Below are positions 1 through 64,000 of a stretch of DNA of 64,000 nucleotides, in pieces; positions within the stretch are counted from its first letter, which is position 1, and every line of letters starts with the position of its first letter. The stretch covers positions 1,240,001 through 1,304,000 of the forward strand of contig CALSFV010000002.1 in the NCBI GenBank assembly GCA_943737045.1, in the 5' to 3' direction. Under the pieces are notes generated by a model. That model saw only the letters and a program-made list of their open reading frames with translations. It was not told the origin of the DNA and did no database searches. Source of the DNA: Parapristionchus giblindavisi. Lineage: Eukaryota > Nematoda > Chromadorea > Rhabditida > Diplogasteridae. The position numbers and the translations under genes were made by a program.

Positions 1-1290
1 TATTAAATCAGCTAAGAATGATTGATTTACGATATCATCTATTGAAATTCACTAGAAGATTTGGAGAGGGAGAAGCAAAGATAGGGAGTGAGGGAGAGCG
101 AGACAGAGACTGAGTAAATTCGAACAAAAAACATGAAGGAAAACACCGTGGAACGTGAAAACGAAATATTATGGCGGGGAAATGGCTGATCACGAAGGAA
201 TGCAATGATGATAAACACTATCGATGGTAGATCACTTTCCTCTCACCTTCTTTTCTTTCTCTGTACCCTCTTCCTAATGCGTACTCTCTCACACTGTCTG
301 GGTCTTTTGTCTCTCTTATGTCTCTCGACTGCGATCAAAGAACCATCACACAATTGGAGTTGCGACAGGTAAATCTCTTATTGGTGGAAGAAAGTTAACA
401 ATTCATGAATACCGAGGCAAAGAGACGAATACAGGGAGACAGGGAGACATATCGATTGAATTGACCTTGAATTATCTCTGGCATAGCAGTGATTTTTTAA
501 ACAGGATATCCTTTACCTTTATGCGGTGTTACATTTTCCTTATGTACATACACCGTAACCCCCTCCTCCGTGTCTCCGTCGTTACGGCGGGGGTTACGGC
601 GTACGTCCGCCGCGTAAATCTAACACCGCATTCCCTTTCAGAAAAACGAAGGGAGAGTGTGTGACAAGTGCGGAGAGCTGCGAATATTGATCGAGTTGTC
701 AGTTGATGGCGAAAACTTTTACATTCACACATTTCATTTGATGACTCTATCTACTTTAATATCCATTCTCTCTTCATTTTCGTTTATTTCATTCTTTTGC
801 TTCTTCCGCAAAGAGAGTCGACTGGGAACGGAGGAAGCGAAAAGGAAATAGCGAACGAATTCATTCGAAATCGAGTGAAAGCGAAGCATATTACAATTTC
901 GAAAATGTTCATTTGCCAATTTTATTTTTGTGGGAGTACCAAGCTCATATATAATAATCTAGCTAAGCTTGAGCTTAATCTTTAGTGCATCTCATACCTT
1001 ATCGTTTTCGCTTCACTCTCGTACTATAATTATTATCCGTAAGAATTTAAATGTCTTCCATTATTCATTGCCCGTTCGAATTTTATTATGCATTTGTGCG
1101 AGTGTTGGTGCATCGCCTATCCCCATCATCCGCTCACACGAAGTGCTGCTGGTGATGACAGCTAGGCCAGCGATAATGATAGGCCAAGTCAGTCCGGAGG
1201 GCCTAATCTCTTCCTCGGACCTACTTTACCGCGTGATTTAGTCACTAAATACCAAAGCATTTTTTTAGAATTCTTAAACGCAGACGTTAC
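1..1290. other. intergenic, repeat-bearing, no gene recognised
   Basis: No exon chain is recognised. The stretch contains a short palindromic element (521-631) and, around 1140-1240, a fragment of a dispersed repeat (GCTAGGCCAGCGATAATGAT-like) also seen near 9390, 35990 and 46590. The small open frames here are short and have no supporting features. Confidence 0.5.
521..631. repeat. palindromic MITE, ATGCGGTGTTA ends
   Basis: The ends ATGCGGTGTTA and TAACACCGCAT are inverted repeats, and the interior holds inverted ACGCCGTAACCCCC-like blocks. A close relative forms a near-perfect hairpin at 38111-38221, and longer relatives with GGCG.TGTTAC ends lie at 46059-46514 and 53442-53897. Confidence 0.7.
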
Positions 1291-1425
1291 CATGTTGACA
1301 TGGGAAAAAGAAAACAGAAATATAAACGAAATGACGTTGATAAACTTTCACTCCCTTTAACTTTTCCTGCTCTTGTTCCTGCTATGTGTATGTATTTACA
1401 TTTTTTTTTGTTAGGCAAACATAGG

Positions 1426-2424
1426 TCTCCTTGCCATAAATATTCATTCAATTGGATTTCTTCCTTCCTACAATCTCGATCACAATCCGTACAAGTTGGT
1501 CTTTCCCAATCCCGCCCATACAATACAGTTAGCGGTGTGCCACAAGGTAGCTGCTTAGGCCCCTTGCTTTTCTCTCTTTTCATTAATGAACTACCTTCCC
1601 TACTCCCTAGGGGTGCATTTTGTTCTATCTATGCCGATGACATGAAGATTTACTCCTTTAATGATCCGTCCATTATTCAACACTCACTGAACATTGTACA
1701 TGAATGGAGCATGAATTTTGGTCTTTGCATGTCCAAAACAAAGTCCGTTGTCATGCATATTGGCGCCAGCCATCCTGACATTGCTTTATATGTAGACAAT
1801 GAAGTTCTTCCCGTGGTAGAAGAGTTTACAGATCTTGGTGTAACGTATAATAATAAGTTAGAGTTTCATAACCACATTACAAATATCGTCAACAAGGCGA
1901 AAGCACGATGCGCATACATTCATAGATCTTTTATGTCTCGCTCCATAAATGTTTATGCACGTCTTTTTCAGACTTACGTCTTGCCTGTTCTGGAGTACTG
2001 TAGCGAGCTGTGGAATCCCAATAGTGTCATGCTGAATGATCTAATTGAGTCCTGTCTGACCTCATATTCCAGGAGAGTCCTTGCGAAGTGCGGCATACCC
2101 TACACAAACTACGCCGAGGCACTCAATCTACTCAATCTCCGCTCGCTCAAACATCGTCGAACCTGTTTAGATCTTTCTTTTGTATTCAAAATTGTTCACG
2201 GATTCGTTGATGTCGATTGTAGGCAATTTTTCATCATTTCGAGTAATCTAAATCGTACTAGAGGTCATCCTATGAGAATGTGTTGTAATAGATGTAATAG
2301 TAGTAGATATCTTTCATTCTTCTCCAATAGAATTGTTAATAGTTGGAATAGTCTTGATACATTAATTGTAACTTCCCCCAACCCAATAGTTTTCAATAAT
2401 CGTATTAAAGCTGTAATCTCGTAA
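1426..2424 (+). mobile_element. 5'-truncated non-LTR retrotransposon reverse transcriptase (CR1/Jockey-like)
   Basis: A continuous frame ending at 2424 carries the C-terminal half of a LINE reverse transcriptase. Visible are the SGVPQGSCLGPLLF block (RT motif 4), the catalytic YADD box, a downstream DLGV segment and a C-terminal WNSL-containing tail of the kind seen in CR1/Jockey elements. The frame is open further upstream to about 1300, but the RT-like similarity begins near 1426. Endonuclease and 5' RT motifs are absent, as expected of 5'-truncated insertions from target-primed reverse transcription. The frame has no stops, so the copy may be fairly young. Family assignment is by motif only. 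Confidence 0.85.
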
Positions 2425-3545
2425 TTTAGCAGCTATCTTCGAATCTTATTCATTTCTAAAGTATCGCTTTGAGTTTATCTTCCTTCCCTCATTATATAAG
2501 AAGCGATAAATATATTAATTACCGACATGTGACAGGACAAGCTGCAAAATGTGTTCTATGAATAGAATTGGATCTTTGGTTAGGCTCTCATTCAAAAGTT
2601 TCGCGGAAGCAACATAATAGCTAGGGCTCCGAGAGAATTTTGGAACTGCGCCTGTCCAGCTTTCCTTGACGGAAGCACAAAAGAAAATAGGATAAAAAAT
2701 TGAGTTTTCAATTCTGTCCTAGTGTACCCAAGAAAAATTGGCTTGCGCATTTTCCAAATTTTCAATGATCTCCAATTTCTACACGCTCCCTCTCGATTTT
2801 GAACGGATCTTGATCGCGGCAGATGCGATTTGATTAATATTAAAAGTGTGACTGATCCTTTTTGCGTATGTCCCGAGCTTTCTCTTTATCCCTCTCTTTC
2901 TCCGCACTCTCCACTTCACACACAATCTCTCACTTTCATATTTTCTCTGTCTCTGTCACTCTCTTCGTTTCCTTTATCACTAACGAACTTATTTTTCTCT
3001 GTGTCCTCTTCATTTCCCCTTATCCTCTTTATCATTTTTTTGTCTCTCTCATTCACTCCGGGCGCACTGAGGACTGCATTGCCATTTATCAGCTGCTGTT
3101 TCTATGTCGTTCCTTCTACTCTCCCTCTCTCCCTCTCTCCCGATCTCCCTCCCTCTCGCTCTCTTCCTCTCTATTTCTCTCTCTCTCCTTTCCTTTCTCT
3201 CTATCCTTCTGTCTTACACTACCTGCGACCTTTCACGGGTGAGAGTCGTTGTTTTTGCTTCTTCCCCCACTTCCTTACACTCTTTTTCATCTACTTCGAC
3301 ATTTATATATTCTTGTGGCCACAAGAGAACAAACGCTCATATTTCGTAACTATTGGGAATAATGGGCTGTCCGGCTTCAGTTCGGATGAACTTTTCAGCA
3401 CACAGCTTATTTTTCTTATTTATATATTATTTATTTATTATTTATTTATTTATTCTTATTTATTCTTATTTATTTAGCTTATTTATTTTATTTTTCAGCT
3501 TGGCTTATTTTCTCTCCTCTCTGACAAAGCTCTCTCGTTGAGGAC
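2425..3545. repeat. pyrimidine-rich low-complexity tract and (TTTA)n
   Basis: About 2870-3230 is dominated by CTCTCTCCCT-type runs on the + strand, and 3415-3500 is TTTA/TTATT repeats. The Ser/Leu/Phe-rich frames here are by-products of that composition. No gene is seen. Confidence 0.75.
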
Positions 3546-3654
3546 AAAGAAAGAGCGTAGAGTTTGAAAGCAGCTCATGTCAGGGCAGAATAAACTATTA
3601 GGCCTGATATCAGACCAAACAAACGAGTTTGTTCTGAACTACGTATAATACTAG

Positions 3655-3890
3655 AGTTGGCTATTCGGGGGTTGCGGGCCCGCAATGGCCTTGACGTTGT
3701 ATTGATAATGATTGCGGGCCCGCAATGCGGTGTAAAATCATTGCGGGCCCGCAAACTTGGATGGAGGGGAGGGGGGAAGCGATTGCGGGCACGCAACCAG
3801 AGAGCGAAGGAAAGTGAAGAGAACATAGAAGAACGACCGATCACAAAAAGTAGAGGATAGGAATAAAGTAGTTATTGCCAACCCTACCTA
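3655..3890. repeat. GCGGGCCCGC-bearing repeat, copy 1
   Basis: Contains three copies of the palindrome TTGCGGGCCCGCAA plus a variant (GCGGGCACGC). It begins AGAGTTGGC and ends GCCAACCCT, an imperfect terminal inverted repeat of hAT style. A second copy with the same internal order lies at 5237-5460. Confidence 0.6.
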
Positions 3891-4194
3891 GTACTGAGAG
3901 TCTATAGTTTGGTCTACTTTCAGACGCAACAAATTTCATCCGACCTTATACCCCAAAACTGTCCTGAACATGTTTCGAAAAATGTTTCAATATTCATAGA
4001 GATTATTAGCTTCACCTTCCACCCTTTAAAATGTTCAGAATTCGAAGAGAAGACAAATAATGCACCCCTTTGCTTATCGTGTCTTTCTGTTCTTTTCGTG
4101 ACTTATTTGCACCACATGTTGGTTACTTGTTTACAACACTTTGTGATGACCACGCGCTCAATCTGTCAGCGCGCCCAGTGCCAATGAGATCTTT

Positions 4195-4412
4195 TGGTGA
4201 TGGGTGCCGCACGGCGATCTGATTGAGCAATTAGGAAACGTCGCACATCTCGTAGCTCATAAACGACGACTTTTCTGAAGATGGTGCTTTGGCCATAGCT
4301 AGATATTCAATAGATCTAGGGAATTGTAGCACAAATTTTTGAAATTTAGCAGATTTCCCGAGATATGCGTAAAGGAAATTTCGCTAATAGGCCGATCAGA
4401 TCGCTGTGTGCC
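4195..4412. repeat. dispersed repeat, inverted copy at 21838-22031
   Basis: Runs from a GATCTGATTGAGCAATTAGG block to an AATAGGCCGATCAGATCG block. The same order of blocks is found reverse-complemented at 21838-22031 inside the intron of the membrane protein gene at 20826. No coding potential is seen. Confidence 0.6.
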
Positions 4413-5136
4413 GAGGAGTTGTATGCACAGCGTTCTCATGACTTTCAAAGCAAGAACGACCGCTCAACATACAAACTCTCTCGAATACAATGGTCTCTCC
4501 TTTGTCTTGCTTTGGAAGAAAAATGGCTTGGACCAGAATACTGTGTATGGTACCTCAGCACGCACAGACTAATCAGTCATTGTATGACTACTACCATGTT
4601 CACTGAATTTTCACTTGCCTAGAATTTCCCGCAGGACATCGTGTGCCTTGAATAACTGTATTCACATTTTCCGCTACCTTTTCATTCATGTACCAATGGT
4701 TTTTTGTTAGATAAAGGTCCTTGGATTCTTCATTGATCAGTGGTCGGGATTTCGCAGCCCTCGATAAACGAAATAGTTGATGACGCTTCAAAGTACTTAC
4801 AGTAAATTGTTTTCTCGTCTATACATGGATATTCTTTTCCTCCCTGCGTGATTTAGATCTAACGTAATTTTCGTAAAATTTCGTTTCCTTTGTGTACTAT
4901 CGGTCAGGAGTGATCTCCGTTATAGACACTTGAAGACTTCACTTCAGTTTACTTCACTTTACTCTATCTCATTTTACGTTAGAGTAAACTGTCCCTCTCT
5001 TTCTCTTTTTGTGTCTCGCTTTCTATATCCACACATCTGCTCTAAATACGAGTCTCATCGACGTTATTTGCAGATGACTGATGACGTATAGCTCATTCGA
5101 AAGAAATTTGTCTGTACATTAAGACAGTGTCTTTAA

Positions 5137-5233
5137 AGGGAGCGTAACGTCACTCAATGGTCTCTTCATTGCGCACACTATTTCTCTGTTCTCTAACAAC
5201 GAGAGAGCATTGCGCGTCGAAGAGACCATTGAG
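5137..5233. mobile_element. MITE-1 copy, right end lost
   Basis: A TTAA (5133-5136) precedes AGGGAGCGTAACGTCACTC, and the interior shows the CAATGGTCTCTTC stem of MITE-1. The right terminus is replaced by the start of the GCGGGCCCGC repeat. Confidence 0.7.
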
Positions 5234-5236
5234 TAG

Positions 5237-5460
5237 AGTTGGCTTTTCGGGGGTTGCGGCCCGCAATGGCCTTGACTCTTTATTTCTAATGATTGCGGGC
5301 CCGCAATGCGGTGTAAAATCATTGCGGGCCCGCAATGATTCTGTTCTCTCAAGCAAACGAGAGAGCGAAGGAAAGTGAAGAGAACAAAAGAACGACCGAT
5401 CACAAAAAGTGGCCAGATAGGAATAAAGTAGTCATTGCGGGCCGCCCCATGGGCGGTTCA
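5237..5460. repeat. GCGGGCCCGC-bearing repeat, copy 2
   Basis: Same internal order as the copy at 3655-3890 (AGTTGGC start, repeated TTGCGGGCCCGCAA palindromes, a GACCGATCACAAAAAGT block). It directly abuts a truncated MITE-1. From 5460 to 6084 no gene or clear repeat is seen. Confidence 0.6.
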
Positions 5461-6084
5461 CACCGCAGTATCCATCACGTGTCCATTGTTCTGACTACTT
5501 TTAGCGACCTTGAGCAACGCGGAGGGGCTTTTGGCTTCAAGTATTCCTGAATCCAAGTCTCCGTCACACAGTTCTCATTTTTGCAGCGATCTTTTAGCGT
5601 ACTCCGCCCACTTAAATGCACTTTGACTTGGTGTATTTTCCTTTTTTTTTTAAATTGGGGAGGGAGTAATTTTCGTAATTTGAGTGGTGTATCATAGACC
5701 GTGTATGAAAACTGTTTTGAATGTGTGTAAAGTTTTAAACGTATTTACTATGTGAAGTTTCTCTAGAAAAAATGTTTGAATTGTTCTTTATTTCTTTAAT
5801 TTTATTATACCCATATATCAGGACAAACAAACCTGGGTCAAGTTCGAGCACGAAAATTAAATACGGAAGAAACTCAAAAGAAACTCACTTCACGCTCATC
5901 TTTTGATGCACATACCGATTAGATAGATAAGGATCAATAACTCCTGTCACCTCGCTCAGGTGTGTGCTATTATTAAATATAATTTATCGAATAGATGAAT
6001 GAAAAGTGAGTTAACCAAGAATAAACAGTTGATTTTCAGGAAGAGGAATTCCAATAACAACAACTTTGAAGTTACCGACCTTGA

Positions 6085-9000
6085 TTAAAGAATGAGCGCA
6101 TTATTTTGAAGACGATTATTACGAAATTGATTGACTTCGAACTCGAGGAAGTCCTGTAAAAATAAGAATATCCCATACTCTTGAAATTAGCATAGAAAAT
6201 CAAAATATATTGAATTTTTTGTAGATCACACTCACAATAAGAATAGTGGCTCCGATGACGGAAGCTTTGATTCGAACGTCGAGATCGACTGGGACTGCAA
6301 GGGAAATTATTGAAAAGGGGTGCACAAAAATGGTAATGAAGCATTATGGCTAATACGGCCATAATCGATAAAAGCGCAAATTAATCAGTTAATAGCTATA
6401 AAAATCTGGGGGGGGGGGGCGATCGTTTTGCCAACGATCGTTTGCACAACGGATCATAAATCGGTTGCAATTTGGCGTATGACAACCAACGTTGTACCAT
6501 TGTCAGTGAGAGTGTACGGTATTGGGCTACCGTAACCGACAGGAAGCGCGAACTGATTTGTTTCAGTTGACCTCGCCATTTTCAACCATGACCCGGGGTT
6601 CATGGTTGAAAATGGCGAACGTCGAAAAATTCATGGTGGCCCGAGATCAAATACTAGTTGCCATTATATCAATAGTGAGCCAACCTTTATCTTTATGGAT
6701 ACCGTAACCCGAACTACCGTAATCTAGCTACCGTACCCTACAATATTATAGCGAAATTCACCACTCTACCTTTATCTCTAATACTCTCTCGTGTCTGGCC
6801 CCGCCAACTCTTATGCCTAGATTCAAAATCAGTCAAGAGCCATTCAGTCTTCCCGTTCACTACGCTCTGTATTCTTCTCTCGTCTCTGCTAATAAAGCAA
6901 GATAGTAACTCTTGTGCACACTACACTTCATACACACACCAAAGGACATAACAACTGTATCCGTTGTGCAAACGATCGTTGGCAAAACGATCGCCACCCA
7001 AAAATCTAACATTTTCAATTTGCCCATTAAACCATAACGTATTATTGAAACCATAATGTATTTTGATTGGATAACCTACATTCTATCTCGAAGACATCAG
7101 CATTGGAGTAAGACGAATGAATGTATCCGAGATATTTTCGTTTGATCCTGCCGAGCAAACCTCCATTTGTGAATGAACGAAGCTACAACAATAGCATTCT
7201 TCACAGATAACAATTTTGACCATTATTACACCGCACGTCAAATTCTGCAGTATGAACTTGTTCTACATGTATTCCTTTATTTTGGGGAAACTAGATGGAT
7301 AAATACCGGAAAGTCGGCATCACAGCAACATCGCGCACAGCAGCGACCATCGATCAAAATCACCTTGATATGGGAAAAAACATTGATAACTGATTATCAT
7401 AATCAAATAACTATACTCGACCATATTAAAATAAAGAACGCTTTTCATTGATTTATCGCGGATATGCCTTTAAGACCCCCCCCCCCACAAGAAAGAAAGT
7501 TTAATTGTAAGAAGAAAAGGGAGTTGGATGCAAGGCTAGGTGCAAGAATTGTAATTTCATGCACACCAGAGCTCTCGTCTATGTGGATTCTTGATAACTG
7601 TGTTGCAAATGAAATGAAGGTATGCCTTTAAATCGGTGGCAAAATATATTCATTTCGAGCTCACGGTTTGATAATCCTACTACAGAAAAACAAAATTTTC
7701 ACTGACATCTTCTCCTTTCCCATCAGCAATTGTCAATGACGACCCACAACAGGATCTACGTGTCCGAATGTCACCGATCTATAAAATTACATCGTAATAT
7801 CCAATACAAAATTATCTTTGCCAATTAGGCTGTTCTCAAGTTTACTCTGTTACTAACCTTCTCAGCTTGACTCTCCACTGAACTATGCCGTTTGCAGTAC
7901 TCCAAACATGCGCAACATCCACTTATACAGCACTGAAGGGGACGGGCAACTGTGAATGCCACCTTCAAGGTAAAGTTTCCCCTCTTTCATTCAATAACCA
8001 TCTTACCCTTCCGTATCCGTCGTAGAACTTGAACAGATATCCTCTCTGGTTTCTCAGTATTTGAGCCTGGACCATTTCTGATTCTTCGGAAGCCATATAG
8101 ATCTAAACATCGCAAATTTAATTTTATTATACAGGAAACAGTTTTCTAGCAGTGTCTTTCTTCGGGATTCTGCTGTGATAACTGCATTATCATTTATGGG
8201 ATATCCTTTCATTGTGCTATTCACCCGTCATGGGTCGGGTGATTTAATAGTCTTTCATAAGTGGATAAACTGTGTAGATGGAAATTAAAATCCGGTGTGT
8301 CGGACGCAAAAAATGGGTGGCGCGAAAAATCACGAAAAAAATTGATTGAGTTTTAGCTATATCTGTTTCTTTTTTCGAGTGAATTTTGGCAAAATAGGGT
8401 GGGTCTTGTCGCTAGCGACAATGATATCTTTTACTAAAAGCAATGCGCGTTGTAGCGTGAGGAATCTCTGATGCAATGAATTCTTTGTCGGAGAATATCA
8501 AGAGGGGAACCCTTCTCTTCTTCCATCTTCTACTAGTGATACACAGCCATGAAACGAACGAATATCAGTATAAAAGAAGCAAACATTTTCTCACCTGCTC
8601 GCCCAAATGCGTAGGTGATTTTTGCATAACTGTCATGGAAAATAATTGTTTTGAGAAAATTTGATTAATTTATGTCAATATTGTGAAATTTAACAAAGGA
8701 CAAACCTCGATGCCCATGAGGAATTCCAGTAGTTCTGGTTTTTGTCTGACCACAATGTTGCTGAGATTAGCCAGGAATTCGAGTCCAGGAGGACATCCGG
8801 GAACAGGGTCAGGAATGGCAATCCATCGAGTCTCTGAGAGAGAATAAAAGAGAATAACCTTTTTTTTATTTTTTTATTTTTTAAGAAGTATTTTATTCAA
8901 ATTGTTTTCACAAAGAAAAACAAAACAAAGGAAACTCTCATTGTTTTATACACTTTACCACCCTTTTTCTTATCGCTTCGTATCTTGTAAACACTTGATT

Positions 9001-9628
9001 AGCAAGTTCATATTGGTCACAATTTTTGCAGTTGTATAACATTTAATTTTGAAAAAAATATAACTGCTGAATATAAAATTTAAACATGGCTTAACCTACC
9101 TAATGAAACCTATTATAATTCCGTTACATTGCGGTGAGGGGTAGGGGATGGGGTTTTTTTTTAAATTCTCACGCGGCTGTGGCGCTCCTGGCTGCATGAT
9201 AATTGGTAGTACACCGGCTTGTGGTTGATAAGTGCCATAGGGGGCGAGTAGAGGAGTTCCACCATGTTTCTCCAGAGTCACTGGTATCGTAAACGCTATT
9301 TGCTGGGCGTGTGTTATACCATACGGTTGCTGAATAAATGAAACGTTACTGCTGTAAAAGTAAAGGTAAATGTAACTAGTATTGTCGCGAGGGAGATCGC
9401 TGCTAGGTCAGTGATATCTTCTGCAGACTTACTTTACCTCGTGCTATAATTAATTCCAATTCCTGTCGAGAGGAGGACAGGGAATCGGAAGGGAGATGAG
9501 ATGGATGGGGATATTTTAAATATATTTATAGAATAAACGACGCATACTAGAGAGGGGTCATAACTCGGAGGTGGCTCGTTTGGTGGGGAAGGTTGTGTAG
9601 TCGATGTGTGCTCTACAGAGTTATCCAT
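6085..9628 (-). CDS. phospholipid scramblase, copy A (possibly frameshifted)
   Basis: Eleven exons read on the minus strand: 9628-9548, 9329-9173, 8833-8706, 8629-8595, 8102-8007, 7962-7858, 7778-7707, 7363-7307, 7192-7080 by splice sites (103 nt, 7182-7080), 6294-6236 and 6153-6085. Scramblases are tail-anchored Ca2+-dependent proteins linked to phospholipid movement across membranes. Visible: a Pro-rich N terminus with PPPSYDPS, the WIAIPDPVPGCPPGLEFL block, a Cys-rich RPLQCC..GCCAC segment, a second CC cluster before DADFP, NADVFEIEFPVDLDV (the scramblase Ca-binding-like region) and a C-terminal hydrophobic helix ending in DFLEFE. Every exon except the fourth matches copy B in phase. Exon 4 is 35 nt, where 36 would keep frame, so either a base was lost at its acceptor or another splice form is used. 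A TIR element (6408-6999) sits in the last-but-two intron. Confidence 0.8.
6408..6999. mobile_element. TIR element with 8 bp target duplication
   Basis: The ends GGCGATCGTTTTGCCAACG and its inverse bound the element. The direct repeat AAAAATCT (6400-6407 and 7000-7007) is an 8 bp target site duplication. It lies in an intron of scramblase copy A. No transposase frame is seen, so it is non-autonomous. Confidence 0.8.
9548..9628 (-). promoter_or_regulatory. start exon of scramblase copy A
   Basis: The first ATG on the minus strand is at 9628. The exon is 27 codons and ends at a GTATGC donor, the same length and donor as copy B (13636-13716), which is why this start was chosen. Confidence 0.7.
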
Positions 9629-9958
9629 TACTGAAAATGTGATTCACATAACGAGTTTGAATGAGAGCATAACAGATGAAGCGGATAAGGAATCATAGAA
9701 TCGAATAGATTGAATACTACTATAAATTGTTGCTAAGAGATCGGTTTTGTCTAAGCCTTTGAAAATATATTTATCACATGCTCACGCAAAATGTGTGCAA
9801 TAATGCATGGAAGTGCAGCCCTTAAATAGATTGTGTATCAAGTTATTATTATAAATGCATCGATAATGGCTTTCGGGGAACCACAATTTTCAGACCCGCA
9901 AACGAACTGCATATGATACTACTACTTGAGAATGTGAAAAAAAAGTATTAAAGTAGTA

Positions 9959-11807
9959 TTAAGACACCGGCTCAGTAAGATTCGAGGGTTGAGCCAGTGA
10001 CCCCGGACATCGACCTCACCGATTTGGTCCAAAAAATTTTTATGGATACCCCCATGGGCCCCCATCACAAAATGGGTAATCATTTGGGCTGGTTCCTTGA
10101 AACACAGATGTGGCGGGTTTTCGAATTTTGAAAACTCGATTTTCACCGAAAAAAAATGGAGCGACCCAGGACCAATGTTAGTGTCGATTAATTATAAGTA
10201 TAAAAAGACAACAAAAACTGGCTATACGACGGTCCGGAGATCCGATCGCAAACTGAGTTTTTACCTCCTCAAAAGATTCTAAAATTAATTAAAATTTTAA
10301 AACAAAAAAAGTGCAGTCCAATTTTTACCTCATCTTATAGAGCAAAAAATTCCGCGTCAAATAAGGGCAAAAAAATCAAAAATCGAAGGACCCGTCTTTT
10401 GAGATAAATGGACCTGAATTTGACCCGAAAATATTTTTGCTTTCAAACCCCCTCATCTTTGTACTCATATTGAGGGGCTCGTCGAGTAGAACAACTTTCA
10501 TGTTGAACGTTTTGTCTGAAACTCATGTACAAGAGAAATACATGAGTAATTTATTCTCACAGTTTTTCAGTCAATTTAAAGTAAATCGAAAGTAAAAGAT
10601 TTTTTGTGCGCAAAGTGATTACGCCTATATTGTAGAACTCAAAATCCATACTTATTTTGTTGTTTCACGAAAAAAATTATTGGCCCATATTCGGGAAAAC
10701 ATGGCCTCTAATGATAATAATAATAATAATAATAATACTTTATCTTATCAGCACATTAAATGCAGAAGGGGCCAAAACAGGGGGAATCTTCTTATCCACA
10801 AGATTTATCCTTTCGTCTCTGAGAGAATTGATCTCCATTCAAGAAAACGGCAGCATATGATACTTGATTAGAATAATCAAATAACCCACGAAAGCTTTAC
10901 GTTGCTCGTCCAATCGGCCTGCTTGACAAGGTGGAAATACCGCTCCTGACTTTCCAAAGTCTGCTAGGAGGGGACTCAACTGTTGGTCCCTTTCTCTTGA
11001 TGGAATAGGCGAGTGTAGTCGAGAGTGGAGAGAGAACAGTCCAACCGACCGAACCGCAGAGAGAAAAGGCAGAAGAATATAAAGGCCTCTAAAGTGGTCA
11101 TGAAAAAAAAGTTGTCGAAACCTTGTCAAGTTTATATTCATTTTAAAGAACTCGTCGAGTACATCATTTTTCATGTTGGTCATATTCTATGAAAGTCGTT
11201 TGTTCTCAAGATACAAGCGATCGAAATGATTTGGATCCAATAACCCTTAATTGATGTATTTCTCTTGTACATGAGTTTCAGACAAAACGTTCAACATAAA
11301 AGTTGTTCTACTCGACGAGCTCTTCAATATGAGTACAAACATGAGGGGGTTTGAAAGCAAAAATATTTTCGGGTCAACTTCAAGTCCATTTATCTCAAAA
11401 TACGGGTCCTTCGATTTTTGATTTTTTGCTTTTATTTGACGCGGAATTTTTTGCTCTATAAGATGAGGCAAAAAATGTTATGCACTTTTTTGTTTTAAAA
11501 TTTTAATTAATTTTAGAATGTTTTGAGGAGGTAAAAAAATCAGTTTGCGATCGGATCTCCAGGCCGTCGTATAGCCAGTTTTTGTTGTCTATTTATACTT
11601 ATAATTAATCGACACTAACATTGGTCCTAGGTCGCTCCATTTTTTTCGGTGAAAATCGAGTTTTCAAAATTCGAAAACCCGCCACATCTGTGTTTCAAGG
11701 AACCAGCCGAAATGAATACGCATTTTGTGATGGGGGCCCATGGGGGTATCCATAAAAAAATTTTGGGCTAAATCGGTGAGGTCGATGTCCGGCACTTCCT
11801 GTCTTAA
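9959..11807. mobile_element. long foldback element, TTAA flanks (FB-TTAA), copy 1
   Basis: The element lies between TTAA sites. Its left end GACACCGGCTCAGTAAGATTC and long left arm reappear inverted as the right arm (about 11230-11807), with the right terminus shortened. Inner blocks such as ATGAGTTTCAGACAAAACGT and the GTCGAGTAGAACAACTTTCA type recur in both arms. A complete second copy is at 60215-61977. It sits upstream of scramblase copy A. No transposase frame is seen. TTAA targets are typical of piggyBac and Kolobok transposases (inference). Confidence 0.8.
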
Positions 11808-13635
11808 ATGCTTATTGTTGCAATATCTAATCAAACAAAGACATTCAAAAAATGCTTAGATCAAAATGTAAATATACAAAAATATATTATGTAACATTTA
11901 AAAAAAAGATGATTATCTTCGCAACGATATTCTAAAGGAAAAATATTTCTTACCACTTGGCACGATGCCAAGTTGCAAAACAAAAAAAAACATTTTGACA
12001 TTGCAGAACAGGCGGGTGAAAAACATGATCGGTGACTCACCGTCACGTGACGAGTATAGTACGCAGCAACACCTTTTGACCTCCGGGATATAGTGAATGA
12101 TTAGATAGGGAACGGTCCCAGTCACTGGCGTATCGTAACGCACTCAGAAAAGGTGGAAAATGAACAGGTGTAGTTTTGTTGAACACCTCGGAGTGTTATT
12201 GTGAGGGGTGTTCTAATTTACAACTTTTTTAGCTCGATTTGAAAACACAAAGAGTTATATGTTACCCTTTTTTCTGATAATAAGTGCGTAAGAAACTTTT
12301 GTTGTCAACATGTATTGGCCTTCAACCAACTTCTCAAGAACGCGTTTCGCCACTCCCCTGCCTCTATGACCTCGCGCACTATTTGTAAATAACCCCTACA
12401 ATGTTCGGAAATTTCACGATAGACCAGACAAGTAAACAGCATTTAATGTTTGAAGGTCAAGAAACTGACTGTGACTGTTTTCTTCAGATATTCTCACGAT
12501 AACATTTTATCTGACCACACCTTTCAGACCTACGTAAAAGATACAATACAAGAGCTCTACAGTCTGAGATTACATATTTGAAATTTTGCAATCAATCATA
12601 CAAAAAGTGAAAAAAAATTGATAGATTATTTTGGCTTCGCCTTCCTCTTTCCTCCGAACGGGTAGATACGCATCAGCGTCAGGCCAATAAAAGAGGGTGG
12701 TTGAGATATGTTAATGAATGGCAATTCAAAACAAATGATTGATAATTTGACCGTGACAGGGACCGTTCCTTGTCAAACTATTTTTTTTCCATACGGATCA
12801 AAGTGCCAGTGGGTACCTATTCGTGCTACTTTATTAATCTCGTATTTCAAAACTTGAAATGTACATACATAGAATATGTCATTGGCTTGAAGTTTACTTT
12901 AAGTCTACTTCAAGTGAAATAACATTTTACAGTATATACACCACTTGAAATTGACCTACAAAACTACTTTCTACAAGGATAAAATGAGAGGCGCATTTTA
13001 AGTTTTGAAATACCAGCACAATAATAATGTTGATTGTTTCGTCGTGGATCACGTGACAGTGAGTCACAAATCAGGTTTTCTCCTGTTCGGCAAAGTCAAA
13101 ATGTTCTTTTTCTATAACTTGTTCATCCTGTCAGGTGGTCAGAAACATTTTTTTTTACTTTTTAAAATCGCTGTGAAGAGAATTATCTTTTGTTATCATT
13201 GTAAAGAATGTCTTTATATATTTAGACGTTGACTGAAGAAATTTTTGAATTTTACTATTTGATTAGATATTGCAAGAGTAAGCACCATGTACTCGTACTA
13301 TATAATTGTACTATATAATTGATCGTAAACTACTGTACCAAATTTCACAAATAGCAAAAATAGCTGCATCCATCGAGTGTAGTTCGTTTTACTCTGTAAA
13401 CTGTAGCTCCCCAAAAATAATAACAATAATAACAACTATTAATTCCCTCAATTGAACACATCGGGGATGCGATGGATGTCCGAAATGTAAACCCATCACC
13501 AAATATTTCCTATATATTATACTCCACGCGTGTTCGATTCCTGTTTGCCTTATTGTTATAAATTTATCGTTCAAAGTTTAAAAAAATCGCCTATTCCCTG
13601 GCGTAGCGATGAACTTTTTATACTCTACTTCAGAC
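11808..13635. other. head-to-head intergenic region of the scramblase pair
   Basis: The centre of an inverted duplication. 11885-12050 resembles 13040-13205 in inverse orientation, including GTGACTCACCGTCACGTGAC against CACGTGACAGTGAGTCAC. A diverged MITE-3 copy occupies 12841-13012 (ends GTATTTCAAAACTT and AAGTTTTGAAATAC). 13500-13625 resembles the SINE-like body at 26740-26880. The CACGTGAC pair is a possible shared promoter element (inference). Confidence 0.5.
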
Positions 13636-16600
13636 ATGAAAAACGGTGTAGAGCTCACTGCAAGTGTACAACCTCCTCCTCCAAATGAGCCACCTCCGAG
13701 TTACGATCCCGCACAAGTATGCTCTTTTTCTAGAATTTATTTTTTATTTTTTATTTATCCATCAGCTAAAACATGAATAATGAGAAAAATGTATTTCCTT
13801 CTTCATGCAGCCACTTCGGACGGAGCATCTACTGCTACGTGGGTTGTTCACTTCTATTTCTAATGGATTATTTTCTGGATTCTACTTCGTAGTAAACGCA
13901 GATATTGAAAAACCATCAAGGCATACACGATCGATGAATCGATGAATAGAAGAAAGAATTGCAACCCATTAATCTATGAAGAACCCCCTGTCATGACCCA
14001 CCGCACCAATGTGCAGATATGATAAAGATTATTATTATTATTATTATTAATGAGAAAAAAACAACAATAAGGGAGTTATGGAGTTCCGTCGCTTTAAAGG
14101 GAGAATGACCTCTCTCAATGATCTCTACATTGTACACACACTATTTTTCTGTTCTCGAACAAAGAGAGAGCGAAGAGCGTTGAAGAGACCGTTGACAAAG
14201 GTTTCGGTCCTTTGGAGTAGTCGAGTTGTCGAGTTCGTCGAAAAATATGTGCTAGTGCAGAAACGTTGCATCATTTCAGCCTCCGTATGGCGGCACATCA
14301 TCTCAACAATCGCAGATGGCGACTACGATACCGGGAGCGACTGTAGAGAAGCATGGCATTCCTTCACTCGTTCCCTATGGCACTTATCAACCCCCAGCCG
14401 CTGTACTGCCAATTGTCATGCAGCCAGGAGCGCCACAGCCGCGTGAGAATTACAACTATTCTTACATGTTAGTGTGTGTTATCCTATACCCCCGCTCATC
14501 AATGTTTCGGAATACTCATAGGTAGGGGCCGCAAGCTCCGCCCACTTTGTGTGCACCCAAAATCGGCGAAAAAACGAGATGAGTAAAGCACAAGCTCAAT
14601 TCTAAACGTCATGACTTGTGTATGGGCTCATTTTGTAGCTATCAATGAGCTCTATTAAATGAACCCCGGCCGAGAGTGGTGTATTGAGCTTAATTAGGTC
14701 AAAATCGCAAAACAAAATCACGAAAGTGCGATTTCGTGTTGTTCTAGCTATCACAGCATGCTCGGCCGACTCTAATTCGATTTCAGTACCCATAAAAGTA
14801 ACAACTATGCAAAATTCAAACTAAATATCTCAACCCATGAATTGTGCTTTGCTTTTGAATAAATGTTACATCGTTTCAAAAAATAAATCGTTCCGAACCC
14901 TACAAGCTTTCATATTCTACATAGTGTGCCTTACCTTTTCCCGGTCACGAATTTTACGGCTACAGTAGTTTTTGAGTAAATCGTTATATTTTTATATTTA
15001 AAGTTTTTTATGTATGTAATATCATCAAACAAATGGTCTATTCTATTGCCTTTATATCGCTCCTCTCATTTTGCTCAGTTGCCGCCATATACTCGTCGTA
15101 TTTCTCTTTGAATTGGCGAAGTACACTTACTTTGCTCGAATTGCACCGTTCGACTTAGATTCTCTTCTTAATACGGTTCTTTCTTCACTTTTCTGTCAGC
15201 ATTGTGTGCCTCGCGTTCTCCACTTTCATTTCCGGTTCGCATTTGATTGCTTTGCGTTGATTCTACCTGTGTACTTCTAGGACCTGCATGTCGGATGGAG
15301 TGCGAGAGAGGGATATGGGAGGCTGTTGGAGTTGACAGCCTCCTAACGGTGATATCCCTCCGGAGTACATCTGGATCAGTGTGAGTTGATGTTTCATTGG
15401 AGAATTAAGTTTATTTGAGTCAGTTATTGATGTTACTTTTACTTCGGAGCGTCCAGTTTTCGTATTATGTTCTGTAATCCTATGATCCTAAATCCCAGAA
15501 GAATTTAGGATTATTTTAATTATTCTTTATTAATCTTTGAACAATACGTAGCATGTAAGTTGTTCACTGAATTAGTGTCATTACAGAACCTCTGAATTAC
15601 TCGTGATTGGACTCAGGATCCCGAGCGTCGATCGGGATTGATGCAGAATGAGGTGAGCGTGATCTTTGATATTTGCTCTTTTCGTAGTTTGTGATCTGAT
15701 CAATCAATCAAACATTATTACAGTTAGTATTTGGTTCGTATCCCGCACGGTTTTGATCAATTAGTATTCGATTTATATGAAAATACCAATCGATAATGTG
15801 GGGGGCAATTGAGTGGTTAAGGAAGCAGAAATGTGTGTTATCGATTATCGATTACTGTTTAGTTCCACTGATTATTGATTAACATTATTGATTGATGCTC
15901 ACGATTTATTGATTGATTAACTATCGATTAATCGATTTAGAATGCATACGTAGTGAATCTGGCCGCGTTGAAGTTGCTACAATTGGAGTATGAAGAATAG
16001 CAGGAGGTATTAACGTGATCTTTGATGTTTAACCTTTGATCTTTGATCTTTAATCTCTGTTCTTTGACTGAGTTATTAAATTTAGGTGCATCTCTTTGAC
16101 GACTCTGGATCCTAAGAAAGCAAAGATGCGAAAGGGCAAGCAGCGTAAGGCTATCCTGAAAACTCTTGGTTGATGATCTGCTAATCGATATCTTCCAAAC
16201 TATCAATCGTTAATTATTATGTTTGCTAATTATTACACCATTCGCTTGTTTCCGAAGTTGTACTCTATTTTACAAGTGCTTGGTGACTGATAAACAGTCT
16301 TTTCCTCTGATAAACTGTCGTTTTCTTTGCTTCTACTGTCATAGCACATTATCGATTTTTTAAAAGAAATATATTACACATGGTCACTCAAGAGAGCAAT
16401 GCAAATTACAAAAAGAATCAGAAAAAACGACCGAGATTGGACAGAGAAAGGAGAAACCGCGAAGGAGGGGTGAGACGAGGGGGGAAGAGGAGAGAGACAA
16501 GACTCCGCCCCCTCACACTCTCATCTCACTTTTCCAGCCTTTCCAACAGTGCGTTGCGCGCGTGGTTTTTGAGCTGTATCTCGCTTCAGAGACAAGATAT

Positions 16601-19342
16601 CGACAAACGGCAAAAAGTATCGTCTTATTGGGGTCATGACACATCGAATGAACATAATTTCCACTTTCTCAGGGAAAATCGGCTATCCACGTTGTGGCCC
16701 CTACTCATAGGCTTCATTAGGTAAGTATGATCGTGAGAATTTTTTTTTTAAATACACTTCTCAATTGCACATTTTTCAAAATAACCAAATGCAAAAAGTG
16801 TTGGTCAATATTAGCTTTTTTTTTAAATTTAATGTTCTGAAATCCGGTAAATACAAAACGGCGGTAAAGTATTATTTACCATGAGAGTTTCATCTGTTCT
16901 TTTTGTTTTTGCAACTTTGAACAGAGCATAAGCCAGCAATATGTTGGATCTAGCACTAAACATTTGGCATCTAACATTTCACATTTGACCTGACATAGTA
17001 TCTCTCAGAGACTCGATGGATTGCCATTCCTGACCCTATTCCCGGATGTCCTCCCGGTCTCGAGTTCTTAGCTAATCTCAGCAACATTGTGGTCAGACAA
17101 AAACTAGAGCTACTGGAACTTGTCATGAATATCGAGGTCAGTCTTTTGTTAACTTTCAGTGTCTTTATCGAGAAAGAGAAATCTCCAAAAACAAAAGAAA
17201 AAAAGAGAAAAAAAATACTATTCCAAAAAGGATTTTGAGTGGTCGTTATAGCTTTCAAATCAAGAAATCAATATGAATAGCGATTTCGAAAATAGAAAAA
17301 AAATTCAGTTATGCGTATTCCCCTGACGTACATACAGTTTTTAAAAATATTTTCGTATTTTTTTTTGGTTTAAAAAAACCTGCAATGGCAGCAGTGTTTT
17401 ACAGGTTCCCAATCGATACTACATTGAAACTCCAACAGGTGAGCAGGTGGGAAAATGTTTCCTTGCATCTAACAAAACGAAAATTTGTTTTGTTAAGATC
17501 TATATGGCTTCCGAAGAATCGGACATGGTCCAGGCTCAAGTAATGAGAAACTACCGAGGATATCGATTCAAGTTCTTTGACGGCTACGGAAGGGTATTAT
17601 TGATTGAACACGTTATCTTCTCCCAATTTAAAGGGAGCGTAACCTCTCTCAATGATCTCTTCGACGCGCAATGCTGTCTCGTTGCTAGAGAACATAGAAA
17701 TAGTGTGCGCAATGAAGAGACCATTGAGTGAGGTTACGCTCCCTTTAACTTTTGCCTTGAAGGTGGCATTCAGTGTTTCTCGTCCCCTTCAGTGCTGTGT
17801 ATGCGGTTGTTGTGCATGTTTCGAATGTTGCAAACGGCATAGTTCGGTAGAGAGTCAAGCTGAGAAGGTTAGTCACCGAGTACACACTTGACAAGGGGAT
17901 GGTCGCAACTGGTCCTGGCCATATGAGATGGCAATAACATGGCTAGGATCACTTTTCGATGCTGATTACGAATCCGTTTTCAGAAAGTGCCTAATCAACC
18001 TGATTTTTGAGAAAATCATTATTGAAATTTGGCTTGTTAATTCGAAAATTCGTGTAGTTTCCCTCACAAACTATCTGGATTGCATCGGAAAGATCCGGTG
18101 ATGAAAGCTAGACTACTACGAGAGTTTGTAGATGAGTTCACCAGCCCACCCGGACGGTTTGCGCAGGAAACCACACGAATTTCCGAATTAAAATATCGAT
18201 TTTCTCGAAAATCAGGTCGATTAGGCACTTTCTGAAAACGGATTCGTAATCAGCATCGAAAACTGATCCTAGCCATGTTATTGCCATCTCATATGGCCAG
18301 GACCAGTTGCGACCATCCCCTTGTGAGGTTAGAAAAACTGGGAAAATAGATTTTTTTTATTGGATGTCACTGTATTTTACATTTTATTTAGATCGGTGAC
18401 ATTCGAACACGTAGATCCTGTTGTGGATCGTCATTGACAATTGCTGAAGGGAAAGGAAAAGATGTAAGAATAAATTTCTCTGATGTGAATATCACTCCGC
18501 GAGCTCATAAAACGAATGTATATCTTACTGTCGATTTAAAGGCGTATACGGGATAAATCGGCAAAATCAAACAGCCTCGTTCTCTTCCAGATACCTTTTC
18601 ATGTATCAATGTCAGTATTATCGTTATGATCAATATATTATTTTCCTTTTCAAGGTGATCTCGATCGATGGTCCATGTTGTTGTTCTCGATGTTGCAGTG
18701 ATGCTGACTTTCCGGTTTGTATCCTTCTCTTGACCCGACAAAAATGAAAAAAAAGGAAAAACAAGGAGCAGATTGGCACGTTTTGGGCTATAATTTTCCA
18801 AAAACTGGTTATTAATGGTAAAATTCGCGCAAAATTGTTCTCCGCGAAGAAATCTTACTGTTGTAGCTTCGTTCATCCACAAATGGAGCTTTACTCGGCA
18901 GGATCAAACGAAAGTATCTCGGATATATTCATTCATCGTACTCCAATGCTGATGTCTTCGAGATAGAATGTGAGACGATTTATCCAATCAATAATACATT
19001 AGAATTGTCTCAAGTGTAAAATTGAAAAGTGCATATTTTTACAACTGTTAAATGATAATTTTGGGAATTTGTCGATAACTCGCATATTAGCCATCATGCT
19101 TATGTTGACCTTTTTTTTGCAGTCTTTTTTCAATATTTTCCCTTACAGTCCCAGTCGGTCTCGACGTTCGAACCAAAGCTTCCGTCATCGGGGCTACAAT
19201 TCTTATTGTAAGTGATAAGTACAAACTGAATCTAAAATTTAAAAAAAAAAAAGATTTTTTTCTTGGCTAATTTTAATACTTATTTTTACAGGATTTCCTC
19301 GAGTTTGAAGCGAATCAAGTTCCGAACAATCGAATGCAATAA
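13636..19342 (+). CDS. phospholipid scramblase, copy B
   Basis: Eleven exons in consistent phase: 13636-13716, 14280-14442, 17009-17136, 17405-17446, 17498-17593, 17763-17867, 18392-18463, 18655-18714, 18867-18969, 19149-19207, 19292-19342. They total 960 nt (319 aa), close to the roughly 318 aa of human PLSCR1. In order: a Pro-rich cytosolic N terminus (PPPPNEPPPSYDP; QPPAAVLPIVMQPG), WIAIPDPIPGCPPGLEFL, YYIETPTGEQ, FKFFDGYGR, the Cys-rich RPLQCCVCGCCACFECC, IDGPCCCSRCC, LLGRIKRKYLGYI, NADVFEIEFPVGLDV (the scramblase calcium-binding-like region) and a C-terminal hydrophobic segment TKASVIGATILIDFLEFE. An AATAAA lies about 140 bp downstream. Introns carry a MITE-1 (17632-17744) and a foldback (17891-18324). 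The C. elegans scrm genes are the closest known group. Paralog of the divergent copy A. Confidence 0.92.
14094..14212. mobile_element. diverged MITE-1 copy
   Basis: TTTAAAGGGAGAATGACCTC followed by the CAATGATCTCT stem and an AGAGACCGTTGAC inverse. It lies in the first intron of scramblase copy B. Confidence 0.6.
17632..17744. mobile_element. MITE-1, intact, TTAA flanked
   Basis: Flanking TTAA at 17628-17631 and 17745-17748. Ends AGGGAGCGTAACCTC and GAGGTTACGCTCCCT. The interior is nearly self-complementary (CTCAATGATCTCTTCGACGC against AATGAAGAGACCATTGAG). It lies in an intron of scramblase copy B. Confidence 0.88.
17891..18324. mobile_element. foldback element with ACAAGGGG ends
   Basis: The left arm begins ACAAGGGGATGGTCGCAACT and the right arm is its inverse ending AGTTGCGACCATCCCCTTGT. 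Each arm is about 150-200 bp. It lies in the intron between exons 6 and 7 of scramblase copy B. Its ACAAGGG terminus matches the foldback at 24738-26058. Confidence 0.85.
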
Positions 19343-20825
19343 TTCCGAGACCAGCAATTTCCTTTTTTCATGAAGTTTATCTATCTTCACAAAATGCCAC
19401 GCAGTTGTTATTTGAATTCGCAGAACTTTCGTGGTCCAAGATTATGAACTTTATAACATCGGTCCATTCACTTTTCCTCTAATCAATAAATTATATTATA
19501 TTTATTATCTCGTTGTAAGCGACTGCGTTCAGATAGAAAGATGAATTTGAAATTTCAGGCAAGGTGACACAATATATTTCAAATTTTCATATTTTTGTTG
19601 AAACTTATGTCGGTACAGCTTCTTCAATTTTTGTGTTGAAACGTTCTTCGAATCTTCCATGGACAGTATCTCTCACCGAATCCTTTATCAAATAAGATAT
19701 AAGGAAATACTACAGTAATCTACTACAAACAGAAACAGATAAGTTTGTTTCAACATGAGAGAATAATCGATTTTCTGAAAAATCATTATTATTTATGCAG
19801 AGAAAATGAAAATATGAAATTCCGGTCGCAAGAAAAATGAAAAAAATCAGTAGTATCTGTTTTTTTTTTCATTAGGAATTCTAGATTCTCTAATGTAGCC
19901 CAGAAATTCGATGTAATTTTTTAAAAAACTTTAAAAAAATTTTCTATATTATTTTTTGTTATTTAAAACAAACTTTATGAAAAATTTTAAAGATTTTTGA
20001 TGGGTAAATATAAACAACAACCAAAACATTACAAAACACAACAAAAGCTGAAGAAATATCGATGAAGAAGTAAAGTTGTTGAAAGGCAGACATACGTAGC
20101 ACAGTCATGTGGAAGAAATTATTATGCCCACATTTCCTTCTTTCAGTCATTCAACCTATGACGCAGATTGTCAAGCCTACAAGATTATATAAATATAGCT
20201 TGACTAAGTAACTCTGGCGTTCTAGGTATTTCTAATGCTTTGGTCACGGATACAAGACCCAACAATTCCATGCATGATTATTCAAGATTTTTGATCATGC
20301 ACGATTTTCCCGTGTTCAGGCATGGAATCTCAGAATCCATGCATGTTCATGGATACATACTCGCTGCATTATCCGAATATATTCCATGTATGATCACGCC
20401 TGCCTACCTTTCAATAACTTTCTCCTGTATTTCAAAACTTTCTCTTTTAAATCTAACTTGAAGTACTATACGTTAGACGTAAGTTTACTCGAAGTAGTGC
20501 ATAATATCGTAATGCATTTAGTCAAATGTTCTTTCACTTGTAGTACAGTGCTAGTTTTGAAATAAGTTACTTCTTCATCTATATTAATTATGTTTTTGTC
20601 ATGTTATTATTGTTTTTGCTGTTATTTACTAATCTAAAAAAGTATAATTTGTTGTGCGCTTCAAATGAACTGTCAAACTCATATAAACAATTTAGATCCA
20701 GTTTAAAATCTAATTTTTGGTTCTCCCTAGTGAATGTGATGAGAGACCGTACCTATCGGAAAATACAGAAACTGTACTGATCTTTCCGAGTTTATTTCAT
20801 AATTTCATATTTCTAGGCATAAAGA
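19343..20825. other. intergenic, repeat fragments
   Basis: 20060-20200 matches one arm of the foldback at 32021-32520 (blocks GATGAAGAAGTAAAGTTGTT and ATGACGCAGATTG) and is followed by CATGCATG-containing sequence. 20419-20572 is a diverged MITE-3. No exon chain is seen. Confidence 0.55.
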
Positions 20826-23800
20826 ATGGAACTGTCCTCAACTAGCAAACTAAGTAAAAATGACGGAGGTAGGTCAATATGTTCCTTTTCCGGCTCAAAC
20901 CAATTCTCTTTTTAGATACATCTACGGAAATTGCAGGACAAAATAAGTATATTTATCGGCATTTAGTGGGTACATAATATAGGACAGAGCATTTGAATTT
21001 TTTTGCAATTCTTGTCAAGCATAAAATGACAGAAACATTCTTCACTTTTTTGCGGTGTTGTGCTTTTTTGCGGTGACCGGGAAGAGAAAAAAGTCGAGAT
21101 AAAGGGAAGAATGATTTGCCATTTTTTCCTGACAAGAATAGCAGAAATTTTCAAATACGCGGTCCTATATGCAATACGCTTTATAATTTTTTTCTTTTTC
21201 AGAGTTTGCCTCTGTATCACATATTCATGTTTACGGTCGAATATTTTCTCATGGATCTTATGTTTAGCGATGCAATCGACAATGAACAACGAATCATAAA
21301 TGTAGGCAGATGCTTGAATAAATAAATTTAAAATAAACAATTAAATGTATTCATCTTTAAAGGCACCGGAAAACGAAAAAACAAGTTGACCTCATATAAA
21401 AGAGCTTGAAATTCTGTTTCGAAATATACACATCTTATATGATAAGAATGCTCTGGTAAGAAGAACGGCGCAGTTAGAAAACTAAAGTCTGCTCCAGTTA
21501 ACGGGCGCCGTTTCCTAATTGTCACACCAACTCGACTTGGAGACGACTTGAAATTGAATGTTTTCATGATAATTCTATCCGCAGTGGAGAATTATGAAGA
21601 ATAAAACTCAATAATGGGCTTTTTCGAGCTTTTCGTTGGAGTTAGCATACTGTAGTTCGGAAATCTCGCCCATGGTGTGGAGCAGGCTACAGTATTCCAA
21701 CTTCTTAAAAGAGCGTCGTTTCAAACTTTCAAATACATATTTCTGATCAGTTTTTCAAGCTTATCAACATGAGATAAACTATTTTAACTATTTCGATTCG
21801 AAATTTTTGGATGCCAGCTGCCTTTACAGATGGCACAGCGGTCTGATCGCTTATTAGCTTATTAGAGAAATTTCCATTTTCGCATATTTCGGGATATCTG
21901 CTAAATTTCAAAAATTGGTGCTACAATTCCATAGATCTCTCTTGAATACCTAGCTATGGCCAAAGGACCATCTTCAGAAAAGTTGTCGTTCATAAGATGG
22001 GCGACGTTTCCTAATTGCTCAATCACATCGCCTTGATGGAGGCTATCGAATGTCTATGCAAATGTGTAACATATCGGCTAAGTAAGGGAAAAAATATGTG
22101 CAAGAATTTAGCACGTCAATGCATGTATCCCTTGGCGTAGTGGTGAATGCGCTGCCTAGTTGACGTAAGTGCGGATTCGAAACGTGTTGGCGAACTTTCT
22201 TATTTTCAAATTTTTGCGCCTTTGCCTGTTCATCAAGCACGTTTCATGATACGCTAAACTCGCATAATCTTCATTTATGTTTATTTACAGCGTATACACT
22301 TCTCATTTTACTATATTTTAAATGTGTTCCTCCTAATCGCCGCCACGAGGAAAATACGATCATTATCTGTACTTCTTACAATGTTTCTGGTAAGTTATTT
22401 AAATTATTAATATTACTATTATTTATAAGCAAAACCGTGAAATATAGGAGCTCCGCGGTTTTTTTCGCTTGTAATTCGAGTGAAAGCGATTAATCCGGCA
22501 ATGCAGCCTCATTATCAGTTGGAGTCTATTAGTGGTGCATTATTGAGCGTATAAAAATCACTTGTTTTATTTGTAGAAGAGACTTTCTTGATTTGCATGG
22601 TTCAGAAACTATGTCGATGTCTTTTATAAGGTTAGCCGGGTTAGAGAGAGGCAGCGGAGAGACAATCGAGAGGCGGGGCGAGATCTAGTGCGGCGAGATC
22701 CTTTGAGCGACTTCCGTTCGTTAGCATCGTTAGTCATTTTCTTATGCAAGTACATTTTATACGCACAATAGCAATGGCTTACTCGATACATAGCGAAGAA
22801 ACTTACTCCTATTCATTTGCCTATAAGTGATCTACCTGCAAGTCCCAAATTAAACTACATTTTTGACCCGATATTGGTCGTTTTGCGGTGTTAAATTTGC
22901 CTCACGTACCTCCGCGGCAAGGACGGAGAAGTCTTCGTAGACGGTGTAAAGTATAAATTTCGATCACTTTCAAGCGTTGTATAGCGTGTTATGTGGCCTT
23001 TTTTAAACGATTCTTCAATGAAAATGAAAGAGAATGAGATGAATACATTAGTTTGCTCGAATTTAAAACAAATTATCATATTATAATCGTGCGCATGACT
23101 TTTCATTCATTTTCATTATGAAATTCATTGTGCACGATTGAACAAAATTGCGGATCCAAAAAATACAGACGAAATAATTGTTCGTATATTTTGCCTTTTC
23201 GCCTTTCTTTCACTTATGGGCAACGAGGTGGCAAAATTGTTATGTTTATGGGAATTAGAACGTAAAATAATAAAATTGTCCGTGAAGCGAAAAAAATTAG
23301 AGTATATGAAATTAAATTCATTTAAGACAATTGCATCAATTGCCTCTGCACTGCAAACTATCCTATCTTTTGTTTGGATATTCATACCTGATTCGCCAAT
23401 TTACATACATATGAGGTTCACATTTGACCATTTTTCAACAAATTTAACTAGTATCAATTATATAATAAAATATATTAAGGCAAGTTCATCCTGATCTCGA
23501 GAAGGAAGCAGAGAAGAATAAATTATCGGTTGAAACATGTAATTAATAGCTACGGGGGGCACTCGATCGGATAAGAACCGATGAATTAGATACGATTGGA
23601 CGTGACCTATTTGCATATGAAGACAGTTGCTAAACGAAAACAAAATATTGACATTTATCTTTTCTCATCGAGTACAATAAGGGTTAAAGCGCCTATGGGG
23701 ATCCGAACCAGCGCACAATCTGGATTGGCGGCCACTCCAGTTACCATCAGGATATGCAAACATCTTTCTTTCCTAGTGCGTAAGGAGAGATACGTGAGAT

Positions 23801-24654
23801 ATATCAGACGGGTTTGGAAGCGTGTTTTCCTAGTTGGATGGTCGCTATTTGCTATTTAGTGTGTGATCACGGCGTTACACACTACATTTAATACCACGTT
23901 TAATATTCGAAATTCTCGGAACCCTTGCAATAACACTGTTTTCCAAATGGTGCAATAGTGTTTTTACCGGCTATTAATCATGGTATCGTATGATTGAACA
24001 AACATGGTGCCGCTATGACTATTAGTAGAAAAGATACACTATTTTCGTTTTTAACGAATTCAATGAATCTGGCAATCAAAAAATAAGTTACTTTATCGGA
24101 ACCAGGAATCTGTTTTCAAGCTTTTCAAACTTTTTCGAGCTTGAAAAAAATGCGACGGACGTTTAGAAAGAGCACGGGATGTGAGTTAAAAGAAACTTTA
24201 GAAAAAGCATTTCGCAACAAACCGAAAATCAAAAAAAAAACGTAACGAAATATGAAAACTTTTTGTACCTTATAAATACAATATTTATTTTATTCAGATG
24301 AGTACCTCTTCTCTGCTATCACAGCGGTGTGTGATTTCCATCATTTTCTAATGATATACGCCATGTGTACGTGTTGTTATGATTGTAAGAAAATGGAATG
24401 CCTGTTTAATGAGTTGTGCTTTATCTCCAGAATGACAAGAAGTGAGGGTTTTTTTGTTTTAATTTTTTTAAATAAAAATAGGACAGAATAAAAGATAATA
24501 ATATTCTTATTTAAATTTATTTTCAGTCATTCTCGGTCGAATAAGTGTGATAATCCTCGAGATGCTAGCGTATTTTGTTTTCATTTCTTTTCTTTTAATT
24601 CTTTTTAGTATATGTTACTTTATTTTATTTGCCTCTAAAATGCAGTCACAATGA
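20826..24654 (+). CDS. unrecognised multi-pass membrane protein, paralog 1
   Basis: Family not recognised. An eight-exon model in exact phase: 20826-20868, 20916-20946, 21205-21301, 22291-22389, 23327-23415, 23480-23538, 24298-24441, 24527-24654 (690 nt, 229 aa). Hydrophobic segments include YHIFMFTVEYFLMD, FYYILNVFLLIAATRK, ALQTILSFVWIFIPDSPIY, a segment near FHHFLMIYAMCTCC, and a C-terminal YFVFISFLLILFSICYFI. A cytosolic-looking linker QVHPDLEKEAEK follows the DSPIYIHMR block. The same exon lengths (99, 89 and 59 nt) and splice phases recur in the paralogs at 32002-28391 (minus) and 32784-36862 (plus), which is the main support for the model. Exon 3 uses a CAGAG acceptor to keep frame. Four to five membrane passes are predicted by eye. 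The gene could be a reduced chemoreceptor relative, but no family motif supports that. Confidence 0.7.
21838..22031. repeat. dispersed repeat (inverse of 4195-4412)
   Basis: Intronic. Blocks such as CGGTCTGATCGCTTATTAGC and CCTAATTGCTCAATCACATC are the reverse complements of the repeat at 4195-4412. Confidence 0.6.
22122..22195 (+). repeat. tRNA-like repeat (A and B boxes)
   Basis: TTGGCGTAGTGGTGAATGCG resembles a Pol III A box and GGATTCGAAACG a B box, about 50 bp apart. A cloverleaf is not convincing, so this is scored as a tRNA-derived repeat and not a tRNA gene. It lies in an intron of the gene at 20826. Confidence 0.4.
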
Positions 24655-24737
24655 AAAAAAAAAAGATTCACTCATTCATAAACGAAAATCGACCCGGTTT
24701 TCCAATTTCCTTTCAAATCAACTCTTGGAATCAGCTT

Positions 24738-26058
24738 ACAAGGGAAGTGTAAGAAATATCTTTTAGACCTATAGACGAGAGTATTTTTCCTCGATAGCTA
24801 TACGCAATATAAGGTCGGAACCAAAAAATCAGCGGCTGGCACTCACTTTCCGATTTTATATAATTAATCAAATTTTGTACATTCGACCGCGCTGTTTTCA
24901 GGCTGTGTATGTTATGAAATAACACACCCCTGATAGAGCCCTTGAAAGAGCAGTGAGATCATGGCGACGTGGTGTAGTGGTAGCGTGTTCTCTTCTTGAT
25001 CACTATGTGGGTGGTTCGAATACACCTATGGACATTTTTCTTTTGCTAATTTTTAAACGTTCCGGACTTGTAATTTTGATCAGAAAAAAAATTTAAAATC
25101 TTTTTCACAATTTTTATGTAGCTGTTGAACTTGAATTTCATCATATAGGAAAACAAAAAATAAAGCTACATTTCGTTTACCAGCATAGTGATCATTTAAT
25201 TTTGGGAGAGTTACCCATTGTTCATTCAATTACCCATTGTTCATTCAATTGCTGTTGCGCCTCGGGCGTAGATAAAATATTAGTATTATTAGTTCATCTG
25301 TACCAAGCGGCTGCGGAATATTATCATTTTGATAACTTGTAAAAATTTTGGTCAAACTTTCTAAACTACTCTTCCTGTCCACAGGGGCAATTAATCAGTG
25401 AGATTATTTATGAAATGCTCCAAATGTGAATGAATAGCCGATTGCAATACGGCAAAGTTATGGCCACAGGTTTATGGCAAAATTATAGTATTATGCCCGT
25501 TGATAGGTTTGGATTCACCTTTGAGACTCCACCGATGTCCCCGTGCAAAGGAAGAGTAGTTTGAAAAATTTGATCAAACATATTTGCAGAAGTTATCAAA
25601 ATAATATTCTTGCTGGTAAACGAAATGTAGCTTTATTCTTTGTTTTCCTAAATGATGATATTCAAGTTCAACAGCTACATAAAACTTGTGAAAAAGATTT
25701 TAAATTTTTTTTCTGATCAAAATCACAAGTCCGAAACGTTTAAAAATTAGCAAAAGAAAAATGTCCATAGGTGTATTCGAACCACCCACATAGTGATCAA
25801 GAAGAGAACACGCTACCACTACACCACGTCGCCATGATCTCACTGCTCTTTCAAGGGCTCTATCAGGGGTGTGTTATTTCATAACATACACAGCCTGAAA
25901 ACAGCGCGGTCGAATGTACAAAATTTGATTAATTATATAAAATCGGAAAGTGAGTGCCAGCCGCTGATTTTTTGGTTCCGACCTTATATTGCGTATAGCT
26001 ATCGAGGAAAAATACTCTCGCCTATAGGTCTAAAAGATATTTCTTACACTTCCCTTGT
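24738..26058. mobile_element. long foldback element with tRNA-like arms
   Basis: Arms of about 450 bp (24738-25185 and 25612-26058) are near-perfect inverted repeats starting ACAAGGGAAGTGTAAGAA. The central 400 bp is also partly palindromic (CTAAACTACTCTTCCTGTCC against GGAAGAGTAGTTTG). Each arm carries a tRNA-like block (GGTGTAGTGGTAGCG then GGTTCGAATAC) at 24962-25033 and, inverted, 25763-25834. The identical 64-residue frames on both strands are just the two arms read outward. No transposase is seen. Confidence 0.88.
24962..25033 (+). repeat. tRNA-like sequence in foldback left arm
   Basis: GTGGTGTAGTGGTAGCGTG fits a Pol III A box and GGTGGTTCGAATACACC a B box with a T-arm-like stem. The inverted partner is at 25763-25834. 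The duplication inside a transposon argues against a normal tRNA gene. Confidence 0.5.
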
Positions 26059-26109
26059 TAGTAATAGTATTATTATACTTCACTTTGAACCGCATAATTT
26101 GTCTGCACT

Positions 26110-27188
26110 CAGGGCTGGGACAAAAAATTATTTCGACCAAAAAATTTTTTGTTTGGGTCTAACAAAAAAATTTTCTCACCAAACAAAAAAAAACCAAAAA
26201 AAACCAAAAAAAAATAAAATAATTAATTTTTCCCACTGTTCCGAGAAAATTTTAACATTATCTCGCCTTGCTCTTCCTTTAAATAGCAACTATTCTTCAT
26301 TCAGAGTCAAAATTCTTAAAATAAACAACTAAAACAAACATAAAAGATAAATTCGTTGTCGATTTGTTATCGGCAGCATTTTATTGATTAGTTAATGTAG
26401 GGGAATCAGGAAATTGAGGGTGCGCCATACATTTTCGGCCCCTCACCGTTTTATTTTTATATAGTGGGTCGATTTCGTTATTTTACGGTTGAATTGTAAT
26501 TTTTAGCTTAAAAAGGGACCCTTTTTTTGGGTAGATGCTAAAAAGAGCCGTATAGAGTGGGTCCTCACCTTGTGAGGATATGAAAATGTATGGGGTGCGC
26601 TACATATTATCATGAAGAACTTGGACCAATTATGTGGCATTCTGTATTCTCTAATAGATTCGAAAGGCCAAAAGCGTTTCCCGTGTAGCAGTGGTTAGTA
26701 ATCAGCGCTTGTAACCTCACCACGCCGGTTTGGATTCCCGTTTGCGATTTTCTCTATATTCAGCTTTCAAATTCGAAAGGCCGCATTGTCCCTGACATTT
26801 CCTTGGCGCAACAACGAACTTTCATGTCGGATTACGGAATTCCAGGGCATCCATAATTTAAGATAATATTGGTTTTGTATTCAGGTAGATGTCATTTATA
26901 GCCCTTCCTGACAAGTATAGTCACTCAAGAAAAGAATCCCCTTCTTTAACACTATTCCGAAATATTACACTCACCAATATTGTCTTACGGTGAAAAATGA
27001 ACAACAAAACTGATCATAAACTAACTTTTCAAGCAAATTTGTGTAAATTTTATTTATCCGAATTTTTTTTGTTATTTTTTGGTTTTTGCAGAAAAACCAA
27101 ACAAAAAAAATACCAAACAAAAAATTCTCAAAAACCCAAAAAAAACCAAAAAAACAAAAAAAATACCAAACAAAAAATCCCAGCCCTG
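26110..27188. mobile_element. hAT-like non-autonomous element (CAGGGCTGGGA ends)
   Basis: Ends CAGGGCTGGGA and TCCCAGCCCTG are inverted repeats of hAT style. Subterminal regions are A-rich CCAAAAAAAACC tracts in opposite orientations. Inside lie a small palindrome (about 26418-26612, GGTGCGCCATACATTTTC against GAAAATGTATGGGGTGCGC) and a SINE-like insertion (26687-26880). An exact 8 bp target duplication is not clear at this copy. Confidence 0.7.
26687..26880 (+). repeat. tRNA-derived SINE-like repeat
   Basis: The head contains TAGCAGTGGTTAGTAATCAGCG-like A-box sequence and GGTTTGGATTCCC (B box). It is followed by a body (GTTTGCGATTTTCTCTATAT ... TTGGCGCAACAACGAACTTT) that recurs at 34428-34585 and, diverged, at 13500-13625. 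A tRNA head plus an unrelated dispersed body is the SINE arrangement. Confidence 0.5.
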
Positions 27189-27329
27189 GTATGCACCTTT
27201 TCTCATTTTTGATAAAGAGTTGTATATTTATTGAACTTGTCTTTGTGAAGCCAAAATGAATTGAAGGCAAGATAGATGTATAATATATTCAAAACGAAAA
27301 TCGCCATCTCCCGCTGAAGTTTCTTTGTA

Positions 27330-27444
27330 AAAGGAACACCCCAATCTAATTTCACTCTCCGCATTGGCAACACTCTCTCGCAGACAAAAAAAGCGAGAGA
27401 GCGTGGCAAGAGCTGAGAGTTTAAAAATAGCTTGGGGAGTCACT
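27330..27444. mobile_element. MITE-2 copy
   Basis: Left AAGGAACACCCCAATCTAAT, right TAGCTTGGGGAGTCACT followed by TTAA, with the hairpin core CTCTCGCAGACAAAAAAAGC. Related copies are at 35666-35778 and 57034-57146. Confidence 0.75.
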
Positions 27445-27445
27445 T

Positions 27446-27663
27446 TAAAGAGTTGTGCTATTATTGAGCGAAAGATTATCGAGGAAGAGATTATTGATAA
27501 ACTATATTTGGACGAGGTGGACGATGACGGCTTGGAAGATGTGGACCCGTTGCTCTACATTTTACAATTAGTTGACATTGAAACAACTTTATCGTTTCGT
27601 AGATTTGTTGCCATGAGAGTTCTCTATTCCGAACGAGTGTGCCTCGCAACTTGCATGAATTGA
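27446..27663 (+). CDS. short acidic open frame, unrecognised
   Basis: An open frame continuing from MITE-2 encodes an acidic stretch (IIEEEIIDKLYLDEVDDDGLED) followed by FRRFVAMRVLYSERVC. No family is recognised. The acid cluster followed by FRR is loosely like the N terminus of some PIF/Harbinger nucleases, which is only a guess. It may be a decayed exon. Confidence 0.2.
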
Positions 27664-28217
27664 GGACTAGCTGCTCACACAAAATCGTCCCTCCATCGGT
27701 CTACTGGGCGTCCTTGTTCTGGATGGTGGTCCAATTGAGCCGCGTTCTTCTTCATATCACCATAAGATATAATTGCATTTACGATAGTCGATATCGAACA
27801 GGAAACAGTCTAGATATTCAATTCATTCTCATGTCATTATTTCTCCAGTATAATGTTGTATGACGTCATCGCACTTTCAGAGCTTTCCTTTCCCGATTAT
27901 GGACGGGCGAAGGACGAAATGTTTCGATGTAATCATAAGTTTCAACATAACCTATATATTTTTCTTAAAATACATTTTGTCAACACGAATGCAACAGTAA
28001 GTTAGTCAGTTAAGTTATTAAGTCAGTAACTGTCGAGTTCAGAAATAAAATAAAAATTTTTAAAAATTACATTCGATTATTCATTAACACAATCATTTAG
28101 CAGTGAAGGCAAGATGAAAGAATAATTGTTGATTTTGTTGCAAAAAAAAGAATGGATGAACCATTTTATCGACTATACAAGTGAGGAATTACATGATTTC
28201 TGTTAATTAAAACATAT

Positions 28218-32002
<3,785 letters not shown>

Positions 32003-32020
32003 TCTTTATGATCAATAGAA

Positions 32021-32520
32021 ATAAAGATGAAGAAGTAAAGTTGTTATAAGGTTTGCGTACACAGCACAGTCAAGTGGAAGAAATTCATAAGCCGACATTC
32101 TCGTCTTCCAGTCACTCAACCAATGACGCAGATTGCCTAGCCTTCAAGATTATGCTAACATATTGTGAAGCGATAGAGTTCTCACTCGTATGTTTGAATC
32201 CATGCTTGATAACGGATACGAGTAAAAGCATGCATGATCCGACATGCCATTCAGGATAATTCAAGAATCGTGATCGTGCATAGGCGTAGCGGCCACGAAT
32301 ACTTCGTGCATGATACGAGTGTATTACATGCATGAATCACACAAATTATCCGTGATCATGCATGGATTCAAACGCCTGAGTTAGTATATTTATATAGTCT
32401 TGGCAATCTGCGTCAGAGGTTGAGTGACTGAGGGAAGGAAATGCGGACATACTGAATTCTTCCAGTTGACTGTGTCACGTAAGCATACCTTTCAACAACT
32501 TTACTTCTTCATCTATATTT
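32021..32520. repeat. foldback repeat in the divergent promoter region
   Basis: The left arm (AAAGATGAAGAAGTAAAGTT ... TGACGCAGATTGCC) and the right arm (GGCAATCTGCGTCA ... AACTTTACTTCTTCATCT) are inverted repeats. The interior is rich in CATGCATGAT. It lies between the starts of membrane paralogs 2 and 3, and one arm plus interior also occurs upstream of paralog 1 (20060-20400). It may act as a shared regulatory region or be a mobile foldback (inference). Confidence 0.7.
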
Positions 32521-32783
32521 CCTCTGTCTTTGTTGTATTGTGTTTTTTTTGTTGTTTATATTTGCCGATCAAAATATGAACAAAAAAAAAGAATTTAAAA
32601 AAATTTTTTGTAAATTAAAAAAAAACCTTTCTTCAAAGGTCTTTCATCGAATTTTCGGTCACCCTTGTCGATATGCGAAGATTTCCTAAATGAAAATAGA
32701 GAAACTCTACCTGGTGACCTGATTTACTGATTATTTTTTCAGATTTATTTCACTAGAGTAATTTAATATTTTCATTTGGAAGA

Positions 32784-32915
32784 ATGTGCTCAAATAACAA
32801 GCCAAATGTACAATACGTAGGTATGTGATTTTGCCCTTTTGCTTTTTTCTCAAACTATTTATCTTTTTAGAACTACCTCCGGAGTGCTATGATGGTCAAT
32901 TTCGACACTTGGTGC

Positions 32916-32989
<74 letters not shown>

Positions 32990-33585
32990 AATAAAATAAG
33001 CAAAATCATTCGAGGCGTCTTTTAAAAAACCCCGAGCGGGTTCGAACCCCGGTTCGATCCAAATCTTTTGCTGATTTTTACAGACACAGAAAATGTGCCG
33101 AATATAGGCCGAGGTCGCGTCACTAAATAAAGGAATAAGCCGAGGTCGCGTCACTAAAATCAACGCTTTTTTTCCATTTCTCACATATGGGTGCAACAAA
33201 ACGCGCATAGCAAAAAAGTGCACTTTTTCCGATTAGGAAAGTTACGTCACTTTTTCATAAAACCGACCGCCCCGCACCGGCGCATGGTCAACAAATGACG
33301 TCATCAACTGGAAAATGTTGCCCAAGATCTCCTCTTTCGATGCTTTTTTTGAAAATATGTCTATCTTTATTTTCAACGGAGTTATGATCATTTTTCTGAC
33401 GCACACTCGAGCCAAAAACACCGTACCTGCCAACTTTGACCTACCGCTACTCGAAAATGAGAGCAGATATGCAAATTCGGCCAACGCAGTTCGATAGAGC
33501 ATCGTTCAAAGTACTTAATCTGAATTTTTCAGGGGGTCGAATTTTCTATGTCCGGGGGGTGGTTGAACCTCTGGCGATTCCTCTC

Positions 33586-33663
<78 letters not shown>

Positions 33664-36600
33664 TTTTTTTCTATTTCAGTGCATTCCACCATTATATGCT
33701 CTTGTAATCGCGGTTGATTATTTTCTCATGGATTCTATTTTTACTGACGAGCTGATAATGTTGATTGTAAGCAGATTGAGTATTAATTTTATTATTTTAA
33801 AATTCATTTAAACTTACCCGTATATTGGGCTGAGAGATCTTTTCTCTCGTTTTTTTCAAACGATTTTACTATATAAAGGGGCTGAAACCTTTGTCAGCGG
33901 TCTCTTCAATGCTCTTCAATGGTCTCTTTCGTTGTTAGAGAACAGAGAAATAGTGTGCGCAATGAAGAGGCCATTGAGTGAGGTCACTCTCCCTTAAGGT
34001 GGAATAGTCCCGAAAATCGTCACATACATATCATCGTTTCTCGAGCAAATGTATTTTTTCAGCATGTACGCCTCTCCTGTTACTTTATCTTAATCATTCT
34101 CCTCTTAATCACCGCCTGCAGGAAAATTCCTATTTCTGATATTTGTCAAATTGTTCTTCTCATAGTGATTCTGGTAAGTGATGATAATAAATTATCTCAT
34201 ACCTCGAGGAAAGGGAAAAAACTGCGTTTTTGAAAAAGTAGAGATTCAATATTTAAAATTCAAATTTGCTAAATTATTATTTAGCAGTAACAGTGACATG
34301 AAGGGTGAAAGGTCAATAAAGTTTTTAATTATCTTATATGTGCAGTGAAATTTGTGCAAATCCCAAACATCTGACAACGTTACCCCCTATTGCGGCAAAC
34401 GATTTTTGAAGAAGATTTATGAGGAGAGGAAAAATTCCCCGTTTGCGGTTTTCTCTATATTTACCGAAGAAATTCGAAAATTCGCTTGTTTCCCTGGCGC
34501 TGCAACGAATGTAGAGCTCGTAGTCTTCCATTGTAGTAGTCCATGGCATTTATAATTTTAGAGAAAATTGTTTTGTATTTTATCAACCATTACATTTGAT
34601 GGAATAAAAATGAATAGATAAGCAGGTTTGCAAGGCCGCCAATTTAGTCACAAGAAACTAGAAGGTCCCGCTCTCCAAAACTATCCAGCTCTTTCGGAAG
34701 ACTGTTGGATGCAACTTTCTAAGCGAAGCTAAGTGCAAGAATTGGAATTCCATGCACATCAGAGCCCTTGTCTATGCCAACTCTTGATAAATGTGTTATA
34801 AATGAAATGAAATCCAGCTGCTATACGCAGAGCACCTGTGGTCTATTATTTAATACCTTTTGAGTACACAGAACTAAATTCATTTAAGACAATCGCATCA
34901 GTTGCTTCTGCATTACAAACTATCGCATCTTCTGTTTGGATATTTGCACCTGATTCGCCAATTTACGTACATATGAGGTTAGTAGTTGAGACCTTACTCC
35001 AAATTTAACTATTATTACTGATAGGAAGTAAATGAAACGAAATCCGTTCTTCGCCAAGTTTTCAAAGAATTTCAGTTTGAAGCAGTTTTAGTCTTTTCCT
35101 TTATCAACCTCGTGAAGAAATGAAAAGGGAAAATGTGAGCTGATTCACCTATCAATGAATATAAAATCAGTGTAGCAATAATAATCTACAGTATTTCAAG
35201 TGATTCTTCTTTTAAGGCAACTTCATCTTGATCTCATTAATGAAACACAGTGGAACGAAACATTGGGAATGGAAAACGCGACACTCGGAATGGAAGAATC
35301 TCTTGACTCATGTAATCTCATAAATAGTTTTTAAAAATTATCTTTTATTAAATTTAAAGAATTCCGTGAATCTCTCGTTTACAACGTGAGTGGGAGTGTG
35401 TTACCAAAGCGTAATGATTTAGCTTGGACCTTGATCTTTGAGTATTTTAAAATTAAATTAAATTGTTTCTCGGTACAACAATCGTATTTCAGATTCGTAT
35501 TCGTTCTCGTTTTGCACAGCTATTTATCATTTCCTTCATTTTCTCTTAAACGTGTTCGTTTTGTTGGAAATGTGCAAGATGAAGCACATGTTCAATGAGA
35601 TGTGCATCGAATCTAGTGTCTATCGTCCGGATGAGATGAAGTAAGAGTTTGATTTTGATTTTTAAAGGCAAACCCCAAGCTAATTTTACCCTCCGCATTG
35701 GCAATACTCTCTCGCAGACAAAGAAAGCGAGGGAGCATTGCCAGAGCGGAGAGTGTTAAATTTGATTGGAGTCTCACTTTAAATCTTTATTTAAAAAAAA
35801 ATAAAAGCTCTATGTGGGTTTCAGAAAAGAGTACGACAAAGGAAAGCGGAGAGAGTACATTAGGGTCACATGAAAAACAATACCGCTACGAGGTAGTAAG
35901 GGTTAATTAGCATGCATTAACAAAAGTGAATTATGAAGGTGGTACAGGTAAAGGTACGTTATTCAAGGCACACGAAGTCCTGCGTGTGATCACTGCTAGG
36001 CCAGTGATAGTGATAATTGTTGGGAAGTTTGCGAAAGAATACAACTACGATAACATTTGAAATTTGGACTAATTATAGTTTAATTTTGCAATGAGTGCCA
36101 AGACTCTATTCAATATAAATTAAATAATATACTTTATTCAAATCGGTAAAGGATGGTGGAATATGCCCTACTCCCAATGGCTAACAACCATATCCCAGCA
36201 CACCACAGTGTGAACCTGATAAATATTGATTGATTGATTGATTGATTCAATATAAAGTTCTTATATTGGAATTTGAATGATGTTTGACAAAACGGAAGTT
36301 GTAAAAAAAGATAAAATAGAATAACAATAAGCTGTATCAGCGTCATATAGGTTAGTAAGAGAAGAAGAGGAAAAATAATTTAAAGAATTCAATGAATCCC
36401 CTGTAGACAAAGTGAGCGATGCCTGATTCTGAGGGTAGAGATTTCGCTTGGGCCTTAATCTTTGTCAATTGTAAAATTGAATTTGCTAGAATAATTGTTT
36501 GTCAATATAACAATCGTATTTTCATTTCAGGTTTGTACTCGTTTTCGCCATGCACAGATATTTACCGTTTCCTTCATTTGCCTTTAAATATGTTCGTTTT

Positions 36601-36862
36601 GTTGGAAAAGTGCCAAATGAAAGAACTTTTAAATCGGCTGCGCTTCAAATGTGTGCGCATCTCAAGCATGATAAGAAGTAAGATTTGTTTACTTTCAGAA
36701 GAAAGAGAAAGAATATTTATTCCTATTTATAATTTCTCTTAATTTTTAGGCGCTCTAAGTGGAATAAGTGAGATATTCCCTGAGACTTTTCCCCTACGTT
36801 CCCCTCTTTTTCCTCACTTGTGTTTACGCAACCAATACAATAATTCATATATAGATCTTTAA
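32784..36862 (+). CDS. unrecognised multi-pass membrane protein, paralog 3
   Basis: Same family as paralogs 1 and 2. An in-phase model: 32784-32820, 32871-32911, 33680-33766, 34063-34173, 34889-34977, 35217-35311, 36531-36677, 36750-36862 (720 nt, 239 aa). The blocks YALVIAVDYFLMDSIF, YFILIILLLITACRKIP, WIFAPDSPIYVHMR, QLHLDLINETQ and YSFSPCTDIYRFLHLPL align with paralog 1. The linker after QLHLDL is longer and carries a repeated LGMEnATLGMEE motif. An alternative or relic copy of exon 7 (35493-35640) precedes the one used here; it ends in a different phase, so including it would break frame. The C-terminal exon is less hydrophobic than in paralog 1. Introns contain two (TA)n tracts and transposons. 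Confidence 0.7.
32914..32986. repeat. (TA)n dinucleotide tract
   Basis: About 70 bp of uninterrupted TA in an intron of membrane paralog 3. A second tract of similar length is at 33590-33660, directly before the next exon. Confidence 0.95.
33590..33660. repeat. (TA)n dinucleotide tract
   Basis: About 70 bp of TA ending roughly 20 bp before the exon at 33680, close to its polypyrimidine tract. Confidence 0.95.
33876..33996. mobile_element. diverged MITE-1 copy
   Basis: The right end GAGGTCACTCTCCCTTAA and the CAATGAAGAGGCCATTGAG stem are clear. The left end is degraded. Intronic in membrane paralog 3. Confidence 0.65.
34428..34585 (+). repeat. SINE-like body, second copy
   Basis: CCCGTTTGCGGTTTTCTCTA through CCTGGCGCTGCAACGAATGT to ATTGTTTTGTATTT follows the order of the body at 26740-26880, without a clear tRNA head. 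A further dispersed repeat, 34715-34815 (GTGCAAGAATTGGAATTCCA ... AAATGAAATGAA), also occurs at 7525-7620. Confidence 0.5.
35493..35640 (+). other. duplicated exon 7 of membrane paralog 3
   Basis: Flanked by a good acceptor (TTTCAG) and donor (GTAAGAG). It encodes SYSFSFCTAIYHFLHFLLNV, parallel to the exon at 36531-36677. The preceding intronic AAAGAATTC..TGAATC block is also duplicated (35356 and 36383), so roughly 1 kb was copied in tandem. A MITE-2 (35666-35778) lies between the two. Confidence 0.6.
35666..35778. mobile_element. MITE-2 copy, TTAA flanked
   Basis: TTAA at 35662-35665 and 35779-35782, left AGGCAAACCCCAAGCTAATT, core CTCTCGCAGACAAAGAAAGC. Confidence 0.8.
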
Positions 36863-37317
36863 CGACTATTTTTTCGACTATTCGAACGACTTTTTTTTTA
36901 AAATTAACCTTCGTTCTCGTGCTAAACGACTGCATTTATAGATATACATAGCTTGGTAATTTTTTTTGAGAAATAAACATCTATCTGGTCTACATGACTG
37001 TGTTTTATTGATTAATCGAATATATATTTGAAAACAGGACAATTAATGAGCTTTTTCCTGATACAAATAATATCTTTCTCTACCCATAGCGAGCAAAAAG
37101 GCGAAAACTGCATGGCACAAAATTCAAACAAGATAATGCTAACACATTCCCGTGGAGTTATGAATAGAATTATCATGAACTGGTCTAGAACGGTCCGACA
37201 TTTCAAATTATTTAACAACATAAATCATTTGTGACCTAATATTTTGTGGAATAACTTCTTCAATCAATTAATATCCGACAGTGGTGGGGTATAATATGGG
37301 TTGAACACGGGTGATGA

Positions 37318-37605
37318 CTCACCACCGACTCTCCCAGCAGTTCAGCAAGTCTGTATCTACAATAGCGAAGTTCCTGAAGCGCATTAATATTCCTGGGAGT
37401 GTTTGTTGCTCTGTGTTACCAGGAAGACCCAAACACACCTCCAGTCTTGATTAGACGATCGTTGTGATGTGAGGACCTGCACCGCTCCACCGTCGACATT
37501 GCAGCAGAGCTACACACCCCTGCCGTCTCCAATATATCTGTTCCGTCTGACACGCGATTCTTGAATGCCGCTGGTCTTCGCGTTTGTCGGCGGATATTTT
37601 TCTAG
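37318..37605 (+). pseudogene. Tc1/mariner transposase N-terminal remnant
   Basis: Decayed coding blocks in order: a STIAKFLKR segment, PGRPK (the GRPR-like hook), then RSTVDIAAELHTPAVSN and RFLNAAGLRVCRR, the pattern of the bipartite helix-turn-helix of Tc1-like transposases (R.T..DIA.EL ... RRL...GL..R). Frames are broken between the blocks and no DDE domain follows. Confidence 0.65.
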
Positions 37606-38110
37606 TGAATAGTTAGGGTGGATACCTAGCCCAACATTAAGATTAGTATTTGATCTCAAGTCTTCGTGCTTAACCATAAGTATATAGAATACGGACAGAG
37701 TATAACATTACAGATAATCTCTACCACCTCCTTTAATCTTTTCCCTTTCCTATTATATAAGATTATTATAATACCTGAGAAGGGTATATTACTCCCGTAA
37801 CGCATAGAACATTCGAGGTTGTATTTCGTCAGCATCTGATTTAATCGTGTTTTCCTGTATATCATTATTATTTATAAATATCATTATTATTAATCATGAT
37901 CGAAGCTAGATGCTTGCTGCTCCTTGACGCGGAAAAAAAGTGAGTGAAGCGAAGAGACCATTTTTAAAGATCACTCTCCCCTTACATTCTCATTTAATGT
38001 TCACACTTAATCTTACAGTTCAGCTACGCATAGGCTAAATTTAATTCAATTTACAATCCGCGAGCTGAGATTATTCCGTTGTTAGTTCTGGCCACAATTT
38101 GTTTTCTGTA

Positions 38111-38221
38111 ATGCACTGTTACATTTGCCTTACGTGTCTACGCCGTAACCCCCTCCGTCGCGTCGGACAGGCGGCGGAGGGGGTTACGGCGTAGACACGT
38201 AAGGCAAATGTAACAGTGCAT
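38111..38221. mobile_element. near-perfect hairpin MITE
   Basis: Each arm of about 52 nt is the inverse of the other (ATGCACTGTTACATTTGCCT ... AGGCAAATGTAACAGTGCAT), with a short loop around GTCGGACAG. It is related to 521-631. Confidence 0.9.
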
Positions 38222-38541
38222 AAGTACTCACGATTGCTTCTATGTTAGTTATATTTTCTTCCATACATACCGTGTCAATACATTGCTTTTCAACAGACAT
38301 TTACGAAGATTTCATTTGCTTCTCTTCAAAGGGCTGACAAATTCAGTTGCCTCAGAAGCTTATGATGTCTCCTTTGCCATGCAAATAGAACACTACTTCA
38401 GAACACCAGTCCAAAAGTATAGTATAAAAGGCCTTTTCCTTCAATTATTTTTTGCGCAACCTTATGGACTGTTCCGGTTTTCTTGACTTTTGTTCTGTAA
38501 TACAGCAAATATATCGTGTACTTCATGACTACTGCTTAGGT

Positions 38542-41500
38542 ATGTCATCTTTCTGGCCAATCTTAATCAGAATCGTAACGACTGTCGAAGGAGGTCTAGG
38601 ATTCATTGTCAATATCATTCTTCTATACACGTTACTGTGGAAACGTTTCGATTCCATCTCTACTTCATATAAGATTGTCTTCATTATATCAGCCGTCCAA
38701 TCCTTTATCTCTTCACTTATCATCATTACAATTCAAAGCGTTAGGATTGATTTATTCAATAATAAGTTTTGCAATTTTAATGCTCTAAATTTAAAAAAAA
38801 GTGATTTGTAATGAACGTCGACCTTGTTACTTATCGTGTTTTGTAATATCCACAGGTCCATGCAATCAGTGAGGGACATGTAATTATTGCATTTTTCTCA
38901 CCAATAATGGTCGACGTCCCCAGAATTATCAGAAATGGAGTGAGATTTTATCTTAAATTGACAGAAAAAAATATTAATTTAATTTAAAACCGCTGTGCCA
39001 AAGTTTCCTGTTACGAAGGGAGCGCAATCTCTCTCAATGGTCTCTTCGGCGCGCAATACTCTCTCGTTGTTAGAGAACAGAGAAATAGTGTGCGCAATGG
39101 CTATTGAGAGAGGTAACATTCGCTTTAAAACTCTACGCTCTGTCAATGGGCAAAATTAGTTTATGGTGTGCATAGATCATTTGGGATAATTGATATAATA
39201 TATTTCAGTGCCTGGCCATAATGAGCGTTTCGATGTGCTTGACCTGGCAAATGGCGCCAGCACCACTCATAGTGCAGTATTTCGCATTGAACAGGCATGG
39301 ATATGCTGTTCTCAAGTTAAGTAGTTGAACTTCATATAGTTTTGATTTGTCAGATCTCAAATTAAACTGCGAAAACGATTCATAATCGCCTACTGCATAC
39401 CTGCTACGTTCGTTCTGCAAGATCTAGTAAGTTTGAGCATATCTGTAGTCCATGTAGCTTGGCAAAGTTCGAAGGGAAGTACGCAGGTTGACTGAAAAGT
39501 TCGCAAGAAAAGTCGGAAGAATGGTGAGAACTTTCCCTCGAACTTTCAACTTACTCTTTCATCGTCAATTGGTCCCATATACTGTTCAGCGAGTTCGGCA
39601 AATCCCAGACGGGTTAGGTGTACAGTATACCCCGGTCGAGTTATGTAAACTGTTCTCTCTAAAATTGGAGGACTAGCTTCCAACTAGCTAGAAAACAGTT
39701 CTGCAAATGCTGAATTTATGCCAAGAAGCGCCCCGCTCTGGCAACATATCAAAAGAGGGACACAGCGAAATCAATTGATATCTTCTTCTTACTAATTAAT
39801 TGAATTATATTAACCTGGTTGCTCAAATCGCATTTTAATGGGATACACTGACAAAAGTGCGAGAGTCAGTATTTTTCCGCGTGCTATATAAATAATAGAT
39901 GAATAATAGGTCATTGCAGTTCTGCATCCGACATTTGTTCCCTTCTCCACGCTACGAGATTGTCCTATACGATATAGTGAGAAGAACCTATGATCTGGAA
40001 GCAGACGAACAATTTTCGATCATGGGCTCTACACCTTTTCCTGATTCAGAAATGGTAATTCATTTTGTTCTTCATTTAGAATTTTTACATTTTTTTAGTG
40101 CGTTACTATTACAGTTAACTGTTTTAAATAAGCGGAACGGAATAACAAAAAAAAATTCTATTTTTTTCAGGACTGTGATGGTATAATTGGTCCCGGAGAA
40201 ATATTTCTCGCCCTTTCGCAAATCATTTGCTGCGTGATATGCAGCATTATTTTTCTCAAGGTTGTGAACTCACAGCAATTATATCAACATTTTTTATAAA
40301 ATGAAAAAAGGGTAAATTTAGATAAAAAATATACCCCTATTTTCTTTTGAGATTCGTTCCGAACTAATTATACTTGGCGTTCAGTTTAGTCAGAAGACGC
40401 TAAAGATGCAGAAAGTCTTCTTCGATCTGCAGAGGATCCAAGTAAGTGTTTTTTCTCTCTTAGAAACATCACAATTTCTTTTATCTTTATGTTTGTTATG
40501 CCTTGATATGCGAGAGTGCACGTGCGAGAGGGATTACTTTATAGGTTTATTAGCAGACTAATAACACTGACTAATACAAGGATAAATAAGGGCACATCCT
40601 GTGCGCGAGGATAAAGAGCAACCATCCAGGACTGATAGGATATCTCTATAGACATGAGTTCGAGGCAAGAGCGAGAGTCATGGTGACGAGAGAGTGGGTA
40701 GATCAGAGAGAGTGTAGTCTGAAATTACATGTAGACAATCGACATGATGCCATACTCTAATCAATAGGTAAAGGGAATAGTTATGATCAATACATATATG
40801 GAATAGGGTAAATATCGTACATGTAAAAATAGTTGTATCATGAATGGTGTGAATCAGGGTTGGGCGGTAAAGGGGGACCGGTAAAAAATTCGGTAACGGT
40901 AATTTACCGGTCTGAAACACCGGTAAAAAATCGGTAACACGGAAAAAACGGTAAATCTCTTAAAACCATTGTAAAATCGCGAAAAAATTGCAAAAAGTTT
41001 TGTGTTTATGTTTATTCGTTCAATCAGAAGTGCGACATCGTGCCTGACTCTATATGCGAATGGCAAAAGGCTAATTTGTTCTTACCTTGAGAGCAGTCAT
41101 AACAAAAAAAATTAATTTCATTTATTGGGTTATTAAATTTGATAAGAGTTATTTATGGTTAGAATAAATATCTGTTGAGTTATAAAATTACATTCGGATC
41201 AGAGATGGTATTAACGATTAACGAATTAACGAAAATCGTTAATTTTAACGATATTTTTCGTTAAATTTTAACGATTAACGAATTAACGAAAATATGTTAA
41301 TTTTCGTTAATTTTTTCGTTAATGAAAATGAGCGTTTGGACGCAGGGGAAGCGTATTTTTCTTACAAATTAGTACCCCTATTCTAGGCAAAATCTATTTT
41401 TTTTTGTCCAAATTCTATTTTTTTCAGTTTTTAAAGTTGTATTCGTTTAAAAACAATTGATATATCGATTTATGGGACATCGCAGTTCATGTTGTTCTAA

Positions 41501-42668
41501 TAAATAAACATGTTTGGAAAAAATTTCATATTTTGAGCATTAACGAAAGTTAACGAAATTAACGAAAATTAACGATTTATTTTTCGTTAATTTAACGACT
41601 TAACGAATTAACGAAAATTTTCATTAACGAACATCTCTGATTCGGATACGGTCAATTTCTCGAGATATTGAACATAATATCACTAAGAAATACTCAGAAT
41701 ATCTAGTGTAAATTTCAGTAATTACCGTTAAGAAACCGTAAAATTTACCGGTCGGTAAATTTTACGGTCAGAGACCGGTAAAACCGGTAAAAAATCGGTA
41801 ACGTAAAATTTTTCCGCCCAACCCTGGTGTGAATGGATCTGAACGGATCAGGCCGATCAAACGGGATTGTGAGCGAGCCGGCCATTTTCGTTATTTTTCT
41901 TTCTTTTCATTTTTTCTTTTCATCGAATCTACTATATTGAAATGTATTAGGCCAAAATATTACAAAAATCATCAACAAAAATCATCATTTTCGCGAGGAA
42001 TAAATTGCTCCAATGAACCAAAATTGACCCATTTATTCAACGTATAATCGGAACAATTTATTCATTTGTAAAGCAATGATTTTTGATAAATGGCAATATT
42101 TTGGCGTGATTTCTTTCAATACAGTAGACAAGAAGGAAAGAAAAACAATGAAAAGAAAGAAAAATAACGAAAATGGCCTTCTCGCCCACAATCCCGTTTG
42201 ATCTGCCTGATCCGTTCAGATCCATTCACACCGTTCATGATACAACTATTTTTACATGTACGATACTCAAGAATCCCTTTATAGAGTATCCTTCCCTTGG
42301 CAATTTCATCCTTCCCACTCGGCTTCTTTTCGTATTCCGTTATCAGTGGAAAAGACGTGGATGCTACATCATGTGCTATATCCTTCTCTCTTTGGCTAGT
42401 TCCAGCCATACAGGTTACAATAATTTAAAGGTTACTACCAGAAAGGTTTGTCCCCGTACCTCGGATGTGGTACCAAAGCAAAATGAAGAACCCTAAAGCT
42501 GTGTCGTCTAAATGAGTTCCTTTCCAATTGATTCGCTGCTTGATAAATGTCATGAAATTGTAAAAAAATGTTATGAAGTTTTCTTTGCAGGGATCGATCA
42601 ACCTTTTCTATGCCTGTAAATTCTCCAAACCTCCATCTGTAGTGATATCTGGATTTGATGTCACCTGA
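38542..42668 (+). CDS. seven-transmembrane chemoreceptor (Srh/Sri-like), receptor F
   Basis: A nine-exon model in phase: 38542-38739, 38856-38939, 39209-39315, 39354-39426, 39920-40054, 40171-40260, 40352-40441, 42285-42413, 42591-42668 (984 nt, 327 aa), the usual length of nematode serpentine receptors. Visible: TM1 GFIVNIILLYTLLWKRFDSI, then FIISAVQSFISSLIIITIQS, PLIVQYFALNRHG, RFIIAYCIPATFV, the extracellular-type LFPSPRYEIVLYDIVRRTYD, ALSQIICCVICSIIFLK, the cytosolic FSQKTLKMQKVFFDLQRIQ signature (S.KT..LQ..FF in Srh-type receptors), and TM6/7 LPLAISSFPLGFFSYSVISG ... SLWLVPAIQ. Exon lengths of 73, 90, 90 and 129 nt are shared with the convergent receptor G, supporting both. Intron 7 (1.84 kb) is filled by three nested transposons. 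Subfamily call is tentative. Confidence 0.82.
39015..39128. mobile_element. MITE-1 copy
   Basis: GAAGGGAGCGCAATCTCTCT to AGAGAGGTAACATTCGCTTTAA with the usual inverted core. It lies in intron 2 of receptor F. Confidence 0.8.
40855..41826. mobile_element. hAT-A element, 8 bp target duplication
   Basis: Ends CAGGGTTGGGCGG and CCGCCCAACCCTG. Exact direct repeat GTGTGAAT at 40847-40854 and 41827-41834. Internal CCGGTAAAAA repeats. The 8 bp duplication and CAGGG end are hAT hallmarks. It carries hAT-B nested inside. Copy 2 of the segmental duplication contains only its right part (to 49209). Confidence 0.92.
41200..41639. mobile_element. hAT-B element, 8 bp target duplication
   Basis: Ends CAGAGATG and CATCTCTG. 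Exact ATTCGGAT repeats at 41192-41199 and 41640-41647. Subterminal TTAACGAAAA-type repeats at both ends. Nested in hAT-A. The duplicate is at 48583-49022. Confidence 0.92.
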
Positions 42669-42942
42669 TTAGACAATCAAGATCCAAATACCTATTGAAA
42701 TAATAATTTTATAATAAAAGATTGTCATGACTATTGTAACTGACGATCATCTGAAGCAATAATAATAATCTAAACACTTGTCACGCGATGTATATCACAG
42801 ATGATTCCAGCCATTGTGAGACGTGAAAAATCAAAGAATAAATGTAGATATCAAATTCTAAAAATATATTGAAAATTCATTTGCTATTTGTTGGCACACT
42901 TGCCTGTTTCCAGGATCTAGTCTCGTGGTCTCAGAGTCTCAT

Positions 42943-43393
42943 ACACTCACAGAAAATTCCCTTAGGGAAGTTTTAGAACTGCATTTCCCTTAGGGAATAA
43001 TTCCCTGATCGGCTGAGAATCCCTTGTATGTAAGGGATTTCTTACCAGGGAATTATTCCCTTAAAAATTCCCTTACATATAAGGGATTTCCAATTTCAAC
43101 CTGCATATGTACGACCGCGTCTGATTAGAGATATCATCACGTTCTACGAGATGGCTTAGTGGCAAGAGTGTTGTGTAGTGATCCGAACCTCGTATGTTCG
43201 GATCCTACCCAGCGTAAATCAACGTTGCCCATTTTTCTTATTGTTTAAATCTATTTCAAATCCCTTAAATGTAAGGCAATAATTCCCTTACATGTAAGGG
43301 AAATAATTCCCTTATATAACTGGGAATAATTCTCTTGGGGTACCTTAGCCAGGGAATTATTCCCTTAAATATAAGGGAAATTTCTGTGAGTGT
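42943..43393. mobile_element. TIR element with AAGGGAA repeats and a tRNA-like core
   Basis: Ends ACACTCACAGAAA and inverse. The flanks are filled with AATTCCCTTA / TAAGGGAATT repeats in both orientations. The core (43145-43215) has a tRNA-like A box (GATGGCTTAGTGGCAAGAG) and B box (TGTTCGGATCC). Duplicate at 50326-50776. Confidence 0.8.
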
Positions 43394-43450
43394 AGTCTGA
43401 CAGAGAAAAAGGTAGAACGAAAAGAGAGAGAGAGTGTGCGCAAGTGATAG

Positions 43451-43657
43451 CTCTGGTATTTTGAAACTTAAAGTCTACTTAAATTACGTCACAGACTTTA
43501 AGTAGACTTTAAGTAAACTTAAAGTGAAAGAACATTTGACGAAATGCATTACAGTATATCACACCACTTTAAGTAGACTTGCGTTTTACTTTAAGTTTAC
43601 TTAAAGTCTACTTAAAGTGCGGAGTTTAAGTAGACTTTAAGTTTCAAAATACCAGAG
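43451..43657. mobile_element. MITE-3, intact
   Basis: Ends CTCTGGTATTTTG and CAAAATACCAGAG, with internal AGTAGACTTTAAGT blocks. Duplicate at 50834-51040. Confidence 0.9.
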
Positions 43658-43702
43658 AGAGAGCAGACGACGATGGAGCACAGCAACAACATGGTGCACC
43701 AT

Positions 43703-44138
43703 CAGAGATGCTCGTTAATGAAAATTTTCGTTAATTCGTTAAGTCGTTAAATTAATGAAAAATAAGTCGTTAATTTTCGTTAATTTCGTTAACTTTCGTT
43801 AATGCTCAAAGTATGAAATTTTTCTCCAAACACGTTTATTTATTAGAACTACATGAACAGTGATGTTTCATAAATCGATATATCAATTGTTTTTATACGA
43901 ATACAGCTTTAAAAACTGGAAAAAAAGAATTTGGACAAAAAAAGATTTTGCCTAAAGGTGAGGTGATAATGTGTAAGAAAAATACGCCTCTCCAGCATCC
44001 AACCGCTCATTTTCATTAACGAAAAAATTGACGAAAATTAATTTATTTTCGTTAATTCGATAATCGTTAAAAATTAACGAAAAATATCGTTAAAATTAAC
44101 GATTTTCGTTAATTCATTAATCGTTAATACCATCTCTG
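43703..44138. mobile_element. hAT-B element, second insertion
   Basis: CAGAGATG and CATCTCTG ends with an exact TGCACCAT duplication at 43695-43702 and 44139-44146. It is in opposite orientation to the copy at 41200-41639. Duplicate at 51086-51521. Confidence 0.92.
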
Positions 44139-44310
44139 TGCACCATGCCGTAACGTAAGAAACATTGCCATTCAACTTGCACTGTTATTCAACCACCTTC
44201 CCTCGACAACCCCCCATGCTGTTTATTCTAACAATTACCCTTCTCATGAAGCGAGAGTTATGATCAGTGTGTGCGATTTATACAAATTGAAATCGCACTT
44301 GTTCCATAAT

Positions 44311-45141
44311 TTATTTCCTTCCTCTAATAACGACAACAGGGGGTGGTCTTCGGACGACCACAGGTCTAAACGCCGGTCTAAAAGCCGGTCGGAACATCGG
44401 TCGAGGTCCTCGGAATGGCGGTCGCACAACAATGACCTGTCGCCTGTCGCGTACAACACTGGGCGAATCGTGTGCAGTCGGAAGTGCTGCAACAGCCGAG
44501 CTGCAAAATCAATAGATAAATCAATTAGTACCACTAGCAGACGTAGAACAAAAGTTTGGATTGGTATGTGCGAGCTCTGGTATTTTGAAACTTAAAGTCT
44601 ACTTAAACTCCGCACTTTAAGTAGACTTTAAGTAAACTTAAGTAAAACGCAAGTCTGCTTAAAGTGGTGTGATATACTGTTATGCATTTCGTCAAATGTT
44701 CTTTCACTTTAAGTTTACTTAGAGTCTACTTAAAGTCTGTGACGTAATTTAAGTAGACTTTAAGTTTCAAAATACCAGAGAGTGTTCGACAAGAACTGCG
44801 TCGTATTTTGGGAATCAGGGTCCTATTGTTGCCCATGGCATGATTATTAACAGTTTAAAAAAATGTATTCTCAACGTAGATCTACCAACAATATACATGC
44901 TATGTGACTGTTCAATATAATATACATAGGCTATTATTTATTTCTGATATAGTTAAGAAAGGGAAGCAACAATGCAGTAATTCATTACCCCCATTCGAAA
45001 GTTATGCAAGAAAACAGGTTGAGTGACATAGAAAGTAGGGGAAACTAGGAACAACTATAAACTAGAAAGTAGGAAAAAGCAGGAAAAAGTAGAAACTCAC
45101 AGAGCGAGAATAGCGACGAATAGGAGGGCAAGAACGTTCAT
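44311..45141 (-). CDS. secreted Pro/Arg-rich peptide precursor (candidate antimicrobial or amidated neuropeptide-like), copy 1
   Basis: Two minus-strand exons, 45141-45101 and 44500-44311, joined by GTGAGT / TTTTGCAG sites in phase 2, give 76 aa. Residues 1-19 form a signal peptide (MNVLALLFVAILALSAVAA). A short acidic-neutral propeptide ends in R-D-R-R (31-34), a dibasic processing site. The predicted mature part starts at Gln35 (able to form pyroglutamate) and has ten Pro, eleven Arg/Lys and no acidic residue, with repeated F-R-P units (positions 43-60). It ends Gly-Arg-Lys, the classic C-terminal amidation signal. This organisation is that of a processed secreted peptide. The composition suggests a Pro/Arg-rich antimicrobial peptide, but a neuropeptide-like role is equally possible. 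ATG is preceded by TATTACAG, a possible trans-splice acceptor, and AATAAA overlaps the stop. The intron carries a MITE-3. No known family is recognised. Confidence 0.75.
44575..44780. mobile_element. MITE-3 in the peptide-gene intron
   Basis: CTCTGGTATTTTG to CAAAATACCAGAG, intact TIRs, inside the 600 bp intron of the secreted-peptide gene. Duplicate at 51958-52163. Confidence 0.9.
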
Positions 45142-45403
45142 ATTCTGTAATACATACCCTTCACCATAATATATATAGTTTTTTAGCACTACGGAATTGG
45201 TCAAATTGTGCTTTGTCGAACTAAGATTCATCATCGATCATCATCATGTTCTCTAAATGTTCCTTAAATTTGGCCACGATCTTTGACCATCTTGATATAA
45301 CAGACGTTGTAATGTACTTATAGTTAGAATGGTGACTCACTCTTTCCAATTACAACATCGAATTGATTGTACTGGGTTATCTTCATTGTTTTGGATAGTA
45401 TGT

Positions 45404-45863
45404 TAGTGTAGAGCTTGGTTATGCCATAGGTAAAACGAAGAGTTGGATCATATTAGTTTATTAGTCAGACGCGTTTCGGGTGTTCAAACCCATCATCAGT
45501 GACATTACCTACAAATAACAAACATTGGAACTAGACAAGAGTGAAAACACGAGAATCAGAGGAAAATGACAAACGGCTGCAAATGATGACTATAGAGTGA
45601 AAAGATGAGTGAGAGAGTGGGTAGATGGGTTATGTTAGAGACAGTGAGAGAAGAGATAATGGGGTGAGGTCATCAGTGAGTTCATAGCGGGCATTTTTGT
45701 CATTTTCCTCTGATTCTCGTGTTTTCACTCTTGTCTAGTTCCAATGTTTGTTATTTGTAGGTAATGTCACTGATGATGTTTGAACACCCGAAACGCGTCT
45801 GACCAATAAACTAATATGATCCAACTCTTCGTTTTACCTATGGCATAACCAAGCTCTACACTA
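45404..45863. mobile_element. foldback element, TAGTGTAGAGC ends
   Basis: Arms of about 180 bp (TAGTGTAGAGCTTGGTTATG and its inverse) enclose about 100 bp. The arms include ACGCGTTTCGGGTGTTCAAA and a CATCATCAGTGACATTACCT block. It lies upstream of the peptide gene. Duplicate at 52787-53246. Confidence 0.85.
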
Positions 45864-46058
45864 ATTACAACATCAATCGTCCCTTCATCGCTCTGTTTTC
45901 ACATAGAGAACGGAGAATTGGAGCACGAATGATTTTCAACAATGGAGGTAAAATATTTTGTTTTATATTTAACGATTTTATCTTGCATTTAAAACCTTTA
46001 TCGGTAATCTTTATCATCAATAATTTCAGTTTACATTTTTTCTCTGTTCCTAACAAAA

Positions 46059-46514
46059 AGGCGATGTTACATTTTTAAAACGGGCACACGTCCACGTGCG
46101 TTTTTCACTTCGTAAAACGGACGTGGACGTCACGTTAGTTCAAAATGCGAGAAAAATGGGAATAACGGGGCAATGGGAATGCTTTGGGGATGCTTGCTTT
46201 GGCGACTTTTCCCAAAAACGTAGTGCGCGGTTTGGTGTATTTTCACAATCTCTTATTGTGAGACGATAGTTCATTAGTCAGAGCGGCGCACCTCAGACAG
46301 GTTTGGAAGCGCGGCGGAGAGTGTGACAGAGAGAATCATTTGATGCAATCTCGCACGCACACCCTCTCATATGCAGCCCACCAAACCCGCCTGGCATCCG
46401 CCTCGCCCTCTTTATAAGTTGGAAAACGTGATTCGCCCTTCCTTCATTGTTGCCCCGCTATTACAGAGGCTGAACTATCGTGACGTGCGCCCGTTTTGAA
46501 TTTGTAACACCGCC
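46059..46514. mobile_element. TIR element, GGCG.TGTTAC ends
   Basis: Left GGCGATGTTACATTTTTAAA and ACGGGCACACGTC; right GACGTGCGCCCGTTTT and GTAACACCGCC. The core is rich in CGC. Duplicate at 53442-53897. Confidence 0.75.
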
Positions 46515-46915
46515 TAAGAATGGTAAAGTAGGCCGGAAGAAGAGTTTAGGCCCTCCGGACTGAATTGGCCTTGAACTATTACTGGCCTAGCAGTGATCAT
46601 CCGCCAGGACTTCGTGCGCCTAGAATATCGGGTTGTGCCTTTACCGTTTTACTTTTTCTTACCTATGCATGTCATCGAACTGCAACACTCGGCTTCATTT
46701 GAACAGTATTTCGAGATGGTGTAGGCGATCCCCCACGACTGCCGCGCACAAAGAATAGCTGAACACCTCCCTGAAGTGATTCCAAGACGTTATGACGGAG
46801 GTTACGGCGTGCGCACGTTTTGAATATGAAACACCGCATAAGGGGAAGAGTTCCGTAATCGTAAAACTTTGCTAGGGAATAATTTCCTCGATAAAGAAAT
46901 TGTCTGTGGGTGTAC

Positions 46916-47044
46916 CTGCACTGAAGGACATATCCAGATCACGAGGGTAAATAGGAGAGTGATGTAGTCGAGGTTGATCTGCGCTAACGATCCAACGACG
47001 AAGATGAGCAAAGGCACACTGATTACAGCCAGCGGTAGGAAACC
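46916..47044 (-). pseudogene. orphan copy of receptor G exon 8
   Basis: 129 nt, identical to 54299-54427 and encoding the TM6-TM7 segment FLPLAVISVPLLIFVVGSLA ... ICPSVQ. No upstream receptor G exons lie on this side, because they are all to the right of copy 2. This is a by-product of the tandem duplication. Confidence 0.8.
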
Positions 47045-47049
47045 CTTAA

Positions 47050-47162
47050 AGGGAGCGTAACCTCTCTCAATGGTCTCGTCGACGCGCAATGCTTTCTCAT
47101 TGTTAAAGAACAGAGAAATAGTGTGCGCAACGAAGAGACCATTGATTGAGGTCACTCTCCCT
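47050..47162. mobile_element. MITE-1 at receptor exon boundary, unit 1
   Basis: TTAA-flanked, AGGGAGCGTAACCTC end to GTCACTCTCCCT end. It abuts the exon at 46916-47044. Duplicate at 54433-54545. Confidence 0.85.
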
Positions 47163-47253
47163 TTAAAATTGTCTCGGACTTTTTGATTGGACTAATTCGA
47201 AAGTCGCCACTCTGACTATTCTATCTCGCTCTGGTAGTATGGTCTGAGACATA

Positions 47254-48441
47254 CTCTGGTATTTTGAAACTTAAAGTCTACTTAAGAGAGATGGCCGTTA
47301 AGACTCGACCACCCCCCGGACACGTGAGCTAGCAATGAGAACTGGGAGTCCATACTTGGGTGTTAGGAGTGCCCCCGGCCCTTATTACACAAAACGGCTG
47401 AAATTTCCTGTTTGCGCCCTCAGGCTATTAGAAAAAAAAATTTAAAAAAAAAAAACTTTAAAAAATCATAATTTTTCTTTTTTTCGAAAATAAACGAATT
47501 TCATATTGATTATGCACATTGCAAAGTACAAAGACAGAGTATTACAGATAGCAAGTTGGAAACTGCTTCAAACACAATTCAGATTTTTCGCACGCATAAA
47601 ACACTAAAAAATTCGAAAAATGGTTGAAAGGAGAGATCGGCCATTGAGCATTGGCTGAATATTATTCACATCATTAGTACTTCACAATAAGCCGCATAAA
47701 TGAAAACATTTCAATCTTGAGAAATTTTGAAATTTTCGGACCATGAAAATCGAAATTTTCATATTGATCCAAGTGATGGGCTTCTTGTGTCATTTTACTG
47801 GTCTCACCTCGAAACTTTGTGTAAAGCACAATTCCGCACCAATCGTTTGGAAAATACAGCATTTGTTCGGGAAAACCATCGATGACGGAAGTTCGAGCGA
47901 AAAATTCGACAAAATGTTCGATCGGGAAGAATCCAGTTTTAAGTTACATCAATGCACAATTGCTTAGGCTACAATACCTGGTCGGAAATTTTGGGCACTC
48001 ACTAAAACAAGGGCTGATTTGTCCGAAAAAACCAAAATTTTGTCTTAAAAAAGTGGTTTAGGAATCAACGGGCATTCGATGCTAATAGTGAATTAGCAAG
48101 CACTGTGCACCCTAGACGCATCGCAAATGGTATTTAGACTTCATCTCAACAATTTGAAAAATTATGATTTTTTAAAGTTAAAAAAAAAATTATTTTTTCT
48201 AATAGCCTGAGGACACAAACAGGAAATTTCAGCCGTTTTGTGTAACAAGGGCCGGGGGCACTCCTAACACCCAAGTATGGACTCCCAGTTCTCATTGCTA
48301 GCTCACGTGTCCGGGGGTGGTCGAATATGATCGAGTCTTAGGGAACAGGCCTCTTAAACTCCGCACTTTAAGTAGACTTTAAGTAAACTTAAACTAAAAC
48401 GCAAGTCTACTTAAAGTGGTGTGGTATACTGTAATGCATTT
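47254..48441. mobile_element. MITE-3 split by a 1.07 kb element; right end lost at duplication junction
   Basis: MITE-3 left part 47254-47285 and continuation 48353-48441. The insert 47286-48352 has imperfect TIRs (both ends share TAAGACTCGA and ACCACCCCC, then CACGTGAGCTAGCAATGAGA and inverse) and a CTTAA duplication at the insertion point. In unit 2 the whole MITE-3 (54637-55913) is complete. Confidence 0.85.
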
Positions 48442-48489
48442 TAACCATAAATAACTCTTATCAAATTTAATAACCCAATAAATGAAATT
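48442..48489. repeat. foldback junction between duplication units
   Basis: 48 bp that is the reverse complement of the first ~48 bp of unit 2 (AACCATAAATAACTCTTATC against GATAAGAGTTATTTATGGTT), separated by only a few bases, forming a palindrome exactly at the junction. Confidence 0.9.
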
Positions 48490-49667
48490 AAAAATTAATT
48501 TCATTTATTGGGTTATTAAATTTGATAAGAGTTATTTATGGTTAGAATAAATATCTGTTGAGTTATAAAATTACATTCGGATCAGAGATGGTATTAACGA
48601 TTAACGAATTAACGAAAATCGTTAATTTTAACGATATTTTTCGTTAAATTTTAACGATTAACGAATTAACGAAAATATGTTAATTTTCGTTAATTTTTTC
48701 GTTAATGAAAATGAGCGTTTGGACGCAGGGGAAGCGTATTTTTCTTACAAATTAGTACCCCTATTCTAGGCAAAATCTATTTTTTTTTGTCCAAATTCTA
48801 TTTTTTTCAGTTTTTAAAGTTGTATTCGTTTAAAAACAATTGATATATCGATTTATGGGACATCGCAGTTCATGTTGTTCTAATAAATAAACATGTTTGG
48901 AAAAAATTTCATATTTTGAGCATTAACGAAAGTTAACGAAATTAACGAAAATTAACGATTTATTTTTCGTTAATTTAACGACTTAACGAATTAACGAAAA
49001 TTTTCATTAACGAACATCTCTGATTCGGATACGGTCAATTTCTCGAGATATTGAACATAATATCACTAAGAAATACTCAGAATATCTAGTGTAAATTTCA
49101 GTAATTACCGTTAAGAAACCGTAAAATTTACCGGTCGGTAAATTTTACGGTCAGAGACCGGTAAAACCGGTAAAAATTCGGTAACGTAAAATTTTTCCGC
49201 CCAACCCTGGTGTGAATGGATCTGAACGGATCAGGCCGATCAAACGGGATTGTGAGCGAGCCGGCCATTTTCGTTATTTTTCTTTCTTTTCATTTTTTCT
49301 TTTCATCGAATCTACTATATTGAAATGTATTAGGCCAAAATATTACAAAAATCATCAACAAAAATCATCATTTTCGCGAGGAATAAATTGCTCCAATGAA
49401 CCAAAATTGACCCATTTATTCAACGTATAATCGGAACAATTTATTCATTTGTAAAGCAATGATTTTTGATAAATGGCAATATTTTGGCGTGATTTCTTTC
49501 AATACAGTAGACAAGAAGGAAAGAAAAACAATGAAAAGAAAGAAAAATAACGAAAATGGCCTTCTCGCCCACAATCCCGTTTGATCTGCCTGATCCGTTC
49601 AGATCCATTCACACCGTTCATGATACAACTATTTTTACATGTACGATACTCAAGAATCCCTTTATAG

Positions 49668-50051
49668 AGTATCCTTCCCTTGGCAATTTCATCCTTCCCA
49701 CTCGGCTTCTTTTCGTATTCCGTTATCAGTGGAAAAGACGTGGATGCTACATCATGTGCTATATCCTTCTCTCTTTGGCTAGTTCCAGCCATACAGGTTA
49801 CAATAATTTAAAGGTTACTACCAGAAAGGTTTGTCCCCGTACCTCGGATGTGGTACCAAAGCAAAATGAAGAACCCTAAAGCTGTGTCGTCTAAATGAGT
49901 TCCTTTCCAATTGATTCGCTGCTTGATAAATGTCATGAAATTGTAAAAAAATGTTATGAAGTTTTCTTTGCAGGGATCGATCAACCTTTTCTATGCCTGT
50001 AAATTCTCCAAACCTCCATCTGTAGTGATATCTGGATTTGATGTCACCTGA
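49668..50051 (+). pseudogene. orphan copies of receptor F exons 8 and 9
   Basis: 49668-49796 and 49974-50051 duplicate the last two exons of receptor F (42285-42413, 42591-42668), with intact splice sites but no upstream exons in this unit. They could be used only by very long alternative splicing from 40441. Confidence 0.8.
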
Positions 50052-51693
50052 TTAGACAATCAAGATCCAAATACCTATTGAAATAATAATTTTATAATAA
50101 AAGATTGTCATGACTATTGTAACTGACGATCATCTGAAGCAATAATAATAATCTAAACACTTGTCACGCGATGTATATCACAGATGATTCCAGCCATTGT
50201 GAGACGTGAAAAATCAAAGAATAAATGTAGATATCAAATTCTAAAAATATATTGAAAATTCATTTGCTATTTGTTGGCACACTTGCCTGTTTCCAGGATC
50301 TAGTCTCGTGGTCTCAGAGTCTCATACACTCACAGAAAATTCCCTTAGGGAAGTTTTAGAACTGCATTTCCCTTAGGGAATAATTCCCTGATCGGCTGAG
50401 AATCCCTTGTATGTAAGGGATTTCTTACCAGGGAATTATTCCCTTAAAAATTCCCTTACATATAAGGGATTTCCAATTTCAACCTGCATATGTACGACCG
50501 CGTCTGATTAGAGATATCATCACGTTCTACGAGATGGCTTAGTGGCAAGAGTGTTGTGTAGTGATCCGAACCTCGTATGTTCGGATCCTACCCAGCGTAA
50601 ATCAACGTTGCCCATTTTTCTTATTGTTTAAATCTATTTCAAATCCCTTAAATGTAAGGCAATAATTCCCTTACATGTAAGGGAAATAATTCCCTTATAT
50701 AACTGGGAATAATTCTCTTGGGGTACCTTAGCCAGGGAATTATTCCCTTAAATATAAGGGAAATTTCTGTGAGTGTAGTCTGACAGAGAAAAAGGTAGAA
50801 CGAAAAGAGAGAGAGAGTGTGCGCAAGTGATAGCTCTGGTATTTTGAAACTTAAAGTCTACTTAAATTACGTCACAGACTTTAAGTAGACTTTAAGTAAA
50901 CTTAAAGTGAAAGAACATTTGACGAAATGCATTACAGTATATCACACCACTTTAAGTAGACTTGCGTTTTACTTTAAGTTTACTTAAAGTCTACTTAAAG
51001 TGCGGAGTTTAAGTAGACTTTAAGTTTCAAAATACCAGAGAGAGAGCAGACGACGATGGAGCACAGCAACAACATGGTGCACCATCAGAGATGCTCGTTA
51101 ATGAAAATTTTCGTTAATTCGTTAAGTCGTTAAATTAATGAAAAATAAGTCGTTAATTTTCGTTAATTTCGTTAACTTTCGTTAATGCTCAAAGTATGAA
51201 ATTTTTCTCCAAACACGTTTATTTATTAGAACTACATGAACAGTGATGTTTCATAAATCGATATATCAATTGTTTTTATACGAATACAGCTTTAAAAACT
51301 GGAAAAAAAGAATTTGGACAAAAAAAGATTTTGCCTAAAGGTGAGGTGATAATGTGTAAGAAAAATACGCCTCTCCAGCATCCAACCGCTCATTTTCATT
51401 AACGAAAAAATTGACGAAAATTAATTTATTTTCGTTAATTCGATAATCGTTAAAAATTAACGAAAAATATCGTTAAAATTAACGATTTTCGTTAATTCAT
51501 TAATCGTTAATACCATCTCTGTGCACCATGCCGTAACGTAAGAAACATTGCCATTCAACTTGCACTGTTATTCAACCACCTTCCCTCGACAACCCCCCAT
51601 GCTGTTTATTCTAACAATTACCCTTCTCATGAAGCGAGAGTTATGATCAGTGTGTGCGATTTATACAAATTGAAATCGCACTTGTTCCATAAT

Positions 51694-52524
51694 TTATTTC
51701 CTTCCTCTAATAACGACAACAGGGGGTGGTCTTCGGACGACCACAGGTCTAAACGCCGGTCTAAAAGCCGGTCGGAACATCGGTCGAGGTCCTCGGAATG
51801 GCGGTCGCACAACAATGACCTGTCGCCTGTCGCGTACAACACTGGGCGAATCGTGTGCAGTCGGAAGTGCTGCAACAGCCGAGCTGCAAAATCAATAGAT
51901 AAATCAATTAGTACCACTAGCAGACGTAGAACAAAAGTTTGGATTGGTATGTGCGAGCTCTGGTATTTTGAAACTTAAAGTCTACTTAAACTCCGCACTT
52001 TAAGTAGACTTTAAGTAAACTTAAGTAAAACGCAAGTCTGCTTAAAGTGGTGTGATATACTGTTATGCATTTCGTCAAATGTTCTTTCACTTTAAGTTTA
52101 CTTAGAGTCTACTTAAAGTCTGTGACGTAATTTAAGTAGACTTTAAGTTTCAAAATACCAGAGAGTGTTCGACAAGAACTGCGTCGTATTTTGGGAATCA
52201 GGGTCCTATTGTTGCCCATGGCATGATTATTAACAGTTTAAAAAAATGTATTCTCAACGTAGATCTACCAACAATATACATGCTATGTGACTGTTCAATA
52301 TAATATACATAGGCTATTATTTATTTCTGATATAGTTAAGAAAGGGAAGCAACAATGCAGTAATTCATTACCCCCATTCGAAAGTTATGCAAGAAAACAG
52401 GTTGAGTGACATAGAAAGTAGGGGAAACTAGGAACAACTATAAACTAGAAAGTAGGAAAAAGCAGGAAAAAGTAGAAACTCACAGAGCGAGAATAGCGAC
52501 GAATAGGAGGGCAAGAACGTTCAT
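51694..52524 (-). CDS. secreted Pro/Arg-rich peptide precursor, copy 2
   Basis: Exons 52524-52484 and 51883-51694, identical to copy 1 (45141-44311) in all bases compared. It therefore encodes the same 76 aa precursor: signal peptide, R-D-R-R processing site, cationic Pro-rich mature region with F-R-P repeats and no acidic residue, and Gly-Arg-Lys C terminus. The intron carries the same MITE-3. It lies downstream of receptor G exon 8 on the same strand, with about 1.8 kb between them. If both copies are real, gene dosage is doubled with no sequence divergence yet. Confidence 0.73.
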
Positions 52525-54298
52525 ATTCTGTAATACATACCCTTCACCATAATATATATAGTTTTTTAGCACTACGGAATTGGTCAAATTGTGCTTTGTC
52601 GAACTAAGATTCATCATCGATCATCATCATGTTCTCTAAATGTTCCTTAAATTTGGCCACGATCTTTGACCATCTTGATATAACAGACGTTGTAATGTAC
52701 TTATAGTTAGAATGGTGACTCACTCTTTCCAATTACAACATCGAATTGATTGTACTGGGTTATCTTCATTGTTTTGGATAGTATGTTAGTGTAGAGCTTG
52801 GTTATGCCATAGGTAAAACGAAGAGTTGGATCATATTAGTTTATTAGTCAGACGCGTTTCGGGTGTTCAAACCCATCATCAGTGACATTACCTACAAATA
52901 ACAAACATTGGAACTAGACAAGAGTGAAAACACGAGAATCAGAGGAAAATGACAAACGGCTGCAAATGATGACTATAGAGTGAAAAGATGAGTGAGAGAG
53001 TGGGTAGATGGGTTATGTTAGAGACAGTGAGAGAAGAGATAATGGGGTGAGGTCATCAGTGAGTTCATAGCGGGCATTTTTGTCATTTTCCTCTGATTCT
53101 CGTGTTTTCACTCTTGTCTAGTTCCAATGTTTGTTATTTGTAGGTAATGTCACTGATGATGTTTGAACACCCGAAACGCGTCTGACCAATAAACTAATAT
53201 GATCCAACTCTTCGTTTTACCTATGGCATAACCAAGCTCTACACTAATTACAACATCAATCGTCCCTTCATCGCTCTGTTTTCACATAGAGAACGGAGAA
53301 TTGGAGCACGAATGATTTTCAACAATGGAGGTAAAATATTTTGTTTTATATTTAACGATTTTATCTTGCATTTAAAACCTTTATCGGTAATCTTTATCAT
53401 CAATAATTTCAGTTTACATTTTTTCTCTGTTCCTAACAAAAAGGCGATGTTACATTTTTAAAACGGGCACACGTCCACGTGCGTTTTTCACTTCGTAAAA
53501 CGGACGTGGACGTCACGTTAGTTCAAAATGCGAGAAAAATGGGAATAACGGGGCAATGGGAATGCTTTGGGGATGCTTGCTTTGGCGACTTTTCCCAAAA
53601 ACGTAGTGCGCGGTTTGGTGTATTTTCACAATCTCTTATTGTGAGACGATAGTTCATTAGTCAGAGCGGCGCACCTCAGACAGGTTTGGAAGCGCGGCGG
53701 AGAGTGTGACAGAGAGAATCATTTGATGCAATCTCGCACGCACACCCTCTCATATGCAGCCCACCAAACCCGCCTGGCATCCGCCTCGCCCTCTTTATAA
53801 GTTGGAAAACGTGATTCGCCCTTCCTTCATTGTTGCCCCGCTATTACAGAGGCTGAACTATCGTGACGTGCGCCCGTTTTGAATTTGTAACACCGCCTAA
53901 GAATGGTAAAGTAGGCCGGAAGAAGAGTTTAGGCCCTCCGGACTGAATTGGCCTTGAACTATTACTGGCCTAGCAGTGATCATCCGCCAGGACTTCGTGC
54001 GCCTAGAATATCGGGTTGTGCCTTTACCGTTTTACTTTTTCTTACCTATGCATGTCATCGAACTGCAACACTCGGCTTCATTTGAACAGTATTTCGAGAT
54101 GGTGTAGGCGATCCCCCACGACTGCCGCGCACAAAGAATAGCTGAACACCTCCCTGAAGTGATTCCAAGACGTTATGACGGAGGTTACGGCGTGCGCACG
54201 TTTTGAATATGAAACACCGCATAAGGGGAAGAGTTCCGTAATCGTAAAACTTTGCTAGGGAATAATTTCCTCGATAAAGAAATTGTCTGTGGGTGTAC

Positions 54299-57200
54299 CT
54301 GCACTGAAGGACATATCCAGATCACGAGGGTAAATAGGAGAGTGATGTAGTCGAGGTTGATCTGCGCTAACGATCCAACGACGAAGATGAGCAAAGGCAC
54401 ACTGATTACAGCCAGCGGTAGGAAACCCTTAAAGGGAGCGTAACCTCTCTCAATGGTCTCGTCGACGCGCAATGCTTTCTCATTGTTAAAGAACAGAGAA
54501 ATAGTGTGCGCAACGAAGAGACCATTGATTGAGGTCACTCTCCCTTTAAAATTGTCTCGGACTTTTTGATTGGACTAATTCGAAAGTCGCCACTCTGACT
54601 ATTCTATCTCGCTCTGGTAGTATGGTCTGAGACATACTCTGGTATTTTGAAACTTAAAGTCTACTTAAGAGAGATGGCCGTTAAGACTCGACCACCCCCC
54701 GGACACGTGAGCTAGCAATGAGAACTGGGAGTCCATACTTGGGTGTTAGGAGTGCCCCCGGCCCTTATTACACAAAACGGCTGAAATTTCCTGTTTGCGC
54801 CCTCAGGCTATTAGAAAAAAAAATTTAAAAAAAAAAACTTTAAAAAATCATAATTTTTCTTTTTTTCGAAAATAAACGAATTTCATATTGATTATGCACA
54901 TTGCAAAGTACAAAGACAGAGTATTACAGATAGCAAGTTGGAAACTGCTTCAAACACAATTCAGATTTTTCGCACGCATAAAACACTAAAAAATTCGAAA
55001 AATGGTTGAAAGGAGAGATCGGCCATTGAGCATTGGCTGAATATTATTCACATCATTAGTACTTCACAATAAGCCGCATAAATGAAAACATTTCAATCTT
55101 GAGAAATTTTGAAATTTTCGGACCATGAAAATCGAAATTTTCATATTGATCCAAGTGATGGGCTTCTTGTGTCATTTTACTGGTCTCACCTCGAAACTTT
55201 GTGTAAAGCACAATTCCGCACCAATCGTTTGGAAAATACAGCATTTGTTCGGGAAAACCATCGATGACGGAAGTTCGAGCGAAAAATTCGACAAAATGTT
55301 CGATCGGGAAGAATCCAGTTTTAAGTTACATCAATGCACAATTGCTTAGGCTACAATACCTGGTCGGAAATTTTGGGCACTCACTAAAACAAGGGCTGAT
55401 TTGTCCGAAAAAACCAAAATTTTGTCTTAAAAAAGTGGTTTAGGAATCAACGGGCATTCGATGCTAATAGTGAATTAGCAAGCACTGTGCACCCTAGACG
55501 CATCGCAAATGGTATTTAGACTTCATCTCAACAATTTGAAAAATTATGATTTTTTAAAGTTAAAAAAAAATTATTTTTTCTAATAGCCTGAGGACACAAA
55601 CAGGAAATTTCAGCCGTTTTGTGTAACAAGGGCCGGGGGCACTCCTAACACCCAAGTATGGACTCCCAGTTCTCATTGCTAGCTCACGTGTCCGGGGGTG
55701 GTCGAATATGATCGAGTCTTAGGGAACAGGCCTCTTAAACTCCGCACTTTAAGTAGACTTTAAGTAAACTTAAACTAAAACGCAAGTCTACTTAAAGTGG
55801 TGTGGTATACTGTAATGCATTTCGTCAAATGTTCTTTCACTTTAAGTTTACTTAAAGTCTACTTAAAGTCTGTGACGTAATTTAAATAGACTTTAAGTTT
55901 CAAAATACCAGAGTAGGAAACTTACTTGTAGCAATTCCATTTGCAGCAGTCTCTTCTGTAGTTTGATGGTTTTCCCACTGTATGCGATACCGTAAGAACG
56001 AATATGTAACCTAACCTTGAACAAAAACTAACCATATATTCGAATATAGAACGACTCGAACCTGCCAAGTTATGAGGGCGAATAAAATATAGGAAGAAAC
56101 GTAGGTAACAATAACAAGACCAATCACTATTCGAAGCATGTCCCTACCTCCCTGCAAAATTATATCGGCTTTTTTGTTTTATTTTATTTTCAGTTTTCTC
56201 ATATTATGCACATACACATGAATCTCTATTTCTTTCTTACCGGGGGTTAGGATGAAACGTAGGTGACAAGAAGTAAGTCCCCCTCCCTCTAAGTAATCTT
56301 TGTACTCTGGTATTTTGAAACTTAAAGTCTACTTAAACTCCACACTTTAAGTAGACTTTAAGTAAACTTAAAGTAAAACGCAAGTCTACTTAAAGTGGTG
56401 TGATATACTGTAATGCATTTCGTCAAATGTTCTTTCACTTTACTTAAAGTCTACTTAAAGTCTGTGACGTAATTTAAGTAGACTTAAAGTTTCAAAATAC
56501 CAGAGTAAGTAATCTTTGTATAACCCTTACTATATTTGTGATAAACTTGCTTTGGTTACTACTCTTAGCATGAATAAAGGTATATATCAAGAACTTTTAT
56601 CATTTACGTTTTTCTCGACGTGCGACAGCGTGGCCCCGTAAGCGGTGGCTGGTTCCATATCTGTCAGGTAGAGACTATGCACAATGCCCTCCATCACAAC
56701 ATTGAACTCCGGAGTGGGAAAGAAGTCTGGGGATATGACCTGCAAAATATGTATTGTTAAATTAATTACATTAAAAAATAAAATTAAAAAATAAAATTAT
56801 TTATAAAAAAGGTTCACCAAAACTAAAATAATACAGCTGACCGTGAACGCGAACGCGATAGATAGACGTTTGCCATTAGATAATTGGGGCCTGAAAGTAG
56901 CTTCTCTTATTCTTAAAGGGAGCGTAACCTCACTCAATGGTCTCTTCGACGTGCAATGCTCTCTCGTTGTTAGAGAACAGAGAAATAGTGTGCGCAATGA
57001 AGAGGCCATTGAGTGAGGTAGCGCTCCCTTTAAAGGATCACCCCAAGCTAATTTTACTCTCCGCATTGGCAATACTCTCTCGCAGACAAAGAAAGTGAGA
57101 GAGTGTGGCCAGAGCGGAGAGTTTCAAATTAGCTTGGGGTGTCCCTTTAAAGGATCACCCGTGCAATTTCGAAACTGTACGACCTGAAAAGTTATCTCGA

Positions 57201-59042
57201 TTTCTGTGTTTTTGTCAGAGTGGAGAGCAAAATGTGTGCGAGGTGTGCATTTAAGGTCCAATTTTTCGTCATCACTTCCACAATTATGTTTTGCTTTCAT
57301 ATTCTTATGACACAAATCGGATTATGATATTTGGCTAAAAATATATTTCCATGACGACGATTCGGCACGGTTTCGACACAGTTAAATTAATGAGAATAAA
57401 AAGGTGCAAATATGGGCAGGCAGAGACATTTGGCTAAAATCAAATAACGCTAAGGAGAATACAGTGGTGCAGGCTATCATTTCCTTATCGCGACATGTTT
57501 CATGTCACAATCACGCCATGCCAGACGTTTTTCTCGATTGATAAAGTATTAAAAATTATGTTTATAGTAGCAATTGCGTAGTGGCTTGGGAGGCTTCAAT
57601 ACGTCGTCTAAACGAAAAATAATACCACAAAAAATTGAATTCCCGCGCAATTCGAATTTAGCACCCGTTATTTTGCGCCGCGTGGTTCCTTTAGGAAGGG
57701 TCCTCTCTGTTTCTTTTAGCGTACGCAGCATTTTAGAGGTAATTTTTAAAGTATTCAAAATTTATTTTCAAAATCCAAATTTCTTCTTAATCACAGTTAC
57801 AAAGGATATTCCCAAATCACGCTAGATTATTTAAAGAAGCGAAACAAGGAAATTTGGGGACGCAATTATCATGCATAACGTCGGACATAAGAAGTGCCAC
57901 ACTTTTCCCTAATAATTTTGAAAGACTGATTGAAAGATAGACAGACAGAAGCCTTTGCCAGATTTGTTCAATGATTAACCGCGCTTTGCTGGTTCGACCC
58001 TCATGTGCAATTAACACATTTTTTCACCTTTTCAGCGCAAGTAATTGCAGGATCGGAGTGACCGGAATAATCTCCCACAACAGCGTTGTGAAATTCAAGG
58101 CAATCATCCATAATATGTCGCATATCGAACGTGGAATAAAGGGTACTAATGGACTGAGAAGCACAGTGACGAACGTTCCATCACGGAAAATGTGGACCTG
58201 GAACTAATTAATAATAATTATTATTATAATAATAAATATTTCTTTAATGAAGCAAATATTACGAAGACGATATACAGGTATATTATACTACACCATTCAA
58301 ATTTGAAAATTGGGCTAAAAAAACAACTCTAAAACTCACAAAATTCAATAATGCAATAAGTAAGCTTAACAGAGATCCGTGCATTGCAGAGATGGATATC
58401 GCAATGTGGTATATCGATCCCTCTTGACGAATTTTGAATAAAGACAACAGTACGATCAGATTCAGCATCAAACCTTAAAAAATAAAATCATGAAAGATGA
58501 GCATTTGGAAACCCAGCAAAGCCGTTGGATGTTTTAATATTCGCGCCACATACTTTCGAAAATATTTCTGCCTGTTGATTTTTTTTCAAAACTGGTAGTT
58601 TACTTAACATTCTCACTTGAAGTAGACTTGCAAGTCTACTTCTAGTTAGACGTACGTTTACTGAAAGTGGAGTATAATAGTGTAATGAATTTAGTCAAAT
58701 ATATGTTCTTTCACTGATCGTACTTGTAGTAAACTTCTAGTCAATGACGTAATTTAAGTAGACCGCTAGTTTGGAAATACAAGAAATATTAATCATATAT
58801 CATGTGTTGTGATGAGAATAAAGAAAAAAATAAGATCAAGAAAACAATAATAAAATAAGACCTTTACAAAGACTTATCTAGCAGATATTCCCCATCCCCG
58901 ATGTGTTCATTTGAAGGAATAAAAGATTATTATTATATTATATTATTATTGTTAAGAATAAAATAATGTTCATGGTACCTGCGGCTCCCTCAATCCCGCA
59001 TAAAATTCTGGCTACATACAGTAGTGAAGTGTTGTCAGTCAT
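54299..59042 (-). CDS. seven-transmembrane chemoreceptor (Srh/Sri-like), receptor G
   Basis: Minus-strand exons in phase: 59042-58979 (ATG), 58473-58340, 58197-58028, 56890-56818, 56739-56608, 56151-56062, 56015-55926, 54427-54299 (882 nt, 294 codons). Visible: a short N terminus, TM1-2 LMLNLIVLLSLFKIRQEGSI and SLLSLLIALLNF, FVTVLLSPLVPFIPRSI, ILQLLALKR, RLSIAFAFTVSCIILVL, the loop FFPTPEFNVVMEGIVHSLYL, RIVIGLVIVTYVSSYILFAL, the YSGKTIKLQKRLLQMELLQ signature, and TM6-7 FLPLAVISVPLLIFVVGSLA ... CPSVQ. It shares exon lengths with receptor F, to which it is convergent. The terminal exon after 54299 is not firmly identified; a frame at about 53365-53248 is a weak candidate. A MITE-1 sits immediately upstream of exon 8, so the acceptor uses the TTAA target duplication (TTTAAG). 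Confidence 0.78.
54433..54545. mobile_element. MITE-1 abutting receptor G exon 8
   Basis: TTAA at 54429-54432 and 54546-54549. On the minus strand the end CGCTCCCTTTAAG leads straight into exon 8, so the TTAA plus next G forms the 3' splice site. Confidence 0.85.
56305..56505. mobile_element. MITE-3 with 15 bp flanking direct repeat
   Basis: CTCTGGTATTTTG to CAAAATACCAGAG, flanked by TAAGTAATCTTTGTA at 56290-56304 and again at 56506-56520. It lies in a receptor G intron. Confidence 0.9.
56917..57029. mobile_element. MITE-1, sharing a TTAA with the next MITE-2
   Basis: TTAA at 56913-56916 and 57030-57033, ends AGGGAGCGTAACCTC and GAGGTAGCGCTCCCT. It lies in receptor G intron 3. Confidence 0.88.
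57034..57146. mobile_element. MITE-2, TTAA flanked
   Basis: Begins AGGATCACCCCAAGCTAATT after the shared TTAA (57030-57033) and ends TTAGCTTGGGGTGTCCCT before TTAA 57147-57150. Confidence 0.88.
58600..58790. mobile_element. old, diverged MITE-3 copy
   Basis: AACTGGTAGTTTACTTAACA to TAGACCGCTAGTTTGGAAATAC retains the ACTTGAAGTAGACTT and CAAATATATGTTCTTTCACT blocks of MITE-3. It lies in receptor G intron 1. Confidence 0.6.
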
Positions 59043-60214
59043 CTTGTCAATGATAAATCACTTTAATAAGTTATTAAAGTAAAAATGAAAATAATTGATG
59101 TATACGTGTTAAAGATACCTATAAGTTAAAAATATGAATTAGGGATGTTTTGATGAACCAAAAGTATTGTAAAATAAAATAACGTCTGACATACCAGACA
59201 TGTTCGGCATGAGTGTATTCTTAGAGGCAGTTTCTATAGAAGGAAATAGAGCGATAGAGCAAGCTAGAGAAGTATAGAGAAATGAGCGAAGTTCAATGCA
59301 TCACATAATCTCCTCTCACAAGATTAGGGGAATTTAAGAAGCAGTGTGATCCCGTTGAGTTCAAATGAAGTCGTTTTATCATCCGGAATTAGAAATTGTA
59401 ATAAATGAAAGAAGATTGTATTAAGTGTATGTTTTCCCACAGCATCATTGTAGAATTCACGTTTTAAATCAGTATTCACAGTGTTATTTAGTCGTCGATG
59501 TCTCGACCCTTGGTCTTGAATATATTTATTTATTTTATTTATTTATTTGATACACCCGTGACAGGTGCGACAGCAAATACAAAAACGATGAGAAAAATAA
59601 TTATAATAATATAAAGGACTTGGGGAAGGTGGCAGGGGTCATTTGACGATAGCTATCATATTTCCGGAGCTCCAGTAGGAGTGAGGTGGACGAGGCCTCA
59701 GAACGGGAAGGGGACCGTTCAGATCCATGTGACTATATGGATCATAATGGAAACATTGGGATATATATGTACTCAAGGGTATCAGCAGCTTAGGCACATA
59801 TACTCTTCCTCCACTTGTCCATCCTCTCGCACTAGCGATATATTCAGTCATTCATTATCAATATTATCACTGGCCCAATTCCCTTGCATCGTCTAATAGA
59901 TGGACCACTGCGTCCTGGGAGAGTGTTCGGAAAGTTTGTGCACTTTTTCACAATTTATATTTTTTTAGTATGAAACGAAGCAGCTACATTCAAATGGTGA
60001 GGTGATCACATTCAAGAAATGCATAGTAGTTGTGCAGTCATTATAATCCCGCGAGATCGCCGTTTCACTAAGCGGACTTGTTCCCAGCGGAGAGTTGCTC
60101 TGTCAATTCATTGGCAGTTTTCTTTACAGAAAATATAAAACGGCAGTTCGATTAATATTGTTGATTCAGTGGATGCTGATAAAAGTTATTGTATTACATA
60201 TATTTTTATATTAA
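59043..60214. other. intergenic, no gene recognised
   Basis: Contains TTTA-rich sequence near 59520-59550 and short unsupported frames. Nothing with splice and motif support was found. Confidence 0.5.
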
Positions 60215-61977
60215 GACACCGGCTCAGTAAGATTCGAGGGTTTTGCCAGTGACCCCGGACATCGACCTCACCGATTTGGCCCAAATTTTTTAATGGATAC
60301 CCCCATGGGCCCCCATCACAAAATGGGTATTCATTTGGGCTTGTTCCTTGAAACACAGATGTGGCGGGTTTTTTCGAATTTTGAAAACTCGATTTTCACC
60401 GGAAAAAAATGGAGCGACCTAGGACCAATGTTAGTGTCGATTAATTATAAGAATAAATAGGCAACAAAAACTGGCAACAAATACGACGGTCCGGAGATCC
60501 GATCGCAAACTGATTTTTTACATCTTCAAAACATTCTAAAATTAATTAAAATTTTAAAACAAAAAAGTGCAGCCCAATTGTTGCCTCATCTTATAGAGCA
60601 AAAAATTCCGCGTCGAATAAGGGAAAAAATCAAAAATCGAAGGACCCGTCTTTTGAGATAAATGGACCTGAAGTTGACCCGAAAATATTTTTGCTTTCAA
60701 ACCCCCACATGTTTGTGCTCTTATTGAAGAGCTCGTCGAGTAGAACAACTTTCATGTTGAACGCTTTGTCTGAAACTCATGTACAAGAGAGTTTCACACG
60801 TTTTCCAGCTAATTTTGAGTAAAACGAAAATAAAATATTTTCAAAATAAAAAAGTGCAGTCCAATTTTTACCTCATCTTATAGAGCGAAGAATTCCGCGT
60901 CGAAAAAGAGAAAAAAATCAAAAATCGAAGGACCCGTCTTTTGAGATAAATGGACCTGAAGTTGACCCGAAAATATTTTTGTTTTCAAACCCCCTTGTGT
61001 TTGTACTCATATTGAAGAGCTCCTCGAGTAGAACAACTTTCATGAGCATTTTGTTTGAAACGCATGCACAAGAGAAATACATGCGTTTACTTAATTCACA
61101 CGATTTTTCAGACAAGTTTGAGTAAAACAATAGTAAAATATTTTTGTGCACAAAATGCTTTCGCCTATATTGTAGAACTCAAAAATCCATGCCTTGTTTG
61201 TTGTTTCACGAAAAAAAAAATTTAGTCCCCATGCTGAAAATAATTACTCGAAAATGGTAAAAAAGTTGTCGGATCCTTGCCATGTTTATACTCATTTTAA
61301 AGTACTCGTCGAGTACGTCATTTCTCATGTTGGTCGTATTCTATGAAAGTCGTTTGTTCTCAAGATACAAGCGATCGAAATGATTTGGATCCAATAAATC
61401 TTAATTCATGTATTTCTCTTGTACATGAGTTTCAGACAAAACGTTCAACATGAAAGTTGTTCTACTCGACGAGCTCTTCAATATGAGTACAAACATGAGG
61501 GGGTTTGAAAGCAAAAATATTTTCGGGTCAACTTCAGGTCCATTTATCTCAAAAGACGGGTCCTTCGATTTTTGATTTTTTTCCCTTATTCGACGCGGAA
61601 TTTTTTGTTCTATAAAATGAGGTAAAAATTGGACTGCACTTTTTTGTTTTAAAATTTTAATTAATTTTAGAATGTTTTGAAGATGTAAAAAAATCAGTTT
61701 GCGATCGGATCTCCGGAAGGTCGTATAGCTAGTTTTTGTTGTCTATTTATACTTATAATTAATCGACACTAACATTGGTCCTAGGTCGCTCCATTTTTCT
61801 TCGGTGAAAATCGAGTTTTCAAAATTCGAAAACCCGCCACATCTGTGTTTCAAGGAACCCGCCCAAATGAATTCCCATTTTGTGATGGGGGCCCATGGAG
61901 GTATCCATAAAAAATTTTTGGGCCAAATCGGTGAGGTCGATGTCCGGCACTTCCTGGAATCTCACTGAGCCGATGTC
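60215..61977. mobile_element. long foldback element, TTAA flanks (FB-TTAA), complete copy
   Basis: TTAA at 60211-60214 and 61978-61981. Ends GACACCGGCTCAGTAAGATTC and GAATCTCACTGAGCCGATGTC. Long arms inverted to each other; the left arm additionally has a tandem repeat of the GACCCGTCTTTTGAGATAAA block (60645 and 60930). The right TTAA is also the left TTAA of a MITE-1. Confidence 0.88.
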
Positions 61978-61981
61978 TTAA

Positions 61982-62077
61982 AGGGAGCGTAACCTCTCTC
62001 AATGGTCTCTTCAACGCTCTCACGTTGTTAAAGAACAGAGAAATAGTGTGTGAAATGAAAAGACCATTGAGTGAGCC
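61982..62077. mobile_element. MITE-1, right end degraded
   Basis: AGGGAGCGTAACCTCTCTCA after TTAA, core to AAAGACCATTGAGTGAG, then unrelated sequence. Confidence 0.75.
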
Positions 62078-63005
62078 CCTAACAATAAGTTCCTTTGAAT
62101 TTTGAGGACATTGAAGACTAATGTATCCACACGGCAGCTCACTGGATTGAAATTTCTACATTAAACTTGGCTTGAAGCCAACCAACACTGAAAAAATAAG
62201 CAAATTTTATTTGCATCGGGCCGGAGTCGAACCTACTAGGTTCGGATTGCCAGACAAAAGTAGTAGCCATTACGCAATGTCAGCATGTTTCAACTCTCGT
62301 TATAGTTACTGATAGCTCTAGTCAGATGTGCTTATACTTCGACGAACCGCAACGTGTCATTATGAAACGTTGCGGTTCCTCTACACTCTCGAACTTTTGC
62401 AATGAGCAGAGGAAGCCTAAGAATACGACGAAGACCCGCAACGAGATGCAGACACGACTTTGTCAAAGTAGCCGGTCTTCAATTTGTTCAAGTAGCTTGT
62501 CACGATCGTAAAAAAATTTCCTAGAAACGTCTATTTACGAAATTCTTCCCTGGTAGGGGACGAATTCCCTTGTCTATCTATAAGGGAAGAATTCCGTAAA
62601 GAGACCTTTCAAGCGAATAATTCTTTTATATTATATTTTTTTCAGTTTTCAGTGGGTAACGCGAAGGAATTTTTTTTCGAATGAAATTTCGACATAAATG
62701 TGTATAACTAATTGCAGTTATGCCAAAAATCCCATTCGAAATTTTTCATTTCGCAGAATTTACGTCGTTACGGCGGACGCATGTAACGCACATGTAACAC
62801 CTCATAAGCAATGGCGGCAATACAGCTGGTATTTATTATTCTTAGATTTAAATTCATCTGCTTCTTGTCTGTTCAGTGATCACCCTCTTCGTGTGCCTTG
62901 AATAACGAGTAAATAAATAACCTTGAATAAATAACCTTTACCTTTCTACCCTTACCTTGGCCGCAGCTCTAACCGATACCGACTATGCTTGCTTGATTGG
63001 CTGTT
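62078..63005. other. intergenic with tRNA-like and foldback fragments
   Basis: 62215-62290 (minus) has A-box-like TTGCGTAATGGCTAC and B box GGTTCGACTCC. 62340-62375 is a short palindrome around GAACCGCAACGT. 62560-62600 has inverted GGGAA.GAATTCC blocks like the element at 42943. No gene is recognised. Confidence 0.45.
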
Positions 63006-64000
63006 ATGAACAACTATTACATCTCCTATGAGCTGCAAGATACCGTATTGTTGTGCCAACATATTATCTATGCTATATCGACAATACTAAACATTTTGTC
63101 GTTTGTTTGTTTGTTCAAAGAAACTGCTCCGAATCAGAGAACATACAGAAACTACTTAATATGTATACAGGTGCGCATTTTCTAACCACATAAAATATAT
63201 TTATTTCCTTTATATTTTAATTATTATTATATTAATGATATTACAATAATATATTAATATTTTGTTATTTAGTATTTATTTAAATATATGCTTTAAGTGT
63301 CTGTGTGTTGTGAACGATTTCAATTTCGATGTGATGCTCCTCGTATTTCCGCTTTTCCCGACAATCGGCGCATACTCCACTGGTTTGTACAGGAAATTGG
63401 GCGTTTCCATCCATTATCAATTAGTTTGTTTTCGTCGGCTAAACTAGGCGATGCGAATGATTATTCAAAGGTGTCAATAGTAACAATGCTTGCGTGCACG
63501 GCAACTGCTTCTCTAACTTGCACAGTATACCGTCACCAAACGATCATCAGGCCTTCCAGCATGTTTAAGCTCAGAAAAGTTGGTCACTTTGACAGATTTA
63601 TAATAATTATTCAGTAGTAATAAGTAGAGTGTACAATTATATGCATGCACATTAATATTATAATGGAGAAAAAAATCTAATATAGTAAGTAGTGTGCTTC
63701 GTGGTGTTTAAAGGGAGCGTAACCTCACTCAATGGTCTCTTCATTGCGCACACTATTTCTCTGTTATCTAACAACGAGAGAACATTGCGCGTTGAAGAGA
63801 CCATTGAGTGAGGTTACGCTCCCTTTAAATTGGTCACGTTTACCGGCCACACTGCATATACAATTCAATCGTATTAATCATTCTCAGAGATACGTAATCG
63901 CTATTCAAGGCGGTTTAGTCATTTTGTATTCGATCGTAGTGATAGCCATTGTTGTTTATCCATTCGACGCATCACATTCCGACGAGATAATCGACCATGT
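63006..64000 (+). CDS. Sri-like serpentine chemoreceptor, 5' part (continues past the window)
   Basis: Exons 63006-63170, 63298-63423, 63471-63578 and 63888 onward, all in phase 0, running off the right edge. Visible: TM1 IIYAISTILNILSFVCLF followed by TYRNYLICIQ, then DVMLLVFPLFPTIGAYSTGL (the P.LFP..A.Y..G motif of the Sri class), then ACTATASLTCTVYRHQTII (the YRHQTI motif after TM3), then RYVIAIQGGLVILYSIVVIA and an acidic extracellular-type loop. The class call rests on the LFP and YRHQ motifs. The first ATG in the TM1 exon is used. A MITE-1 (63712-63824) lies in the third intron. It is likely a chemosensory GPCR in the ciliary membrane of sensory neurons (family knowledge). Confidence 0.82.
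63712..63824. mobile_element. MITE-1, intact
   Basis: TTAA at 63708-63711 and 63825-63828, perfect AGGGAGCGTAACCTCACTCA ends in inverse orientation. It lies in an intron of the Sri-like receptor. Confidence 0.92.

Follow-up and report, generated by a model that had tools for sequence, protein, structure and literature searches.

Does a minus-strand frame at positions 44311-45141 of a 64-kb stretch of the Parapristionchus giblindavisi genome (the window), split by an intron and overlapped by a longer antisense ORF, belong to a real gene, and what might its product do? Splicing and translating the minus strand bore out the two exons, the splice sites and the 76-residue frame that a sequence-only reading had proposed. 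Exons 45141-45101 and 44500-44311 join into a 231-nt frame of 76 aa plus stop, which reads MNVLALLFVAILALSAVAALPTAHDSPSVVRDRR, then QVIVVRPPFRGPRPMFRPAFRPAFRPVVVRRPPPVVVIR, then GRK (Table 1). The composition given earlier for the 42-residue tail, with 10 Pro, 11 basic residues (10 Arg and 1 Lys) and no acidic ones, was confirmed, as was the overlapping antisense ORF (plus strand, 44260-44595, 111 aa). Rfam and tRNA scans of the 64-kb window returned no match. Four features had escaped the sequence-only reading, namely the identical second copy, the two paralogues, the MITE-like insertion in the intron and the shared upstream block.

Table 1 Features of the 44311-45141 gene, its relatives and its surroundings (window positions unless a contig is named)
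Feature	Position	Strand	Remarks
Upstream block	45193-45287	minus	~95 bp; conserved among three distinct genes
Core box AGATCRTGGYCANATTTA	45265-45282	minus	Within upstream block
TATA-like TATATATA	45170-45177	minus	~30 nt before ATG
Exon 1, coding part	45101-45141	minus	41 nt; start codon and most of signal peptide, MNVLALLFVAILA plus 2 bases of next codon
Intron	44501-45100	minus	600 nt; GT-AG, GTGAGT...TTTTGCAG
MITE-like element in intron	44575-44780	.	206 bp; terminal inverted repeats CTCTGGTATTTTGAAACTTAAAGTC...
Exon 2	44311-44500	minus	Signal-peptide end, pro-region, mature peptide, Gly-Arg-Lys, stop; intact in paralogues, dN/dS <1
Putative signal peptide, exon-2 part	44485-44500	minus	To residue 19; hydropathy
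Pro-region	44440-44484	minus	15 residues, LPTAHDSPSVVRDRR; ends in R-X-[KR]-R convertase motif
Predicted mature peptide	44323-44439	minus	39 residues, QVIVVRPPFRGPRPMFRPAFRPAFRPVVVRRPPPVVVIR
Gly-Arg-Lys, C-terminal amidation signal	44314-44322	minus	GRK also in L003, GKK in L004
AATAAA, candidate polyadenylation signal	44222-44227	minus	84 nt past stop
Second copy, identical	51694-52524	minus	Exons 52484-52524 and 51694-51883; 7,383 bp away
Paralogue L003	C2:1215623-1215805	plus	92% identity over exon 2 (protein search)
Paralogue L004, diverged	C31		61% identity (protein search)
Duplication, left arm	41107-48441	.	7.3 kb, tandem
Duplication, right arm	48490-55822	.	7.3 kb, tandem

Gene family and codon constraint

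A protein search of the genome (251 Mb in 703 contigs, with the window at C2:1240001-1304000) identified four family loci, comprising the 44311-45141 gene, its identical copy and the paralogues L003 and L004. The L004 exon, used as a reciprocal query with E allowed to 10, returned the same four loci, and a codon pattern for RQV[VIAM]VVRP matched at these loci only (reversed-pattern control, 0), although protein and motif searches would miss members whose tails have diverged further. The 41-nt coding first exon and the intron phase are common to all distinct genes. Intron lengths are 600 nt in the 44311-45141 gene, 342 nt in L003 and 183 nt in L004, the first being longer in part because of the MITE-like insertion. 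Both diverged paralogues preserve the exon structure and the frame, so the frame is more than a chance one, and on sequence grounds the locus is a real gene.

Relatives were also sought beyond the genome. With the 44311-45141 protein as query, a database of 5.8 billion proteins, which may hold few nematodes, yielded 59 candidates and no match at E up to 10; with the alignment of the three proteins, five of 5,608 candidates were matched at E 0.72 to 4.5, none significantly. All five contain Cys as well as a stretch resembling VVVRRPPPVVVVRP; we discounted them as matches of composition. A PDB search gave one meaningless match at E 6.8, and NCBIfam gave none. The Pfam family PF10917 (Fungus-induced protein) scored 17.6 bits with the 44311-45141 gene and 16.9 bits with L003 against a cut-off of 24; the similarity was confined to the signal peptide (residues 1-22 or 1-23), with L004 and the mature part unmatched, and membership was rejected on both counts. 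Sub-threshold PF10917 similarity was also seen in a cluster of four small frames at C203:1403832-1416753 (L014-L017, with L015 and L017 on the minus strand). L014 and L016 were rejected as members of the present family, as they read as Lys-rich secreted frames.

Codon substitution was measured by the Nei-Gojobori method on the three pairs of distinct genes, of which the two L004 pairs share branches and hence are not independent. Between the 44311-45141 gene and L003, 16 synonymous and 8 nonsynonymous changes gave a dN/dS of 0.168 (one-sided Fisher p 4e-5). When the 24 changes were placed neutrally, 8 or fewer were nonsynonymous in 2 of 20,000 simulations (mean 16.9, stop-making runs kept in). 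Whole-frame dN/dS was 0.227 for the 44311-45141 gene versus L004 and 0.232 for L003 versus L004. For gene-L003, gene-L004 and L003-L004, respectively, the ratio was 0.064, 0.160 and 0.158 in the mature part and 0.36, 0.33 and 0.35 in the pre-pro part, where the synonymous excess reached significance for both comparisons with L004 (p 0.012 and 0.011) but not for gene-L003 (p 0.08). In all three pairs, these values point to purifying selection on the sense frame, which is most marked in the mature part and milder in the pre-pro part. The lack of such selection in related species had been named beforehand as a reason to abandon the frame; here the selection is found among paralogues within the genome.

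The longer antisense ORF that overlaps the gene invites the reading that the sense frame is a chance splice of open stretches and that the antisense ORF is the real gene. The codon patterns speak otherwise. While the sense frame is constrained in each pair, dN/dS for the 44260-44595 antisense frame is 1.06, 0.62 and 0.87 for the three pairs, without significance in any (p 0.63, 0.10 and 0.42), and L004 has a stop within that frame; the splice phase and the upstream block are conserved as well. Another antisense frame, stop-free in all three genes, shows dN/dS values of 0.48, 0.34 and 0.40 (p 0.07, 8e-5 and 6e-4), a constraint weaker than that of the sense frame in every pair, which can be read as a by-product of sense constraint. 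A chance frame or an antisense gene was rejected on the substitution patterns and the L004 stop, and we regard it as extremely improbable.

Flanking sequences and the tandem duplication

The block upstream of the ATG has stayed conserved, even though L004 differs from each of the other two genes by a dS above 1.2. A genome DNA search with the upstream stretch of the 44311-45141 gene recovered its two copies and L003 and missed L004, and the same search with the L004 stretch recovered L004 and L003 (73%, E 7e-7). Direct blastn of the 44311-45141 and L004 upstream stretches gave 72% over 99 bp (E 7e-10). Across the 251 Mb, the core box has four occurrences, one at each family locus (reversed control, 0); since the pattern was written from the family genes, its presence there is by construction and the finding is its absence elsewhere. 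TATA-like sequences also precede the ATG of L003 and L004 by eye. In L003 and L004, the 360 nt that follow the stop contain no AATAAA.

An earlier suggestion of a spliced-leader acceptor was weakened, as neither L003 nor L004 retains the 'ttacag' that precedes the ATG of the 44311-45141 gene; a conventional short leader is therefore as likely as trans-splicing. The 22-nt SL1 leader has 351 exact occurrences in the genome (reversed control, 0), which marks the genome as that of a nematode. Among the matches listed, those at C145:26449-82876 form a tandem array of exact leaders, mostly ~1.17 kb apart.

The gene and its identical copy lie in tandem arms that are 99.96% identical (one mismatch and two single-base gaps). 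Where the arms meet, the 50 bp at 48442-48491 repeat 48495-48544 exactly in inverted orientation, an arrangement that would suit a template-switch duplication. The arms may be a recent duplication or an assembly artefact. Apart from the copies in the duplicate, the MITE-like element recurs at 43451-43657, 30648-30848, 56305-56505 and, in part, 55734-55913. Some copies are flanked by 2-bp repeats, AG or TA. Elsewhere in the window, 1249-2424 (+) is a retrotransposon reverse-transcriptase frame (Pfam RVT_1, E 2e-17), and 38428-38811 (+) is a strongly hydrophobic frame that by eye looks like a piece of a membrane receptor and has no Pfam match. A dispersed repeat, several hundred bases long, lies at 9957-11801 and 60209-61956 as four or more copies, direct or inverted, with 93-95% identity between the longest pairs and 86-91% between shorter ones.

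Precursor layout and predicted processing

The signal-peptide-like start and the convertase and amidation motifs that the sequence-only reading had claimed are supported as sequence motifs. Hydropathy and small residues near positions 18-19 of the precursor fit a signal peptide, for which cleavage near Ala18/Ala19 is expected from the small-residue rule. The convertase motif is RDRR in the 44311-45141 gene and RDKR and RVKR in the paralogues, its class kept while the letters vary, and each of the three distinct genes encodes Gln, a potential pyroglutamate, as the first predicted mature residue. All four loci keep R-X-[KR]-R, the N-terminal Gln and the Gly-dibasic end. Such features fit cleavage by a furin/kex enzyme, conversion of the Gln to pyroglutamate and amidation of the C-terminus. 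In the proposed sequence of events, the signal peptide would be removed, a furin/kex-type convertase would then cut after R-X-[KR]-R, the newly exposed N-terminal Gln would cyclise, and the C-terminal dibasic pair would be trimmed and the Gly converted to an amide.

Domains of candidate processing enzymes are present in the genome. PF03712, a domain shared by amidating enzymes and related copper monooxygenases, has five matches above cut-off, some with internal stops, which reads as translation across introns; PF01483, the P domain of kexin-type convertases, has four. These matches offer weak support for the processing enzymes, because PF03712 also belongs to related hydroxylases and PF01483 also matches 1 of 14 control genomes.

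The predicted mature peptides of the 44311-45141 gene, L003 and L004 have 39, 38 and 45 residues, respectively, with 26%, 26% and 29% Pro, 23%, 21% and 18% Arg, 3%, 3% and 9% Gly, and net charges of +9, +8 and +8 (the first, about +9, counted before the amide). They contain no Cys and no acidic residues, and hydrophobic residues (V, I, L, M, F, W, A) make up 42-47%, compared to 11-26% in nine comparison sequences of proline-rich antimicrobial peptides (PrAMPs). FRPx/RPPx repeats lie between Val-rich ends, and after the predicted amidation the C-termini would read VVVIR-NH2 or VIVVR-NH2. Both mature ends align gap-free among the three distinct genes, and the middle is diverged.

This layout of signal peptide, dibasic cleavage and Gly-basic amidation, seen as motifs in the three distinct genes, is also that of neuropeptide precursors. 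The product could accordingly be pictured as a neuropeptide or peptide hormone, with the amidated C-terminus and the pyroglutamate N-terminus protecting a GPCR ligand, and the conservation of the convertase site, the Gln and the amidation signal in all three genes, together with ends that align gap-free around a middle that does not, would suit such a role. Each precursor, however, holds a single long peptide of 38-45 residues instead of repeated short amidated units, the peptide is strongly positive with Pro/Arg repeats, the gene was recently duplicated and no Pfam neuropeptide family was matched. We consider a neuropeptide or hormone unlikely. 'Neuropeptide-like', one of the two labels first proposed, appears to fit less well than antimicrobial, given one long peptide, no repeated copies and a diverged middle.

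Comparison with antimicrobial peptides and predicted function

Four criteria for PrAMPs by Welch et al., as quoted in PMC11678341, are at least 25% Pro, a net charge of at least +1, antimicrobial activity, and DnaK and/or the 70S ribosome as target. All three predicted mature peptides reach the Pro and charge thresholds. The sources of PrAMPs given in PMC11678341 are annelids, crustaceans, insects, molluscs and some mammals, and its main text contains none of the terms 'nematod', 'Caenorhabditis' and 'worm'. No nematode PrAMP was found in the available text of the AMP literature searched, including PMC6017362 and PMC8318700. The 44311-45141 peptide is absent from the twenty synthesised peptides (Table 7) and the Table 8 fragments of PMC10414684, whose supplementary lists, for example of 479 linear peptides, may hold it.

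Local alignments were scored against 1,000 shuffles of each of nine comparison sequences. For ChBac5, shuffles reached the observed score 0, 7 and 6 times in 1,000 for the three distinct genes, with the caveat that shuffling also destroys the ChBac5 periodicity; for the eight other PrAMP sequences, 10 to 900 shuffles did so. The ChBac5 sequence in PMC7604311 has RPPx repeats and a Gly-Arg-Arg amidation signal. Ruminant Bac5/ChBac5 and the nematode peptides are alike in being cationic, Pro/Arg-rich, Cys-free and ~40 residues long, with RPPx/FRPx repeats and a Gly-dibasic amidation signal. They differ in that Bac5 has 47% Pro against 26-29% in the nematode peptides, whose ends are Val-rich, and in that Bac5 carries a cathelin pro-domain of ~100 residues where the nematode precursor has a 15-residue pro-region. 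No Pfam match to the cathelin pro-domain was obtained up to E 1 and E 10, and the precursor does not group with the cathelicidins. Because both sequences are repetitive, a shared repeat design, not descent, is indicated, and the resemblance is probably convergence.

The earlier comparison with bactenecins therefore stands for the Bac5-like RPPx/FRPx repeats (with Bac5 as the bactenecin compared). The alignments lend no specific support to a ribosome blocker of the apidaecin type, those with apidaecin, drosocin and oncocin being no better than shuffles. The insect PrAMPs (apidaecin, abaecin, drosocin, oncocin, pyrrhocoricin and riptocin) share high Pro, Arg (except abaecin), positive charge and a role as secreted defence peptides, but most are half as long and all far less hydrophobic, and 111 to 900 of 1,000 shuffles reached their scores. 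No class I or class II PrAMP core was recognised by eye in the nematode peptides. A PRP motif occurs once in the 44311-45141 gene, once in L004 and not in L003, the rest of the class I core being unrecognisable by eye; the C-terminus differs by eye from the class II apidaecin-like region, and the apidaecin score was reached by 187, 450 and 111 of 1,000 shuffles. Among crustacean peptides, the N-terminal PPPIGRPPLRLV of penaeidin-1 resembles PPIGRPPVIVV of L004, with RP/RPP motifs common to both (10 of 1,000 shuffles for L004, 63 and 58 for the other two), and arasin 1 also has RP/RPP motifs (83, 185 and 59 of 1,000). Both arasin 1 and penaeidin carry a Cys-rich domain, unlike the nematode peptides. 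Annelid lumbricins are described in PMC6780910 as proline-rich AMPs of worms; they are likened here by description, not by sequence, and are annelid, not nematode.

PMC10506718 describes five nematode AMP groups (cecropin, CS-alpha-beta, nemapore, diapausin and glycine-rich secreted peptides), none defined there as proline-rich. Like these, the present precursors are small and secreted by prediction, and the glycine-rich (nlp/cnc) group is also linear. Membership in nlp/cnc, for which PMC10506718 gives mature Gly >17%, was rejected at 3%, 3% and 9% Gly in peptides that are Pro-rich instead, and CS-alpha-beta, nemapore and diapausin were rejected for want of Cys in the mature peptides. The 76-aa protein gave no local alignment with cecropin P1, the one cecropin compared, at E up to 100, and cecropin P1 as a query found no match in the genome, a search that is itself uninformative. 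By these comparisons, the peptide fits none of the five groups.

Low-complexity Pro-rich sequence raises a further reading, in which the product is a secreted structural, matrix or polyanion-binding peptide of cuticle, eggshell, mucus or gut lining and its Pro/Arg/Val repeats form an extended binding segment. The L004 protein has a weak Extensin_1 match in this direction, at 18.5 bits far under the cut-off of 105. The peptides are very short for this purpose, their mature part offers no Tyr or Cys for cross-linking, and a clean R-X-[KR]-R cut with an amidation signal is unusual for structural proteins. We judge a structural role distinctly unlikely.

The 44311-45141 product is most likely a PrAMP, and an antimicrobial effector is the best-fitting predicted function. 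Our favoured explanation, in which we have moderate confidence, is that the locus is a working nematode gene of two exons, whose secreted prepropeptide would be processed to an amidated PrAMP-like immune or gut/cuticle effector. Consistent with this are the frame and splice sites, the four-locus family, purifying selection, kept processing motifs, PrAMP composition, Bac5-like repeats and the family-private upstream box. Recent exact duplication is usual for effector genes. From these features we infer transcription, secretion, processing and antimicrobial action. The end product would be a linear peptide of ~39 residues with FRPx/RPPx repeats and Val-rich ends, which would bind anionic microbial surfaces, cross or disturb the membrane and engage intracellular polyanionic targets. 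Against a PrAMP stand the 42-47% hydrophobic residues, unlike classical non-lytic PrAMPs, with which the peptide may act on membranes; the missing PRP motif of L003; the strongly conserved ends, which could mean a receptor ligand; and the lack of any relative outside the P. giblindavisi genome in the 5.8-billion database, with its possibly few nematodes.

How such an effector would act divides the PrAMP-like explanation further. As a sub-case, the product could be a membrane-permeabilising nematode AMP, myticalin-like with Val-rich amphipathic ends, instead of one with an intracellular target. Its high hydrophobic content would agree with section 4 of PMC11678341, in which longer, more hydrophobic forms of Bac7 permeabilise more and myticalins are without the ribosome-binding consensus. 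Sequence alone cannot tell this from the intracellular mode, and we hold it as a tentative possibility, on balance rather unlikely. That nematodes evolved their own amidated Bac5-like PrAMPs acting inside bacteria, on the ribosome or DnaK, as a family under a private conserved promoter element, seems to us improbable in that full form.

If true, a nematode PrAMP-like family would be a sixth nematode AMP group beside the five described in PMC10506718, and would represent convergence with ruminant bactenecins. Very short, in two exons, of low complexity and overlapped by an antisense ORF, the gene is of a type that homology screens can pass over. The family would supply three natural, testable amidated peptides of 38-45 residues.
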